Below are positions 1-64,000 of a stretch of DNA of 64,000 nucleotides, one piece after another. Location of the stretch: NCBI GenBank assembly GCA_950295325.1, contig OX485805.1:8680501-8744500 (forward strand). Direction: 5' to 3'. The number at the start of each line of letters is the position of its first letter. Within the stretch, counting starts at the first letter, position 1. This DNA comes from Polytrichum commune. Lineage: Eukaryota > Streptophyta > Polytrichopsida > Polytrichales > Polytrichaceae. The notes under the pieces were generated by a model that was not told the DNA's origin, made no database searches, and saw only the letters and a list, made by a program, of their open reading frames with translations. Made by a program: the position numbers and the translations under genes.

Positions 1-1043
1 TTGGAGTGAGGCCTTCCGGCTAAGTGAAGTTGTTCACATTCAACAACGCCTTTTGGCCCACCTCATTCTCCACTTCGCGTCTTCCGGCATTGATTTGCAC
101 TCCGTAGCACCTTCGGGCTTTCTCCACCAACAACTTGGTCATCTCCAAGACTTGTTCACGCTTCTTGGCCAAGTCCTCACCATCTTGGTTGAACTCTAGT
201 GTTGAATGTGCCTCCTCGAGAGCTAGGTTAATGGGTTGGAGCGCATCCACTCCATAAGCCACCACCAAAGACCACCCCTTGGTAGCCAAGTGCGTGGCTA
301 CATTTCAATTACACTCCGCTCGACCCACATAGTCCGCCCAATCTCCTTGGTCCGCCCCCACCAAGCTCCTCAAGTATTGCTTCAAGACTCCATTCACATG
401 CTCCGCTTTCCCATCCATTTGGGAATGCAAGGCCGTGCTAAACCTTAGTTTCATTCCGACCTCCTTAGAGAAATGCATTGAAAATGCACTTGTGAACTTT
501 GGATCTTGATCCCACACAATCACTTTTGGCAACCCGTGGTGCCTCAACCATCCTTTGAGAAAAGGCTATGCGGTCTCCAACGCGGTGGCGGTTCCCACAA
601 TCGGCACCATGTGTGCCCACTTGGCAAACCGCTCTACCATCAACAAGATGGCATCATACCCATGTGACTCCGGCAAACTTGTGATCAAGTCCATGCACAT
701 ACCATGCCATGGCGCCAACGGGATAGGCAACGGTTGCAAGAAGCCGCCTTGCTTTTGGTAAGAGGCTCGGTTCACTTGGCACTTTGATTCAAGCCTTCAC
801 AAAGTGGGCTATATCTTCCTTTATGCACCGCCAATGGTACCTCTTTGACACCATTCTATGGCGGCTTTTTCTTTCTTCTCTATGGCCGGCAATAGGACTA
901 TCATATTCCTCCTTCAAAACCGATAGCCTCAACTTGCCTTGTGGCACATACACCCGACTTTGTTTGCACTTGAACAATCCGTCCACCAACTTAACCTCTT
1001 TGAGCACCTTGCTCTTGCGAAGCTCACCTAAAAGCTTTTGTGC
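1..1043 (-). pseudogene. Integrase region of retrotransposon copy 1 (degenerate)
   Basis: Minus-strand frames encode pieces of a Ty3-type integrase. A zinc-binding-like start contains AGH.E (789-1007). The first catalytic segment MDLITSLPESHGYDAILLM lies near 600-700. A WDQDPKFTS block near 480-540 carries the second Asp. QMDGKAEHVN near 410-440 carries the Glu. The frame is broken between these blocks near 550 and 780. The downstream part (20-289) matches the integrase C-terminal region of copy 2. No intact integrase can be read. The solo LTR at 1049-1989 separates it from the RNase H region. Confidence 0.75.
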
Positions 1044-1048
1044 TTTGG

Positions 1049-1989
1049 TGTCGCGACCCTTGCTAGTTTTTCTCCACTTAGCTCAATCGCTTTCCAACTC
1101 TAGCAAGTGTCCCGAGCGCTAACCTGCACATCCCACGCACATGCATGGTTAGCTCCCAAAACCACGGACCTTCAATCCCATATTTGGTCACCAAACCCTC
1201 CTACACATGCATTCGGGACTCTTTCCCCTTAGTAGGTAACCCATCGCTAAGGTGGACTTCCATCCATGGAAGTCCACTCCCTACTTGGTCATAGTGTTGC
1301 TAGGACAACACTACAACCACCCGGAGCACATTGCCAAGTATGCTCCGGGGGGGGTCGGTCGGCAAAGCCGCCTCACCCATATAAGCCTCTAGGACTTTTG
1401 GCGGGGCCCCTCCCCCACCGTCAACATCCCTTTTGTCTCTCTACCAAGAGTTGGGGCCAAGTAGACATTTTCCTTTAGCCGCTGGGTCTAGAAGCCTCCC
1501 TGCAGCTTCAGACCTTCATAACTTCCACGTGCGGTCTCTGAATCTAACAACCAACCACTCTATCGTCATCTACATTTCACGTAGATCCCTATGGACACCT
1601 CACTTGCCCTATTCGGGCAAGTATTGAGGAAGTTATGCCTGTTTAAACCTTTGCAGTCCCGGGAGCCACTCCCAGGCCCCTGCTGTTCCAGGGCGCTGTC
1701 CCGGGACAGCATCCCACTCAAAGTGCCATATCTCCTAGCTCACACCTCAGATTGAGGTGTTCTTTAGCATTCTAGAATCGGGACGCCATAAGCTACTCAT
1801 AGCTTATGGCTTTACCCTCATGACTCCTAGTCTTTGTGGGTGGGAGGCGTTCTAAACGCCCGGGGCCCTCACCCACCTTAGGATCACTTGGTCCCTCTCA
1901 CCAATGGCGTCACAAGTCCCGGGTGTCACTCCGGGGTCCCCCTTGTGCCCATGGTGTTGCGGGCACTCCTCATGGAGAGGTGCGCGACA
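1049..1989 (-). repeat. Solo LTR, diverged member of the TGTCGC family
   Basis: A 941-bp LTR starts TGTCGCGACCC and ends GCGCGACA on the plus strand, in minus orientation relative to the family. It is flanked by the 5-bp duplication TTTGG (1044-1048 and 1990-1994). It interrupts the pol remnant of copy 1; at the same point copy 2 is uninterrupted near 37600. It is clearly more diverged from the other family LTRs than they are from each other, so it is an older subfamily. Confidence 0.85.
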
Positions 1990-1994
1990 TTTGG

Positions 1995-3960
1995 GGTAGT
2001 TAATTTACCCCTCCCGTATCTTGCATCACAAGTTTCCTTTGCCGGCACACATTAGCCACAAGGTTTGGATGGTTCTCATTGCTTGGAACTCTTCCGGTCT
2101 ACTTCGCGCATCCGGCACCACATTTCCACGGTCCGGTTTGTGGATCAAATCCACCTTCATAAGCGCCAAACTATCATGCCTCCGCAATGACTTGGCGTTC
2201 ACTTACGCTTGTATGTCAAAATACTTTTAGGACACATTGTCCATGTAGACCTTTGCTTTGTGCGACCCCATATAATGTCACCACATCTTCCAGCAATGCA
2301 CTACGGCAAAGAAGTTCTTTGTCATGAGTTGGTTGTCTTCTTTGACAACCATCGAGCTTTATGCTCCCATATGCAATGGCCATTCATCTTACACATAATC
2401 CACCATTGGCAAAGGCACTCACCCCGGTATGCACCTCGAAAGGTTTGTCAAGCTCCGCGAACTTGAGCACGGGCGGCGAAGAGAACTTGGTCTTAAGCTC
2501 CCCAAAGACTCGTGACAAACATCATCTCACTCTTGGGATAGCCATTTCTTCCACAAGTCGCACAAGGTGGGACAACCATCGAGCTTCATGCTCTCATATG
2601 CCATGGCCATCCATCTTGCCTCAACATCCGCCAATGGTAAAGTCACTCGCCCCCGTATGCACCTCAAAAGGTTTGTCAAACTCCGCGAACTTGAGCACGG
2701 GCGGCGAAGAGAACTTGCTCTTAAGCTTCTCAAAGACTTGGTGGCAAGGCTCATCCCACTCTTGGGATAGCCATTTCTTTCACAAGTCGCACAAGGTTTG
2801 ACAACCTTTAAGCTTAATGCTCCCATATACAATGGGCATCCATCTTGGATCAACATCCGCCAATGGTAAAGTTACTCGCCCCCGTATGCACCTCAAAAGG
2901 TTTGTCAAATTTCGCAAACTTGAGCACGGGCGGCGAAGAAAACTTGGTCTTAAGCTCCTTAAAGACTTGGTGGCAAAGCTCATCCCACTTTTGGGATAGC
3001 CATTTCTTGCATAAGTTGGACAAGGTCGGACAACCATCGAGATTCATGCTCTTATATGCAATGGCCATCCATTTTGCCTCAACATCCGCCAATGCTAAAG
3101 TCACTCGCCCCCGTATGCACCTCAAAAGGTTTGTCAAAGTCCGCGAACTTAAGCACGGGCGGCGAAGAGAACTTGTTTTTGAGCCCCCCAAAGGCTTGGT
3201 GACAAGGCTCATCCCACTCTTGGGATAGCCATTTTCCTCAATAAGTTGAATAAGGTCCTAGCAACCTTAGAAAACTCTCGAATGAAGTTGTGGTACTAAT
3301 TGGCTAGGCCAACAAATGACCTAAGCCATTTTTGAATGAAGGGCCAACTGTCCTTTTGGATTGCCTTGACATTCTTCATGTTCGTCCACCAACTTCATTT
3401 ATCACCACATACCTCAAGAGCTCAATCTCTCGTTGAGCAAAGTTATTTTTCACTTCTTGGCGGTAATTTTTTTTTTTTGGGCAACACATTGGTGAATACA
3501 TCCTTGTATTTCACCAACATCACACCAATGTTGTTTGGGGGAGGCCCATCTTTCCTAGCCTCCCCATACGTTCCTTGGAGTTGCTCCAATTGAACCACGA
3601 CCATTATGTTTTTTTTTTTTTTTTTATTCGGTCCATTAAGACCAAATTCAACTTAGGTCCTCCTACCATAGGAGTCATTGTTAATTTGAACTTCAATTCT
3701 TTGCCATTATGACACATCATAATGCACCGCAAGCACACCGGCTTGCACCTCACATCTATCATGTGAGTTTCAAAGAAGGCGGCCTTCACAATGACATGCA
3801 TTTTATCTATTTCACTTGGTGTGAAATTTTGACAAAAATCCAATGTCCCACATTGCAAGGTTACATGCATTGCGGCCTCCTTTGTCTCATGCGGTTTGCC
3901 CTTTCCAAACCGCACCTTGGTGGGCTTGCCCGCTCTACCAATCGGCAAGCCCCAACTCCC
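1995..3960 (-). pseudogene. Degenerate RT/RNase H and protease-like region of copy 1
   Basis: Minus-strand fragments recognisable as Ty3 pol are out of frame with one another. From the 5' side they are a pre-RT block (3604-3948) containing FCQNFTPSEID, a short RT start (YKDVF.NVLP, near 3500), then directly the post-RT motif SFVGLANY near 3320 and RNase H-type PVLKFA.FDKPFEVHT blocks. The RT palm with the catalytic Asp pair is absent; fewer than 200 bp separate the RT start from the post-RT block. The RNase H start is repeated four times (2318-3233). This cannot encode a working polymerase. Confidence 0.75.
2318..3233 (-). repeat. Four tandem 229-bp copies of the RNase H start
   Basis: The landmark atagccatt recurs at 2538, 2767, 2996 and 3225, exactly 229 bp apart. 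Each unit carries the PVLKFA.FDKPFEVHT segment. 229 is not a multiple of three, so successive units fall in different frames. The same four-unit array occurs in copy 2 at 36362-37277. Confidence 0.9.
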
Positions 3961-4898
3961 TTATGAGTTTTGGGCTCAAGAAGGCATGGCTTGCCTCTTT
4001 GTCAACCCATTAGACGTTTGTCCCATTCATTTGAGCCTCAAGATATAAAATAGTTGGCCTTGGCTTAAAGCTACTAGCCTTGGCCACAAAACCATCGTCT
4101 AACATTTGGTCCTCGGCAACACCATGAGTTTGGCTTGGTCCACAAGGCCAACTTTTAACACTCCGTCCGTGGCACAAATATGATCTAGCTTGGTACCACC
4201 AAACCACCTTCTCACATTTTGTCCACGGCACGAGCTAGCATGATTTGCCTTGGTATAATGGGCCAAACTACTTGCGCTCATTTCCTTGGGGCCTCTTTCG
4301 GCTAAACCCACTTTGTGGTGATGTGCCGTCCAACTTCTTCTTAGGAACATCGGCTTCAATGCTCTTCAAATCTTTATGATTCGCACTACGTCCTCAAGAT
4401 GCTTTGGGGTCTTGAACATGGTTTTCACCACCCGCTTTTGAAACCCACCTAAACTGATGCATTTCTTAGAAAGCTCGTCCATCCTAGATGTACCATTCAT
4501 TTGGGTGTGAAATTCGCACATATACGCCTTAAGAGACCCCGCGTGCCTCATGTGCCCCAAGTTCATTTCAACATCACCACCTTCTAAGCATTTCGAATTG
4601 AAATTTCAATCCAACATTAATGCCCTCCAAGGTTTTGGGTGCATTCGGTATTCTAGCCCCTGAATACTTTTCGAGGTTTGCGGGAGCCTTTTCAAAGCAC
4701 TCCTCCATTTTCCTCACCGAATCCACCCTCATGCCCACCATTGTCATTAGAACCAATGGTATGGTCAAATTCCATTTACACATGATCTTTGTTCCAATTT
4801 GAGCCTCACAACCTTTTGGAAACCCCGGGTCACCATCATAACCCGCTTATATGATAGCCATGCTTCCCTCAAAGTGCTAGCTCAAATATTGGAACCCT
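3961..4898 (-). pseudogene. Gag-proximal part of copy 1, no intact reading frame
   Basis: This stretch lies between the primer-binding site and the protease-like block. It corresponds to about 34846-35630 of copy 2. Short minus-strand frames such as 4574-4783 can be matched between the copies, but I recognise no Gag zinc knuckle or capsid motif. Confidence 0.5.
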
Positions 4899-4912
4899 AC
4901 TCTGATACCAAG

Positions 4913-5886
4913 TGTCGCAACCCTTGCTAGCCCCCCTTGACAATCTTGCCAATTTTCAATTCTAGCAAAGGTTACGAGTGCTAACCATTCGCATTCCGCC
5001 ATGCTAATGATTAGCTCCTCTTACCCCGGACCTTATAGTTCATAGGAGGGAACCAACCCTCCTACTTTGCTTTCGGGACTCACCCCTTAATTGGTAACCC
5101 ATTCCTAGATGTGGACTTCCATCCATGGAAGTCCAATCCCATGTTGATCATCGCGTTGCCGGAGCAACACTACAACAACCCGAACCATACTAGGCAACTA
5201 TGGCCTCACAATGGGCCAATGCCCATGGAGGCCTTGCCGTTTGGCCTCGGGTGGGTGAGGCCACACCACCTCACCCATATAAGCCTCTAGGACTTCACGC
5301 GGGGCCCCTACCCCACCGTCAACCAACCTCTTGTCTCTCTACCAAGAGTTGGGGCCAAGTGGACATTTTCCTTTAGCTGCTGGGCCTAGAACCCCCCCAG
5401 CAGCTTCAGACCATCATAACTTCCTTGTATGATGTCTGATCATAACAACCAACCGCTCCATCTTCATCTACGCTTCACGTAGATGCCGATGGACTCCTCA
5501 CTTGCCCCGTTTGGGCAAGTTATGAGGACGTTATGCCTGTTTGAAGCTTGGCAGTCCCGGGAGTCACTCCCAGGCACTGCTGCACCAGGGCGCTGTCCCG
5601 GGACAGCGCCCCACTCAAATGGCCATAACTCCTAGCTCACACCTCCGATTGAGGTGATCTTGAGCATTCTAGAATCACCACGCTATGAGCTACGCATAGC
5701 TCATGGCCTTACCCTCATGCTTCCTAGTCTCAGTGGATGGGAGGCGTTCCCAACGCCCGGGGCCCTCACCCACACTAGGATCACTTGGGCCCTCTCACCA
5801 ATGGCGCCACAAGTCCCGGGTGTCACTCCGGGGTCCCCCTTGTGCCCATGGTGTTTCGGGCACTCCTCATGGAGAGGTGCGCGACA
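4913..5886 (-). repeat. 5' LTR of retrotransposon copy 1
   Basis: This 974-bp LTR begins TGTCGCAACCC and ends GTGCGCGACA on the plus strand. The TG...CA ends and the adjoining primer-binding site at about 4899-4910 show it is the 5' LTR of a minus-strand element. It contains the family's hairpins: the GCTGTCCCGGGACAGC palindrome near 5590 and the GAGCTA/TAGCTC hairpin near 5690. The outer flank starts GGGTC at 5887; the matching duplication would lie outside the window. Confidence 0.9.
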
Positions 5887-6215
5887 GGGTCGAAAGCCTC
5901 GGAGAATTGGTGCATGAACATATGCACGTTCTGCACTGCGGAGTTCTCTAGAATAACGTCAACGTGCTCCCCGAGAGCTTGGACGGAAGCAACCTCCCAT
6001 CCCGTCAGCGTTGCCCAGGTGTGTTGCTCGTGGGTCCCCACTTTCACCACGAACAAGAGCTTGTATTGGGAGGCTTTCACAACCTGAACGGACCACGCAA
6101 GAACGATCCCGTCCTTTGGGACGTATGAGTCGTCCTGTGGAGTTTCGTACTCCTCCCAAAGGTGGTCTGGGGCGAGCATGAACCACCTCTCTCCATGTCT
6201 CTTTTTAGTGGCCAT
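5887..6215 (-). pseudogene. Unknown gene, 5' exon cut off by the retrotransposon
   Basis: An open frame starts at ATG 6215 (MATKKRHGERWFMLAPD) and runs without a stop to the LTR edge at 5887, giving about 109 codons before it reads on into LTR sequence. The protein part is soluble-looking and has several Trp residues (for example LWEEYE and VLAWSVQVV). I recognise no family. The gene was evidently truncated by insertion of copy 1, since the frame meets the LTR terminus directly. The region upstream of its ATG carries the GTTTGGGTCG palindromes (6327-6724), the same family found upstream of the DUF7869-like gene and inside the second transposase gene. It may be cargo of another mobile element. 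Confidence 0.5.
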
Positions 6216-6326
6216 CTGTAAGTCCAGAAACAAAATTGTTAGTTTAGGTCGATCGACCCAAAGTTTTTTAACTTGGATTGAACATCAGTGCAAATTGAAG
6301 GGTGCTCTACTGGCCATCATGAATAG

Positions 6327-6724
6327 GTTTGGGTCGACCGACCCAAGCCCAAGCCTCGAATAGCCTAATCGTATAAGAATTATTGGTAGAGTTTGGGTCT
6401 TAAGAATATGAATATATTGAATATTGTGTAGTGGTCAAATTATCCAGCAGGAGAGCAATTTTTGGTGACCTTCTAGGGCCGCGCTGGACGTATGTGGACA
6501 TGCCAACAAATATCAGACGATTTCAAATTATAGCCATTTGAATATAATTTCTTGTTGATGGTGGGAAGGATGTTTATTTTGGGATATTGGATTTGTAGGT
6601 TGCAGAGTTTGGGTCGTTCGACCCAAACCAGCTGCAGAGTTTGGGTCGAGTGACCCAAACCAGCTGCAGAGTTTCGGTCGAGCGACCCAAACCAACTGCA
6701 GAGTTTGGGTCGAGCGACCCAAAC
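6327..6724. repeat. 22-bp GTTTGGGTCG palindromes, 32-bp spacing
   Basis: Four palindromes start at 6607, 6639, 6671 and 6703, a 32-bp period. Each is GTTTGGGTCG, two centre bases, then the reverse complement, with a few mismatches. An isolated copy sits at 6327-6348. Spacers share gctgcaga. They lie upstream of the fragment at 5887-6215. Confidence 0.85.
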
Positions 6725-6826
6725 TAGCTGCCCAGTTAATTCTTTATGGGTTTGGGGTTTTATATAGAGGTTTCGGGCGTCTACCGAAACCGTAGTGTTT
6801 CAATATTCACCCATAATGTTTTACGC

Positions 6827-6968
6827 TGCATATACAATGCTTATGCATTGTATATGCATGAAGACCCTAAAGGCTAAGAAGCAGGTTATGTTGAGTGAGA
6901 TAAGTTACCTTGATGCAAGCTCTGCCAATCTGATGTTGTTTTGCGAATCTGATTCTTAGAATCAGATT
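6827..6968. repeat. Two strong short hairpins
   Basis: At 6827-6858 two perfect 14-bp arms (TGCATATACAATGC) flank a TTAT loop. At 6946-6968 two perfect 10-bp arms (AATCTGATTC) flank TTA. They lie in non-coding DNA between the GTTTGGGTCG palindromes and the minisatellite. I see no gene in 6725-7230. Confidence 0.7.
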
Positions 6969-7019
6969 ACACCTGAACACTCAGATATCACTAACATTCA
7001 CTAAAATTCCACTCACTAG

Positions 7020-7230
7020 ATTTCACAAACAACTCACACACACTTCAAAACAACAAAAACACTCTGAAATCACTACAAGGGCGCACTTTAAAACAAAAAC
7101 ACACTCCTAACCAACAAACACACTCTGAAATCACTCAATGCTCGTATTTTTAAACAAAACAACACTCTTAAACAACAAACACACTATGAAATCACTCAAT
7201 GCGGATACTTTTACACAAAAACACTACCCT
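7020..7230. repeat. Minisatellite left of the split LTR
   Basis: Degenerate units of about 60 bp contain aacaaacacactctgaaatcactcaatgc and similar text. The same units continue at about 25015-25170, so the split solo LTR and the giant element were inserted into this repeat. Confidence 0.75.
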
Positions 7231-7872
7231 TGTCGCGCACCTCTCCATGAGGAGTGCCCGAAACACCATGGGCACAAGGGGGACCCCGGAGTGATACCCG
7301 GGACTTGTGGCGCCGTTGGTGAGAGGGCCCAAGTGATCCTAGTGTGGGTGAGGGCCCCGAGCGTTGGGAACGCCTCCCACCCACGGAGACTAGGAGGCAT
7401 GAGGGTAAGGGCATGAGCTATGCGTAGCTCATGGCGTGGTGATTCTAGAATGCTCAAGATCACCTCAAGCGGAGGTGGGAGCTAGGAGTTATGGCCATTT
7501 GAGTGGGGCGCTGTCCCGGGACAGCGCCCTGCTACAGCAGTGCCTGGGAGTGATTCCCGGGACTGCCAAGGTTCAAACAGGCATAACTTCCTCAAGACTT
7601 GCTCAAATGGGGCAAGTGAGGAGTCCATCGGCATCTACGTGAAGCGTAGATGAAGATGGAGTGGTTGGTTGTTATGATCAGACATCATACAAGGAAGTTA
7701 TGATGGTCTGAAGCTGCTGGGGGGGTTCTAGGCCCAGCAGCTAAAGGAAAATGTCCACTTGGCCCCAACTCTTGGTAGAGAGACAAGAGGTTGGTTGACG
7801 GTGGGGTAGGGGCCCCGCGTAAAGTCCTAGAGGCTTATATGGGTGAGGTGGTGTGGCCTCACCCACCCGAGG
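7231..7872 (+). repeat. Solo LTR, left part (split by the giant element)
   Basis: This is the first 642 bp of a TGTCGC-family LTR, starting TGTCGCGCACC. The preceding 5 bp are ACCCT. The LTR breaks at CCCACCCGAGG (7862-7872) and resumes after the same 11 bases at 24536-24546. Left plus right parts total 973 bp, the length of the intact solo LTR at 53417. Confidence 0.9.
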
Positions 7873-7894
7873 GGAAACTCAAGTATGTGAGCGT

Positions 7895-7925
<31 letters not shown>

Positions 7926-7938
7926 TTGGAGAGCGGAA
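7873..7938 (+). repeat. Left terminal inverted repeat of the giant element
   Basis: It begins GGAAACTCAAG, then TATGTGAGCGTAGAGCGG and four GGAGAGC-type units, then GGAGATTGGAGAGCGG. The reverse complement, with an outer GGACGACACTTG variant, is at 24469-24535. About 55-60 bp match. The outermost 12 bp are less well conserved. Confidence 0.85.
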
Positions 7939-8879
7939 AATTTAGATTTTGTTGGGTAATTTTAGGAGAAGCAGTGCCTATTTCCGTGGAATTAGAGATA
8001 GTTTGAATTCTATATTTGGAAAGGTACCCCCATTCCCGTGGACATAATAACCCAGAATTGTTTGAGAAACCAACGGATCCTATAGGCGTGGAAGATTGCA
8101 TTTGTTATCAAACATCTTATAGTATATGTTTTCAAATGTATCATATTAAATTAGGGCTGACGTCACCAAATTGAAATCAAAATACCATACACAAAATATT
8201 TTATTGGTCAACAAAATGTAGCCAACCTCAAGACTTACAAAAATGGGTAGTTAGTTAAAATAACTATATACTCTAGTTTAGGGCCATCTACACCCTATCT
8301 GCCGGGCATGTCCAATATGGGTAAAATGATCCAAAGAACATGCCATAAAACTCCGTCGCACCATAACAGCCTTCCAATTAAGTCCTTAGCTTAGCCAAAG
8401 ACCTCAAAGACAAATCCCCCAAGTCCAACCTTAGAATCCTCTTGGAAATTTTTGAGGTGACGTGCCGGCTCTTTGAGAACAACATGAATTTCAATTTAAA
8501 AAGTTTGACGAGGTTATGTTCGCGTGCCAAACAAAACTTCCAATTGCTATATAGCAATTGGGATTGGAAGACGGCCAATGTGATTAGTGTGCACAACCAT
8601 AAAATAAACCATCCACACTAATAGAAAGTATGGTCCCCCTATAACTAAGATCTCACACTAAGAGCCGAGAGCTAGATTGTTTTGTGACTAGAAGTTAAGA
8701 GATCCGAACGATGAAGAAAAAATAAAGAATGCAATGCGGGTTGACATATGAATATGAAATAATGGAAAGAAAGAATGAAACTTGCGCCGGATATCAAAAA
8801 TAAAACCAACACACAACTTTTATTAAAGCCGGATAACAACAACAAACGGAGTTATAATCTCCAAAACCAAAATGATAAA
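7939..8879. other. Subterminal non-coding DNA of the giant element
   Basis: No credible gene is seen. It includes CCTATTTCCGTGG at about 7978-7990, repeated inverted near the right end (about 24346), and a related cccattcccgtgg at about 8028. The rest is AT-rich and unique within the window. Confidence 0.6.
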
Positions 8880-11800
8880 CTAAGGGCTTGGAGAACATTC
8901 CCTATCACTCTCCTCACCCTCATTTGCTTCTAACAAGAAAAGATTTCGTGTTCCACGCGAGAAATGACGAACGCGAGGAGGAGATGGGGACTCCGCCTTC
9001 GCAAAACAATCCGCCATTGCACTAGCATACGGGGGAAGCTCAAACGGCTTCGGAGGACTTGAAAACATGTCTCGACAAATGACTGCGACCTCCGCTGGCT
9101 CTCTAAACACCCAAGCAAAAGGATTAGAAACATGATGACACTAGAAAATGAGAATTTGAAATAAAAGCAAACATGGCAAAATATAGAAAGCAAACTTACG
9201 CACAAAGAAATCCGAATGCCCTCTTGGTCATCTTTTGAGGAGGATCAAAGATAGATGTAGACGGTGCGGCAACTGAGCGAGATATACGCGCAGGCTGGGG
9301 ATCGCGCATGGGGAGTAGGAGTGAATTGAAAATGACGGGGTCACTCTCAAGGGCCACAATATGCCGCTCAAGGGAGCGACATGCTGTAATCGAACCACCT
9401 AAAGCAAAGAGAGGTAAAATGTTAGTATGAAAACTAGTCAAGGAAAAATAATGGAAAATTCAAAGTAAGGATGAAGTTGAAAAAGAAGGCGTACCTACAC
9501 CACACTGCCAGTCCATAATAACATCATTCTTGTCGGTGAGAGTAGCGAGAAGGATGGAAAAAAAAACAGGATGCTTCTCACAGGCACCTCGCCAAGGTAC
9601 CCCATCACTGCGCATCGTCTGGCTTGTCTCATCGGTGAAGGTATTCAACCATCCATCTCGTTGGAGGTTGTAACCATACTCTTGTATGGCCTCCTCCCGC
9701 ACTCTAAGAACGGAGTTAACACGAACAAGAACTTTGATGTTGAACTTCCGAGTCTGCAACAATGAAAATGAAATTGAATTGAAATGAAATGGAATTGAAA
9801 TTGAATTGAAATTGAAATGATAAGCAATACGGAAGGGGAAGAGAGGGAGACTTGCTTACCACTCCAGAGGGAACAACGGGAGATTGGAGGTCTAAATCAT
9901 TCATTCCAAACCAATCTTCCGCGACGTAGAAGTCATAAGTGTGTGCCCAATCGAAAATACTCCTAGAAACACTGGCACTCGCACAATGGGCAAGAACAAG
10001 GACACCATGATCATAGAGGTTAGATTTCGCAAATGCAAAAAGACACTCATAGTATGATTCATGGAGCTTGTTCCAAGCAGGAACATCGGTGGAGATGTTC
10101 GGCACCGGCAAATTTTCGGGAATGTCGGCGAAGAGCAAATCGAGGCCCTTGTGAGTTGTAGTCGAGGTGTTCACACGGGAACGACCTGCCCCAACCTGCA
10201 ATTGAAACTTCATGAGAAAACAAGAAGGAAAGAAATAAACAAAGCAAAGGAAAAAAAATTAAGAATTGACGAAGGCAAGTATACAAACCTTGGCAATGAA
10301 CTCTTGGATGCGGGTATATGCGGGGAGGGGACCTCCGGCAACCTCGGAATCCAGCATTAGTTGAACCATGTCCACATTTTCGATGAGGGTAAGCGTGTTA
10401 GTGGCATCCGAAGAGGTGGCACTGGTATCCAAGAGAGCGGCCTTCCTCTTGCGAGGCAAAGAGAGGAGAGAAGTGCCACTATGAGATGGAGTGGCAAGAG
10501 ATTGTGGATGAAATGCAGATGGAGTAACAGAAGGGGCAAGAGAGGGAGCAACGGAGGGAGCGATAGATGGACTGTGTGGAAGGGTGGGTGGCTCAACCGG
10601 GGTCTTAGAAGCAGACCGAGTGAGAATTTGGGAAGATGCTTGAGTGGCGGTCTTCTTTGCTTTGCCCTTTCTCCTTGGTGCCTTAGGAGGAGGAGGGGGA
10701 AGCTCAACGATGTCAGGGTCCTCCAAGGTAACAATATTATTATCCAGAGCACTACCCACAAGGCTAGCAAACAAAGCCTTCTCTTCCCCGGGGACAAATC
10801 CTGCAGCACAATCCAAGTACCATCCACCACCCTGCAAGTGCAATTCGGAAAACTTGTTTGTTTGCGCGGTCGTATACACGCAGAGGCTAGAAAAAATATT
10901 CACCCAGTCCGAGAGGTAGTCCGGCAAGGAAGATGAGGCCAATGCATTCTTCACAACCAATTCTCTCATGATATACCTACATGACAAAACAAGAATGTAA
11001 GAAAACCAACAAAACGAGCAAGAAATGACATTAAGGAGAGGTGCAAAGTGGAGGATAGATGTATTACCGATAGGCTACACGCTTGATAGCGAGAGCCCCC
11101 TCCTCGAACTCCAAGAAATTATCACCTTTGGCAAATGCGATGTCAGGCTTATCGCCGAGATAAGGCTTGAAGGCCTTGTCCCAAAGGACAATCCGCCAAT
11201 GATCAACGTACTCACGAGGGCGCAAGATAGTTTCTGATGCGTCCCAATCAATGTCGACGGAGAGGCTCTCCTCTAAGGTCTCAATTTCAACCGCGACTTC
11301 TTTCTCCAACTGCAGAGAAGGAGATGATTAGATATGAGATAAATGGAATAGAGGAAAATGAAAATGAAGAAGGCCGAGGAATGGATTTACTTGAGCCTAG
11401 AAGGACGCCTTGTGTAGCCAGTCGTCCAAAGCCCTCTCCCTCATAGGCTTGTCGACGGGGAACTTGTTATCTAACCTTTCACGAAGGGGGGCGTTCCACC
11501 AGTGAAGCCACTTAGCTTTGAACGAAGCTTCGACCGGGCATGTGACAATTTTTTGCAATTTTTCAATTGTCATGTCCGTCGAAGAGAACTCATTAAAATG
11601 ACGGTCAATCTGTGCACAAAATAAAAATGATTTGAGTTCAAAAGAATAATAGAGTTGAAGAGTGATTTGGATGAATTGCGTTCAAGAGTGATTTGAGTTC
11701 AAAAGAGTACCTCATGAAATAAATCCTTTCCATTGTCAGGGTGTGCAACGGATATGTACTTCTCAAAAGAACGGGCCCGAATACTTTTGATTGTCCTCTC

Positions 11801-13080
11801 CTGGGCCTTGGTCATAACATTCCAAATCTCAGTGGCCGACCTCTCCGCAACGGGTGTGGTCTCACGGTAATGCCTCACTGCAAGGTCTGCTTGAGCCGAA
11901 ATGTCTCTCTGCAAGAAATGACCTTGTGAGTTCATATAATCGGTATGGAAATTATCTATGTTGGAAGCTCTAAATGATTGAATGCATAAAACCATACCTT
12001 GTAAAGAAACTTAACGAACACATCCGCGGTCAAGGTGTACCAAGTTGGGCGACTCTCCTTTATCTTCTCGCATGCTTTGTAGTCAGATGGCGATATAAGA
12101 TCCTTGAAGGTGGACAACTCTAACCTCCCAAAAGTGCGGATTCGAAGGAGCTTGGCCGGAATGTTTGCCTTGACATAATCATGCTCGGTTGACCTGAGAA
12201 AAAATATGTGAGGAACGTAAGCTGAAAAGAATGGAAAAGAATTGAAACAAAAATGAAAAATGAATGAAAAAAATGAATGAGCTTACCAATTAATGTCGCT
12301 CATGGCATTGAGGAATATACCGGTGTATCCTCTAGGGTCAACAACAATGCAATCCACCGAGATATGCCAACTCTTGTCATCGGCGTGGTGGTTATTGATG
12401 TGTCTCCACCAAGCGGTGAGACGATGATTGCCTTCCCAGACGAAGAACATCTTTCCGGCGAAATGTGCAAGATCCGGATCCTCCTTGAGCTTGGCGTCAA
12501 ATTCTGCGGAGGCCTCTTGCCAGAGAGGGCTCCAAGAGGCCATAATGCCAGGGGGAATGGGGAGGTCCACGGGAACGTCGTTGAAAGAAGACACGTAAAG
12601 AACCCGATCACCCTCTCGGTATCCCATTACAAATTCACATTCCAAGCGCTGCACCTCAACCTCACTGATAGGACGGACGAGAGGGAGGGCTCTCAAGCGG
12701 CATAAAGGAATGGATAAGCGGGACTTACATGTTGGCTTAATCCGAAGGCGTTGGATAACACCAATGGAGTCCTCCTTTTGTGATTTCCGAAGCTCAAGCT
12801 CACACACCACGGGATCCGTGTCGGCAACTGCTTGAACGGCATCTTCGCTCATTGCGAGAGCCTAACAAAAACACAAACAATAAAACCATGCTTAGAAAGC
12901 TAGAACTCAAAAAACTTGCTTAACAAATTATTCAACAACTATCCAACTCACCTCTACTTGTAATGGGCCCTGCGAATTGAGACTCTCAACCTGCACAGCT
13001 TCAACTTCAACCGCGGGGGCCGCAAGAACAACATCCTCTCCAGATTGGGGTTGCGATTGCGCAACCTGTGAAGAGTCCAT
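8880..13080 (-). CDS. ParB-like domain / beta-class DNA methyltransferase-like fusion protein, 11 exons, one in-frame TAG
   Basis: Eleven exons: 13080-12952, 12861-12287, 12193-11998, 11908-11711, 11609-11391, 11309-11068, 10976-10289, 10195-9860, 9753-9495, 9398-9200, 9102-8880. All ten introns (81-106 bp) are GT-AG and the phases join exactly, giving 1088 codons. Residues about 85-235 look ParB/sulfiredoxin-like (IPLCRL..LPLVRP, then GNHRL at 187-191). Residues 750-1010 have the order of beta-class N4/N6 methyltransferases: a motif IV-like LLFADIPE (Asp 773), a KHPVFF segment, then a motif I-like DWQCGVGGS (942-950) and ALESDP. Both motifs differ from DPPY and DPFxGSG, so catalysis is uncertain. 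Exon 7 holds a Ser/Pro linker with basic clusters (APRRKGKAKK, PRKRK). Codon 437 (11397-11399) is TAG where the related copy at 49819-51857 has Trp. Domain calls are by eye. Confidence 0.72.
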
Positions 13081-13252
13081 ATCCTAAGAACATGGAGAAA
13101 ATGAGAATTTCACAAAGAAAAGTCAATAACTTCGTAACTATAAAGAAACAAATCCTCACAAAAACAATACAAGGCCGAGAGCAAACTACAAATGGAAATG
13201 GCCGAATGCTAAGTCAAGTGGTGAACTCTAGCACTAACTTACCTACGAATGA

Positions 13253-16200
13253 GAGGCCTCGGATCCGAGGCCTCTTTTCCTACCTCCTCCTTATGCACTA
13301 CCCAAAAGAAAAAGGCCGAGAGAAATCTTATGTGAACATAGCAGTTTGACTTTTCAAGCACATACATTGTCTCCAAAATGAGGCCTCGGATCCGAGGCCT
13401 CTTCACAAACCTTCTACTCATGTAGTACCCAAAACAAGAAGGCCGAGAGCAATCTTACACGAACATAACATTTTGATTTTTCTAGCATAAAATTGACACA
13501 AACATGAGGCCTCGGATCCGAGGCCTCTTCCCAAAACACATACTTATTCACTTCCCAAAACAAGAAGGCCGAGAGGATTCGAAAATGAACATAAGATTTT
13601 CATTTTTCAAGCACATACCTTGACACAAAAATGAGGCCTCGGATCCGAGGCCTCTTCACAAAGTACCTACTTATGCACTACCCAAAACAAGAGGGCCAAG
13701 CGCATTCAAAAATGAACATAACATTTTAACTTTTCATGCACATACCTTGACACAAAAATGAGGCCTCGGATCCGAGGCCTCTTCCGAATGCCCCTCCTTA
13801 TGAAATACATACTACAGAAAATGGCCGAGAGAATTAAAAAATGAACCTAACATTTTCATTCTTCAAGCACACAACCTGACTCAAAAATGAGGCCTCGGAT
13901 CCGAGGCCTCTTCCAAATGCCCCTCCTTGATGATTTTAAAACCTAACCAATTTACTTGTTACATGGCTCACGGGTGTTCACCCGTGAGGTTCACATTTGA
14001 TGATGTTCCAGGGGAGGTCACTCCATTGCCAAGTTGCATCACCAAAATGGGTCAAAATTTTCTCAAATGTTTTTGGGACGTAGATATACATGATATCTAT
14101 TACGGAATAAAATATCATGACCAAATTTGATGACCATATTTTTCTAGAAAACATACCATTTCTACCTAGAATGACGCAGAATTCAACTAAAACAATTACT
14201 AGAAAAAATGAAGATGACAAAAAATTTCAAAAAAATATACAAAAGATATAATCAATAGTTATGAATATAGAGAAAAAAAATCATAATTTTTAAAAATATT
14301 TGACATGGAGACATCTCCCCGTGATGATGCTAAATCCTACCCAAGTTACCTGTTACATGGCCCACGGGTGTTCACCCGTGGGGCACACATTTGATGATGT
14401 TAAAACCTAACCAAATTACTTGTTACATGGCCCACGGGTGTTCACCCGTGGGGCACAAGGCAGAGAGCAAGGAACCAAAAAACCAGGAAAGTTGACATTC
14501 TATTAGTTTGAGAAATCAAGAACCTCACCTCTCTCAAAACCCTACCTTTCACATACTCAAACTTACACAAATAGGAGGCTTCGGATCCGAGGCCTCTTCC
14601 CCTAGCTGGTTCTTATGCACTACAGAAAACAAGACAAGACCGAGAGCAATTGATGTGCACATAACATTTTGATTTTGCAAGCACAAACCTACCCACAAAT
14701 AAGAGGCCTCGGATCCGAGGCCTCTTCCTATGGCTCCCACTTATGCACTACACAATAGAAGAAATGGCTGATAGCAAGGAATCAAGAAAGCAAGAAAGTT
14801 GACATTCCATTAGTTTGAGAAATCAAGAACCTCGCCTCTCTCAAAACCCTACCTCTCACATACTCAAACTTACACAAATATGAGGCCTCGGATCCGAGGC
14901 CTCTTCCCCTAGCTGCTTCTTATGCACTACACAAAACAAGACAAGGCCGAGAGCAATTGATGTGCACATAACATTTTGATTTTTCAAGCACAAACCTACC
15001 CACAAATAAGAGGCCTCGGATCCGAGGCCTCTTCCTATGGCTCCCACTTATGCACTACACAATAGAAGAAATGGCCGATAGCAAGGAATCAAGAAAGCAA
15101 GAAAGTTGACATTCCATTAGTTTGAGAAATCAAGAACCTCGCCTCTCTCAAAACCCTACCTCTCACATACTCAAACTTACACAAACAAGAGGCCTCGGAT
15201 CCGAGGCCTCTTCACAAACCTCCTACTCATGTAGTACCCAAAACAAGAAGGCCGAGAGTAATCTTACACGAACATAACATTTTGATTTTTCTTAAATAAA
15301 ATTGACTCAAACATGAGGCCTCGGATCCGAGGCCTCTTCCCAAAACACATACTTATTCACTACCCAAAACAAGAAGGCCAAGAGCATTCAAAAATGAACA
15401 TGAGATTTTCATTTTTCAAGCACATACCTTGACACAAAAATGAGGCCTCGGATCCGAGGCCTCTTCACAAAGTACCTACTTATGCACTACCCAAAACAAG
15501 AAGGCCAAGAGCATTCAAAAATGAACATAAGATTTTCATTTTTCAAGCACATACCTTGACACAAAAATGAGGCCTCGGATCCGAGGCCTCTTCACAAAGT
15601 ACCTACTTATGCACTACCCAAAACAAGAAGGCCAAGACCATTCAAAAATGAACATAAGATTTTCATTTTTCAAGCACATACCTTGACACAAAAATGAGGC
15701 CTCGGATCCGAGGCCTCTTCCGAATGCCCCTCCTTATGAAATACATACTACAGAAAATGGCCGAGAGAATTCAAAAATGAACCTAACGTTTTGATTTTTC
15801 AAGCACAAACCTTGACACAAAAAAGAGGCCTCGGATCCGAGGCCTCTTCCCAAAGCTCCTACTTATGCACTTACCAAAACACATTTCCCCCCCCCCCCGC
15901 AGCTTCAGACCTCCATATCTTCCACGTGTGGTCTCCAAATCTAACAATCAACCACTCTTTCGTCATCTACGTGAAATGTAGATGCCGATGGACACCTCAC
16001 TTGCCCCATTTGGGCAAAAATCAAGGAAGTTATGCCTGTTTAAACATTCGCAGTCCCGGGAGCCACTCCCAGGGGACTGCTGATCGAGGGCACTAAAAGG
16101 AGGCCTCGGATCCGAGGCCTCATTTTCAAACTAGTGTACATACTCAAAAACAAGCAAAGTGCCTCATTCATACAAGCTATACGTTGAATCAAAAAACCTC

Positions 16201-18204
16201 AAGTGGCCTCGGCTGAGAGGCCTCGGATCCGAGGGCTCACACACAAAGTAATTTACGTACTCCAAACCAACCATAGTGCCTCATCCGTACACTAGTTTTG
16301 GAACACATAAAAGAGGCCTCGGATCCGAGGCCTCTTCTCCTAGCTTCTACATATGCACTTAACAAAACACATTTCCCCCCCCCGGCAGCTTCAGACCTCC
16401 ATATCTTCCACGTGTGGTCTCCGAATCTAACAATCAACCACTCTATCGTCATCTACGTGAAATGTAGATGCCGATGGACACCTCACTTGCCCCATTTGGG
16501 CAAAAATCAAGGAAGTTATGCCTGTTTGAACATTCGCAGTCCCGGGAGCCACTCCCTGGGGACTGCTGATCGAGGGCACTAAAAGGAGGCCTCGGATCCG
16601 AGGCCTCATTTTCAAACTAGTTTACATACTCAAAAACAAGCAAAGTGCCTCATTCATACAAGCTATACGTTGAATCAAAAAACCTCAAGTGGCCTCGGCC
16701 GAGAGGCCTCGGATCCGAGGCCTTACACACAAACTAGTTTACATACTCAAAACCAACCAAAGTGCCTCTTCCGTACACTTGTTTTGGAACACATAAGAGA
16801 GGCCTCGGATCCGAGGCCTCATTCACAAACTAGTTTACATACTCAAAACAAACCAAAGTGCCTCATCCGTACACATGTTTTGGAACACATAAAAGAGGCC
16901 TCGGATCCGAGGCCTCATTCACAAACTAGTTTACATCCTCAAAAACAAGCAAAGTGCCTCATTCATACAAGTTATACTTTGAATCAAAAAACCTCAAGTG
17001 GCCTCGGCCGAGAGGCCTCGGATCCGAGGCCTTACACACAAACTAGTTTACATACTCAAAACCAACCAAAGTGCCTCTTCCGTACACTTGTTTTGGAACA
17101 CATAAGAGAGGCCTCGGATCCGAGGCCTCATTCACAAACTAGTTTACATACTCAAAACAAACCAAAGTGCCTCATCCGTACACATGTTTTGGAACACATA
17201 AAAGAGGCCTCGGATCCGAGGCCTCATTCACAAACTAGTTTACATCCTCAAAAACAAGCAAAGTGCCTCATTCATACAAGTTATACTTTGAATCAAAAAA
17301 CCTCAAGTGGCCTCGGCCGAGAGGCCTCGGATCCGAGGCCTTACACACAAACTAGTTTACATACTCAAAACCAACCAAAGTGCCTCTTCCGTACACTTGT
17401 TTTGGAACACATAAAAGAGGCCTCGGATCCGAGGCCTCATTCACAAACTAGTTTACATACTCAAAACCAACCAAAGTGCCTCTTCTCTACACTTGTTTTG
17501 GAACACATAAAAGAGGCCTCGGATCCGAGGCCTCATTCACAAACTAGTTTACATCCTCAAAAACAAGCAAAGTGCCTCATTCATACAAGTTATACTTTGA
17601 ATCAAAAAACCTCAAGTGGCCTCGGCCGAGAGGCCTCGGATCCGAGGCCTCACACACAAACTAGTTTACATACTCAGAACCAACCAAAGTGCCTCATAAA
17701 GACATGCCTAACCAAGTTACTTGTTACATGGCCCACGGGCGTTCGCCCGTGGGGCACAAGGCAGAGAGCAAGGAATCAAAAATGGAAGAAAGTTGACATT
17801 CCATTAGTTTGAGAAATCAAGAACCTCGCCTCTCTCAAAACCCTACCTCTCACATACTCAAACTTACACAAATATGAGGCCTCGGATCCGAGGCCTCTTG
17901 CCCTAGCTCGTTCTTGTGCACTACACAAAACAAGACAAGGCCGAGAGCAATTGATGTGCACATAACATTTTGATTTTTCAAGCACAAACCTACCCACAAA
18001 TAAGAGGCCTCGGATCCGAGGCCTCTTCCTATGGCTCCCACTTATGCACTACACAATAGAAGAAATGGCCGAGAGCAAGGAATCAAGAAAGCAAGAAAGT
18101 TGACATTCTATTAGGTTGAGAAATCAAGAACCTCACCTCCCTCAAAACCCTACCTCTCACATACTCAAACTTACACAAATATGAGGCCTCGGATCCGAGG
18201 CCTC
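13253..18204. repeat. Array of about 33 22-bp GAGGCCTCGGA palindromes
   Basis: The perfect 22-bp palindrome is GAGGCCTCGGA followed by its reverse complement, so GGATCC is at the centre. It recurs about 33 times between the ParB-methyltransferase start (13080) and the basic-protein gene. From 13253 to 13890 the spacing is 126-129 bp. From 16703 to 17631 three-palindrome blocks form a higher-order repeat of about 310 bp. Spacers between copies drift but the palindrome is nearly invariant. Two about 200-bp fragments of the TGTCGC LTR family are embedded at about 15888-16096 and 16373-16576. The long open frame through 16670-17812 is a by-product of the repeat. Confidence 0.9.
13968..17753. repeat. 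Second palindrome type, CCCACGGGTG-TT-CACCCGTGGG class, four copies
   Basis: 22-bp inverted repeats with 10-bp arms and a TT centre occur at 13968-13989 (CTCACGGGTG variant), 14361-14382, 14431-14452 and 17732-17753 (CCCACGGGCG variant, with the compensating change in the other arm). Each is preceded by ttacatgg. The compensating change suggests the symmetry itself is maintained. Confidence 0.8.
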
Positions 18205-18370
18205 TTGCCCTAGCTCGTTCTTGTGCACTACACAAAACGAGACAAGGCCGAGAGCAACATGATGTGCACATAACCTTTTGATTTTTCAAGCACAAACATA
18301 CCTTTCCTAACATGTTCCTAAACCCAAATCAAGACAAGGCCGAAAGCAAGTCAAGCTGATATTCCAAATA

Positions 18371-19391
18371 CTATGAGAAATCAAGGTGATAGAAAGCAAA
18401 AACGTTGGCAAACATAGCTTGGCCGAGATCCCGACACCTTACCAGAATTTGGAGTATGCCCTCCACTGAAGCCCCTATATTGGCGCCACTATCTTCCGAG
18501 GTCCCGTCCTCTGTCGGCGATATTGGAGTGCTTCTCGAATCTCCGAGGTTTACTTGCGCCATTCCTCTCCCGCGGCCACGCCCTCGCCTTGATGTTTGTT
18601 GTGTTCCGCCCGCCTTGCTTCGCAGAAATCTTGAAGCAGGGGTCACAACATCCACACTTAGGGTTTCTGCGCATGGGTCTCCTCCTTCAGCTCTTTCGCG
18701 GCCTCCCAACAAATTTGATTTCAGATCTTCCTTTGCCGCTTTCCTCTTGGACGCCTTCATTTTTTCTCTTGCTTGAATCGTTGGTTGTCCCGACATCGGT
18801 TCTCGCTCTTCTAACGCCTTCTCAATTTGTTGTGCTACCTCCTTGTTGTCTTCTTCATAGATATTTCCACTATCTCCACTCCCCCCCTCTTCCTATATTT
18901 AAGATAAAACAATGTTTATAACAATGATGACAAACCATAATATCTAAAAGAAAAGTTGTTTCACAGTTGAATATGTTCTACCATTTTCATTATGTGCTCA
19001 AACAACTGAATATATGGAGAACCCGAAGAATACGTACGACACTTGTAGAGTTTGTCTCTTCGCGTGAGTCCTCTTGGATGCTGTCGTTTCCCAACTCCTC
19101 CACTTCTGCCATTGGTTGCGCTTTACTTCCGTCCGCCTCTTCTACAATCGGTGATAAATGAAAAGGCCGAATCCCACAGTCTAACCTCCACGAAGGTTTC
19201 CGCAGGTCCTTTATGCTTTGGCTCAAATCCTCGGGCGTCCCACGGCCCTCAATTGGCGCTTTCCTTGCCTGTGACTTTTGTGTCCTCACTGTCTTTCTCT
19301 TCTTATCAGTGTAATGTGTAGACGATCGCCTCCTCTTCTTTTTCTTAGATGGTTCCGTTGTCGGAGGTTGTGAATTGCCTATTTCCTTCAT
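18371..19391 (-). CDS. Small basic nuclear-type protein, divergent from the transposase
   Basis: Exon 1 is 19391-19038 (118 codons, phase 0, donor GTACGT). Exon 2 starts at 18892 after AATATAG and stays open to a stop at 18371, giving about 291 aa if read through. A strong donor (CTG then GTAAGG) at 18443/18442 suggests the last exon may end there and the gene continue into the array. The N-terminus is very basic (SKKKKRRRS, DKKRKT), followed by an acidic stretch (EEADG, EVEELGNDSIQEDSREE) and an arginine/glycine run (RRGRGRGRG). This looks like a nuclear, DNA- or RNA-contacting protein; I recognise no family. It starts 356 bp from the transposase ATG, head to head. The second element has a similar gene at 63076. 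Confidence 0.6.
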
Positions 19392-19746
19392 GTGTTCAAC
19401 CCTCCCGCAATTCAGACCTATTCGCTCTATTTCCTTTCCACAACCTCACCACATCAAACTCACACATTGGAAAGAAAGTGAGCAATCGCATTCTTCTCAG
19501 TATATAATTGCAATACCTCCCGATGGGAGGCGCGCTTTACTATCTGACAACCATCTTTATAATTAGGGGTATTTTTTTTTAGGATGCCTGACAGTTTTGT
19601 CTCCTTCCTGATATTCATGCGTATTTGTTTATAACTTCATCGTCATCACCATTCTCCTTCTCTATGCATCTTTGCATCTTTGTTCCTTCACGTTTGCTTT
19701 CTCTGCCTTCATGGCTTCCACCTCAATTCTTCCTCCCGTCTCTGAG
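19392..19746. promoter_or_regulatory. Divergent promoter region between basic gene and transposase
   Basis: A 355-bp gap separates the two start codons. It contains ctttataattag at about 19554, a possible TATA element for the transposase, and gtatataattg near 19499. Two upstream in-frame ATGs (19672, 19711) exist. I prefer 19747 because its product MAELRSHG aligns with MATIRAHG at the start of the second transposase. Confidence 0.4.
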
Positions 19747-22700
19747 ATGGCCGAACTTCGTTCACATGGCATCGGGGTCCCTATTATATTCCCCATTGGT
19801 GCACAAGGTATTGTTGTTGTCTCGGAGCTTCATCTTAGCATTAGGTTCTCTTTGAAAGCTAGTACAATATGGGTAGAGCGTGAGATCTACCATCCTGATA
19901 CTGGATTGCTCGTTCATACCTTCCATGAGACCTCCAAGATAACTGACAATGGCAATGTAGTGTGGGAGCTTGGCGCGGGAAAGTATAGGGTTTGTGGCTG
20001 GCCAGATTCTCAGATGGAAGTGTCAACAGAAATCCTTCCTCCTCTTCGATCATCCACTGTTGCCTTTAGCACACCCCCCGTAATAAGCGTCAAGACCGAG
20101 CCTGGTGTAGACAACGTTATAGACTTGTCTGATTCTTCGAGTGAAGATGTACCAGTGTATAAGGTTGCTGTCCATGATTCCCCTCATTTGTTTCCCTTTG
20201 CATCCTACATAACGCCTTCTCCATCTAGCTCTGTCCCTTCAACTCCTTCGGTCCCTACGTCTAAACCTCCTCAAACTATTGTTCAATGTCTTCGTCGTCT
20301 TGGCTCTATGCCCGGTAGTAAGAACGTCCTCAAGAAAATAGATTACGATAAAATCAAAATCCAAGAAGTTAATCACCTTCCCCCTCGTTTCGATGGCACC
20401 CAGTTATTTGTCCTCCCTGCAGCAGAAGTCTCTTCATCTCAAACCAGGGCCAAGTCGTTGGACGGCATGGACAAGCAATATGATGGCCATGTTTGGACTA
20501 AGACTCAAACCACCAACATTACAAACGACGTTGGCCTTGCATTTCGTTCCTCTACCTGTGTTGGCCATCTCCAATGCCAAAACCCGAGTTGTGATTACCT
20601 TCAACGCGCCCATCGTACCTCTAAGGTCAATGACACAGAATTTGAAGGTTTCACTAAAGATCCTTTCCGTCTCTCTGGCATTGTGCCATCCGGATCTACT
20701 CTTGTCTGCAGGATCTGTAAAGAGCCTCCCAAATGCATTGCACTATGCGAGGCCAAAATCTTCTACGTCCATGGGAAGGAGTCATCCCAAAGAGCCTGCA
20801 TTCATCTCGGTTCTCATCAACATCCAGTGAAGGTTGGAGACTGCAGAGACAGTCGGAAGCGTATCAATGCACTTCTTGAGGAGCACGTTGAACGTACGCC
20901 TCAAGCCACCCATAGCAAGATCGTCCTTGAAGCTAGCAAGGACATTGTTGGTGAGTTTCTCCTTTCTGGCGATAATGACACACACCGTCTCTTCTCTTTA
21001 AAAGAGCTTGAACCTGTTTTTGAGAGCTGTAGAGAGTTGAATTCCCCAAACCTTCGCTCTAAGGTTACCTCTTTCAAATATTTGCGGAGGTTTGGTGTTA
21101 TGGATGGCATCGCAAAGCTCCGAGGCGTTAGCAATTGGGCCTACGTCCAACGGAACCAATTCCCAGGACAAGGTGACGATACAGACAAGGTGTTCGTCTT
21201 CAAGATGTCGGAGGTTGGTCCTGGAAGTGGAGTGGATTTGGTTCGTCGGATGCAACCGGGTGGGGACCTGGAGAACGCGTGGATGATGTCCGATCACGTG
21301 AAACGGGTCAAAGGGTGGACCACCATGGCCGCTCATGTGTACGATGGGACTTATCAACGGGTCATGACCATTTCATGTTGTGATTTCCAATCGGAGGATA
21401 AGGATGCCCAAGTTCTCTTCTGGCAGAACCTCAACCACGTCATGGCCCGACACGGTATCCCACATCCAAACTTTATAGGCTTCATGGCGGACAGTGCCCA
21501 AGCCAATTGGAACGCTGTTCGCATTGTATATGGTTCGGGGGATCCCAAAGTTCCAATGGAGGGTCGTGAGCGCACTTGTTTTTTCCATTGGAAACAATCG
21601 CTCGAAAAACATACGAAATCGTATATAAAGCATGAGTTACAAGACCAACATAGACATCTTTGCCTTCAATATCGAAATGCGTCATCTATGGAAGAGGCTG
21701 AGACTAGGTACCTAGCTATCAAGGCTTGGTGGGCGTCATCGAATTGTACAAGTGAGGACGGTCTCAAGCATCTTCAGCTCTGGCTTGCTTTTTGGCACTT
21801 CCGCTACCTTCAATGGGGTGGTTTCATGGAACTGGTACATCTCCTTCATAATTCATTATTGGTTTTTCTTGGATTCGATTTCCTCTCTCTGTACATTTAT
21901 ATTAATACTTGATTTCTCCAATCAGGAAAAGGTTTTAACCCAAGACCAATTGGCCGAGATGCCGTCGTGCAATCTTGCGGAGTCCGTCCACAACAAATGG
22001 CTTCAAGCCTCCGGCAACAAGGGTGGAGATCTATACGTGGCTACGGTTGACGACTACATTCGCGCCTTCTTACAAGTTGTTGCATACTACCAGTTCCTTA
22101 AAGGTGGAATTGGCGGAGATGGTCCAAGCAAAGAAGAACTAAAGCTCAGGGGTGCTCAACGTCGAGCTCAGCGTACTGGCGACCCCACAGTGTTGCAGAA
22201 GGTCTTGCTTGACATGTCCGGTGGGGAAGAATTTTGCACTCGCGATCCACACCTTGAGGGCGCCGAGGTGTTTGGATCGCAGAAGCGAAGATCAGACACT
22301 CCAATTGGTGATGATGGCGAGACCCACCGCCCCGATACCGTGAACTTCTCTCGCCCTCCCCCCGGTAAGCGTGTCACTCGATCTCAACCAGAAACACTAC
22401 CCACTATCATTGAGGAGTCTTCCCCCTCTGTACAAGAGGTTCAAGTGCCTTCACCTGCAGGACTTGGTTTCCAGCGTGTCACTGCCGTGCAAGAAACCAA
22501 AGTAGATGTCTCTCTTTGGCATATTGCCCGCATACCCTATACGTCTGGGAAGTCTTGTTGGGCTAATCATGCGGGCACGAAGAAGAAGTGCACCGCAAGA
22601 ATCGTCACTAATAATAAGAGCGTCCCTGCGCCGACCTACACCGGTATGTGGCATCATTACAAACTCCAATCTATGAAGCGCACGGACTTTGTCTTTTGCC

Positions 22701-23383
22701 CCGACGACATTGAGCGTTGCGTGAAGGGCCCTCGTCGGAAATGGGTCATGCCGTTCTCTGCTCATGACCAGAAGCCTCCTATTCCCCCAATCTGGCCCGT
22801 GAAGATTGGTACCAACCTCACCCGCTCGGATATCTTCGCCCTTGAGAACGCAGGTTTTCAACTCCCACCAAAGGAGCGCATCACACCGACTCAACTCTTC
22901 ACCAACTCTGCTCCCCCGCTGGATATGTCTGGAATCCGTGTTCCAGAAAACCCCGACATGATCCCTCCGACAAGATTGTCCAAGCTTGTTCGGCGATCCA
23001 GTAGCGCACCTTCGGCAAAGCAGAGGCAGATGGTGGCCTCTGCTGAAGCTATGCATGGTACCGTTATGAAGTTAACTATGATCCCTCAACCGGGATTTGG
23101 TTGCATTATCACACTGCAGTCCAAATCAGAACCCCAACCACCGATCTACCAAGTGACAGTCAGTTCTCTTCCAGAGTGCAACTGCGCATTTTTCTTGGAT
23201 ATGATTTCCAAGTTCAGCCGCAAACGAAATTCTTATTTGAATTGTAAGCATTTGTATTACATTTTCATCAAGGTTTCTAATTTGGATGCGGAAGTGAATT
23301 TGTTCATTCACGCCCCGACATTTAGCTTCAACGAAGTCAAACTCATCCTCGAAGGGGGTCTTTTGACAAAGTCTACTTCTTAG
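19747..23383 (+). CDS. MULE-like transposase with SWIM zinc finger (copy 1)
   Basis: Two exons, 19747-21834 and 21926-23383, are joined across a 91-bp GT-AG intron at phase 0, giving 1181 aa. Features in order: an N-terminal domain; Cys/His-rich segments (CVGHLQCQNPSC, then CRICKEPPKC and CIHLGSHQHPV) resembling the zinc-binding region in front of MULE transposases; a catalytic-like core with VYDGTYQ, GFMADSAQANWNAV and GRERTCFFHW, the last like the MULE C-x-x-H block; then, in exon 2, a SWIM finger C1114-x-C1116-x19-C1136-x-H1138. The frame is intact, so it could be functional. It is a close relative, block by block and in intron position, of the gene at 58719-62553. An AATAAA at 23468 may be the poly(A) signal. 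The element's target duplication supports the MULE assignment. Confidence 0.85.
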
Positions 23384-23544
23384 GATTTATCTCAGCCTAG
23401 CAGTACTTTGGGCTATGATATATGTGTCCATTTCTGGACCTCTTGTGAAGCAATAATTGATTGATATAATAAAGGTATAATCTCAATGATTATTTTTATT
23501 TGCTTCAAAATTTTGTATTACAATGCTTCCTATGTCTATCAACT

Positions 23545-24012
23545 CTATTTCCGTTTTGCATACTTCTTAGATGATTGCGAGGGAGGTGGACCCGGTCGAA
23601 GCAAATCCATATAAGAAATTGTCTTATCTCTCTTTCGATCCTTCAGCGGAAGATGATGCGGCGTCATTCCTCTCATCCGTTCGCGAAATGAAAGAGACTT
23701 CGAAGATTCCCCTTCCACCTTCACCTCCTCCTCCGTTTCGTTCGATTTGTCTTCATCTAAATCAACATCCTTCTCCGGCACATCTTCCTGCCTTTTTTCC
23801 TTTTTCTCATATTGTTTTTGCTCCTCCTGCACCCTCCACCTCCATGCTTGTGTAGACTGCGAAAATGGAGTCAGCTCGTAGTCATCACTACTTTGATTTC
23901 CAGCAGCAAACTCAAATTCCGGCGATGGATTAAATGGAATATGAGGATCTCCTAGACTTCTAATTTCCTTCTCCCATCCTAATCCAGCAAACATGTCTCT
24001 CTCATCTCCCAT
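23545..24012 (-). CDS. Small charged protein of unknown function, tail-to-tail with the transposase
   Basis: A single-exon frame of 155 aa starts MGDERDMFAGLGW (or 7 codons earlier, at 24033). It has an acidic/basic middle (KKEKRQEDVPEKDVDLDEDKSNETEEEVKVEGE), likely coiled or disordered, and a basic end (KKYAKRK). It ends 162 bp beyond the transposase stop, convergent with it. I recognise no family. Its place between transposase and right terminus makes it a candidate third element-encoded protein, but an isolated frame of this length could also be chance. Confidence 0.45.
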   Translation of the reverse strand: MGDERDMFAGLGWEKEIRSLGDPHIPFNPSPEFEFAAGNQSSDDYELTPFSQSTQAWRWRVQEEQKQYEKKEKRQEDVPEKDVDLDEDKSNETEEEVKVEGESSKSLSFRERMRGMTPHHLPLKDRKRDKTISYMDLLRPGPPPSQSSKKYAKRK

Positions 24013-24033
24013 TGTGTGCAACTGTATATACAA

Positions 24034-24468
24034 TTATGTTGGGTATGAGTCCAATTTATAATCTATTCGGCCACAAACGATAATTGCTAAAGTCCAAGCT
24101 ATAGAATAGACTCACATATAAGACAAAGAGAAAAGTGATGAATAAAAACCAAGCAAGTTTATTATTTTGATTCCTTTGTATATTGATTGACTCATTCTTC
24201 AATTATACCAATCTCAAAAAATCCATTTTCATTGATTTTTCTTGTAGTCATCATTGGTTTTAATAATTCAACCACCTCACGGTTTCCAAACTTAATGAGA
24301 CCATTTCAAATTCAGGGTTTTTATTTTATTTTATGACCTATACATCCCACGGAAATAGGTCCAATTTTTTTACTATTATTGTCAAATTCTGGAATATTCT
24401 TGGTATATTCTTGGCTATTTTGGAATATCCTAATTTTAGTTTGACAAGTTTACTATTTTTATTTCCTC
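24034..24468. other. Right subterminal non-coding DNA
   Basis: AT-rich, with no gene seen. It includes the inverted copy of CCTATTTCCGTGG near 24346-24358 that pairs with the one at about 7978. Confidence 0.6.
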
Positions 24469-24535
24469 TACGCTCTCCGCTCTCCAAATCTCCGCTCTCC
24501 GCTCTCCGCTCTACGCTCACATACAAGTGTCGTCC
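24469..24535 (-). repeat. Right terminal inverted repeat of the giant element
   Basis: Read on the minus strand it runs GGACGACACTTG, TATGTGAGCGTAGAGCGG, GGAGAGC units, then GGAGATTTGGAGAGCGG, matching the left terminus. It abuts CCCACCCGAGG (24536-24546). Confidence 0.85.
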
Positions 24536-24546
24536 CCCACCCGAGG

Positions 24547-24877
24547 CCGAACGGCAAGGCCTCCATGGGCATTGGCCCATTGTGAGGCCATAGTTGCCTA
24601 GTATGGTTCGGGTTGTTGTAGTGTTGCTCCGGCAATGCGATGATCAACATGGGATTGGACTTCCATGGATGGAAGTCCACATCTAGGAATGGGTTACCGA
24701 TTAAGGGGTGAGTCCCGAAAGCAAAGTAGGAGGGTTGGTTCCCTCCTATGAACTATAAGGTCCGGGGTAGGAGGAGCTAATCATTAGCATGGCGGAATGC
24801 GAATGGTTAGCGCTCGTAACCTTTGCTCGGATTGAAAATTGGCAAGATTGTTAAGGGACCTAGCAAGGGTTGCGACA
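24547..24877 (+). repeat. Solo LTR, right part
   Basis: This is the last 331 bp of the LTR begun at 7231, ending GGGTTGCGACA. It is followed by ACCCT (24878-24882), which matches the 5 bp before 7231 and so proves that the two parts were one insertion. Confidence 0.9.
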
Positions 24878-25300
24878 ACCCTACTACAATCACTCCTAAA
24901 CCCTTACAAGAAGAAGAGAGAATGAGAGATGGCGAGAAGAATGAGAGAAGAGAGAATGAGAGTATGAGAGAATGAGAGAATGAGAGAATGAGTGTAAGTC
25001 GAAAGGCGCCGCTTCCAGTCCTAACCAACAAACACACTCTAAAATCACTCAATGCTTGTATTTTTAAACAAAACAACACTCCTAAACAACATACACACCC
25101 TGAAATCACTCAATGCGCATATTTCTACACAAAAACACTTCCCCAACCCGTAAACACACTCTACAATCACTCCTAAACCCTTACAAGAAGAAGAGAGAAT
25201 GAGAGAAGAGGGTTACAAGAATCAGAGAGGTGGAAAGGAATGAGAGAGAGAATGTGGGAAGCGGTGTTAGGCGGAGGCGCCGCTTCACGACAAGGTGAGA
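24878..25300. repeat. Minisatellite and GAGAATGA microsatellite right of the split LTR
   Basis: Units with caacaaacacactc...atcactcaatgc continue the minisatellite of 7020-7230. They are mixed with runs of gagaatgagagaatgagag (24915-24990, 25190-25260). The segment cctacaatcactcctaaacccttacaagaagaag occurs at about 24885 and 25160. No gene. Confidence 0.7.
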
Positions 25301-26104
25301 AATGAGGGAGAGAAAGGAGGGAGCTTGACGCGGAGGGAGTTAAATAGACAAAGCGAAGGGTCGCCATGGGACCCAATCTGGGCCATGGGAGCGCCCCGAG
25401 CCCATCTACGGCTCACAAGCCTCGCGGGCAGCCACCCTGCCATGTGTCAACACCTTATTGGTGATGGTGGCTACCCGAGGCTTCTGGGGTGCACACTTGG
25501 CGCCTAGCAGCCACCCGGCCTCCTGCCCGCCGAAGCCCGGCCCCGGCCTTCTAAGCCGCTATCTATAGCGGCTTAGCCCAAAAATCGAAAAGCAACATAG
25601 CCTAAGGTATTGCACAAAATTAACACCATCACCAACTCTGATTTTAATGGTGTTCAATTCAATGGTCCCGCGTTGGAATTGCTTACATCATAGAATGAAT
25701 CCATTATTTGTTTTAGTATTTGAATATTGTAGTCATATGGAGTAAGATGAGAGCGATACAAAGTCTAAGAGGAGTATTTCATAAGTATATTGCAATCCTC
25801 AAATGCAATTGCACGGTGCAACAATTAAAATATGGTGACAATTTACATGGTCAAGGGTTTAGACTAAGTGCTCTCTATTGTAATTTCTATAACCCAAGTT
25901 CGTAGAAGATAAGGCTCTAGCCTACAATGGATATTACCCACCCAAGTAGCATTAAATTCAACATTTATATCAGTACATAGAAGTTGACATTTGAAGTACA
26001 TGGGAGATACACAAAGATTACAAATTTATCTACTGCAACCCCATGGAGTTCAACATCATATGAAGCCATGTAAGCATTAAGCTTGATGTTCGATGATCCC
26101 TCCA

Positions 26105-26126
26105 ACCTAAACCCTAAACCCTAAAC
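26105..26126 (-). repeat. Interstitial telomere-type motif (CCCTAAA)
   Basis: cctaaaccctaaaccctaaac, about three units of the plant telomere repeat in CCCTAAA orientation. Confidence 0.6.
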
Positions 26127-26944
26127 ACCGCAAGCCTTAAATGAATGGCACATAAGGTTAAATGACAGGGCCTTAGTGCTTGTAGTTTCCAATACAAATG
26201 TATATTGTCTTGACAACATCCTAATCATATGTGCTCACGATCATGTCAACCAATATTAAGTTATAACAATGTCTGTCTAAAAAGAAGAGTATAATAACTT
26301 GATTATAGTATATATGATCTTCATACTAGATTTCAAATGGACTTCATGATAGTTTCAAACATCCTTGAAAGAGTGAACTAAAAAGTCCTATTCGTGATGG
26401 AATTCCCATTAATGCCTTTCACATAGGTTATCCATTGCCACACTTGTATGTTGGACAATGGATCAACGTTGTGTGCACACATTACAAACGTCACATGTTC
26501 TTTTAAAGCTTTTCTCATTTTATTGTTGCAAATTGAAAGTTGGCCAATTTATTCAAATTTGTCATGAGATCAATTCCTTGTTTTCAATGTATAAGTCCTC
26601 ATGTGAAAGTCTTCATAACGACATAAACTGTAATTGTATTTGGTGGCTTCAGCTATATGAAGTTTCATAATGTTGCCACATATATTGTCAAGATATTATT
26701 TGAAATAAACCATAATATTTGAGTCCAAGTAGAGTAATATCCTGGAAGTACATAATTTAATTTGTATGCAATGCATCAATGTGAAGTTGTGGAGGATGGG
26801 TTCTCAAAATCAGTTATCAAATATCATTTTCTTCCCAATGGTGCATGTCATAGGCACATAAAATGAGACAGTCTACCCCCATCAACAATAATTTTAATTT
26901 TTTTGACAAATATTGTTATAGGATATTGGAAGATATATTGGAGA

Positions 26945-27340
26945 TCTTTCTTTATCATTTTTTTTCCATATCCTTACTAACACTATATTCAAACATGTAA
27001 CTTCAACATATTACCATAGATAATATTGAGTGTTTGAGTTTACAATGTTTGATGTTACTTACTTTCATAGTGGTATTAGTATTGAGTAGATGCGTTCGTA
27101 TTTAGTGTATCAAACTCTAAATATGTTATGAACTAAACTCCTAAACCCAACTACACAAAATATGATATCTAGTGTTTGATACCCTATATACAAGCGCATG
27201 CACTAAATATCAATAACCATATGAAAGTCAATGACATAAAATGTAAACTCTCACAATAAGTATCATCTATGGTAATATGTGGAATTTACATGTTTGCAAT
27301 TAGTGTTAGGAAGGATGTGAAAAGAAAAAATATACATGAA
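26945..27340. repeat. Imperfect foldback element
   Basis: About 180 bp (26950-27130) and the reverse complement of 27158-27340 match imperfectly along their length. Shared blocks include catattaccatagat, aaacatgtaa and tatcaaac. A loop of about 30 bp contains aactaaactcctaaaccc. It looks like a MITE or foldback element. Terminal duplications were not resolved. Confidence 0.6.
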
Positions 27341-27683
27341 AGTAGAAGGTAAGCGACACATTTATGTGTAACAGTAATTGTCAAAGATTTAAAAATTAAT
27401 GTTGAGCATAGTAGGGTGGTAACAACACTAAATATAATGAAACACACACCCCATATTTTGTGTAGTTATTTCATCACGGAATTAGCAATGTCATTTGATG
27501 GTTGGCGCCACGAAGAGCCACGAAGGCCACACATTAGTAAACTTGAAGTGAACTTCAAGATGGATTCAAATATCATTAACAGATTGAACTAAAAAGCGAC
27601 ATTGGTAGTTAGTATCCCTTTAACAACGTCCACATACGTTCCTCATTGGCACACTTGCATGCGAGATAATAGAGCAATGTTCT

Positions 27684-27702
27684 AGGGTTTAGGGTTTAGG
27701 GG
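27684..27702 (+). repeat. Interstitial telomere-type motif (TTTAGGG)
   Basis: tagggtttagggtttaggg, in the orientation opposite to the motif at 26105. Confidence 0.55.
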
Positions 27703-28384
27703 AGACAAATAAATAATTTTATTCATCACGACAATGGCCTCAAGCCTTGGAAACCCTTTCATAATTGCAGCCTCCAAATGGCCCAAACCCCACCTAAATA
27801 GGTTTACACTTGAAAGCATTGAATGGAGTTAAAATATTTGTTAAAATATACCGTCATGACACTTGAAAAAATTAATGTGGCCGCCACCCTTCCTCCCAAC
27901 AGCGTATGTCATATCCACACAAGACAAAAAAAAAAATTAAATATCATAGACTAAGTCATATGACGGCTGGGGTATCAGAGGGGCATTGAAAGATGCGCAT
28001 TTTCTACTATAAAAAAAAAACGGGGAATTATGTCAGGAGGTTTGAAATAACCTCTGCAGGAGAACAAGGCAGGAAAGGCATCCAATGAGGAAGTCCGAGA
28101 AACGGAGGTGGATAGTATAAAGGGACGCACCCCCCAAAAGTCTGTCCTTTTTTGCTCTTCTCCCACTCTTGAATTCGTAGAGAGAACTCTTAGTCGGAGC
28201 TATACTTCAAGGTTCGTGCATGCTGCCGTTCATTAGCACTTATCCACAGCATGCAAGTTCATGAGCACCTACCCACAGCATGGAAGCCCACCGTGAACTT
28301 TGCAATGAGCTTAAAAACAACACATTTCGGATTATCCGCCGCATTATCCGCCGGATTTTGAGGGTTTTAGCGTGACTCTTATCG

Positions 28385-29450
28385 GGTTTGGGTCGGTCGA
28401 CCCAAACCCCTCCGCTACTGTGGGCGGGTTTCAGCCTGACCCTGATTAGGTTTGGGTCGGTTGACCCAAACCCCTCCACTAGTGTGGGCGGGTTTCAGCC
28501 TGATCCAAACCTATCCCCTCGTGAGGCAGGTACTAGAGTGGACAAGGAGCCCATCCTGGCCCTCAAGGTTTGGGTTGGTCGACCCAAACCTATACCCTCC
28601 TGAGGCAGATACTATGGTGGACACGGAGTCCATCTTGCCCCTCAAGGTTTGGGTCGGTCGACCGAAACCTTTACTCTCATGAGGCAGGTACTAGGGTGGA
28701 CACGGAGTCCATCCTGCCCCTCAAAGTTTGGGTCGGTCGACCCAAACCTATCCCCTCGTGAGGCAGGGTCTAGAGTGGACAAGGAGCCCATCCAGGCCCT
28801 CAAGGTTTGGGTCGGTCGACCCAAACCTATACGCTCATGAGGCAGGTACTAGGGTGGACACGGAGTCCATCCTGCCCCTCAAGGTTTGGGTTGGTCGACC
28901 CAAACCTATACCCTCATGAGGCAGGTACTAGGGTGGACACGGAGTCCATCTTACCCCTCAAGGTTTGGGTCGGTCGACCCAAACCTATACCCTCATGAGG
29001 CAGGTACTAGGGTGGACACGGAGTCCATCTTACCCCTCAAGGTTTGGGTCGGTCGACCCAAACCTATACCCTCATGAGGCAGGTACTAGGGTGGACACGG
29101 AGTCCATCTTACCCCTCAAGGTTTGGGTCGGTCGACCCAAACCCACCCCCACGTGAGGCAGGTACTAGGGTGGACTTTGAGCCCTTCCTGCCCTATAAGG
29201 TTTGGGTCGGTCGACCCAAACCTTATCCCACAGTGGGCATGTACTAGGTTTGACACATCCCATTGCCCTTACATAATTTGGGACGGTCTACCCAATCCAT
29301 CCCCACTGTGTGGGTGCTCTCTGTTATGAGCCTGAACCCATCTTGCGAAAAGGTTTGGGTCGGTCGACCCAATTTATCCCCACTGTTTGGATGGAGTCTG
29401 GATGACCATGATCCCATCGTGCCACAAGGTTTGGGTAGGTCGACCCAAAC
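28385..29450. repeat. 79-bp tandem array with GTTTGGGTCG palindromes, upstream of the DUF7869-like gene
   Basis: About 14 units, mostly 79 bp apart (28728, 28805, 28884, 28964, 29042, 29121, 29200), each carry GTTTGGGTCG, GT, then the reverse complement. Spacers read gaggcaggtactagggtggac and acggagtccatc. Units decay toward both ends. It ends about 190 bp before the DUF7869-like start. Short overlapping frames inside it are repeat by-products. Confidence 0.9.
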
Positions 29451-29641
29451 CCAAACCCACCGTGTGGATGGGCTCTAAATGATAGTGTGTCCACTGGCCA
29501 ACCCAAACCTTTACAAAGCCAATGGCATAGCATTCATATGAACATGTATGAACACTGTGTATTTGCAATATTGTTTATATAAGATGGTTTTTGTATTATT
29601 CGATTGGAACCTACAATTTTGTGGTTTCTTGATAAGGTTCA

Positions 29642-32600
29642 ATGTTCATGTGTGTAGGCAGAATGAATGGGTTTAGTGAAAGAGGGGATTGGTCATCTGA
29701 AGATATGGCCACTTGGCCATCTGCATCTGAGGATGAGATAGACATTGTCGGGGAGGATACTTTGGCTGACAGTGCAGATGAAGATCATTTGGATTTACCT
29801 TCGCCTTCCGTACCGCAATGTCCCATTGCTGAATGTACGGGACTCTCAAGGGCTTCATGGGTGAATTTGGAGGTGATACTTCTTAATGACAGTGGAGTTG
29901 TTGTGGCGGAGGGGATTTGTCGCAACACCCATCCACAAGATTGCATTGATGAAAACCCGCTTGGCACCGAGGACGTTGGGGTTGTCATATTGGAGTCGCT
30001 CGTTCATTCCGAGGTGGATCCCACTCATAGGTTCTCCCTCCGGAGGTGGCCATTGAGGAATGTCACGATTGATGGTGTTTCCTTGTGTGAACATGAGCAA
30101 CGACACTTGCAAATCCAAAAAGAGCAGCAATCAAACATGCGGCCACGCAAGGGTCAAAGAAAGTACGATACATTGGCACGTCCTGCTCCGTCTGCAACTG
30201 ATTGTAAACGTCAAAGGTTGCTCGGGGAGGAGTCCATTAGAGAAGTTGCCACAAAGGATTGTTGTGTGCATCGTTGTTGCCAATTGTTTCCCCGGGATAA
30301 ATTGTTGGCCATCCGCGAAGAAATGTGGCTTGGTGATTTCCGTCTAAGATCCACCAAAAAACTTGATGTGCATAGGGCGATACATATGAATGGGGCGGGT
30401 CGCAAGGTCATCACCATTGAGAGCATAGACGTGTGTTGCAAGGCATGGTACACCATTCATGGTGTGTCGAAAACGGACTTTTATAGACAAGTTGCTTATG
30501 CCAAGGAAGGCTGCCGGTCCCGTCACCATGGGAACGTGGGTTTAAAGAAACCTAGGGAAGCAACAAGGCAAGCAACGGCCACTCTAGCAACCATAATTGT
30601 CCCACTTGCCGATGCAATGCCGCACAAAACACGCACACTCACAACTGGTGAAAAGGTTGTGGAGAAAGTTCTTCCCACAGGCACAAAATGGAAAGACATA
30701 TTGTTGGATGTAAATGCAGTTGGGGAGAAGATTGGGTTGGAGCCAATTTCATCGTCAAAATTGAGTGCAATCAAGAAAGCAAACTTCAGCGAATACATTA
30801 CAAAAAGACGAGGGGACAAATTTGCAAGGTGCTCTAATTGCGAGAAGTTGAAGCGCCTTCGGGATGCACACACGATGGGTACCGAGTCGTTTGCGGTGCA
30901 TCAATTGAACTATTTCAAGCACGTAAACATGCAAGAGGCACACCGTAATGATTACTACACAAATAGAGCGTTGTCCATCTCCAGGCCCTTGGAAGTTCTT
31001 ACGGTCATCCATGACAAAATGGACCATGCCAAGACAGCCTCCCCATGTTTTGCAAAACGAATCAAGGCCACGGATGGGTTTTTTTAGTTGCCTGTATCGG
31101 TTACAGGTGATCTTCGAAACAATGTTGACATACCCTAAATATTGTTGTATTTTATTATGTGATGTGCTTGAGAACATTGATTCACTCAAAACGATTTAGA
31201 CATACATAGATACTAATCACTTTGGGTTGGCATTGTAGGAATGATTGCACATGGACACGGTGATGTCAAGTTTGCCCATTATGCTCTTGATTTGTATCCA
31301 GCAGATTCAAACCACACGATAGGGTCATTTGCAAGGCTTTTGCGTGATTTAGAGAAACCGCCAGCCTATTCTTCAGGATTGTTATTTGAAAATACGGGTT
31401 CAACACCTTTATATGAAGCAGTGATGGATGGAAAAGATGTATGCTTGCATTCGTTGCCCGAACCACCCAGTGAACCCGTGATAGCCAAGAAGTTGCCCCC
31501 CACTTTGCGTGTCCAATTGGACAATTGTGCCAAGGACAATAAAAGTAGATATGTATTTGCATATTGGTCGTTGTTGGTTGCGAAAGGCATTTTCAAGGAG
31601 GTTTTTGTGTCCTTCCTATTGGTAGGCCACACGCACGACGATATTGATGCATCTTTTGGATGGTGGAGCATGAAGTTGCGGGAGGAGGATTTTCCTACAA
31701 TCCCGTTATTGATGAAGTCGTACATGGATTTGGAGAACGTTCCCGTCATCCCCCATATGATTGAGGAGGTGCCAGACTTCAAGGCATTTATAGAACCTTA
31801 TATTCGAAGTGGAGCTCATCGATTGATTGGCCATACGAAGGCACAACAATTCCGGTTCTACATGCGTGACGATGGTGTCCCGGCCATGCAATACAAGTTG
31901 TTGTGCACGACACAAGACTGGAGCCCGCCAGAGGGTCTCCTTGTGTGGTGCGTGGATGCGGATGGGAAGACCATGTTACCGGATGGAGAGCCTAGGCCTT
32001 GCAAGCCAATAGCCATGAAGAATTTGGAGGATATTTTGAAAGGTATATCAGGCTTCATTCAATATTGGGAGAGTTTGAAGATAGCGGATGTTGGCGGATC
32101 ATGTTGGCATCGTTATGGGAGTTGGATACATTATTGGACACGTGTTCGTGCGGCCTTGGCAGACCTCCACCAAGATAGCCCTCATACTTTGAGGCACGGA
32201 TTTTGGCCACAAACTCGTATCGATGTACAAGCTTCGGAGGCTAGTCTTTTGAGTAATGGAGAGGTTCGTGAGGAGTTTGATATGGACGACCATTACGTTG
32301 GGCCTGCTAGTCAACGTCCCCCACCATCTTTCCGCATTGCAGTGGATTGTCATGAAGGTTATATGCTCATTTTGCGTCCTGGAGATGAGACATATGCAAA
32401 GCCAGTGTGGGTGGCAAGAGCTTTGTCCAATCCAAATTTTGTATCTTCCAGCCCTCATTTTCGACAAATACAAGTAGAGTACTACCGACCGACAGCACGG
32501 AATGAAGATGTTGTTCGGTATTATACAGGCTGGGATACAAACCAACACTTTCGGTGGAAGGTGGATTCTGAGCACGGTCCATCTTGGGTAGATACAGATT

Positions 32601-32725
32601 CCATATTCATAGCATGGAAACCACAGAAAAATCATAGTGGATCAGTGTCCATCCCTCAAAAGTACATAACTTTTGCAAAAGACAACCTTGCTCGGATCGC
32701 AGAAGAAGCAACCCACGTTGAATGA
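29642..32725 (+). CDS. DUF7869-like DDE protein, two exons, one in-frame TAG
   Basis: Exons 29642-31106 and 31239-32725 join across a 132-bp GT-AG intron (the split Gly codon closes correctly), giving 984 codons. The C-terminal half matches my knowledge of the DUF7869 family, an RNase H-like, transposase-related domain: HDKMDHAK (Asp 461), VQLDNCAKDN (Asp 583) and the signature GHTHDDID (618-625). The N-terminal half has Cys pairs (CCVHRCC near 215-221, and SIDVCCKAWYTIHGVS.TDFYRQ). Codon 482 (31085-31087) is TAG, eight codons before the intron, while the frame continues open through the donor. So this is one nonsense change, readthrough, or a young pseudogene. ATG 29663 is an alternative start. 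The array 28385-29450 lies directly upstream. Confidence 0.75.
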
Positions 32726-33271
32726 GAAGTTGGTAGGATTGTGTTAGCATGATTATAGTGTAAACAGTAATTCGACGAATATATATTACTCATATGTGTG
32801 CTCCTCAAACTTGGGGCAAAGTTTGGGTAGAACTTGCGAATGCTATATTGTTTGGGGTTGGATGAATATCCATTTACTATATTTCAATACAATTGTGAAG
32901 TTCATTTTTTTATTAAATTTGGGACTAAATTTTCCATTGAAGAAATATGCATTTATTGCATGCACTTTGTATGTTGCAATGTCTATATTTTATTGACCAT
33001 GCTAATAATAGAAATCATTTTATATGTTTCTTGGGTGAAACTAGTTTGGAGTGCTCTACCCAAAGTGTTTTTGTTGATGAGGTTGGTGTTGAGTGCTCTA
33101 CCATATGTGCTTATGTCCACACATAATAGATTTGGGATATTATAACATATAATATATTTGAGATTGTTCGCAATATAGTTTCGGAACACGGAATGTTGTT
33201 TGATCCATATATTAATTTGAGACTAGAGAAAGTCTCAATTTAACGAATATAGTGTTAAATTGAGGTCAACC
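32726..33271. other. AT-rich intergenic DNA
   Basis: No gene is recognised. It lies between the DUF7869-like stop and a small basic exon. ttggagtgctctaccca/gttgagtgctctacca repeats near 33045 and 33090. Confidence 0.5.
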
Positions 33272-33418
33272 ATGGGAAGAAAAGGGGATAATTCAACAAA
33301 GGCTACTCACAGTCATTCAAAACGAAATGTTGAGTCATTTGAAAAGGCGGAGGTTGCTCCCATTAGGTTATTCTCATTAGGAGAGGAAGACACCTCCTTG
33401 GACAATGAAGAAATTAAG
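33272..33418 (+). CDS. Small basic first exon, gene cut short downstream
   Basis: ATG 33272 opens MGRKGDNSTKATHSHSKRN, then an acidic stretch (LGEEDTSLDNEEIK), and ends at AAG followed by the donor GTATGC after 49 codons, phase 0. The layout (short basic then acidic, first exon ending in phase 0) resembles the first exons at 19391 and 63076. No second exon was found before the retrotransposon at 33857. It could be a remnant of a third element. Confidence 0.35.
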
Positions 33419-33851
33419 GTATGCTCTGCTTACATTACATTTAGTTTGAATTTATTTAAATTTTATGAGTCCCGTGTATAGTTGGCTTGAAAGGAAACAT
33501 TATGGCATGAGAGGAAACTATCCTATGCATTCGAGTAATGATATTTTCGATGCTTTGTCGCATCATTGCAAGTTTGGCACTAGACATTGTTAATATATAT
33601 GCACTAGAAATTAGGGGTAGTAATCGTGAGGTAAACAAGGCAGCAAGTGTGGGCCTGTGGAAGCACTCACAATGCAAAGGGTGGTCACAATGACTTGGAA
33701 GAGGAAGGGAACAAGACGCAACAGTAACATACCATCGTTCCCCGCATTACAACAAACCTCAGAAATAGGGTATTCCTCCAAATACGAGGAGTGAACACAG
33801 AGTTCAAGGTTGCAGCCTCAATTTGGAGAGGGGGAGGGATTCGAGGGGAGG
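33419..33851. other. Non-coding flank of the full-length retrotransposon
   Basis: No gene seen. It ends in a purine-rich stretch (ggagagggggaggg) and the target duplication GCAGT (33852-33856). Confidence 0.5.
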
Positions 33852-33856
33852 GCAGT

Positions 33857-34831
33857 TGTCGCGCACCTCTCCATGAGGAGTGCCCGAAACACCATGGGCA
33901 CAAGGGGGACCCCGGAGTGACACCCGGGACTTGTGGCGCCATTGGTGAGAGGGCCCAAGTGATCCTAGTGTGGGTGAGGGCCCCGGGCGTTGGGAACGCC
34001 TCCCACCCACGGAGACTAGGAGGCACAAGGGTAAGGCCATGAGCTATGCGTAGCTCATGGCGTGGTGATTCTAGAATGCTCAAGATCACCTCAATCGGAG
34101 GTGTGAGCTAGGAGTTATGGCCATTTGAGTGGGGTGCTGTCCCGGGACAGCGCCCTGGTACAGCAGTGCCTGGGAGTGATTCCCGGGACTGCCAAGGTTC
34201 AAACAGGCATAACTTCCTCAAGCCTTGCCCGAATGGGGCAAGCGAGGAGTCCATCGGCATCTACGTGAAGCGTAGATGAGGATGGAGTGGTTGGTTGTTA
34301 TGATCAGACATCATACAAGGAAGTTATGATGGTCTGAAGCTGCTGGGGGGGTTCTAGGCCCAGCAGCTAAGGGAAAATGTCCACTTGGCCCCAACTCTTG
34401 GTAGAGAGACAAGAGGTTGGTTGGCGGTGGGATAGGGGCTCCGTGTAGAGTCCTAGAGGCTTATATGGGTGAGGTGGTGTGGCCTCACCCACCCGAGGCC
34501 GAACGGCAAGGCCTCCATGGGCTTTGGCCTATTGTGAGGCCATAGTTGCCTAGTATGCTTCGGGTTGTTGTAGTGTTGCTCCGGCAATGCGATGATCAAC
34601 ATAGGATTGGACTTCCATGGATGGAAGTCCACATTGGGGAAATGGGTTACCGATTAAGGGGTGAGTCCCGAAAGTAAAGTAGGAGGGTTGGTTCCCTCTT
34701 ATGAATTATTGGTCCGGGGTAAGAGGAGCTATCCATTAGCATGGCGGAATGCGAAGGGTTAGCGCTCGTAACCTTTGCTAGAATTGAAAATTGGCAAGAT
34801 GGTCAAGGGGGGGCTAGCAAGGGTTGCGACA
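33857..34831 (+). repeat. 5' LTR of copy 2
   Basis: 975 bp, TGTCGCGCACC to GGGTTGCGACA. It holds several hairpins: GCTGTCCCGGGACAGC (34136-34151), GAGCTA/TAGCTC (34040-34055), CATCTACG/CGTAGATG near 34259 and a 22-bp GGACTTCCAT-GG-ATGGAAGTCC (34609-34630). cttatatggg near 34461 is a possible TATA element. Confidence 0.93.
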
Positions 34832-34833
34832 CT

Positions 34834-34845
34834 TGGTATCAGAGC
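34834..34845 (+). other. Primer-binding site
   Basis: TGGTATCAGAGC lies two bases after the 5' LTR. It is the complement of the 3' end of plant initiator-Met tRNA. Confidence 0.92.
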
Positions 34846-36361
34846 AGGGTTCCAATATTTGAGCTAGCACTTTGAGGGAGACATGGCTATCAAACGTGAG
34901 GGTTATTATGGTTAGCCCGGGGTTTCCAAAAGGTTGTGAGGCTCAAATTGGAACAAAGATCATGTGTAAAGGGAATTTGACCATACCATTGGTTCTAATG
35001 ACAATGGTGGGCATGATGGTGGATTTGGTAAGGAAATTGGTGGAGTCCTTTGAAAGGGCTCCCGCACACCTCAAAAAAGCATTTGGGGCCTAGAATACCG
35101 AATGCACCCAAAACCTTGGAGGGCATTAATGTTGGATTGAAATTCCAATTCGAAATGCTTGGAAGGTATTGATGTTGGAATGAATTTGGTGGAAATGAGG
35201 CGTGCGGGCCTCTTAAGGCGTATATGCGCGAATTTCACACCCAAATGAATTGTGCATCTTAGATAAACGAGTTTCCTAAGAAGTACATCGTTTTAGGTGG
35301 GGTTTCAAAAGCGGGTGGTGAATACCAAGTTCAAATTTCCAAAAGTTTATTGAGGTTGTGGCGGGGATCATCAAAATTGCAACGAGCATTAAGGCCGATG
35401 ACCCCAATAAGAAATTTGGTGGTGCCTTACAACAATGGACGTTGAGGGGAGATAGGTACCACACCAAATAATACTTATGCCGCGGACCGAATGTAAGACG
35501 ATGGCATTGTGGCCAAGGCTAGTAGCCTTAAGCCGAGGCCAAGTCTTTTGTACTTTGAGGCTCAAATGAATGGGACAAATGTCTCATGGGTTGATAAAGA
35601 GGCTACCATTCCTTCTTGAGCCCAAAACTCATAAGGGAGTTGGGGCTTGCCGATTGATAGAGCGGGCAAGCCCACCAAGGTGCGGTTTGGAAAGGGCGAA
35701 CCGCATGAAACAAAGGAGGCCGCGATGCATGTAACTTTTCAATGTGGGACATTGGATTTTTGTCAAAATTTCACACCATGTGAAATAGATGAAATGCATG
35801 TCATTGTGAAGGCTGCCTTCTTTGGAACTCACATGATAGATGTGAGGTGCAAGCCGGTGAGCTTGCGGCGCATTTGTGATGTCTTGATGGCAAAGAATTG
35901 CACTACAAATTGACAAGGACTCCTATGGTAGGAAGAACCAACTCAAATTTGGTCTTAATGGACCAAATGAATAAACGGAAAAACATAATAATAATGGTCG
36001 TGGTTCAATTGGAGCAACTCCAAGGAATGTGTGGGGAGGCTAGGAAAGATGGGCCTCCCCCAAACAACATTGGTGTGATGTTGGTGAAATACAAGGATGT
36101 ATTCACCAATGTGTTGCCCAAAAAAAAAATTACCGCCAAGAAGTGAAAAATAACTTTGCTCAACGAGAGATTGAGCTCTTGAGGTATGTGGTGATAAATG
36201 AAGTTGGTGGACGAACATGAAGAATGTCAAGGCAATCCAAAAGGAGAATTGGCCCTTGATTCAAAAGGGCTTAGGTCATTTGTTGGCCTAGCCAATTAGT
36301 ACCACAACTTCATTCGAGAGTTTTCTAAGGTTGCTAGGACCTTATTCAACTTATTGAGGAA
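34846..36361 (+). pseudogene. Gag/protease-like remnant and deleted RT of copy 2
   Basis: 34846-35600 has no frame longer than about 73 codons and no recognisable Gag. 35647-35913 encodes the pre-RT block (HVTFQCGTLDFCQNFTPCEIDEM). The RT start YKDVFTNVLPKK is at about 36090-36125, followed within about 110 bp by ECQGNPKGE and SFVGLANYYHNFIREFS, which belong after the RT thumb. About 200 residues, including the catalytic Asp pair, are therefore missing. Confidence 0.75.
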
Positions 36362-37277
36362 AATGGCTATCCCAAGAGTGGGATGAGCCTTGTCACCAAG
36401 CCTTTGGGGGGCTAAAAAACAAGTTCTCTTCGCCGCCCGTGCTTAAGTTCGCGGACTTTGACAAACCTTTTGAGGTGCATGCGAGGGCGAGTGACTTTAG
36501 CATTGGTGGATGTTGAGGCAAAATGGATGGCCATTGCATATAAGAGCATGAATCTCGATGGTTGTCCGACCTTGTCCAACTTATGTAAGAAATGGCTATC
36601 CCAAAAGTGGGATGAGCTTTGCCACCAAGTCTTTAAGGAGCTTAAGACCAAGTTTTCTTCGCCGCCCGTGCTCAAGTTTGCGAAATTTGACAAACCTTTT
36701 GAGGTGCATACGGGGGCGAGTAACTTTACCATTGGCGGATGTTGATCCAAGATGGATGCCCATTGCATATGGGAGCATTAAGCTTAAAGGTTGTCAAACC
36801 TTGTGCGACTTGTGAAAGAAATGGCTATCCCAAGAGTGGGATGAGCCTTGCCACCAAGTCTTTGAGAAGCTTAAGAGCAAGTTCTCTTCGCCGCCCGTGC
36901 TCAAGTTCGCGGAGTTTGACAAACCTTTTGAGGTGCATACGGGGGCGAGTGACTTTACCATTGGTGGATGTTGAGGCAAGATGGATGGCCATGGCATATG
37001 AGAGCATGAAGCTCGATGGTTGTCCCACCTTGTGCGACTTGTGGAAGAAATGGCTATCCCAAGAGTGGGATGATGTTTGTCACGAGTCTTTGGGGAGCTT
37101 AACACCAAGTTCTCTTCGCCGCCCGTGCTCAAGTTCGCGGAGCTTGACAAACCTTTCGAGGTGCATACCGGGGTGAGTGCCTTTGCCAATGGTGGATTAT
37201 GTGTAAGATGAATGGCCATTGCATATGGGAGCATAAAGCTCGATGGTTGTCAAAGAAGACAACCAACTCATGACAAA
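36362..37277 (+). repeat. Four tandem 229-bp RNase H-start units
   Basis: aatggctat recurs at 36362, 36591, 36820 and 37049. Each unit encodes PVLKFA.FDKPFEVH and ends in a WKKWLS-like join to the next. The period is not a multiple of three. The array is identical in layout to 2318-3233. Confidence 0.9.
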
Positions 37278-39056
37278 GAACTTCTTTGTCGTAGTGCATT
37301 GCTTGAAGATGTGGCGACACTATTTGGGGTCGCACAAAGCAAAGGTCTACATGGACAATGTGTCCTAAAAGAATTTTGACATTCAAGCGCAAGTAAGCGC
37401 CAAGTCATTGCGGTGGCATGATAGTTTGGCGCTTATGAAGGTGGATTTGATCCACAAACCGGACCGTAGAAATGTGGTGCCGGATGCGCGAAGTAGACCG
37501 GATGAGTTCCAAGCAATGAGAACCATCCAAACCTTGTGGCTAATGTGTGCCGGCGAAGGAAACTTGTGATGCAAGATACGGGAGGGGTAAATTTACTACC
37601 CCATAGCACAAATGTTTTTAGGTGAGCTTCGCAAGAGCAAGGTGCTCAAAGAGGTTAAGTTGGTGGACGGATTGTTCAAGTGTAAACAAAGTTGGGTGTA
37701 TGTGCCACAAGGCAAGTTGAGGCTATCGGTTTTGAAGGAAGAATGTGATAGCCCTATTGCCGGCCATAGAGGAGAAAGAAAAAGCCGCCATAGAATGGTG
37801 TCATGGGGGTACCATTGGCGGTGCATAAAGAAGGATATAACCCACTTTGTGAAGGCTTGGATGAAGTCCCAAGTGAACCGAGCCTCTTACCAAAAGCAAG
37901 GCGGTTTCTTGCAACCGTTGCCTATCCCGTCGGGGCCATGGCATAGTATGTGCATGGACTTGATCACAAGTTTGTCGGAGTCACATGGGTATGATGCCAT
38001 CTTGTTGATGGTAGAGCGGTTTGCCAAGTTGGCACACATGGTGCCGATTGTGGGAACCGCCACCGCGTTGGAGACCGCATAGCCTTTTCTCAAAGGATGG
38101 TTGAGGCACCACGGGTTGCCAAGAGTGATTGTGTGGGATCAAGATCCAAAGTTCACAAGTGCATTTTCAATGCAATTCTCTAAGGAGGTCGGATGAAACT
38201 AAGGTTTACCACGGCCTTGCATTCCCAAATGAATGGGAAAGCGGAGCATGTGAATGTAGTCTTGAAGCAATACTTGAGGAACTTGGTGGGGGCGGACCAA
38301 GGAGATTGGGCGGTCTATGTGGGTCGAGCGGAGTGTAATTGCAATGTAGCCACGCACTTGGCTACCAAGGGGTGGTCTTTCGTGGTGGCTTATGGAGTGG
38401 ATGCGCTCCAACCTATTAACCTAGCTCTCGAGGGGGCACATTCAACACTAGAGTTCAACCAAGATGGTGAGGACTTGGCCAAGGATGGTAAACAAGTCTT
38501 GGAGATGACCAAGTTGTTGGTGGAGAAAGCCCGAAGGTGCTACGGAGTGCAAATCAATGCCGGAAGACGCGAAGTGGAGTATGAGGTGGGCCAATAAGGT
38601 GTTGTTGAATGTGGACAACTTCACCTTGCCCAAAGGCCTTACTTCAAAAGTTCATGTCCAAAATTGGAGCTTCGTTTTCCATTGTGGAACAAGTGTTCAA
38701 GGACATGTATAAGTTGGAATTACCGCCGGAGATCAAAGTGCATCCGACATTTCATGTCTCATTACGAAAATCATTTTAGGACGACACCTTGTGGCACGAT
38801 CACAAGCAAGTGATTAGGCCACCTCCCGACCTTGTGGAGGTCATTTGGAACATGAGGTAGGAGGGCACCCTCAAGTGTAGGAAACCCAAGTGAAAATGAA
38901 AAAAATGTACAAAAGAGTACTTGGTGAAATGGTGAGGATACCATGAAAAAGAAACCGCTTGGGTGGCGGCAAGAGACATGGTAAACACCAATGAATTGGT
39001 GAAGCACTTTGAAGAAACTAAGGCTAAGGATTCCAATAAAATGAAGCGTAGGCATT
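37278..39056 (+). pseudogene. RNase H end, integrase and chromodomain-like remnant
   Basis: 37310-37560 reads as the RNase H end (HYLGSHKAKVYMDN, then HKPDRRNVVPDA). 37612-38082 is the integrase N-part (AGHRGERKS, MDLITSLSESHGYDAILLM). 38100-38597 holds VWDQDPKFTS and QMNGKAEHVN, then the C-part. At 38905-39040 a frame contains KEYLVKW, a TGA, then GYHEKETAWV, typical of the chromodomain of chromoviruses. Stops and frame breaks occur at 38082, near 38190 and within the chromodomain. Only a relic. Confidence 0.75.
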
Positions 39057-39870
39057 GATGAGGACATCAATCTCCTTTAGTGGGGGAGAGACGCTAGTAG
39101 CACACTTAGCTTCGAGGTTAATTATGCCACAACATGAACTTGTTCTTTGGCTTGAGGGAATAAAGTCCAAACTTTAGTGGTGCAAAGAGAAAAGTATGAG
39201 ATGAGGTCCTAGTCTTGTACTTGTGCTTGGTTAATGGAAGAGGGGGAATAGATATGCCAAACTAGGTTGGGTAAGCCGAGTAATTGGGGGCCATGGCTTG
39301 GAGGGGCCTTGGATAAAACCAAGAAACTTCTTTGTTATGGGCTTGTCCGGACAGGGGCAAGGTGATGGCGCGTGCTCATAAAAGTGCTACCCGCGAGCTA
39401 ACGAGAGTTGGCGCATGGGAGTCATGAACCCATGTCTCGAAAGAGCAAAGTGGGAACCGAGTCGGGCGGGACTTGGCATCACCCCCGTGCGATCGAGGCG
39501 TGGCTTAACAATGGAAAGCCATCTCGGAGTTGCAACCGAGACAACTTAGTGGAAGCGTTGAGGTCTCGCCTAGATGTGTCACGTTAGGCTAGTGGAGCCT
39601 AACGGGGGAGGCCCCAAAGGAGGGGCAACCCAAGTGAGTCCCAAAGTAGGTGGGTCTAGTATAGGTTAGGTCCTTGGAGGAGTTCCAAGGTCGCTAACGG
39701 AACACCTAGTAACGACACCTTTGGGACTATGCCAAATTTGAAGATGCATTGTGGGGGTCGCGCCCTAAGGTAAACACAATGCCGCACCATAGAGGATGGC
39801 AACTTGAGAATTGGTGTGCCGACTACGAGTATAGTCGATGAGGGCATCGACTCCGTTTGGTGGGGGTGAG
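39057..39870 (+). other. 3' untranslated region with duplicated polypurine tract
   Basis: The tract before the 3' LTR (39850-39870, tttggtgggggtgag) is preceded by gatgagggcatcgactcc. A close copy, gatgaggacatcaatctcc then tttagtgggggagag, lies at 39057-39091. No reading frame is seen between them. Confidence 0.7.
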
Positions 39871-40850
39871 TGTCGCGCACCTCTCCATGAGGAGTGCCCG
39901 AAACACCATGGGCACAAGGGGGACCCCGGAGTGACACCCGGGACTTGTGGCGCCATTGGTGAGAGGGCCCAAGTGATCCTAGTGTGGGTGAGGGCCCCGG
40001 GCGTTGGGAACGCCTCCCACCCACGGAGACTAGGAGGCACAAGGGTAAGGCCATGAGCTATGCGTAGCTCATGGCGTGGTGATTCTAGAATGCTCAAGAT
40101 CACCTCAATCGGAGGTGTGAGCTAGGAGTTATGGCCATTTGAGTGGGGTGCTGTCCCGGGACAGCGCCCTGGTACAGCAGTGCCTGGGAGTGATTCCCGG
40201 GACTGCCAAGGTTCAAACAGGCATAACTTCCTCAAGCCTTGTCCGAATGGGGCAAGCGAGGAGTCCATCGGCATCTACGTGAAGCGTTCATGAGGATGGA
40301 GTGGTTGGTTGTTATGATCAGACATCATACAAGGAAGTTATGATGGTCTGAAGCTGCTGGGGGGGTTCTAGGCCCAGCAGCTAAGGGAAAATGTCCACTT
40401 GGCCCCAACTCTTGGTAGAGAGACAAGAGGTTGGTTGGCGGTGGGATAGGGGCTCCGTGTAGAGTCCTAGAGGCTTATATGGGTGAGGTGGTGTGGCCTC
40501 ACCCACCCGAGGCCGAACGGCAAGGCCTCCATGGGCTTTGGCCTAATGTGAGGCCATAGTTGCCTAGTATGCTTCGGGTTGTTGTAGTGTTGCTCCGGCA
40601 ACGCGATGATCAACATAGGATTGGACTTCCATGGATGGAAGTCCACATTGGGGAAATGGGTTACCGATTAAGGGGTGAGTCCCGAAAGTAAAGTAGGAGG
40701 GTTGGTTCCCTCTTATGAATTATTGGTCCGGGGTAAGAGGAGCTATCCATTAGCATGGCGGAATGCGAAGGGTTAGCGCTCGTAACCTTTGCTAGAATTG
40801 AAAATTGGCAAGATGGTCAAGGGGGGGGGGGGCTAGCAAGGGTTGCGACA
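39871..40850 (+). repeat. 3' LTR of copy 2
   Basis: 980 bp, nearly identical to the 5' LTR. Visible differences include gtccgaa/gcccgaa, gttcatgagg/gtagatgagg, cctaatg/cctattg, gcaacgc/gcaatgc and a longer G run near 40821. Followed by GCAGT. Confidence 0.93.
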
Positions 40851-42302
40851 GCAGTGGTTGCCCCGTGGAGAGGTCTGAGGTGAGGTCAAAAAGGTTTATT
40901 TTGTGGTTATATGAATTATGTAGTCATCATATGAAGTGAGGGGTGCTTGTTTGTGAGGTCTCACGTAAGGCCTAAAGGACATTGTCGGATCCGACAAAGC
41001 ATCGAAGACCAAGTTGAGAACCTCTAAATACTTAGAAATTTGGATATATGAAATAGTGGGTTGACTTAAATGTGGCCTTAGTTAGGTCTTGAATGAGGTC
41101 TGAGATGTTGAATTTTGTGGCACACTGAGTAAGGGGCTGACTTTGATGTGGCTTAGTTAGGTCTTTAATGAGGCTCAAAGTGTTGATTTTGTGGCTAACT
41201 GAGCAAGGGGGCTGACTGAAATGAGGTATTAGTTAGTACTTAGGGATTCAAATTTCTGGCCATGTGGTTGAGGGGTGCTTGTTTGGGAGGTCACAGGTTA
41301 GGCCTAGAGGGCATTGTCGGATCCGACAAAGCATCCAAGACCAGCCTGAGAACCTCACAATACTTGGAATGTGGGTAACTGAGTAGGGGCTGACTTTGAT
41401 GTGGCCTTAGTTAGGTTTTGAATGAGGCTGAAATTGTTGATTTTGTGGCTAAATGAGGAGGTTATTCACTGAGATGTGGCCTTAGTTAGGTCTTGAAGGA
41501 GGCTCAAATTGTTGATTTTGTGGCTAAATGAGTAAGTTATTCACTGAGATATGGCCTTAGTTAGGTCTTGAATGAGGTCTGAGATGTTGAATTTTGTGGC
41601 TCATTGAGTAAGGGGCTGACTTTGATGTGGCTTAGTTAGGTCTTTAATGAGGCTCAAAGTGTTGATTTTGTGGCTAACTGAGGAAGGGGGCTGACTGAAA
41701 TGAGGCATTAGTTAGTACTTAGGGATTCAAATTTCTGGCCATGTGGTTGAGGGGTGTTTGTTTGGGAGGTCACAGGTTAGGCCTAGAGGGCATTGTCGGA
41801 TCCGACAAAGCATCCAAGTCCAAGTTGAGAACCTCTAAATAATTAGAAATTTGGCTATATGAAATAGTGGGTTGACTTAAATGTGGCCTTAGTTAGATAT
41901 TGAATGAGGTGTGAGATGTTGATTTTGTGGATAACTGAGTAAGGGGCTGACTTAGATGTGGCTTAGTTACGTCTTTAATGAGGATCAAAGTGTTCATTTT
42001 CATGCTAACTGAGTAAGGGGCAAGACTGAAATGTGGTCTTAGTTAGTACTTAGGGATTCAAATTTCTGGTCATATGGTTGAGGGGTGCATGTGTGGGAGG
42101 CCACAGGTTAGGCCTAGAGGGCATTGTCGGATCCGACAAAGCATCCAAGACCAGCCTGAGAACCTCACAATACTTGGAATGTGGGTAACTGAGTAGGGGT
42201 TGACTTTGATGTGGCCTTAGTTAGGTTTTGAATGAGGCTGAAATTGTTGATTTTGTGGCTAAATGAGGACGTTATTCACTGAGATATGGCCTTAGTTAGG
42301 TC

Positions 42303-44314
42303 TGTCGAGGTCACCTTCAAACCCTCGGCAACTTAGACGGTGTAACCCGCTGCTGACCGGTTTACATGGAAGTTACTCCTACCAAAATTAGATCCTCTTG
42401 TATTTCAATACTTGTGAAGGTGTCCGTACTCTCTTTGTTAACTCAATCTTGTAACCTATAATTTTAATGCTCCTTGTATCCTCATGAAGTCATTGACCTA
42501 AGATTGTAAGTTCATGTTCCCCGACATCTAATCTTAAGGTGTTCCTAAGAACCTAGTTCCTAATCACCTATTATATCTTGCATCTTTCATGGCTTGAAGG
42601 ATTCGCAAGATATTCTTATCCCAAATCCGGAATGTGGTATTAAAGTCTCTTTCTAAATCTCTAAGGAGAAAGTAGCCTAAGCTTTCAAGCTTATGTTCCC
42701 CGAAATCTTAATGTCAAGGTTAAGTGTTTTAGAAGAAACTCTTACTCTTACATACAATATCTTTCATGGTTTGAATGATCATAAAATATTCTTAGTCCAT
42801 TTCAATATTCTAAAAATATGTATTCATGATAGAGTTATAAGTCTTTGAAAGTCAAACATACTCCCTCACTAAAGTACATTTATAAGATTTCATTCTTCTA
42901 CTCAATTCCTAGAGTTCGCATAATTTACATGAATGCTTTCATCAAATGTTTGTTCCACTTTCTATTCCAACTTTATTCCTAAATCTTTCGTCATGATTTA
43001 GGTTCCTCCTTAAAACAATGATGTAAGGGTAAATGAGTTGAAATCCTAATCTTGCTCGAGTTGATAGGTTGATGTGATTCAAATTGCCGGCCGCATTCCT
43101 CTCCTTGTAATGATTCCGAATTTGATATTTCCCGCGTCTCGTCCAATGGTACTAACTCCAAAACTTAGCTTATTCCATCACTAATTTTCCTCAAATAACT
43201 CTAAGTGCTAATTACGGCCTTGTGTCGTAGTTTCTTCAAGTATTTCTAAGATTTCTCAAACGGTCTTCCGTGTAAGTTAACTACTTTCCAAGTACAATCA
43301 ATATTTCCAAAGTTCCTTCGGCTCCCAAGTTTTCCAACATTCTAAATTTCTATGGATCCTTGATCCTCTTGTGTTTGGAGCAACCCTAGGATATTTCCAA
43401 TCCTCTAATGTTCTAGCTAAACTCAAGGATAATATTCCAATCCTTAAGTCTTCAAACTTATCAACTAACTCCGCTAAGTCTTCAAGTTCGCCAATTAAAC
43501 TCTTAGGTCTTCAATTCCGCCAACTAAGTTCTTAAGTCTTCAAGCTTGCGATGATGCCTTGACGCTCACGTGAGATATGTCCTAATGATTATGAGGTGCT
43601 ATAGGGTCTTTTAGTGCCCCTTTAAATAGGGTGTGAAATCTATTAACTTCCTATTAGGCGGTTAGGCCTTAGTCCCTTATTACCATATGTGCTGATTCGG
43701 CTATTTCTAGTCCTGTATCTACCAATAGTCTAATTTTAGGTTCAGACAGTATATTAACAGTAACTGCACGTGCCAAATTTAGATGTGCGGATGGAATACA
43801 TTTTGGGGTATGTCTTGTGCATGTACATGTGCCATTTAGGAGTTGGTTACAACTTCCCCTAATTCTCATTCATCTATACTCCAACTCTATCCCTCTATGT
43901 CTCCATCCCCTCTAACTTTTTAGCTAATCTACTAAGTAGCTCTCTAACCTGGTAGTGGGAGAGTTTTACTAAAAGGTTCACTTAATGGGTAACCCTAAAT
44001 CTATTGCTTGCCCCCGATAACATGCTAGGTGGGGCCCATAAAACGTGGTGTCCCGGCCCCCCCCCTTCAAACTCACAGCCCTCCAGTCCTCCGCCGCGGG
44101 CTCGCAACTCCTTTTCCGTTGGGCTCCTAGCCCCTTTTGCCACGTGGTCTGTCTGTCTCTCTCTCTCTCTCCCCTGGCCGGCTCTCAGTCATTTCTCGAG
44201 TCTTCCGCTCCTGCTCCGAACGGCTCCTCACCCACCGTTGTCTTGAGTTCGCACAACCAAACTCCTTTCTGGCTGAGTGTTTTCCTGTCAATCTGGAGCC
44301 TGGAGGGGTCTACA
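42303..44314 (+). repeat. Solo LTR, 2.0-kb family
   Basis: A 2012-bp insertion begins TGTCGAGGTC and ends GGGGTCTACA. It is flanked by AGGTC (42298-42302 and 44315-44319), and removing it restores the satellite text ttaggtcttgaatgagg. cctttaaataggg near 43618 is a possible TATA element. A pyrimidine-rich stretch (tctgtctgtctctctctctc) is near 44148. Orientation is assumed from the TATA element. No internal coding region. Confidence 0.82.
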
Positions 44315-47300
44315 AGGTCTTGAATGAGGTCTGAGATGTTGAATTTGTGGCTCACTGAGTAAGGGGCTGACTTTGATGTGGCTTAGTTAGGTCTTTAATG
44401 AGGCTCAAAGTGTTGATTTTGTGGCTAACTGAGGAAGGGGGCTGACTGAAATGAGGCATTAGTTAGTACTTAGGGGTTCAAATTTCTGGCCATGTGGTTG
44501 AGGGGTGTTTGTTTGGGAGGTCACAGGTTAGGCCTAGAGGGCATTGTCGGATCCGACAAAGCATCCAAGACGAGCCTGAGAACCTCACAATACTTGGAAT
44601 GTGCGTAACTGAATAGGGGCTGACTTTGATGTGGCCTTAGTTAGGTTTTGAATGAGGCTGAAATTGTTGATTTTGTGGCTTTATGAGGAGGTTATTCACT
44701 GAGATGTGGCCTTAGTTAGGTTTTGAATGAGGTTGAAATTGTTGATTTTGTGGCTAAATGAGGAGGTTATTCACTGAGATGTGGCCTTAGTTAGGTCTTG
44801 AATGAGGCTCAAATTGTTGCTTTTGTGGCTAAATGAGTAAGTTATTCACTGAGATATGGCCTTAGTAAAGTCTTGAATGAGGTCTGAGATGTTGAATTTT
44901 GTGGCTCACTGAGTAAGGGGCTGACTTTGATGTGGCTTAGTTAGGTCTTTAATGAGGCTCAAAGTGTTGGTTTCGTGGTTAACTGAGGCAGGGGGCTGAT
45001 TGAAATGAGGCATTAGTTAGTACTTAGGGATTCAAATTTCTGGCCATATGGTTGAGGGGTGCATGTTTGGGAGGTCACAGGTTAGGCCTAGAGGGCATTG
45101 TCGGATCCGACAAAGCATCCAAGACCTAGTTGAGAACCTCTAAATACTTAGAAATTTGGCTACATGAAATAGTGGGTTGACTTAAATGTGGCCTTAGTTA
45201 GTTATTGAATGAAGTGTGAGATGTTGATTTTGTGGATAACTGAGTAAGGGGCTGACTTAGATGTGGCTTAGTTACGTCTTTAATGATGCTCAAAGTGTTC
45301 ATTTTCATGCTAACTGAGTAAGGGGCAAGACTGAAATGTGGCCTTTGTAAGTACTTAGGGATTCAAATTTCTGGCCATAGGGTTGAGGGGTGCATGTTTG
45401 TGAGGTCTCAGGTAAGGCCTATAGGGCATTGTCGGATCCGACAAAGCATCCAAAACCAAATTGAGAACCTCTAAAAAGTTAGAGATTTGGCTATATGAAC
45501 TAGGGGGTTGACTTAAATGTAGCCCTAGTGTGGCCATTAATGAGGTCTGAATGTTGATTTTGTGGCTAATTGAGTAAGGGGGCTGACTTTAATGTGGCCT
45601 TAGTTTGGTCTTTATAATCCAAATTTCTGGCCATATGGTTGAGGGGCGCATGTTTGTGAGGTCTCAGGTAAGGCCTATAGGGCATTGTCGGATCCGACAA
45701 AGCATCCAAGACCAAGTTGAGAACCTCTAAAAACTTGGAAATTTGGCTATATGAACTAGGGGGTTGACTTAAATGTAGCCTTAGTGTGTCAATTACTTAG
45801 GTCTGAAATGTTGATTTTGTGGCTAATTGAGTAAGGGGCTGACTTTAATGTGGCCTTAGTTAGGTCTTTATAATCCAAATCTCTGGCCATATAGTTGATG
45901 GGTGAATGTTTGTGAGGTCTCAGGTTACGCCTAATGGGCATTGTCGGATCCGACAAAGCATCCAAGACCAAGTTGAGAACCTCTAATGTAGCTTTAGTAT
46001 GGCCATTAATGAGGTCTGAAATTGTTGAATTTTTGGCTAACTGAGGAAGGGGCTGACGTTAATGTGGCCTTGGTTAGTTCGTAGGGATTCAAATTTCTGG
46101 CCAAATGGTTGAGGGGTGGTTGTTTGTGAGGTCTCAGGTTAGGCCTTAAGGGCATTGTCAGATCCGACAAAGCATCCCAGACGAAGCTGAGAACCTCTAA
46201 AAACTTGGAAAGTTGGCTTAGTATGGCCTTGAATGAGGTCTGAAAAATTCATTTTGTGGCTAACTCCATAAGTGAATTGACTTTAATGTGGCCTTAGTTA
46301 GGTCTTTATAATCCAAATTTCTGGCCATATGGTTGAGGGGTGCATGTTTGGGAGGTCTCAGGTAAGGCCTATAGGGCATTGTCGGATCCGACAAAGCATC
46401 CGATAACAACCTCATAACCTCTAATGTAGCCTTAATGTGGCCATTAATGAGGTCTGAAATGTTGATTTTGTGGGTAACTGTGTAAGGGACTGACTTTAAT
46501 ATGGCCTTAGTTAGTTCTTAGAGATACAAATTTTTGGCCATATGGTTGAGGGTGCTTGTTTGTGAGGTCTCAGGTAAGGCCTGTAGGGCATTGTCGGATC
46601 CGACAAAGGATCCGATAACAACCTCAGAACCTCTAATGTAGCCTTAATGTGGCCATTAATGAGGTCTGAAATGTTGATTTTGTGGGTAATTGTGTAAGGG
46701 ACTGACTTTAATATGGCCTTAGTTAGTTCTTAGAGATACAAATTTCTGGCCATATGGTTGAGGGTGCATGTTTGTGAGGTCTCAGGTAAGGCATAAAGGG
46801 CATTGTCGGATCCGACAAAGCATCCAAAACCAAATTGAGAACCTCTAAAAAGTTAGAGATTTGGCTATATGAACTAGGGGGTTGACTTAAATGTAGCCTT
46901 AATGTGGCCATTAATGAGGTCTGAATGTTGATTTTGTGGCTAACTGAGTAAGGGATGAGTTTAATGTGGCCTTAGTTAGGTCTTTATAATCCAAATTTCT
47001 GGCCATATAGTTGAGGGGTGCATGTTTGTGAGGTCTCAGGTAAGGCATAAAGGGCATTGTCAGATCCGACAAGGCATAAGGGACCAAGTTGAGAACCTCT
47101 AAAAAGTTATAAAATGGCTATATGAACTAGTCGGTTCACTTTAATGTTGCCTTAGTGTGGTCTTTATAATCCAAATTTCTGGCCATATAGTTGAGGGGTG
47201 CATGTTTGTGAGGTCTCAGGTTACGCCTAATGGGCATTGTCGGATCCGACAATGCCTCTAAGACCAAGTTGAGAACCTCTAATGTAGCTTTAGTATGGCC

Positions 47301-47924
47301 ATTAATGAGGTCTGAAATTGTTGAATTTTTGGCTCACTGAGCATGGGGCTGACTTTAATGTGGCCTTGGTTAGTTCGTAGGGATTCAAATTTCTGGCCAA
47401 ATGGTTGAGGGGTGGTTGTTTGTGAGGTCTCAGGTTAGGCCTTAAGGGCATTGTCGGATCCGACAAAGCATCCAAGACCAAGTTGAGAACCTCTAATGTA
47501 GCTTTAGTATGGCCATTAATGAGGTCTGAAATTGTTGAATTTTTGGCTAACTGAGGAAGGGGCTGACATTAATGTGGCCTTGGTTAGTTCGTAGGGATTC
47601 AAATTTCTGGCCAAATGGTTGAGGGGTGGTTGTTTGTGAGGTCTCAGGTTAGGCCTTAAGGGCATTGTCGGATCCGACAAAGCATCCCAGACGAAGTTGA
47701 GAACCTCTAAAAACTTGGAAAGTTGGCTTAGTGTGGCCTTGAATGAGGTCTGAAAAATTCATTTTGTGGCTAACTCCATAAGTGAATTGACTTTAATGTG
47801 GCCTTAGTTAGGTCTTTATAATCCAAATTTCTGGCCATATGGTTGAGGGGTGCATGTTTGTGAGGTCTCAGGTAAGGCCTATAGGGCATTGTCGGATCCG
47901 ACAAAGCATCCAAGACCAAGTTGA

Positions 47925-48660
47925 GAACCTCTAAAAAACTTAGAAAGTTGGCTATATGAACTAGTTGGTTGACTGAAATGTGGCCTTAATGTGGCATTCA
48001 ATTATGCTCAAAATATTGATTTTGTGGCTAACTGAGTAAGGAACTGAGTTTTATGTGACCTTGGTTATGTCTTTCATGAGGCTCAAAGTTTCAATTTTGT
48101 GGCTAACTGAGTAAGGGGCAGCCTGAAATGTGGCAGTAGTTAGTTCTTGGGAATCCAAATTTCTGGCCATATTGTTGAGGGGTGCATGTTTGTGAGTTCT
48201 CAGGTTGGGCCTAAAGGGCATTGTCGGATCCGACAAAGCATCCGCGACCAACTTCACAACCTCTAATAACTTTGAAATTTGTCAATATGAACTAGTGGGT
48301 TGACTGAAATGTGGCCTTAATGTGGCCTTCAGTAACGGTCAAATTGTTGATTTTGTGGCTAACTGTGTAAGGGGCTGACTGTAATGTGGCCTTAGTTAGT
48401 TCTTGAATTAGGCTCACAGTTTTGATTTCTGGCTATCTGAGTTAGGGGCTGACTTTGATGTGGCCTTGGTTAGGTTTTTAATGATGCTCAAAGTTTTGAT
48501 TTTGTGGCTAACTGAGTAAGGGGCAGCCTGAAATGTGGCCTTAGTTAGGTCTTTATAATCCAAATTTCTGTGCATATGGTTGAGGGGTGGATGTTTGTGA
48601 GGTCTCAGGTTAGGCCTATAGGGCATTGTCGGATCCGACAAAGCATCCAAGACCAAGTTG
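47925..48660. repeat. Satellite block duplicated at 53290-55010
   Basis: About 730 bp are nearly identical to 53290-53416 plus 54390-55006, including the rare text ctgagtaaggaactgagttttatgtgacc. The second copy is split by the solo LTR 53417-54389, so the block duplication predates that insertion. Confidence 0.75.
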
Positions 48661-49818
48661 AGAACCTCTAAAAACTTAGAAAGTTGGCTTAGTGTGGCCT
48701 TGAATGAGGTCTGAAAAATTCATTTTGTGGCTAACTCCATAAGTGAATTGACTTTAATGTGGCCTTAGTTAGGTCTTTATAATCCAAATTTCTGGCCATA
48801 TGGTTGAGGGGTGCATGTTTGTGAGGTCTCAGGTAAGGCCTATAGGGCATTGTCGGATCCGACAAAGCATCCAAGACCAAGTTGAGAACCTCTAAAAACT
48901 TGGAAATTTGGCTATATGAACTAGGGGGTTGACTTAAATGTAGCCTTAGTGTGTCAATTACTTAGGTCTGAAATGTTGATTTTGTGGCTAATTGAGTAAG
49001 GGGGCTGACTTTAATGTGGCCTTAGTTAGGTCTTTATAATCCAAATTTCTGGCCCTATAGTTGATGGGTGCATGTTTGTGAGGTCTCGGGTTACGCCTAA
49101 TGGGCATTGTCGGATCCGGCAAGGCATAAGAGACCAAGTTGAGAACCTCTATAAAGTTAGAAAATGGCTATATGAACTAGTGGGTTCACTTAAATGTGGC
49201 CTGAATGTGGTCTGGAATAAGGATCAGAATATTGATTTTGTGGCTAACTGAGTAAGGTGGCTGACTTGAATGTGGTTTTAGTTATGTACTAAGTTTTCAA
49301 ATTTCTGGCCATATTGTTGAGGGTGCATGTTTGTTAAGTCTCAGCTTAGGCCTAAATGGTATTGTCGGATCCGACAAAGCATCCAAGACCAATTTGAAAA
49401 CCTCTTAAAACTTAGAAATTTGGCTATATGAACTAGGGGGCGTCTGAGATGAGGCATTAGAGTGTCCTAAGTGAGGCTCAAAATGTTGAGTTCGTGGCTA
49501 ACTCTATAAGTGGGCTGACTGAAATGTGGGCATAGTTAGGTACTAACTATTCAAATTTCTGGCCATATGGTATAGTTGTCCATGTTTGTTTGGTCTTAGG
49601 TTAGGCTTTAAGGGCTATGTCGGATCCGACATTGCCTCCGAAACAACTTTAAGAACCTCTAAAAGCGTAGAATTTTGGCTATCTGAACTAGGGGGTTGAC
49701 TGTACTGTGGCGTGAATGAGGTTTGGATTTTTAGGATTTTGGGGGGTTGATTGTAATGTGGCCTTAGTTGGGTTCATTTGAATGCTCCTCATTTTTTCAA
49801 TAAATTGGTTGTCCGCAG

Positions 49819-51857
49819 ATCGTTGAGATGGATGCCGATCGTGAGTCTGTGGATGTTGGGGGTCGTATTGGCGCTGGGTCATCCCTTAGTGTTGAGGAGC
49901 ATAGGGAGCAAGGGTCTCCCTTGTCATGTGATCAAAATACTGGGCTTACACCAGGTAGTAGCGAGGCGCCGACACCCGGGATGCCACTCTGCGGCTCACC
50001 TGCAGATTCGGATGTGGGTGTTCGTGCAATGGAATATCGAATTCGCCACAATTTAAAGAAAGATAGTTTTTCAGTTGTTGAGGGCATGAGAATCCTACCG
50101 GTGGAAAAGTCCTCCATGAGAATCCCCCTGTGCAGGTTGATTCACATGCCATTGGTTCGCCCAACCCTCCGCAGCGACGTTACAAAGTTCATGTCGGCAT
50201 TTCAATTTGGATACCGAGCTGGGTCAGCCACCTTTTATGTGTCTACTACAAATGAGTCCGGAGATAATCGATTCATTTCAGCGAAAGATAGGCGTGAATG
50301 GGGAGACCTATGGAATGCAGAAAATGATAAGTTTGAGTCTCTTTTGCGCAAAGATAAGGACTTGATGAGCCTCAGTGGATGTATGTTCTTTGTGTATGAT
50401 GGTAACCATCGTTTGTTAGCCTGGAAGGAGTGTATTGAAACAGATCACAAGGACGATGCACTCTGGTACGAGAAGCATGGTTGCCCAGAATGTGTCATCT
50501 TGGACACAACGGGTGGGCGTGGGGACGTCCTTAACGCAATGCACGACATCAATAAGTAAGTATGATCATTTTTCATATCGTTGTTTCCTTCATTTTTTTA
50601 TTTGCATTTAATGACATTTGTCTCTACCGCAACAGGGCTAACCAGACCGTGCACGTTAAAACTAGCCTCGTACACACTCTACACCGCATTCAAAAATACG
50701 GTTCGTATGATCTTAGCTACTACCAGCCCTTATTGACCGAGGAGCAATTCCAAGCGTGCAAGAGCAGAGGCCCCAAGAGCCCTTGGTACCCGCTGACCCA
50801 GGATCTTATGGTGTCCTCCATTTTCAATGTAAGTCACTCCAAATTTCTCAACCCTCTACTTCGCATTCATTACTCTTAGTCGTGATCTAACAATTTAGAA
50901 TATATTTTCAGCAAGAGATAGCCGATGCGGTAGATGAGGCTACCCAAATATACAAGGAGGAAGTGCCTCCAGATGAGCAGTCGGGGAACGGGTTGGGTGA
51001 AGTATTGGACGCTGTGATAAAGAAGACGACTAAGGAACTTGGACACAAGTTCAACAAGCAACAATCAATCGCAAACCCGGCCCTTGGAAAAGACTTCCTG
51101 GAGGAGGTTATTTCCTTCTCACCAACCTTCGGAATTATACCTTCGGTATTGCTCGCATTCATTTCAGCACTTTCTCGTAAATTCATGATTAAATTTACTC
51201 CGCCTTCTTTTTTGATGACATTTGTTTCAGGTTACTAGGCATTATAGCGCCCACCATTCTAAGAAGATTGAGATGACATTGGAGAAATTGCAACTCATTG
51301 CCACAGCTGCTGTGGAGCCAGAGTATAAAGTCCGTTGGCTAAAGTGGTGGAATAGTGGAAATTTCAATCGTGAAGCTATCCGGTTCCCCAAAAGTCCTGC
51401 AAGCGAGGACACCTTGAAACCTTGGCTCAATAAAGCAGCGTTCTGGGCAGGGGTACATCTATCCTCCTTATCCTTACTTACCAATCAACTCTTCATTCTA
51501 TGCCGATTCTTATCTTGGCCTTGAATTTATCCACAGCTTGAGGATGCAGTGGTCAAGGAGTTACCTGATATACTTGACGCATTGGGTGGGCTTGACGGAG
51601 ATGTCGAAGTTGATTCATTGCCTGACTACTTGGAGAAGTGGCGGATCTGCCTTTGGGATAAGGTGTTCATAGGTCACTTTTCAGGTTCAGATATCTACGG
51701 AAAGGGAACGTGGTGGAAGGATGTCAAAGGCTCTGACAACATTGTCAAGCGTTTAATTTTTCGGTACGTTAGTTGAGACATCATTTGTTCTCCTCATTTA
51801 TTTAAAACCATTTAATCTATCCCTTTTAGAGCTCGTCGTGAGCTAGTTGGCGACTAA
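49819..51857 (+). pseudogene. ParB-like gene fragment (exons 2-6 and start of 7), truncated at both ends
   Basis: Exons 49819-50555, 50636-50828, 50912-51106, 51231-51452, 51537-51763 and 51830-51857, with introns of 66-124 bp. ATG 49828 would give 530 aa. Intron positions and phases (2,0,0,0,2) equal those of exons 2-6 of the gene at 8880-13080. Shared motifs: IPLCRL..MPLVRP, FFVYDGNHRLLAW, and WKDV/W..LWDK. It reads openly, with Trp at the codon that is TAG in the other copy. Homology starts in the tail of intron 1 (acceptor 49817-49818) and stops after RRELV. The satellite resumes at once with gatgtagcttatttaggtac. The methyltransferase half is absent. It may still be expressed as a ParB-only protein, but I think it is a captured fragment. 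Confidence 0.72.
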
Positions 51858-53416
51858 GATGTAGCTTATTTAGGTACTAAGTATATAAATTTCTGTCCAT
51901 ATGGTTGAGGGGTGCATGTTTGTGAGGTCTCAGGTTGGGCCTAAAGGGCATTGTCGGATCCGATAAACCATCCGAAACCAACTTCAGAACCTATAAAAAC
52001 TTGGAAATTTGGCTATATGAATTAGTGGGTTGACTTACATGTAGCCTTAGTGTGGCCATTAATGAGGTCTGCAATATTGATTTTGTGGCTAACTGAGTAA
52101 AGGGCAGCCTGAAATGTGGCAGTAGTTAGTTCTTGGGAATCCAAAATTCTTGCCTTATTGTTGAGGGGTGCATGTTTGTGAGGTCTCAGGTTGGGCCTAA
52201 AGGGCATTGTCGGATCCGACAAAGCATAAGAGACAAAGTTGAGAACCTCTAAAAACTTAGAAAATGGCTATATGAACTAGTGGGTTCACTTAATTATGGC
52301 CTTAATGTGGTCTTGAATGAGTCTCAGAATATTGATTTTGTGGCTAACTGAGTAAGGGGCTGACTTTGATGTGGCTTAGTTAGGTCTTCAATGAGGCTCA
52401 AAGTGTTGATTTTGTGGCTAACTGAGGAAGGGGGCTGACTGAAATGAGGCATTAGTTAGTTCTTAGGGATTCAAATTTCTGGCCATATGATTGAGGGGTG
52501 CATGTTTGTGAGGTCTCAGGTAAGGCCTAAAGGGCATTGTCGGATCCGACAAAGCATCCAAGACCAAGTTGAGAACCTCTAAAAACTTAGAAATTTGGCT
52601 ATATGAACTAGGGGGTTGACTTAAATGTAGCCTTAGTGTGGCCATTAATGAGGTCTGAAATGTTTAATTTGTGGCTAACTGATGAAGGGGGCTGACTTTA
52701 ATGTGGCCTTAGTGTGGTCTTTATAATCCAAATTTCTGGCCATATAGTTGAGGGGTGCATGTTTGTGAGGTCTCAGGTAAGGCCTAAAGGTCATTGTCGG
52801 ATCCGACAATGCATCTAAGACCAAGTTGAGAACCTCTAATGTAGCTTTAGTATGGCCATTAATGAGGTCTGAAATTGTTGAATTTTTGGCTAACTGAGCA
52901 AGGGGCTGACTTTAATGTGGCCTTGGTTAGATCTTATGGATTCAAATTTCTGGCCATATTGTTGAGGGGTGCATGTTTGTGAGGTCTCAGGTTGGGCCTA
53001 AAGGGCATTGTCGGATCCGACAAAGCATAAGAGATAAAGTTGAGAACCTCTTAAAACTTAGAAATTTGTTTATATGAATTAGTGGGTTGACTTAAATGTA
53101 GCCTTAGTGTGGCCATTAATGAGGTCTGAAATGTTGATTTTGTGGTTACTTGATTAAGGGGGCTAACTAAAATGTGGCCTTAGTTATGTACTAAGTATTT
53201 AATTTTCTGGCCATATGGTTGAGGGGTGCATGTTTGTGAGGTCTCAGGTTAGGCCTAAAGGGCATTGTCGGATCCGACAATGCATCCAAGACCAAGTTGA
53301 GAACCTCTAAAAAACTTAGAAAGTTGGCTATATGAACTAGTTGGTTGACTGAAATGTGGCCTTAATGTGGCATTCAATTATGCTCAAAATATTGATTTTG
53401 TGGCTAACTGAGTAAG

Positions 53417-54389
53417 TGTCGCGCACCTCTCCATGAGGAGTGCCCGAAACACCATGGGCACAAGGGGGACCCCGGAGTGACACCCGGGACTTGTGGCGCC
53501 ATTGGTGAGAGGGCCCAAGTGATCCTAGTGTGGGTGAGGGCCCCGGGCGTTGGGAACGCCTCCCACCCACGGAGACTAGGAGGCATGAGGGTAAGGCCAT
53601 GAGCTATGCGTAGCTCATGGCGTGGTGATTCTAGAATGCTCAAGATCACCTCAATCGGAGGTGTGAGCTAGGAGTTATGGCCATTTGAGTGGGGTGCTGT
53701 CCCGGGACAGCGCCCTGGTACAGCAGTGCCTGGGAGGGATTCCCGGGACTGCCAAGGTTCAAACAGGCATAACTTCCTCAAGACTTGCTCGAATGGAGCA
53801 AGTGAGGAGTCCATCGGCATCTACGTGAAGCGTTCATGAGGATGGAGTGGTTGGTTGTTATGATCAGACATCATACAAGGAAGTTATGATGGTCTGAAGC
53901 TGCTGGGGGGGTTCTAGGCCCAGCAGCTAAAGGAAAATGTCCACTTGGCCCCAACTCTTGGTAGGGAGACAAGAGGTTGGTTGACGGTGGGGTAGGGGCC
54001 CCGTGTGAAGTCCTAGAGGCTTATATGGGTGAGGTGGTGTGGCCTCACCCACCCGAGGCCGAACGGCAAGGCCTCCATGGGCTTTGGCCTATTGTGAGGC
54101 CATAGTTGCCTAGTATGCTTCGGGTTGTTGTAGTGTTGCTCCGGCAACGCGATGATCAACATAGGATTGGACTTCCATGGATGGAAGTCCACATTGGGGA
54201 AATGGGTTACCGATTAAGGGGTGAATCCCGAAAGCAAAGTAGGAGGGTTGGTTCCCTCTTATGAACTATTGGTCCGGGGTAAGAGGAGCTATCCATTAGC
54301 ATGGCGGAATGCGAATAGTTAGCGCTCGTAACCTTTGCTAGAAACAAAAATTGGCAAGATTGTTAAGGGACCTAGCAAGGGTTGCGACA
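53417..54389 (+). repeat. Solo LTR of the TGTCGC family
   Basis: 973 bp, TGTCGCGCACC to GGGTTGCGACA, flanked by GTAAG (53412-53416 and 54390-54394). It is very close to the LTRs of copy 2 and shares gttcatgagg with the 3' LTR. Confidence 0.93.
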
Positions 54390-55006
54390 GTAAGGAACTG
54401 AGTTTTATGTGACCTTGGTTATGTCTTTCATGAGGCTCAAAGTTTCAATTTTGTGGCTAACTGAGTAAGGGGCAGCCTGAAATGTGGCAGTAGTTAGTTC
54501 TTGGGAATCCAAATTTCTGGCCATATTGTTGAGGGGTGCATGTTTGTGAGTTCTCAGGTTGGGCCTAAAGGGCATTGTCGGATCCGACAAAGCATCCGCG
54601 ACCAACTTCACAACCTCTAATAACTTTGAAATTTGTCAATATGAACTAGTGGGTTGACTGAAATGTGGCCTTAATGTGGCCTTCAGTAACGGTCAAATTT
54701 TTGATTTTGTGGCTAACTGTGTAAGGGGCTGACTGAAATGTGGCCTTAGTTAGTTCTTGAATTAGGCTCACAGTTTTGATTTCTGGCTATCTGAGTTAGG
54801 GGCTGACTTTGATGTGGCCTTGGTTAGGTCTTTAATGATGCTCAAAGTTTTGATTTTGTGGCTAACTGAGTAAGGGGCAGCCTGAAATGTGGCCTTAGTT
54901 AGGTCTTTATAATCCAAATTTCTGTGCATATGGTTGAGGGGTGGATGTTTGTGAGGTCTCAGGTTAGGCCTAAAGGGCATTGTCGGATCCGACAAAGCAT
55001 CCAAGA

Positions 55007-56899
55007 TGTGAGGCCAAACCCCCCACCCTTAAGCGTCCGTAGTCCGAGTAGTGGGTTTGGGCTCACATTCCTCCGCGGTATTGGATTTGGACTTGGATGA
55101 GTCCATAGTGCAAGGTTCACCCTTCAAGTGGTCTTGGATTTAACTTTGGTCTTTGCTTCCTTTGTCTTGCCATCGCGAGAGTGCTCCACATTCTCCATTA
55201 AGTTGTGCACGTGGTTTATTTTTAAAGAGAGGATGCAAGTGTTAAAAAAAACACTATTCTCTATAGTCAATCTCAAATACATTTACTTGTGAAAGCCACA
55301 CATAACACTAACTAGCATAATGTAACTAACTACTTGTCTATGAGCTAATTAGGTAGGCTATCTACTAAGCTCCTTCATGAACCCATCTCTTTACTTTCTA
55401 ATTACATAAACCTAGCTCCTTCATAAACCCAGCTCCTTCATAAACCCAGCTTCTTAGCTTCTAACTAAACAAACCCAGCTCCTTCATAAACCCAGCTCCT
55501 TCATGAACCCAGCTCCTTAGCTTCTAACTAAACAAACCCAGCTCCTTCATAAACCCAGCTCCTTCATGAACCCAGCTCCTTAGCTTCTAACTAAACAAAC
55601 CCAGGTCCTTCATAAACCCAGCTCTTTACTTTCTAACTAAACAAACCCAGCTCCTTCATAAACCCAGCTCCTTCATGAACCCACAACTTTGTAGTTGTAA
55701 TCCCCAACTACCTCACTAATTATTCAAGCCCTTAACTAATCTTCCTACCTAATTTCCCTAATTCTACTAACAACCCCTTTCTAATCACACAATTCTTCTC
55801 TAATCCTAAAATCCTAAAATCCTAGAGAGGAGAGGGGGAGAGAGAATTTCCTAACTTCACTAAGACTAACTAATCCACACAAGTATATTTTTGCACTCAT
55901 TACAACATCAAGTGCTCAACTCTTAAACATGGAACTTGCAACCACGTGTATTCAAAACATGAACTTAAAGTACCACAAATTGGAATCATGAATTAACTTT
56001 AAAATCCTTCACGTCAACACTAATTCTACCAAGAGGTCAAGCCCTCTTCAAGGCTAACAAGCCTTGGCTCTCAAACTAAAAACTAAGCACACACATGTGC
56101 TCCAATATGGCTTCCCACACCCACACTTATAACTCGTGGGGTGCCTTGGAGCACAAAGGAAAGAGAGGATGAGTGAGGGAAGAATGAGGGATTATATAGT
56201 AAGCTTGAGGGGGTGAGCACCCTCAAGGCTCACGATAAGCCCTTGAGATTTCCTCCTACTTAGTAGGCGCCAATCCTATCTTCTAAGCCTCCCTCCCTCA
56301 AATGATCAACAAGGATCCTAATTCGAACATTTAACTAGCCTTGGCTTTCTACCTACCACACTTTACCAAACTTGGGATGCTTCAACCCAAACTTAGCCTC
56401 CTTCGCTTTCCGCCGCCATAACTTTCTCCCCTTACTTTCCCAAATCGTCGCTCACCACTTAATTCAAACCACGATGCTTAACTCGTGATTTGATTGGTGC
56501 TTTGAGAATTTGCTTATCCTCCACCTTGCATTCTTCCTTGGGCCTTCCCCATTAAGTGGCCATGATGAGGTGGTCCACTTGTGCGCTCCATGTGATCCTC
56601 CATTCATCCCAATTCGAATGCACTTGCCTCTTGAGTCACTTTGGTTGTCTCCATCCATTTGTACTAGCCTACTCACTAACTACTCAATCCAAGTTCTCCT
56701 TACCTATCCTCATTCACTCAAATCCTTCCGAAGGTAAAAACACAATAACAACTCACATCCTAGCCTCTTACAACATGGTACTTCTAAGACTAACATTTCA
56801 CTCTTTTTATATTTTTGTGAAGTAACATGCTACTTCAAAGTGCATCAACTAACGTTTCAAGGGTCTAAGACTAAATGTGGGCACCCTTTTGGGCTCACA
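55007..56899. repeat. Solo LTR, 1.9-kb family
   Basis: A 1893-bp insertion begins TGTGAGGCC and ends GGGCTCACA. It is flanked by CAAGA (55002-55006 and 56900-56904), and removing it restores catccaagaccaagttgag. It contains a short tandem repeat of cccagctccttcataaa/catgaa (about 55420-55685). No gene. Confidence 0.85.
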
Positions 56900-57989
56900 C
56901 AAGACCAAGTTGAGAACCTCTAAAAACTTAGAAAGTTGGCTTAGTGTGGCCTTGAATGAGGTCTGAAAATTTGATTTTGTGGCTAACTCCATAAGTGAGT
57001 TGACTTATATGTGGGCTAAGTTAGGTCCTAAGTATTCAAATTTCTGGCCACATGGTTGAGGGGTGCATGTTTGTGAGGTTTCAGGTAAGGCCTAAAGGGC
57101 ATTGTCGGATCCGATAAAGCATCCGAGACCAACTTCAGAACCTTTAGAAACTTAGAAATTTGGCTATATTAACTCGTGGGTTGACTGAAATGTGGCCTTA
57201 TTTGGTTCTTGAATTAGGCTCACAATGTTGATTTTGTGGCTATCTGTGTTAGGGGCTGTTTGAAATGTGGCCTTAGTTAGGCCTTCAATTAGGCTCCAAG
57301 TGTTGATTCTGTGGCTAACTAAGTAAGGTGCTGACTGTAATGTTGCTTTAGTTAGTTCTTGAATTAGGCTCACAGTGTTGATTTTGTGGCTATCTGAATA
57401 AGGGGCTGACTGAAATGTGGCCTTAGTTAGGTGTTCTATGAGGCTCAAAGTTTTGATTTTGTGTCTACCTGAGTAAGGGGCAGACTGAAATGAGGCATTA
57501 GTTAGTTCTTAGGGATTCAAATTTCTGGCCATATGGTTGAGGGGTGCATGTTTGTGAGGTCTTAGGTTGGGCCTACAGGGCATTGTCGGATCCAATAAAC
57601 CATCCGAGACCAACTTCAGAACCTATAAAAACTTGGAAATTTGGCTATATTAACTAGTGTGTTGACTGAAATGTGGCCTTCATGTGGCCTTTAGGTAGGC
57701 TCAAATTGTTGATTTTGTGGCTTACTGAGTAACGGGGCAGAATGAAATGTGGCTTACTTAAGTACTAAGTATTTAAATTTCTGGCCATATCATTTAGAGG
57801 TCCTAGTTTGCGAGGTCTGAGTGAGGTGTGAGGGAGGGAAGCTATCTTATGAGCGATGAGCAGTGAGCGGTGAGCGGTGAGCAGTAACACATGAGCAATG
57901 AGCAGTAACATATGAGCAATGATTCCAAACTTAGTAAAGACACACGGGTTTAGGGTACACAACCAAAATTTTGACAAATTAATTGCATA

Positions 57990-58300
57990 TTTTCAATTGT
58001 AAATTGCCAATATTTTAAATGAAGCACAAGTGAAAGGGCCCTATTTCCATGGATCATTTAAAACACTTTCAATTCATTGTTGATTTTTATTATAATAATC
58101 CAAACCAATACATGTCATTTATTGACATCCTTATACATGTAGTTACAACCAACACTTGCACAACTACTCACATTCCACAACACCAGCAAGTTCAAGTAGG
58201 TGCATAACCTCATTATACGTACATGTAGGTGCCATAATTGTGAGCCACTCAAACTGCTCACGGGTTGAATTAAGGCCCAGAATCTACAAATGAAAGGAAA
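57990..58300 (-). pseudogene. Duplicated relic of the transposase 3' end
   Basis: The stretch gatttttattataataatccaaaccaa...acaccagcaagttcaagtaggtgcataacctc resembles 58630-58800, the last codons and 3' flank of the transposase at 58719. It is a diverged partial tandem copy. No open frame remains. Confidence 0.6.
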
Positions 58301-58344
58301 TTAGATATTAGAAATAGTCAATATGTAGGTAACTACTAGGTTTT

Positions 58345-58550
58345 GAGACATCCGCATGTGGATGCGAGTTGTGTAAGAGACTGGTATTAGGTCTGTATCA
58401 ACCCGGGTTCGAATCCGGTTGGTTACATTGACTGGTGCTATCCCAAATTGAGCTAGTGATAAAGTAGGAATAATCTATAGGCGGATACCAAGAAGACGTT
58501 ACTACGCGGATGTACGTAGAATCTTCTCAATTATTTTTTATTTTTAGAAA
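58345..58550 (+). repeat. Possible tRNA-derived SINE
   Basis: GGTTCGAATCC at about 58408 matches the pol III B box. About 45 bp upstream, gagttgtgtaagagactgg weakly resembles an A box. The 3' part is AT-rich (ttattttttattttt, 58530-58545). A complete tRNA cloverleaf could not be drawn. Confidence 0.4.
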
Positions 58551-58718
58551 CTTGTTATTATTTATCCATGTCAATCAATCAAACCGCTCACGGTTGGGTC
58601 GTACTGAATCATTTGAAATACTTCCAGCCCATTGCTGATTTTTATTATAAAAATCCAAACCAAAACATGTCATATTTTGACATTCAAATATATGGTACTT
58701 AATAGACCATTTGCAATA

Positions 58719-61700
58719 CTATTCACACTCTACGATACCAGCAAGTTCAAGTAGTCGCATGACCTCGTTATAGGTATATGTAGGTGCATGAATGAACTTG
58801 TCACTCTCGTAATCCACCTTGCACAAAAATCTAAACACATAATAAAGATGTTTACAATACACCCATTTTCCTTTCTTTCCCAATGCATGAGAGGACATTT
58901 TCGTGAAATCCGGGCATGTGCAATGCGGGATGTCGCCAATTGTGACATGGTAGGTGATATCCTGCTTGGAGACAATGTTGATTATCACTCCAAAGCCCGG
59001 ATATGGAATGGCAGTGACCCCAACCACATAGTAACCCTCCATGAGTCCGGCGCTCTCCCATTTGTTTTTGTGATCCGCTAGCGGTGCTGTTGGATTACGA
59101 CGCACTGTCTTCCCAAACCTGAATGTAGGGTGGGCGTCCGGGTTTGGTGGCATAGAAAAATGCGAGCGAGGGATGGGAAGAGTTGCGATTGTTGAAAGCC
59201 TACGACGAGGGGACAATGCCTCCCTCTGTTGTAGTTGAAATCCAGCATCTTCAAGTGCCAAAACCTCCTCTCGCGATAGATTGGTACCTATCTTCACCGG
59301 CCACGTGTTGGGTACTATAGGCCAGTCTAACACATATTTCTTCTTACAGCCACTCACACAACGTTTGATGTCATCAGGGCAAAACCAAAATTCATACTCC
59401 ACATTGTTGGGAGAGCGAAATTCCTTCCTGAGCCCTTTGTATGTTGGAGCAGGTGTGCCATGTTTCCCAGTCCCGACTTTGGCATTGCACATAGTCCCTG
59501 TGATGGCCTTCAGTGCCCAACATCGTTTGGCTGAATTGGGTGGTAATCTTGCAATGTGCCAGTTGGAAGCAAGACAATCAGTCTCTAACACGGATGTAGT
59601 ATGAGCCACACCATGAATTGCAGAACTTAACGATTCCTCTATGCGTTGACGAGTTGCTCGGGTGTTCGGATGGGGAATGGAATAGTTCACTTTGTCGGGT
59701 CGATGAGAGTCACAATCAGCACCCGGTGGTAGGTTGAGTTTGCGTTTGGTGGAACCAAAGAGCTCTGACCCTTCCAATGCACAATCTCTAGTGTTGACGT
59801 CTTCTGCCCCTGGATAAGACTTCATGGCATCGGCCAACATTTTTGGATCTCCACATCTTGCAGCCGCTTTGAGTTTCAAGGATGCCGAATCAGGACCTTT
59901 ACCATCAGACCCCCCTTTCAACCATGTCCGGTAATTTGCAATTTGCATGAAAGCACGGATCATGTCGTCCACTGTAGCTTCATATAAACAAGTCATCTTG
60001 TTGCCGGACTGTTGGAGCCATTTGTTGTGTACAGTCTCTGCAAGGTTGCATGTTGGCATTTCCGCACGCTCTTCTATTGTCATATCCTATGAACAACACA
60101 CAAATACAAGGATAAGACAAACATAAGATAGATTATATATTTAGGTTTGGGTCGTTCAACCCAAAATGGCTGCCACGTTTGGGTCGAACGACCCAAACTG
60201 TTTGCGTAGTTTGGGTCGTTCGACCCAAACTGCATACAAGGTTTGGGTCGAACGACCCAAACTATTTGTTGTTTGTTGTGTACAGTCTCTGCAAGGTTGC
60301 ATGTTGGCATTCCCGTACGCTCTTCTATTGTCATATCCTATGAACAATACAGAAAGACAAAGATAAGAAAAACATAAGATATATTACATTGAATAATGAA
60401 GTTTGATATGTACTTACAAGTAGCATATGGCCACCCCATTGTCTGTAACGAAAGTGCCAAAATCCCAACCACTCTGAAAGGCCAAGGATGCCTTCCTCGG
60501 AGGCAGCTTCAGATGACAACCACCAAGAACGAATCACATGGTACTTGGTCTCAGCGTCGTCCATTGTTTTCGCGTCTTTGTAATCCTTGCATATTTGTTT
60601 GTGTTGAAATTGCAATGATGGTTTGATATACTTTTGGGTCACCTTATCCAAGCTTGCGGACCAATGGAAAAAACATGTACGCTCACGTGCAACCATGGGT
60701 AGACTTGGATCACCATCCCCGTAAATCGCCCTCACCGCATTCCAATTAGCTTGAGCACTATCAGCCATAAACCCTTTGAAGTTTACGTATGGTACACCAT
60801 TTTCTGCCATGACAGCATTCAAATTTTCCCAAAAGAGAATTTGTGCTGCACCATCTTCAGATTGCATGTCACAACACGCAATAGTCAACACTTTACAATA
60901 TCGACTGTCGTACACATGGCAAGCCATGGTCGTCCAGTCCTTCAAACGTTTGACATGGTCAAACATAATCCATGAATTCTCCATATCCCCACCGACTTGC
61001 ATCCTCTTCACAAGCTCCACACCACTACCTGGAAGGTCTACAGACATCTTAAAAACAAACACTTTGTCCTTTGACTGCCCTGGGAACCGACTACCATGGA
61101 CGAATTTGAAAGCAGAGTGGTCTTTGAGCGCCATAATACTATCCATAGTTCCCATTCCACTACGTAAAAAACGCTTTGATCCAGATACAAAGTTACGACA
61201 ATTTGGAGACGCAAGAGTGCTGAATTTGTCCATAACGACCTCTAGGGATGAACCAACCAAGTGATGGCCTTCGACATTTGCGGGAGATTTGAGAAGGTAA
61301 TCGGCCAAGAATTGTTTGCTCGCCGCCATAACTATGGCTGAATTTTTTGCTGTGGGTGTTTTCAATACTTCATTTGCAACGCATTGGTATGCCATGTCCA
61401 ATGATTCACGGCATGTGCCATTGGCCACAGGGTGATCATGTACACCAAGATGAATGCAAACCCTGGACATTCCAACGGATGTGGAGTGAATGTATATGAT
61501 TCGAGCATTACACAAAGCAATGCACACAGGTGTGGACCGACATACCTTACACTCGACAGTAGACTTAGTAGGGGGAACAACACCCACAGCAAATGGGATA
61601 GGAGTTGAACCGGCCCATTCAGTGTTGTTCCGGAGGCCCCCATTGCGATTCATGTAATCACAGTAGTCATTATGACATTGGAGATGACCAGCACAAGTAG

Positions 61701-62553
61701 AGCGCCGGAAGGACAGTCCAAAGTCATTTTTGATATTCGTGGTTTTGGTGGTGCACCAAGGATGACCGTCGCACATCTTGTCCATGCCGTCCATTGAGCG
61801 ACCATACGTACTTGGAGCTTTGAATGCCACAGGAGGCAAGAGAAACAAAACATCACCATTAAAAGAAGATGGTAAGTACTTGACTTCACGAACATCTATA
61901 CTGTCAAAATCAATGGATGCAAGATCGGACTTTGATCTTTTTGTTGACTTTGTCAGCTTCAAGGCATCAACCATAGTCAACCTTGTAGATGAAGGTGAAG
62001 GGTGTAGTGGAGGACGTTGAGAAGGTGAGATTTGGGGAACCACCTTGTTGTACATAAGACCGCAAGGGGATTTGGCTACATGTATAGGAAGTTGGAAAGG
62101 AGTAGAATGAACACTTCTAAATGGAAATGGCGATGTGTTTGAAAGATCAACAGATGCACAAATGTCATCTTCTGAATCTAATAGCACAAACACACTATCA
62201 TCAAGGGGTTCCACCTTAACAGGTGCGATAGAGGGAATTTGAACTGTGGATGTATCGGATTCGTTTGTCAAAATGACAGTTGAAGCTTGCATCTGAGACT
62301 CAGAAAGTCCTATCACCCTAAATGAACCAGGTCCTAAGATCCACATAAAACCAACATCAGTTCTATTTTGTGGAACCAAAATCGTTTCATACACCTCTCC
62401 ATCTGCAGAGTACATCTCATGTTCTAAATACATGGTTCCTATCTGGAGGTTGAATCTCAAACTAAGTAAATCCTCTGAAACACTCACATGACCATCATCT
62501 TGGAGTGGCAAGATGAAGGGAACAAAAGATCCATGAGCTCTAATGGTAGCCAT
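58719..62553 (-). CDS. MULE-like transposase with SWIM zinc finger (copy 2)
   Basis: Exon 1 is 62553-60418 (712 codons) and exon 2 is 60086-58719. They join at phase 0 over a 331-bp GT-AG intron to give 1167 aa. Order and motifs follow copy 1: CAGHLQCHNDYC; CKVCRSTPVC and CIHLGVHDHPV; VYDSRYCKV; GFMADSAQANWNAV; ERTCFFHW; and the SWIM finger C1101-x-C1103-x19-C1123-x-H1125 with identical spacing. The frame is intact. The intron is odd: it contains a second copy of the exon 2 start plus four palindromes (see 60145-60347). An alternative acceptor at 60338 (80-bp intron) would lead into a dead-end frame. It lies divergent from the basic gene at 63076. Confidence 0.85.
60087..60417 (-). repeat. 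Palindrome-containing duplication inside the transposase intron
   Basis: The intron's 3' end and the first about 22 codons of exon 2 occur twice (60087-60120 with exon text below 60086, and about 60268-60380). Between the copies lie four GTTTGGGTCG palindromes at 60145, 60177, 60209 and 60241, 32 bp apart with centres alternating TT and AA. Skipping everything from 60417 to 60087 gives the intact protein. Confidence 0.8.
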
Positions 62554-63075
62554 AGAAAATCAAAAAAACATATGAACAACACATCACAAAAATATGGGGT
62601 GAATGTTGGTTTTGTATAGAGTTGTATGAGGAAATGAATGGAAATGAAAACGTGTGATACAATAATGGATGGAAATGAAAGCGTGTGATACATAGCATCT
62701 AATAATACAGAAGTGGACATAACACAATAATAGTCAGAGAATATTTATGAACAAAATATACAGAAAATGGCGTCAAATACTAAAAGTATTGGTAGAAAAC
62801 AAAAATATATATGTGTGGACTGACGTAGATGTAGAAAGAATTAAAATTGGTTGGAAAAATAAATTACTGCTCATTATGAATAGAACAAAGTAGGTGTCAG
62901 AAAATTTTGGCAGATATAACAAAAATAAACACATAATGACAAACGCGTCGAAATATCTCGCTCATTGAACGCCAATTACAACATGTGATCGTAATATACG
63001 CAGGATTTTGTGAGATAGATACATTGGAAGAATAAATGATAGTACCTGATAGAAAACATATCATGGACACCAACG
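62554..63075. promoter_or_regulatory. Divergent intergenic region of element 2
   Basis: 522 bp separate the transposase start and the basic gene start. AT-rich with no gene. By position it must hold both promoters. gaaatgaatggaaatgaaa/gatggaaatgaaagcgtgtgataca repeats near 62635 and 62665. Confidence 0.4.
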
Positions 63076-63357
63076 ATGGTGGACGATGTAGAGAGAACAC
63101 CTGTGAGGCCGAAGAGAAGACGTAGGAAAGCTTTGTATTTCACTTCCGAGAAAAAGAGGTTCAGACTGAGTGTGGGAAAGAAGAATGCAAATAAGAAAGG
63201 GAAAAGAAACTTGTTGAGTACGGTAGAAGAAACTGTGAAGATACTGGATTTTGATGCGATGGAGGATGATGAAGGTGCAAAGAGCAAAGAAGATATAGAT
63301 GATCGTATATCAGAGTCCGAATTGAAGACGGGTTCAAAGAAGACGACAAACAAAAAG
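63076..63357 (+). CDS. Small basic nuclear-type protein, first exon (divergent from transposase)
   Basis: ATG 63076 opens MVDDVERTPVRPKRRRRK. The exon has further basic runs (EKKRFRL, KKNANKKGKRN) and then an acidic part (DAMEDDEGAKSKEDIDD). It ends after 94 codons at a strong phase-0 donor (AAG, GTAAGT at 63358). No second exon was identified before 64000. Composition, first-exon phase and head-to-head placement with the transposase match the gene at 19391 of the first element, so I treat the two as functional counterparts. Sequence similarity beyond composition is not evident by eye. Confidence 0.5.
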
Positions 63358-63539
63358 GTAAGTCAGTTCAACGTTCACATAATTTGATAGTGCATAAGTT
63401 GTAAGTTAGGACGGAGAACCTTGTACGTTCACTCACATATCATGTAGTAGCAATTTATAGAGGTTATAAATTGGAAAGGAAAAAACCTATACATTAATGC
63501 ACATGGTATATAACAGAAATTTAGGAAGGCTAGAAGTCA

Positions 63540-63860
63540 GGAGGAGAACGTTCAGGGTTTATAAGAGCAACTTAGGAGGCGAGAAGTTTGGAGATAAAAC
63601 CCTATACGTTAACGCACAAGGTTTATAAGAGCAACTTAGGGAGGCCAAAAGTTGGGAGCTAAAACCCTGTGCGTTAACGCAGAGGATTTGTAATAGCAAC
63701 TTAGGAAGGCCAAAAGTTGGGAGGAGAAACCCTGTGCGTTAACGCACAGGGTTTGCAAGAGCAACTTAGAAAGCAAAAAGTTGGGAGGAGAAACCCTGTG
63801 CGTTAACGCACAGGGTTTGGAATAGCAACTTAGGAAGGCCAAAAGTTGGGAGGTAAAATG
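63540..63860. repeat. Array of 22-bp CCCTGTGCGTT palindromes, 65-bp period
   Basis: Palindromes (CCCTGTGCGTT plus reverse complement, GTTAAC centre) start at about 63600, 63665, 63730 and 63794. The first two carry mismatches; the last two are perfect. Spacers read gcaacttaggaaggccaaaagttgggag. A degenerate earlier unit is near 63540. The rest, to 64000, shows no gene. Confidence 0.88.
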
Positions 63861-64000
63861 ACTAGGAGAGCCTAAAAGTAAACAAATATCTATTGTATGA
63901 ATTTAAATCGATCTTCAGAGCGTAGGAACAAAAAAACCATTCAAAACGGGGTTAGAATGCAAGAAATGAGAAATATGTCTACTCAAGTATTCATGCAATA

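Follow-up and report, generated by a model that had tools for sequence, protein, structure and literature searches.

A 16.7-kb MULE-type transposon of Polytrichum commune carrying a predicted ParB-methyltransferase gene beside a palindrome array

Autonomous Mutator-like elements (MULEs) of plants have 9- to 11-bp target-site duplications and long terminal inverted repeats and encode transposases with a SWIM finger, a WRKY/GCM1-like finger and an RNase-H-like core. The parS sites of bacterial ParB-parS systems are 16 bp in length. A giant DNA transposon of 21.5 kb, Sola1-1_Ec32, was described in 2025 from the brown alga Ectocarpus and carries, on the opposite strand, a gene for a 1,104-aa protein with ParB-like and N4/N6 DNA methyltransferase domains (PMC12477816). 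That article suggests that the protein binds and modifies its own DNA and mentions similar ParB-methyltransferase proteins in green and red algal transposons, cited there as Iyer 2011 and Petroll 2025. As far as this source describes it, ParB-methyltransferase transposon cargo is already known from algae (PMC12477816).

We examined a 64,000-nucleotide stretch of the Polytrichum commune genome (referred to here as the window), in which an element of 16,664 bp was located on the plus strand at positions 7872 to 24535. The boundaries were set from 11 copies, copies of the element were aligned, and the ends were paired genome-wide. The element resembles autonomous plant MULEs of the MuDR kind in the range of its duplication length, its long terminal inverted repeats, SWIM pattern, WRKY/GCM1-like finger and, probably, RNase-H-like core, but differs from them in its size, its ParB-methyltransferase cargo, its palindrome array and the lack of a match to the Pfam MULE model. 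Like bacterial ParB-parS systems, it encodes a predicted ParB N-terminal fold beside a palindrome array; unlike those systems, the ParB part is joined to a methyltransferase-like part within a eukaryotic transposon, and the palindromes are 22 bp rather than 16 bp. With Sola1-1_Ec32 it shares giant size and an opposite-strand ParB-methyltransferase of similar size, whereas a Sola1-type transposase in a brown alga contrasts with a MULE-type transposase, at high copy number, in a land-plant genome. A palindrome array is noted here and may also be present in Sola1-1_Ec32; the term "minisatellite" is absent from the main text of PMC12477816. The green and red algal proteins, as cited in PMC12477816, are alike in their location in transposons. 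A literature search of titles and abstract openings, with subscription literature mostly outside its coverage, found no MULE-type element with ParB-methyltransferase cargo or a palindrome array. New here are the high copy number of a MULE-type family, the palindrome arrays that it carries and a ParB module that has apparently been exchanged.

Plan of the element and its palindrome array

The element had a constant plan, running from the left end through the ParB-methyltransferase gene (minus strand) and the palindrome array to a small divergent gene, the transposase gene (plus strand), another small gene and the right end. The first small gene, a putative third gene for a basic protein (18371 to 19445, minus strand), was divergent from the transposase gene and contained two open blocks, 18371-18892 and 18993-19445, which were open in 7 of 8 and 7 of 7 sister copies found, respectively. 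A putative fourth gene of 155 aa (23545 to 24012, minus strand), between the transposase and the right end, was open in the matched part in all six sister copies found, two of which were partly covered. A scan of the window for tRNA and Rfam families detected none.

The array (13252 to 18204) was built of repeat units of various lengths, in which the 22-bp palindrome GAGGCCTCGGATCCGAGGCCTC occurred 28 times exactly and 5 times with one mismatch. Its presence, proposed in a previous reading of the sequence alone, was substantiated by the detection of 68 perfect palindromes with arms of at least 8 in the whole window, compared to 0 to 3 in ten Markov simulations; the core of the GAGGCCTCGGATCCGAGGCCTC array was present in 31 of the 68. 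Genome-wide, there were 1,903 exact copies of GAGGCCTCGGATCCGAGGCCTC and none of a reversed control. One genomic copy was solitary, among the matches listed. Inverted-repeat arrays were also observed near other repeats of the window, for example at 28362-29470 beside a DUF7869 gene.

One explanation is that the array has no connection with the ParB protein and is an ordinary satellite, homogenized by gene conversion and unequal exchange. Array length varied among copies: in the stretches retrieved for 10 of them, the number of exact palindromes ranged from 26 to 44, and this variation, the inverted-repeat arrays near other repeats and the solitary copy are consistent with a satellite. Against this, array units that differed in both length and sequence had the palindrome alone in common, and the 22 bp were much more conserved than their flanks, with a sharp edge of conservation. 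Furthermore, palindromes with the same core and other arms surrounded a diverged ParB gene at 49804. We regard a satellite origin as a real though rather unlikely alternative to palindromes that would serve the element's own ParB protein.

Transposase gene and superfamily

The transposase gene (19711 to 23383, plus strand; exons 19711-21834 and 21926-23383) encoded 1,193 aa and was open in the window copy. Its translation contained a SWIM-type zinc finger pattern, CNC...CKH (23177 to 23251, plus strand), in agreement with the sequence-only reading, which had assigned a SWIM-finger transposase to the element. The Pfam SWIM model was not reported in this transposase; it was matched by the second transposase of the window (E=0.075) and by one of the 28 members of the transposase alignment (E=6.8e-5), most of which end before the SWIM region. 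Structural matches (VIA-align) were to a WRKY/GCM1-like finger and, for the core, nearest among solved structures to an IS256-family transposase. A PDB sequence search with the transposase alignment gave one chance match only, and searches of viral contigs with a piece of the transposase, and with the transposase and ParB alignments, detected no relatives.

From the SWIM pattern, the WRKY/GCM1-like finger and the IS256-like core, the transposase looks to be of MULE type. No match to PF10551, the Pfam MULE family, was obtained with the window transposases or the 28-member alignment (two members of which are from the window) at E values up to 10, an absence which, in so diverged a family, would be compatible with the MULE superfamily. 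This absence, together with the ParB-methyltransferase cargo reported for the brown-algal Sola1 element in PMC12477816, could also be explained if the element had MULE-like traits but belonged to a different or unnamed superfamily of DNA transposons. We consider this improbable, as it is opposed by the 10-bp duplications and terminal inverted repeats, by the SWIM pattern and both structural matches and by PF00872, the bacterial Mutator family, to which one relative had a weak match (E=0.18). The MULE identity that had been proposed was thus upheld by duplication length, terminal repeats, SWIM pattern and structural matches, without a Pfam MULE match.

ParB-methyltransferase gene

The ParB-methyltransferase gene (8880 to 13080, minus strand) was modeled with 11 exons and GT-AG splice sites: 12952-13080, 12287-12861, 11998-12193, 11711-11908, 11391-11609, 11068-11309, 10289-10976, 9860-10195, 9495-9753, 9200-9398 and 8880-9102. 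This structure is a prediction in which the first exon was placed by eye and exons 2 to 11 were compared with sister copies. The gene had been described as complete; 11 exons can be modeled, but the window copy is not intact, as its reading frame is interrupted by a TAG at 11397-11399. In 5 of 10 sister copies, the frame was open throughout the ten exons that were compared.

Exon 2 (12287 to 12861, minus strand; motif EGNHRLTAW) was assigned to a ParB N-terminal CTP-binding domain by AlphaFold2 and structural matching. The model had a pLDDT of 86, and its first 14 structural matches (VIA-align) were all to ParB, Noc, KorB or ParB-like proteins. The exon is thus predicted to fold like a ParB CTP-binding domain, and these matches support the ParB name given in the earlier reading. 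Public proteins included 230 relatives of this exon. Pfam searches with 39 ParB-exon sequences gave scattered single matches, none of them to the ParB family, and a PDB sequence search with the ParB alignment gave none. The full-length protein had no match in the protein database, probably because the unspliced predictions are shorter.

Exons at 9495 to 10195 (minus strand) encoded a putative beta-class-like DNA methyltransferase domain, suggested by weak matches to phage CR8 methylase (E=2e-3), phrog_18293 (E=0.0023), DpnA (E=0.012) and PF01555 (E=0.22). A putative motif I was read as DWQCGVGGS...ALESD and the presumed motif IV as DIPE, the reading in the window copy for the catalytic motif (D/N/S)PP(Y/F/W). 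The C terminus weakly resembles N6-adenine methylases.

As the gene is disabled in the window copy and some sister copies, it might be passenger DNA of the Pack-MULE kind, with no role for the element. This is a poor explanation for several observations: a ParB exon lay on the opposite strand, in constant orientation, inside 27 of the 28 genomic end pairs described below, many of the 150 ParB exons scored in the genome were stop-free, and pN/pS was below 1. Furthermore, transposases were accompanied by diverged ParB classes, and there were the 230 relatives in public proteins. A passenger is therefore considered distinctly improbable, and we favor a ParB-methyltransferase that functions for its element.

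Insertion, movement and proposed self-marking

The element interrupted a solo LTR, the left part of which (7231 to 7871, plus strand) ended in the left duplication and was 96 to 97% identical to four intact LTRs of the window and 88% identical to a fifth, diverged LTR (1371-1989). The right part (24536 to 24877, plus strand) was 92 to 96% identical to the four. Joined flanks aligned to the intact LTRs with the sole exception of an additional CCCACCCGAGG, as expected of the exact interruption that had been claimed; an intact LTR at 53417-54389, with a 5-bp duplication, had the claimed length of 973 bp. The target-site duplication consisted of 10 bp, CCCACCCGAG, at 7862-7871 and 24536-24545, as determined by LTR alignment and comparison of copies. 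Eleven shared junction bases had been proposed; the duplication itself was confirmed, but the 11th base common to both junctions is a coincidence. Since a constant G precedes GGAAACTC in 11 of 11 copies inspected, the element starts at 7872, one base before the 7873 originally given. Inverted, GGAGAGC-rich ends were seen at both termini, as reported: the left terminal inverted repeat (7872 to 7940, plus strand), with GGAGAGC sub-repeats, and the right (24466 to 24535, minus strand) were identical in 49 of 54 aligned columns, in an alignment beginning 12 bases in.

The source genome (407.8 Mb) includes a plastid contig on which accD follows rbcL, a gene order that points to a land plant or close streptophyte and against the fungal or algal origin considered on account of short introns. 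In this genome, 28 of 40 scored left ends were paired with a same-strand right end at a spacing of 12.8 to 34.5 kb, compared to an expected 0.12. Perfect 10-bp duplications flanked 10 of 11 copies inspected, and near-identical copies of the 16.7-kb interval aligned elsewhere in the genome. The insertion site was present once in each of the four intact window LTRs, which act as paralogous empty sites. Since the termini co-occur, with 10-bp duplications and four LTR empty sites, the entire 16.7 kb transposed as a single unit, as the sequence-only reading had supposed. Separate insertions of the two LTR halves around a chance assembly of repeats, suggested by the density of nested repeats in the region, can be ruled out by the paired ends and the perfect junction duplication, together with the single site in each of four LTRs and the near-identical copies elsewhere.

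Overall, the locus is probably best explained as an autonomous-type MULE of ∼16.7 kb with ParB-methyltransferase self-marking. The transposase would bind the element ends and move the element by an RNase-H-type reaction. Most likely, the central palindromes would be the loading sites of the ParB-methyltransferase, as parS is for bacterial ParB, and the methylase end of the protein would modify the element's own DNA (N6-adenine or N4-cytosine), helping the element to resist host silencing or to distinguish its own copies.

The boldest reading suggests that putative binding and methylation at class-specific palindromes may amount to ParB-parS-like self-recognition, in which the surrounding element would be methylated and hence protected or identified, and that the ParB gene and palindromes form a module exchanged independently of the transposase, in the manner of phage specificity modules. 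We advance this tentatively, as possible but short of likely. Among 27 linked rows with transposases 91 to 96% identical to that of the window, the ParB exon was 63 to 66% identical in 21 and 81 to 92% identical in 6, a split which supports exchange of the ParB module; by these comparisons, the module has apparently been exchanged between elements. In further support, the one scored element of the 66% class among the matches listed for C1 had neither palindrome type.

These results describe a eukaryotic transposon family with many near-identical copies in which a ParB-type domain and a DNA-methyltransferase-like part are encoded beside strictly conserved palindromes. The conserved palindrome makes the prediction of self-marking directly testable. 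Should the protein prove to bind the array and mark its element, eukaryotes would have an equivalent of ParB-parS that serves self-recognition or anti-silencing, and N6-adenine or N4-cytosine methylation in plants might in part arise from it.

Insertion site, termini and copies of the element

Interruption of a solo LTR by the MULE-type element (window 7872-24535) was borne out when the LTR flanks were joined by script and aligned: they matched intact LTRs except for one additional CCCACCCGAGG. Four intact LTRs of the window contained this site once apiece, at 34488, 40502, 54048 and 5245 (the last on the minus strand); the left and right LTR parts were 92 to 97% identical to these four. A fifth, more diverged LTR (1371-1989) was 88% identical and altered at the insertion site. 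The window also holds an LTR retrotransposon at 33857-40850 (LTRs 33857-34831 and 39871-40850), with GCAGT at both sides. The inverted, GGAGAGC-rich ends described in the sequence-only reading were found at both termini, as inverted repeats with GGAGAGC sub-repeats.

The source genome (407.8 Mb, 64 contigs) was searched with both ends of the element. The window corresponded to G000:C3:8680501-8744500, and contig C8, carrying rbcL then accD, was taken to be a land-plant plastid. The left (301 bp) and right (300 bp) queries gave 41 and 43 rows; end counts are lower bounds because only the best 40 of 465 (left) and 491 (right) candidates were scored. Removal of one 53-bp left fragment and joining of three right fragment rows to their neighbors gave 40 ends of each kind. 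The termini, previously proposed to bound a single mobile unit, co-occurred genome-wide: a same-strand right end lay 12.8 to 34.5 kb from 28 of the 40 scored left ends, against a chance expectation of 0.12 pairs, and 12 left and 12 right ends among those scored were without a partner.

Partial sequences of ten sister copies (c1 to c10) were compared. Outside the repeat array, nine were 97 to 99.8% identical to the element, while c8, only the left part of which was present in the compared stretch, was ∼96% identical; several copies had insertions or internal deletions. Duplications were examined at both ends of ten pairs, seven of them among c1 to c10, and of the window element. A perfect 10-bp duplication was detected in 10 of 11 copies (nine pairs and the window), and a constant G preceded GGAAACTC in all 11. 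This length lies in the expected range of 9 to 11 bp and replaces the 11 shared bases initially read. The right flank of the exception, C1:28014371, reads to us as transposase-like sequence.

Gene order and the ParB-methyltransferase gene

Other copies had the gene order of the window element, in which a minus-strand ParB exon (12287-12861) precedes a plus-strand transposase gene (19711-23383). Searching for the ParB exon (best 150 of 1,278 candidates scored; 66 of these rows used for the pairs) placed an opposite-strand exon in 27 of 28 end pairs, 4.3 to 5.4 kb from the left end in 24 of the 27 and 3.7, 3.7 and 12.6 kb in the others. Among the best 92 of 2,099 transposase candidates, compared with all 150 ParB rows, 73 had a ParB exon within 40 kb upstream and 19 did not; all 73 were divergent and none had the same orientation.

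The claim of a complete 11-exon gene was upheld in part: a GT-AG model of 1,087 codons in eleven exons could be written, but an in-frame TAG (11397-11399) interrupts it in the window copy. This codon is not a stop in any of the ten sister copies; c8 has a stop nearby. Analysis of ten exons in these copies indicated that five were fully open, three had a common one-base deletion in one exon and two were incomplete. Pooled pairwise pN/pS was 0.475, with values against the window of 0.327 for c8 and 0.735 for c10.

The predicted fold of the ParB exon (pLDDT 86) resembled the ParB N-terminal domain, and its first 14 structural matches were ParB, Noc, KorB or ParB-like. The C-terminal part may be weakly DNA methyltransferase-like around motif I; the presumed motif IV, DIPE, is noncanonical. 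Public proteins included 230 relatives of the ParB exon (120 among the matches listed). The longest contig for both P0039, a transposase relative, and P0110, a ParB relative, was 674,632 bases; as these figures are exactly equal, the two are probably on one contig.

Palindrome arrays

The array at 13252-18204, beside the gene, was confirmed: 28 copies of the 22-bp palindrome GAGGCCTCGGATCCGAGGCCTC were exact and 5 differed at one base. Mean pairwise identity in ungapped alignment was 98.7% for the palindrome versus 44% and 54% for the 50-bp flanks. The compared stretches of the ten sister copies each contained 26 to 44 exact palindromes, and the genome contained 1,903, versus none of a reversed control.

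A diverged ParB gene at 49804, with 40% identity to that of the element in the ParB exon, is surrounded by copies of a second palindrome, TTGTCGGATCCGACAA, which shares its core with the first. Of 34 copies with ≤4 mismatches in window 40 to 58 kb, 27 were exact; the genome contained 180. The contrast was weaker than for GAGGCCTCGGATCCGAGGCCTC (97% versus 86% and 70% in the flanks). This gene is truncated (49804 to ∼51840) and lies inside a long array (region 40937-57800) broken by an intact solo LTR (53417-54389).

A second, diverged element (57840-64000) extends past the window edge. It has a terminus rich in GAGCGG near 57840, minus-strand transposase matches at 62553-60418 and 60083-58746 (∼45% identical) and an upstream array with two exact AAACCCTGTGCGTTAACGCACAGGGTTT palindromes, in an order similar to that of the main element. 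At 58380-58440, a GGTTCGAATCC box resembles a tRNA-derived SINE; ARAGORN called no tRNA there. A DUF7869 protein gene (31217-32722, E = 3.4e-42; within 28362-32722) adjoins a 79-bp repeat array with GTTTGGGTCG-type inverted repeats, and similar repeats occur at 6601-6731 and 60145-60268 (in or near a transposase intron).

Discordance between ParB and transposase

Identities to the window were compared for the 73 linked rows, using part of each gene in best-scored rows, where some links of ≤40 kb may join neighboring elements. Where the transposase was 97 to 100% identical (38 rows), the ParB exon was 93 to 100% identical. At 91 to 96% (27 rows), the exon was 63 to 66% identical in 21 and 81 to 92% in 6, and at 84 to 88% (8 rows), it was 86% in one, 64 to 68% in six and 100% in one. 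This last row (84%/100%) is a nested element, and the upstream ParB exon is that of its host. As the relation is nonmonotonic, these sequence comparisons suggest that the ParB module was exchanged or that evolution was very uneven.

A further insertion region inside a sister copy (G000:C1:62628600-62637700; L016, L031) has one first palindrome and a transposase 84% identical in its catalytic part; no ParB gene was found in this stretch. Among the matches listed for C1 to 13.98 Mb, clusters of the first palindrome adjoined ParB exons of 81%, 95% and 98% identity, and one first palindrome was solitary. Among the matches listed, one 66%-class element (C1:49660) had neither the first nor the second palindrome.

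ParB-methyltransferase cargo in transposons and the idea of self-marking are already known. As far as the literature searched shows, what is new is that a family of MULE type occurs in a land-plant genome, in high copy number and with conserved arrays of palindromes, and that its ParB and transposase identities are discordant.
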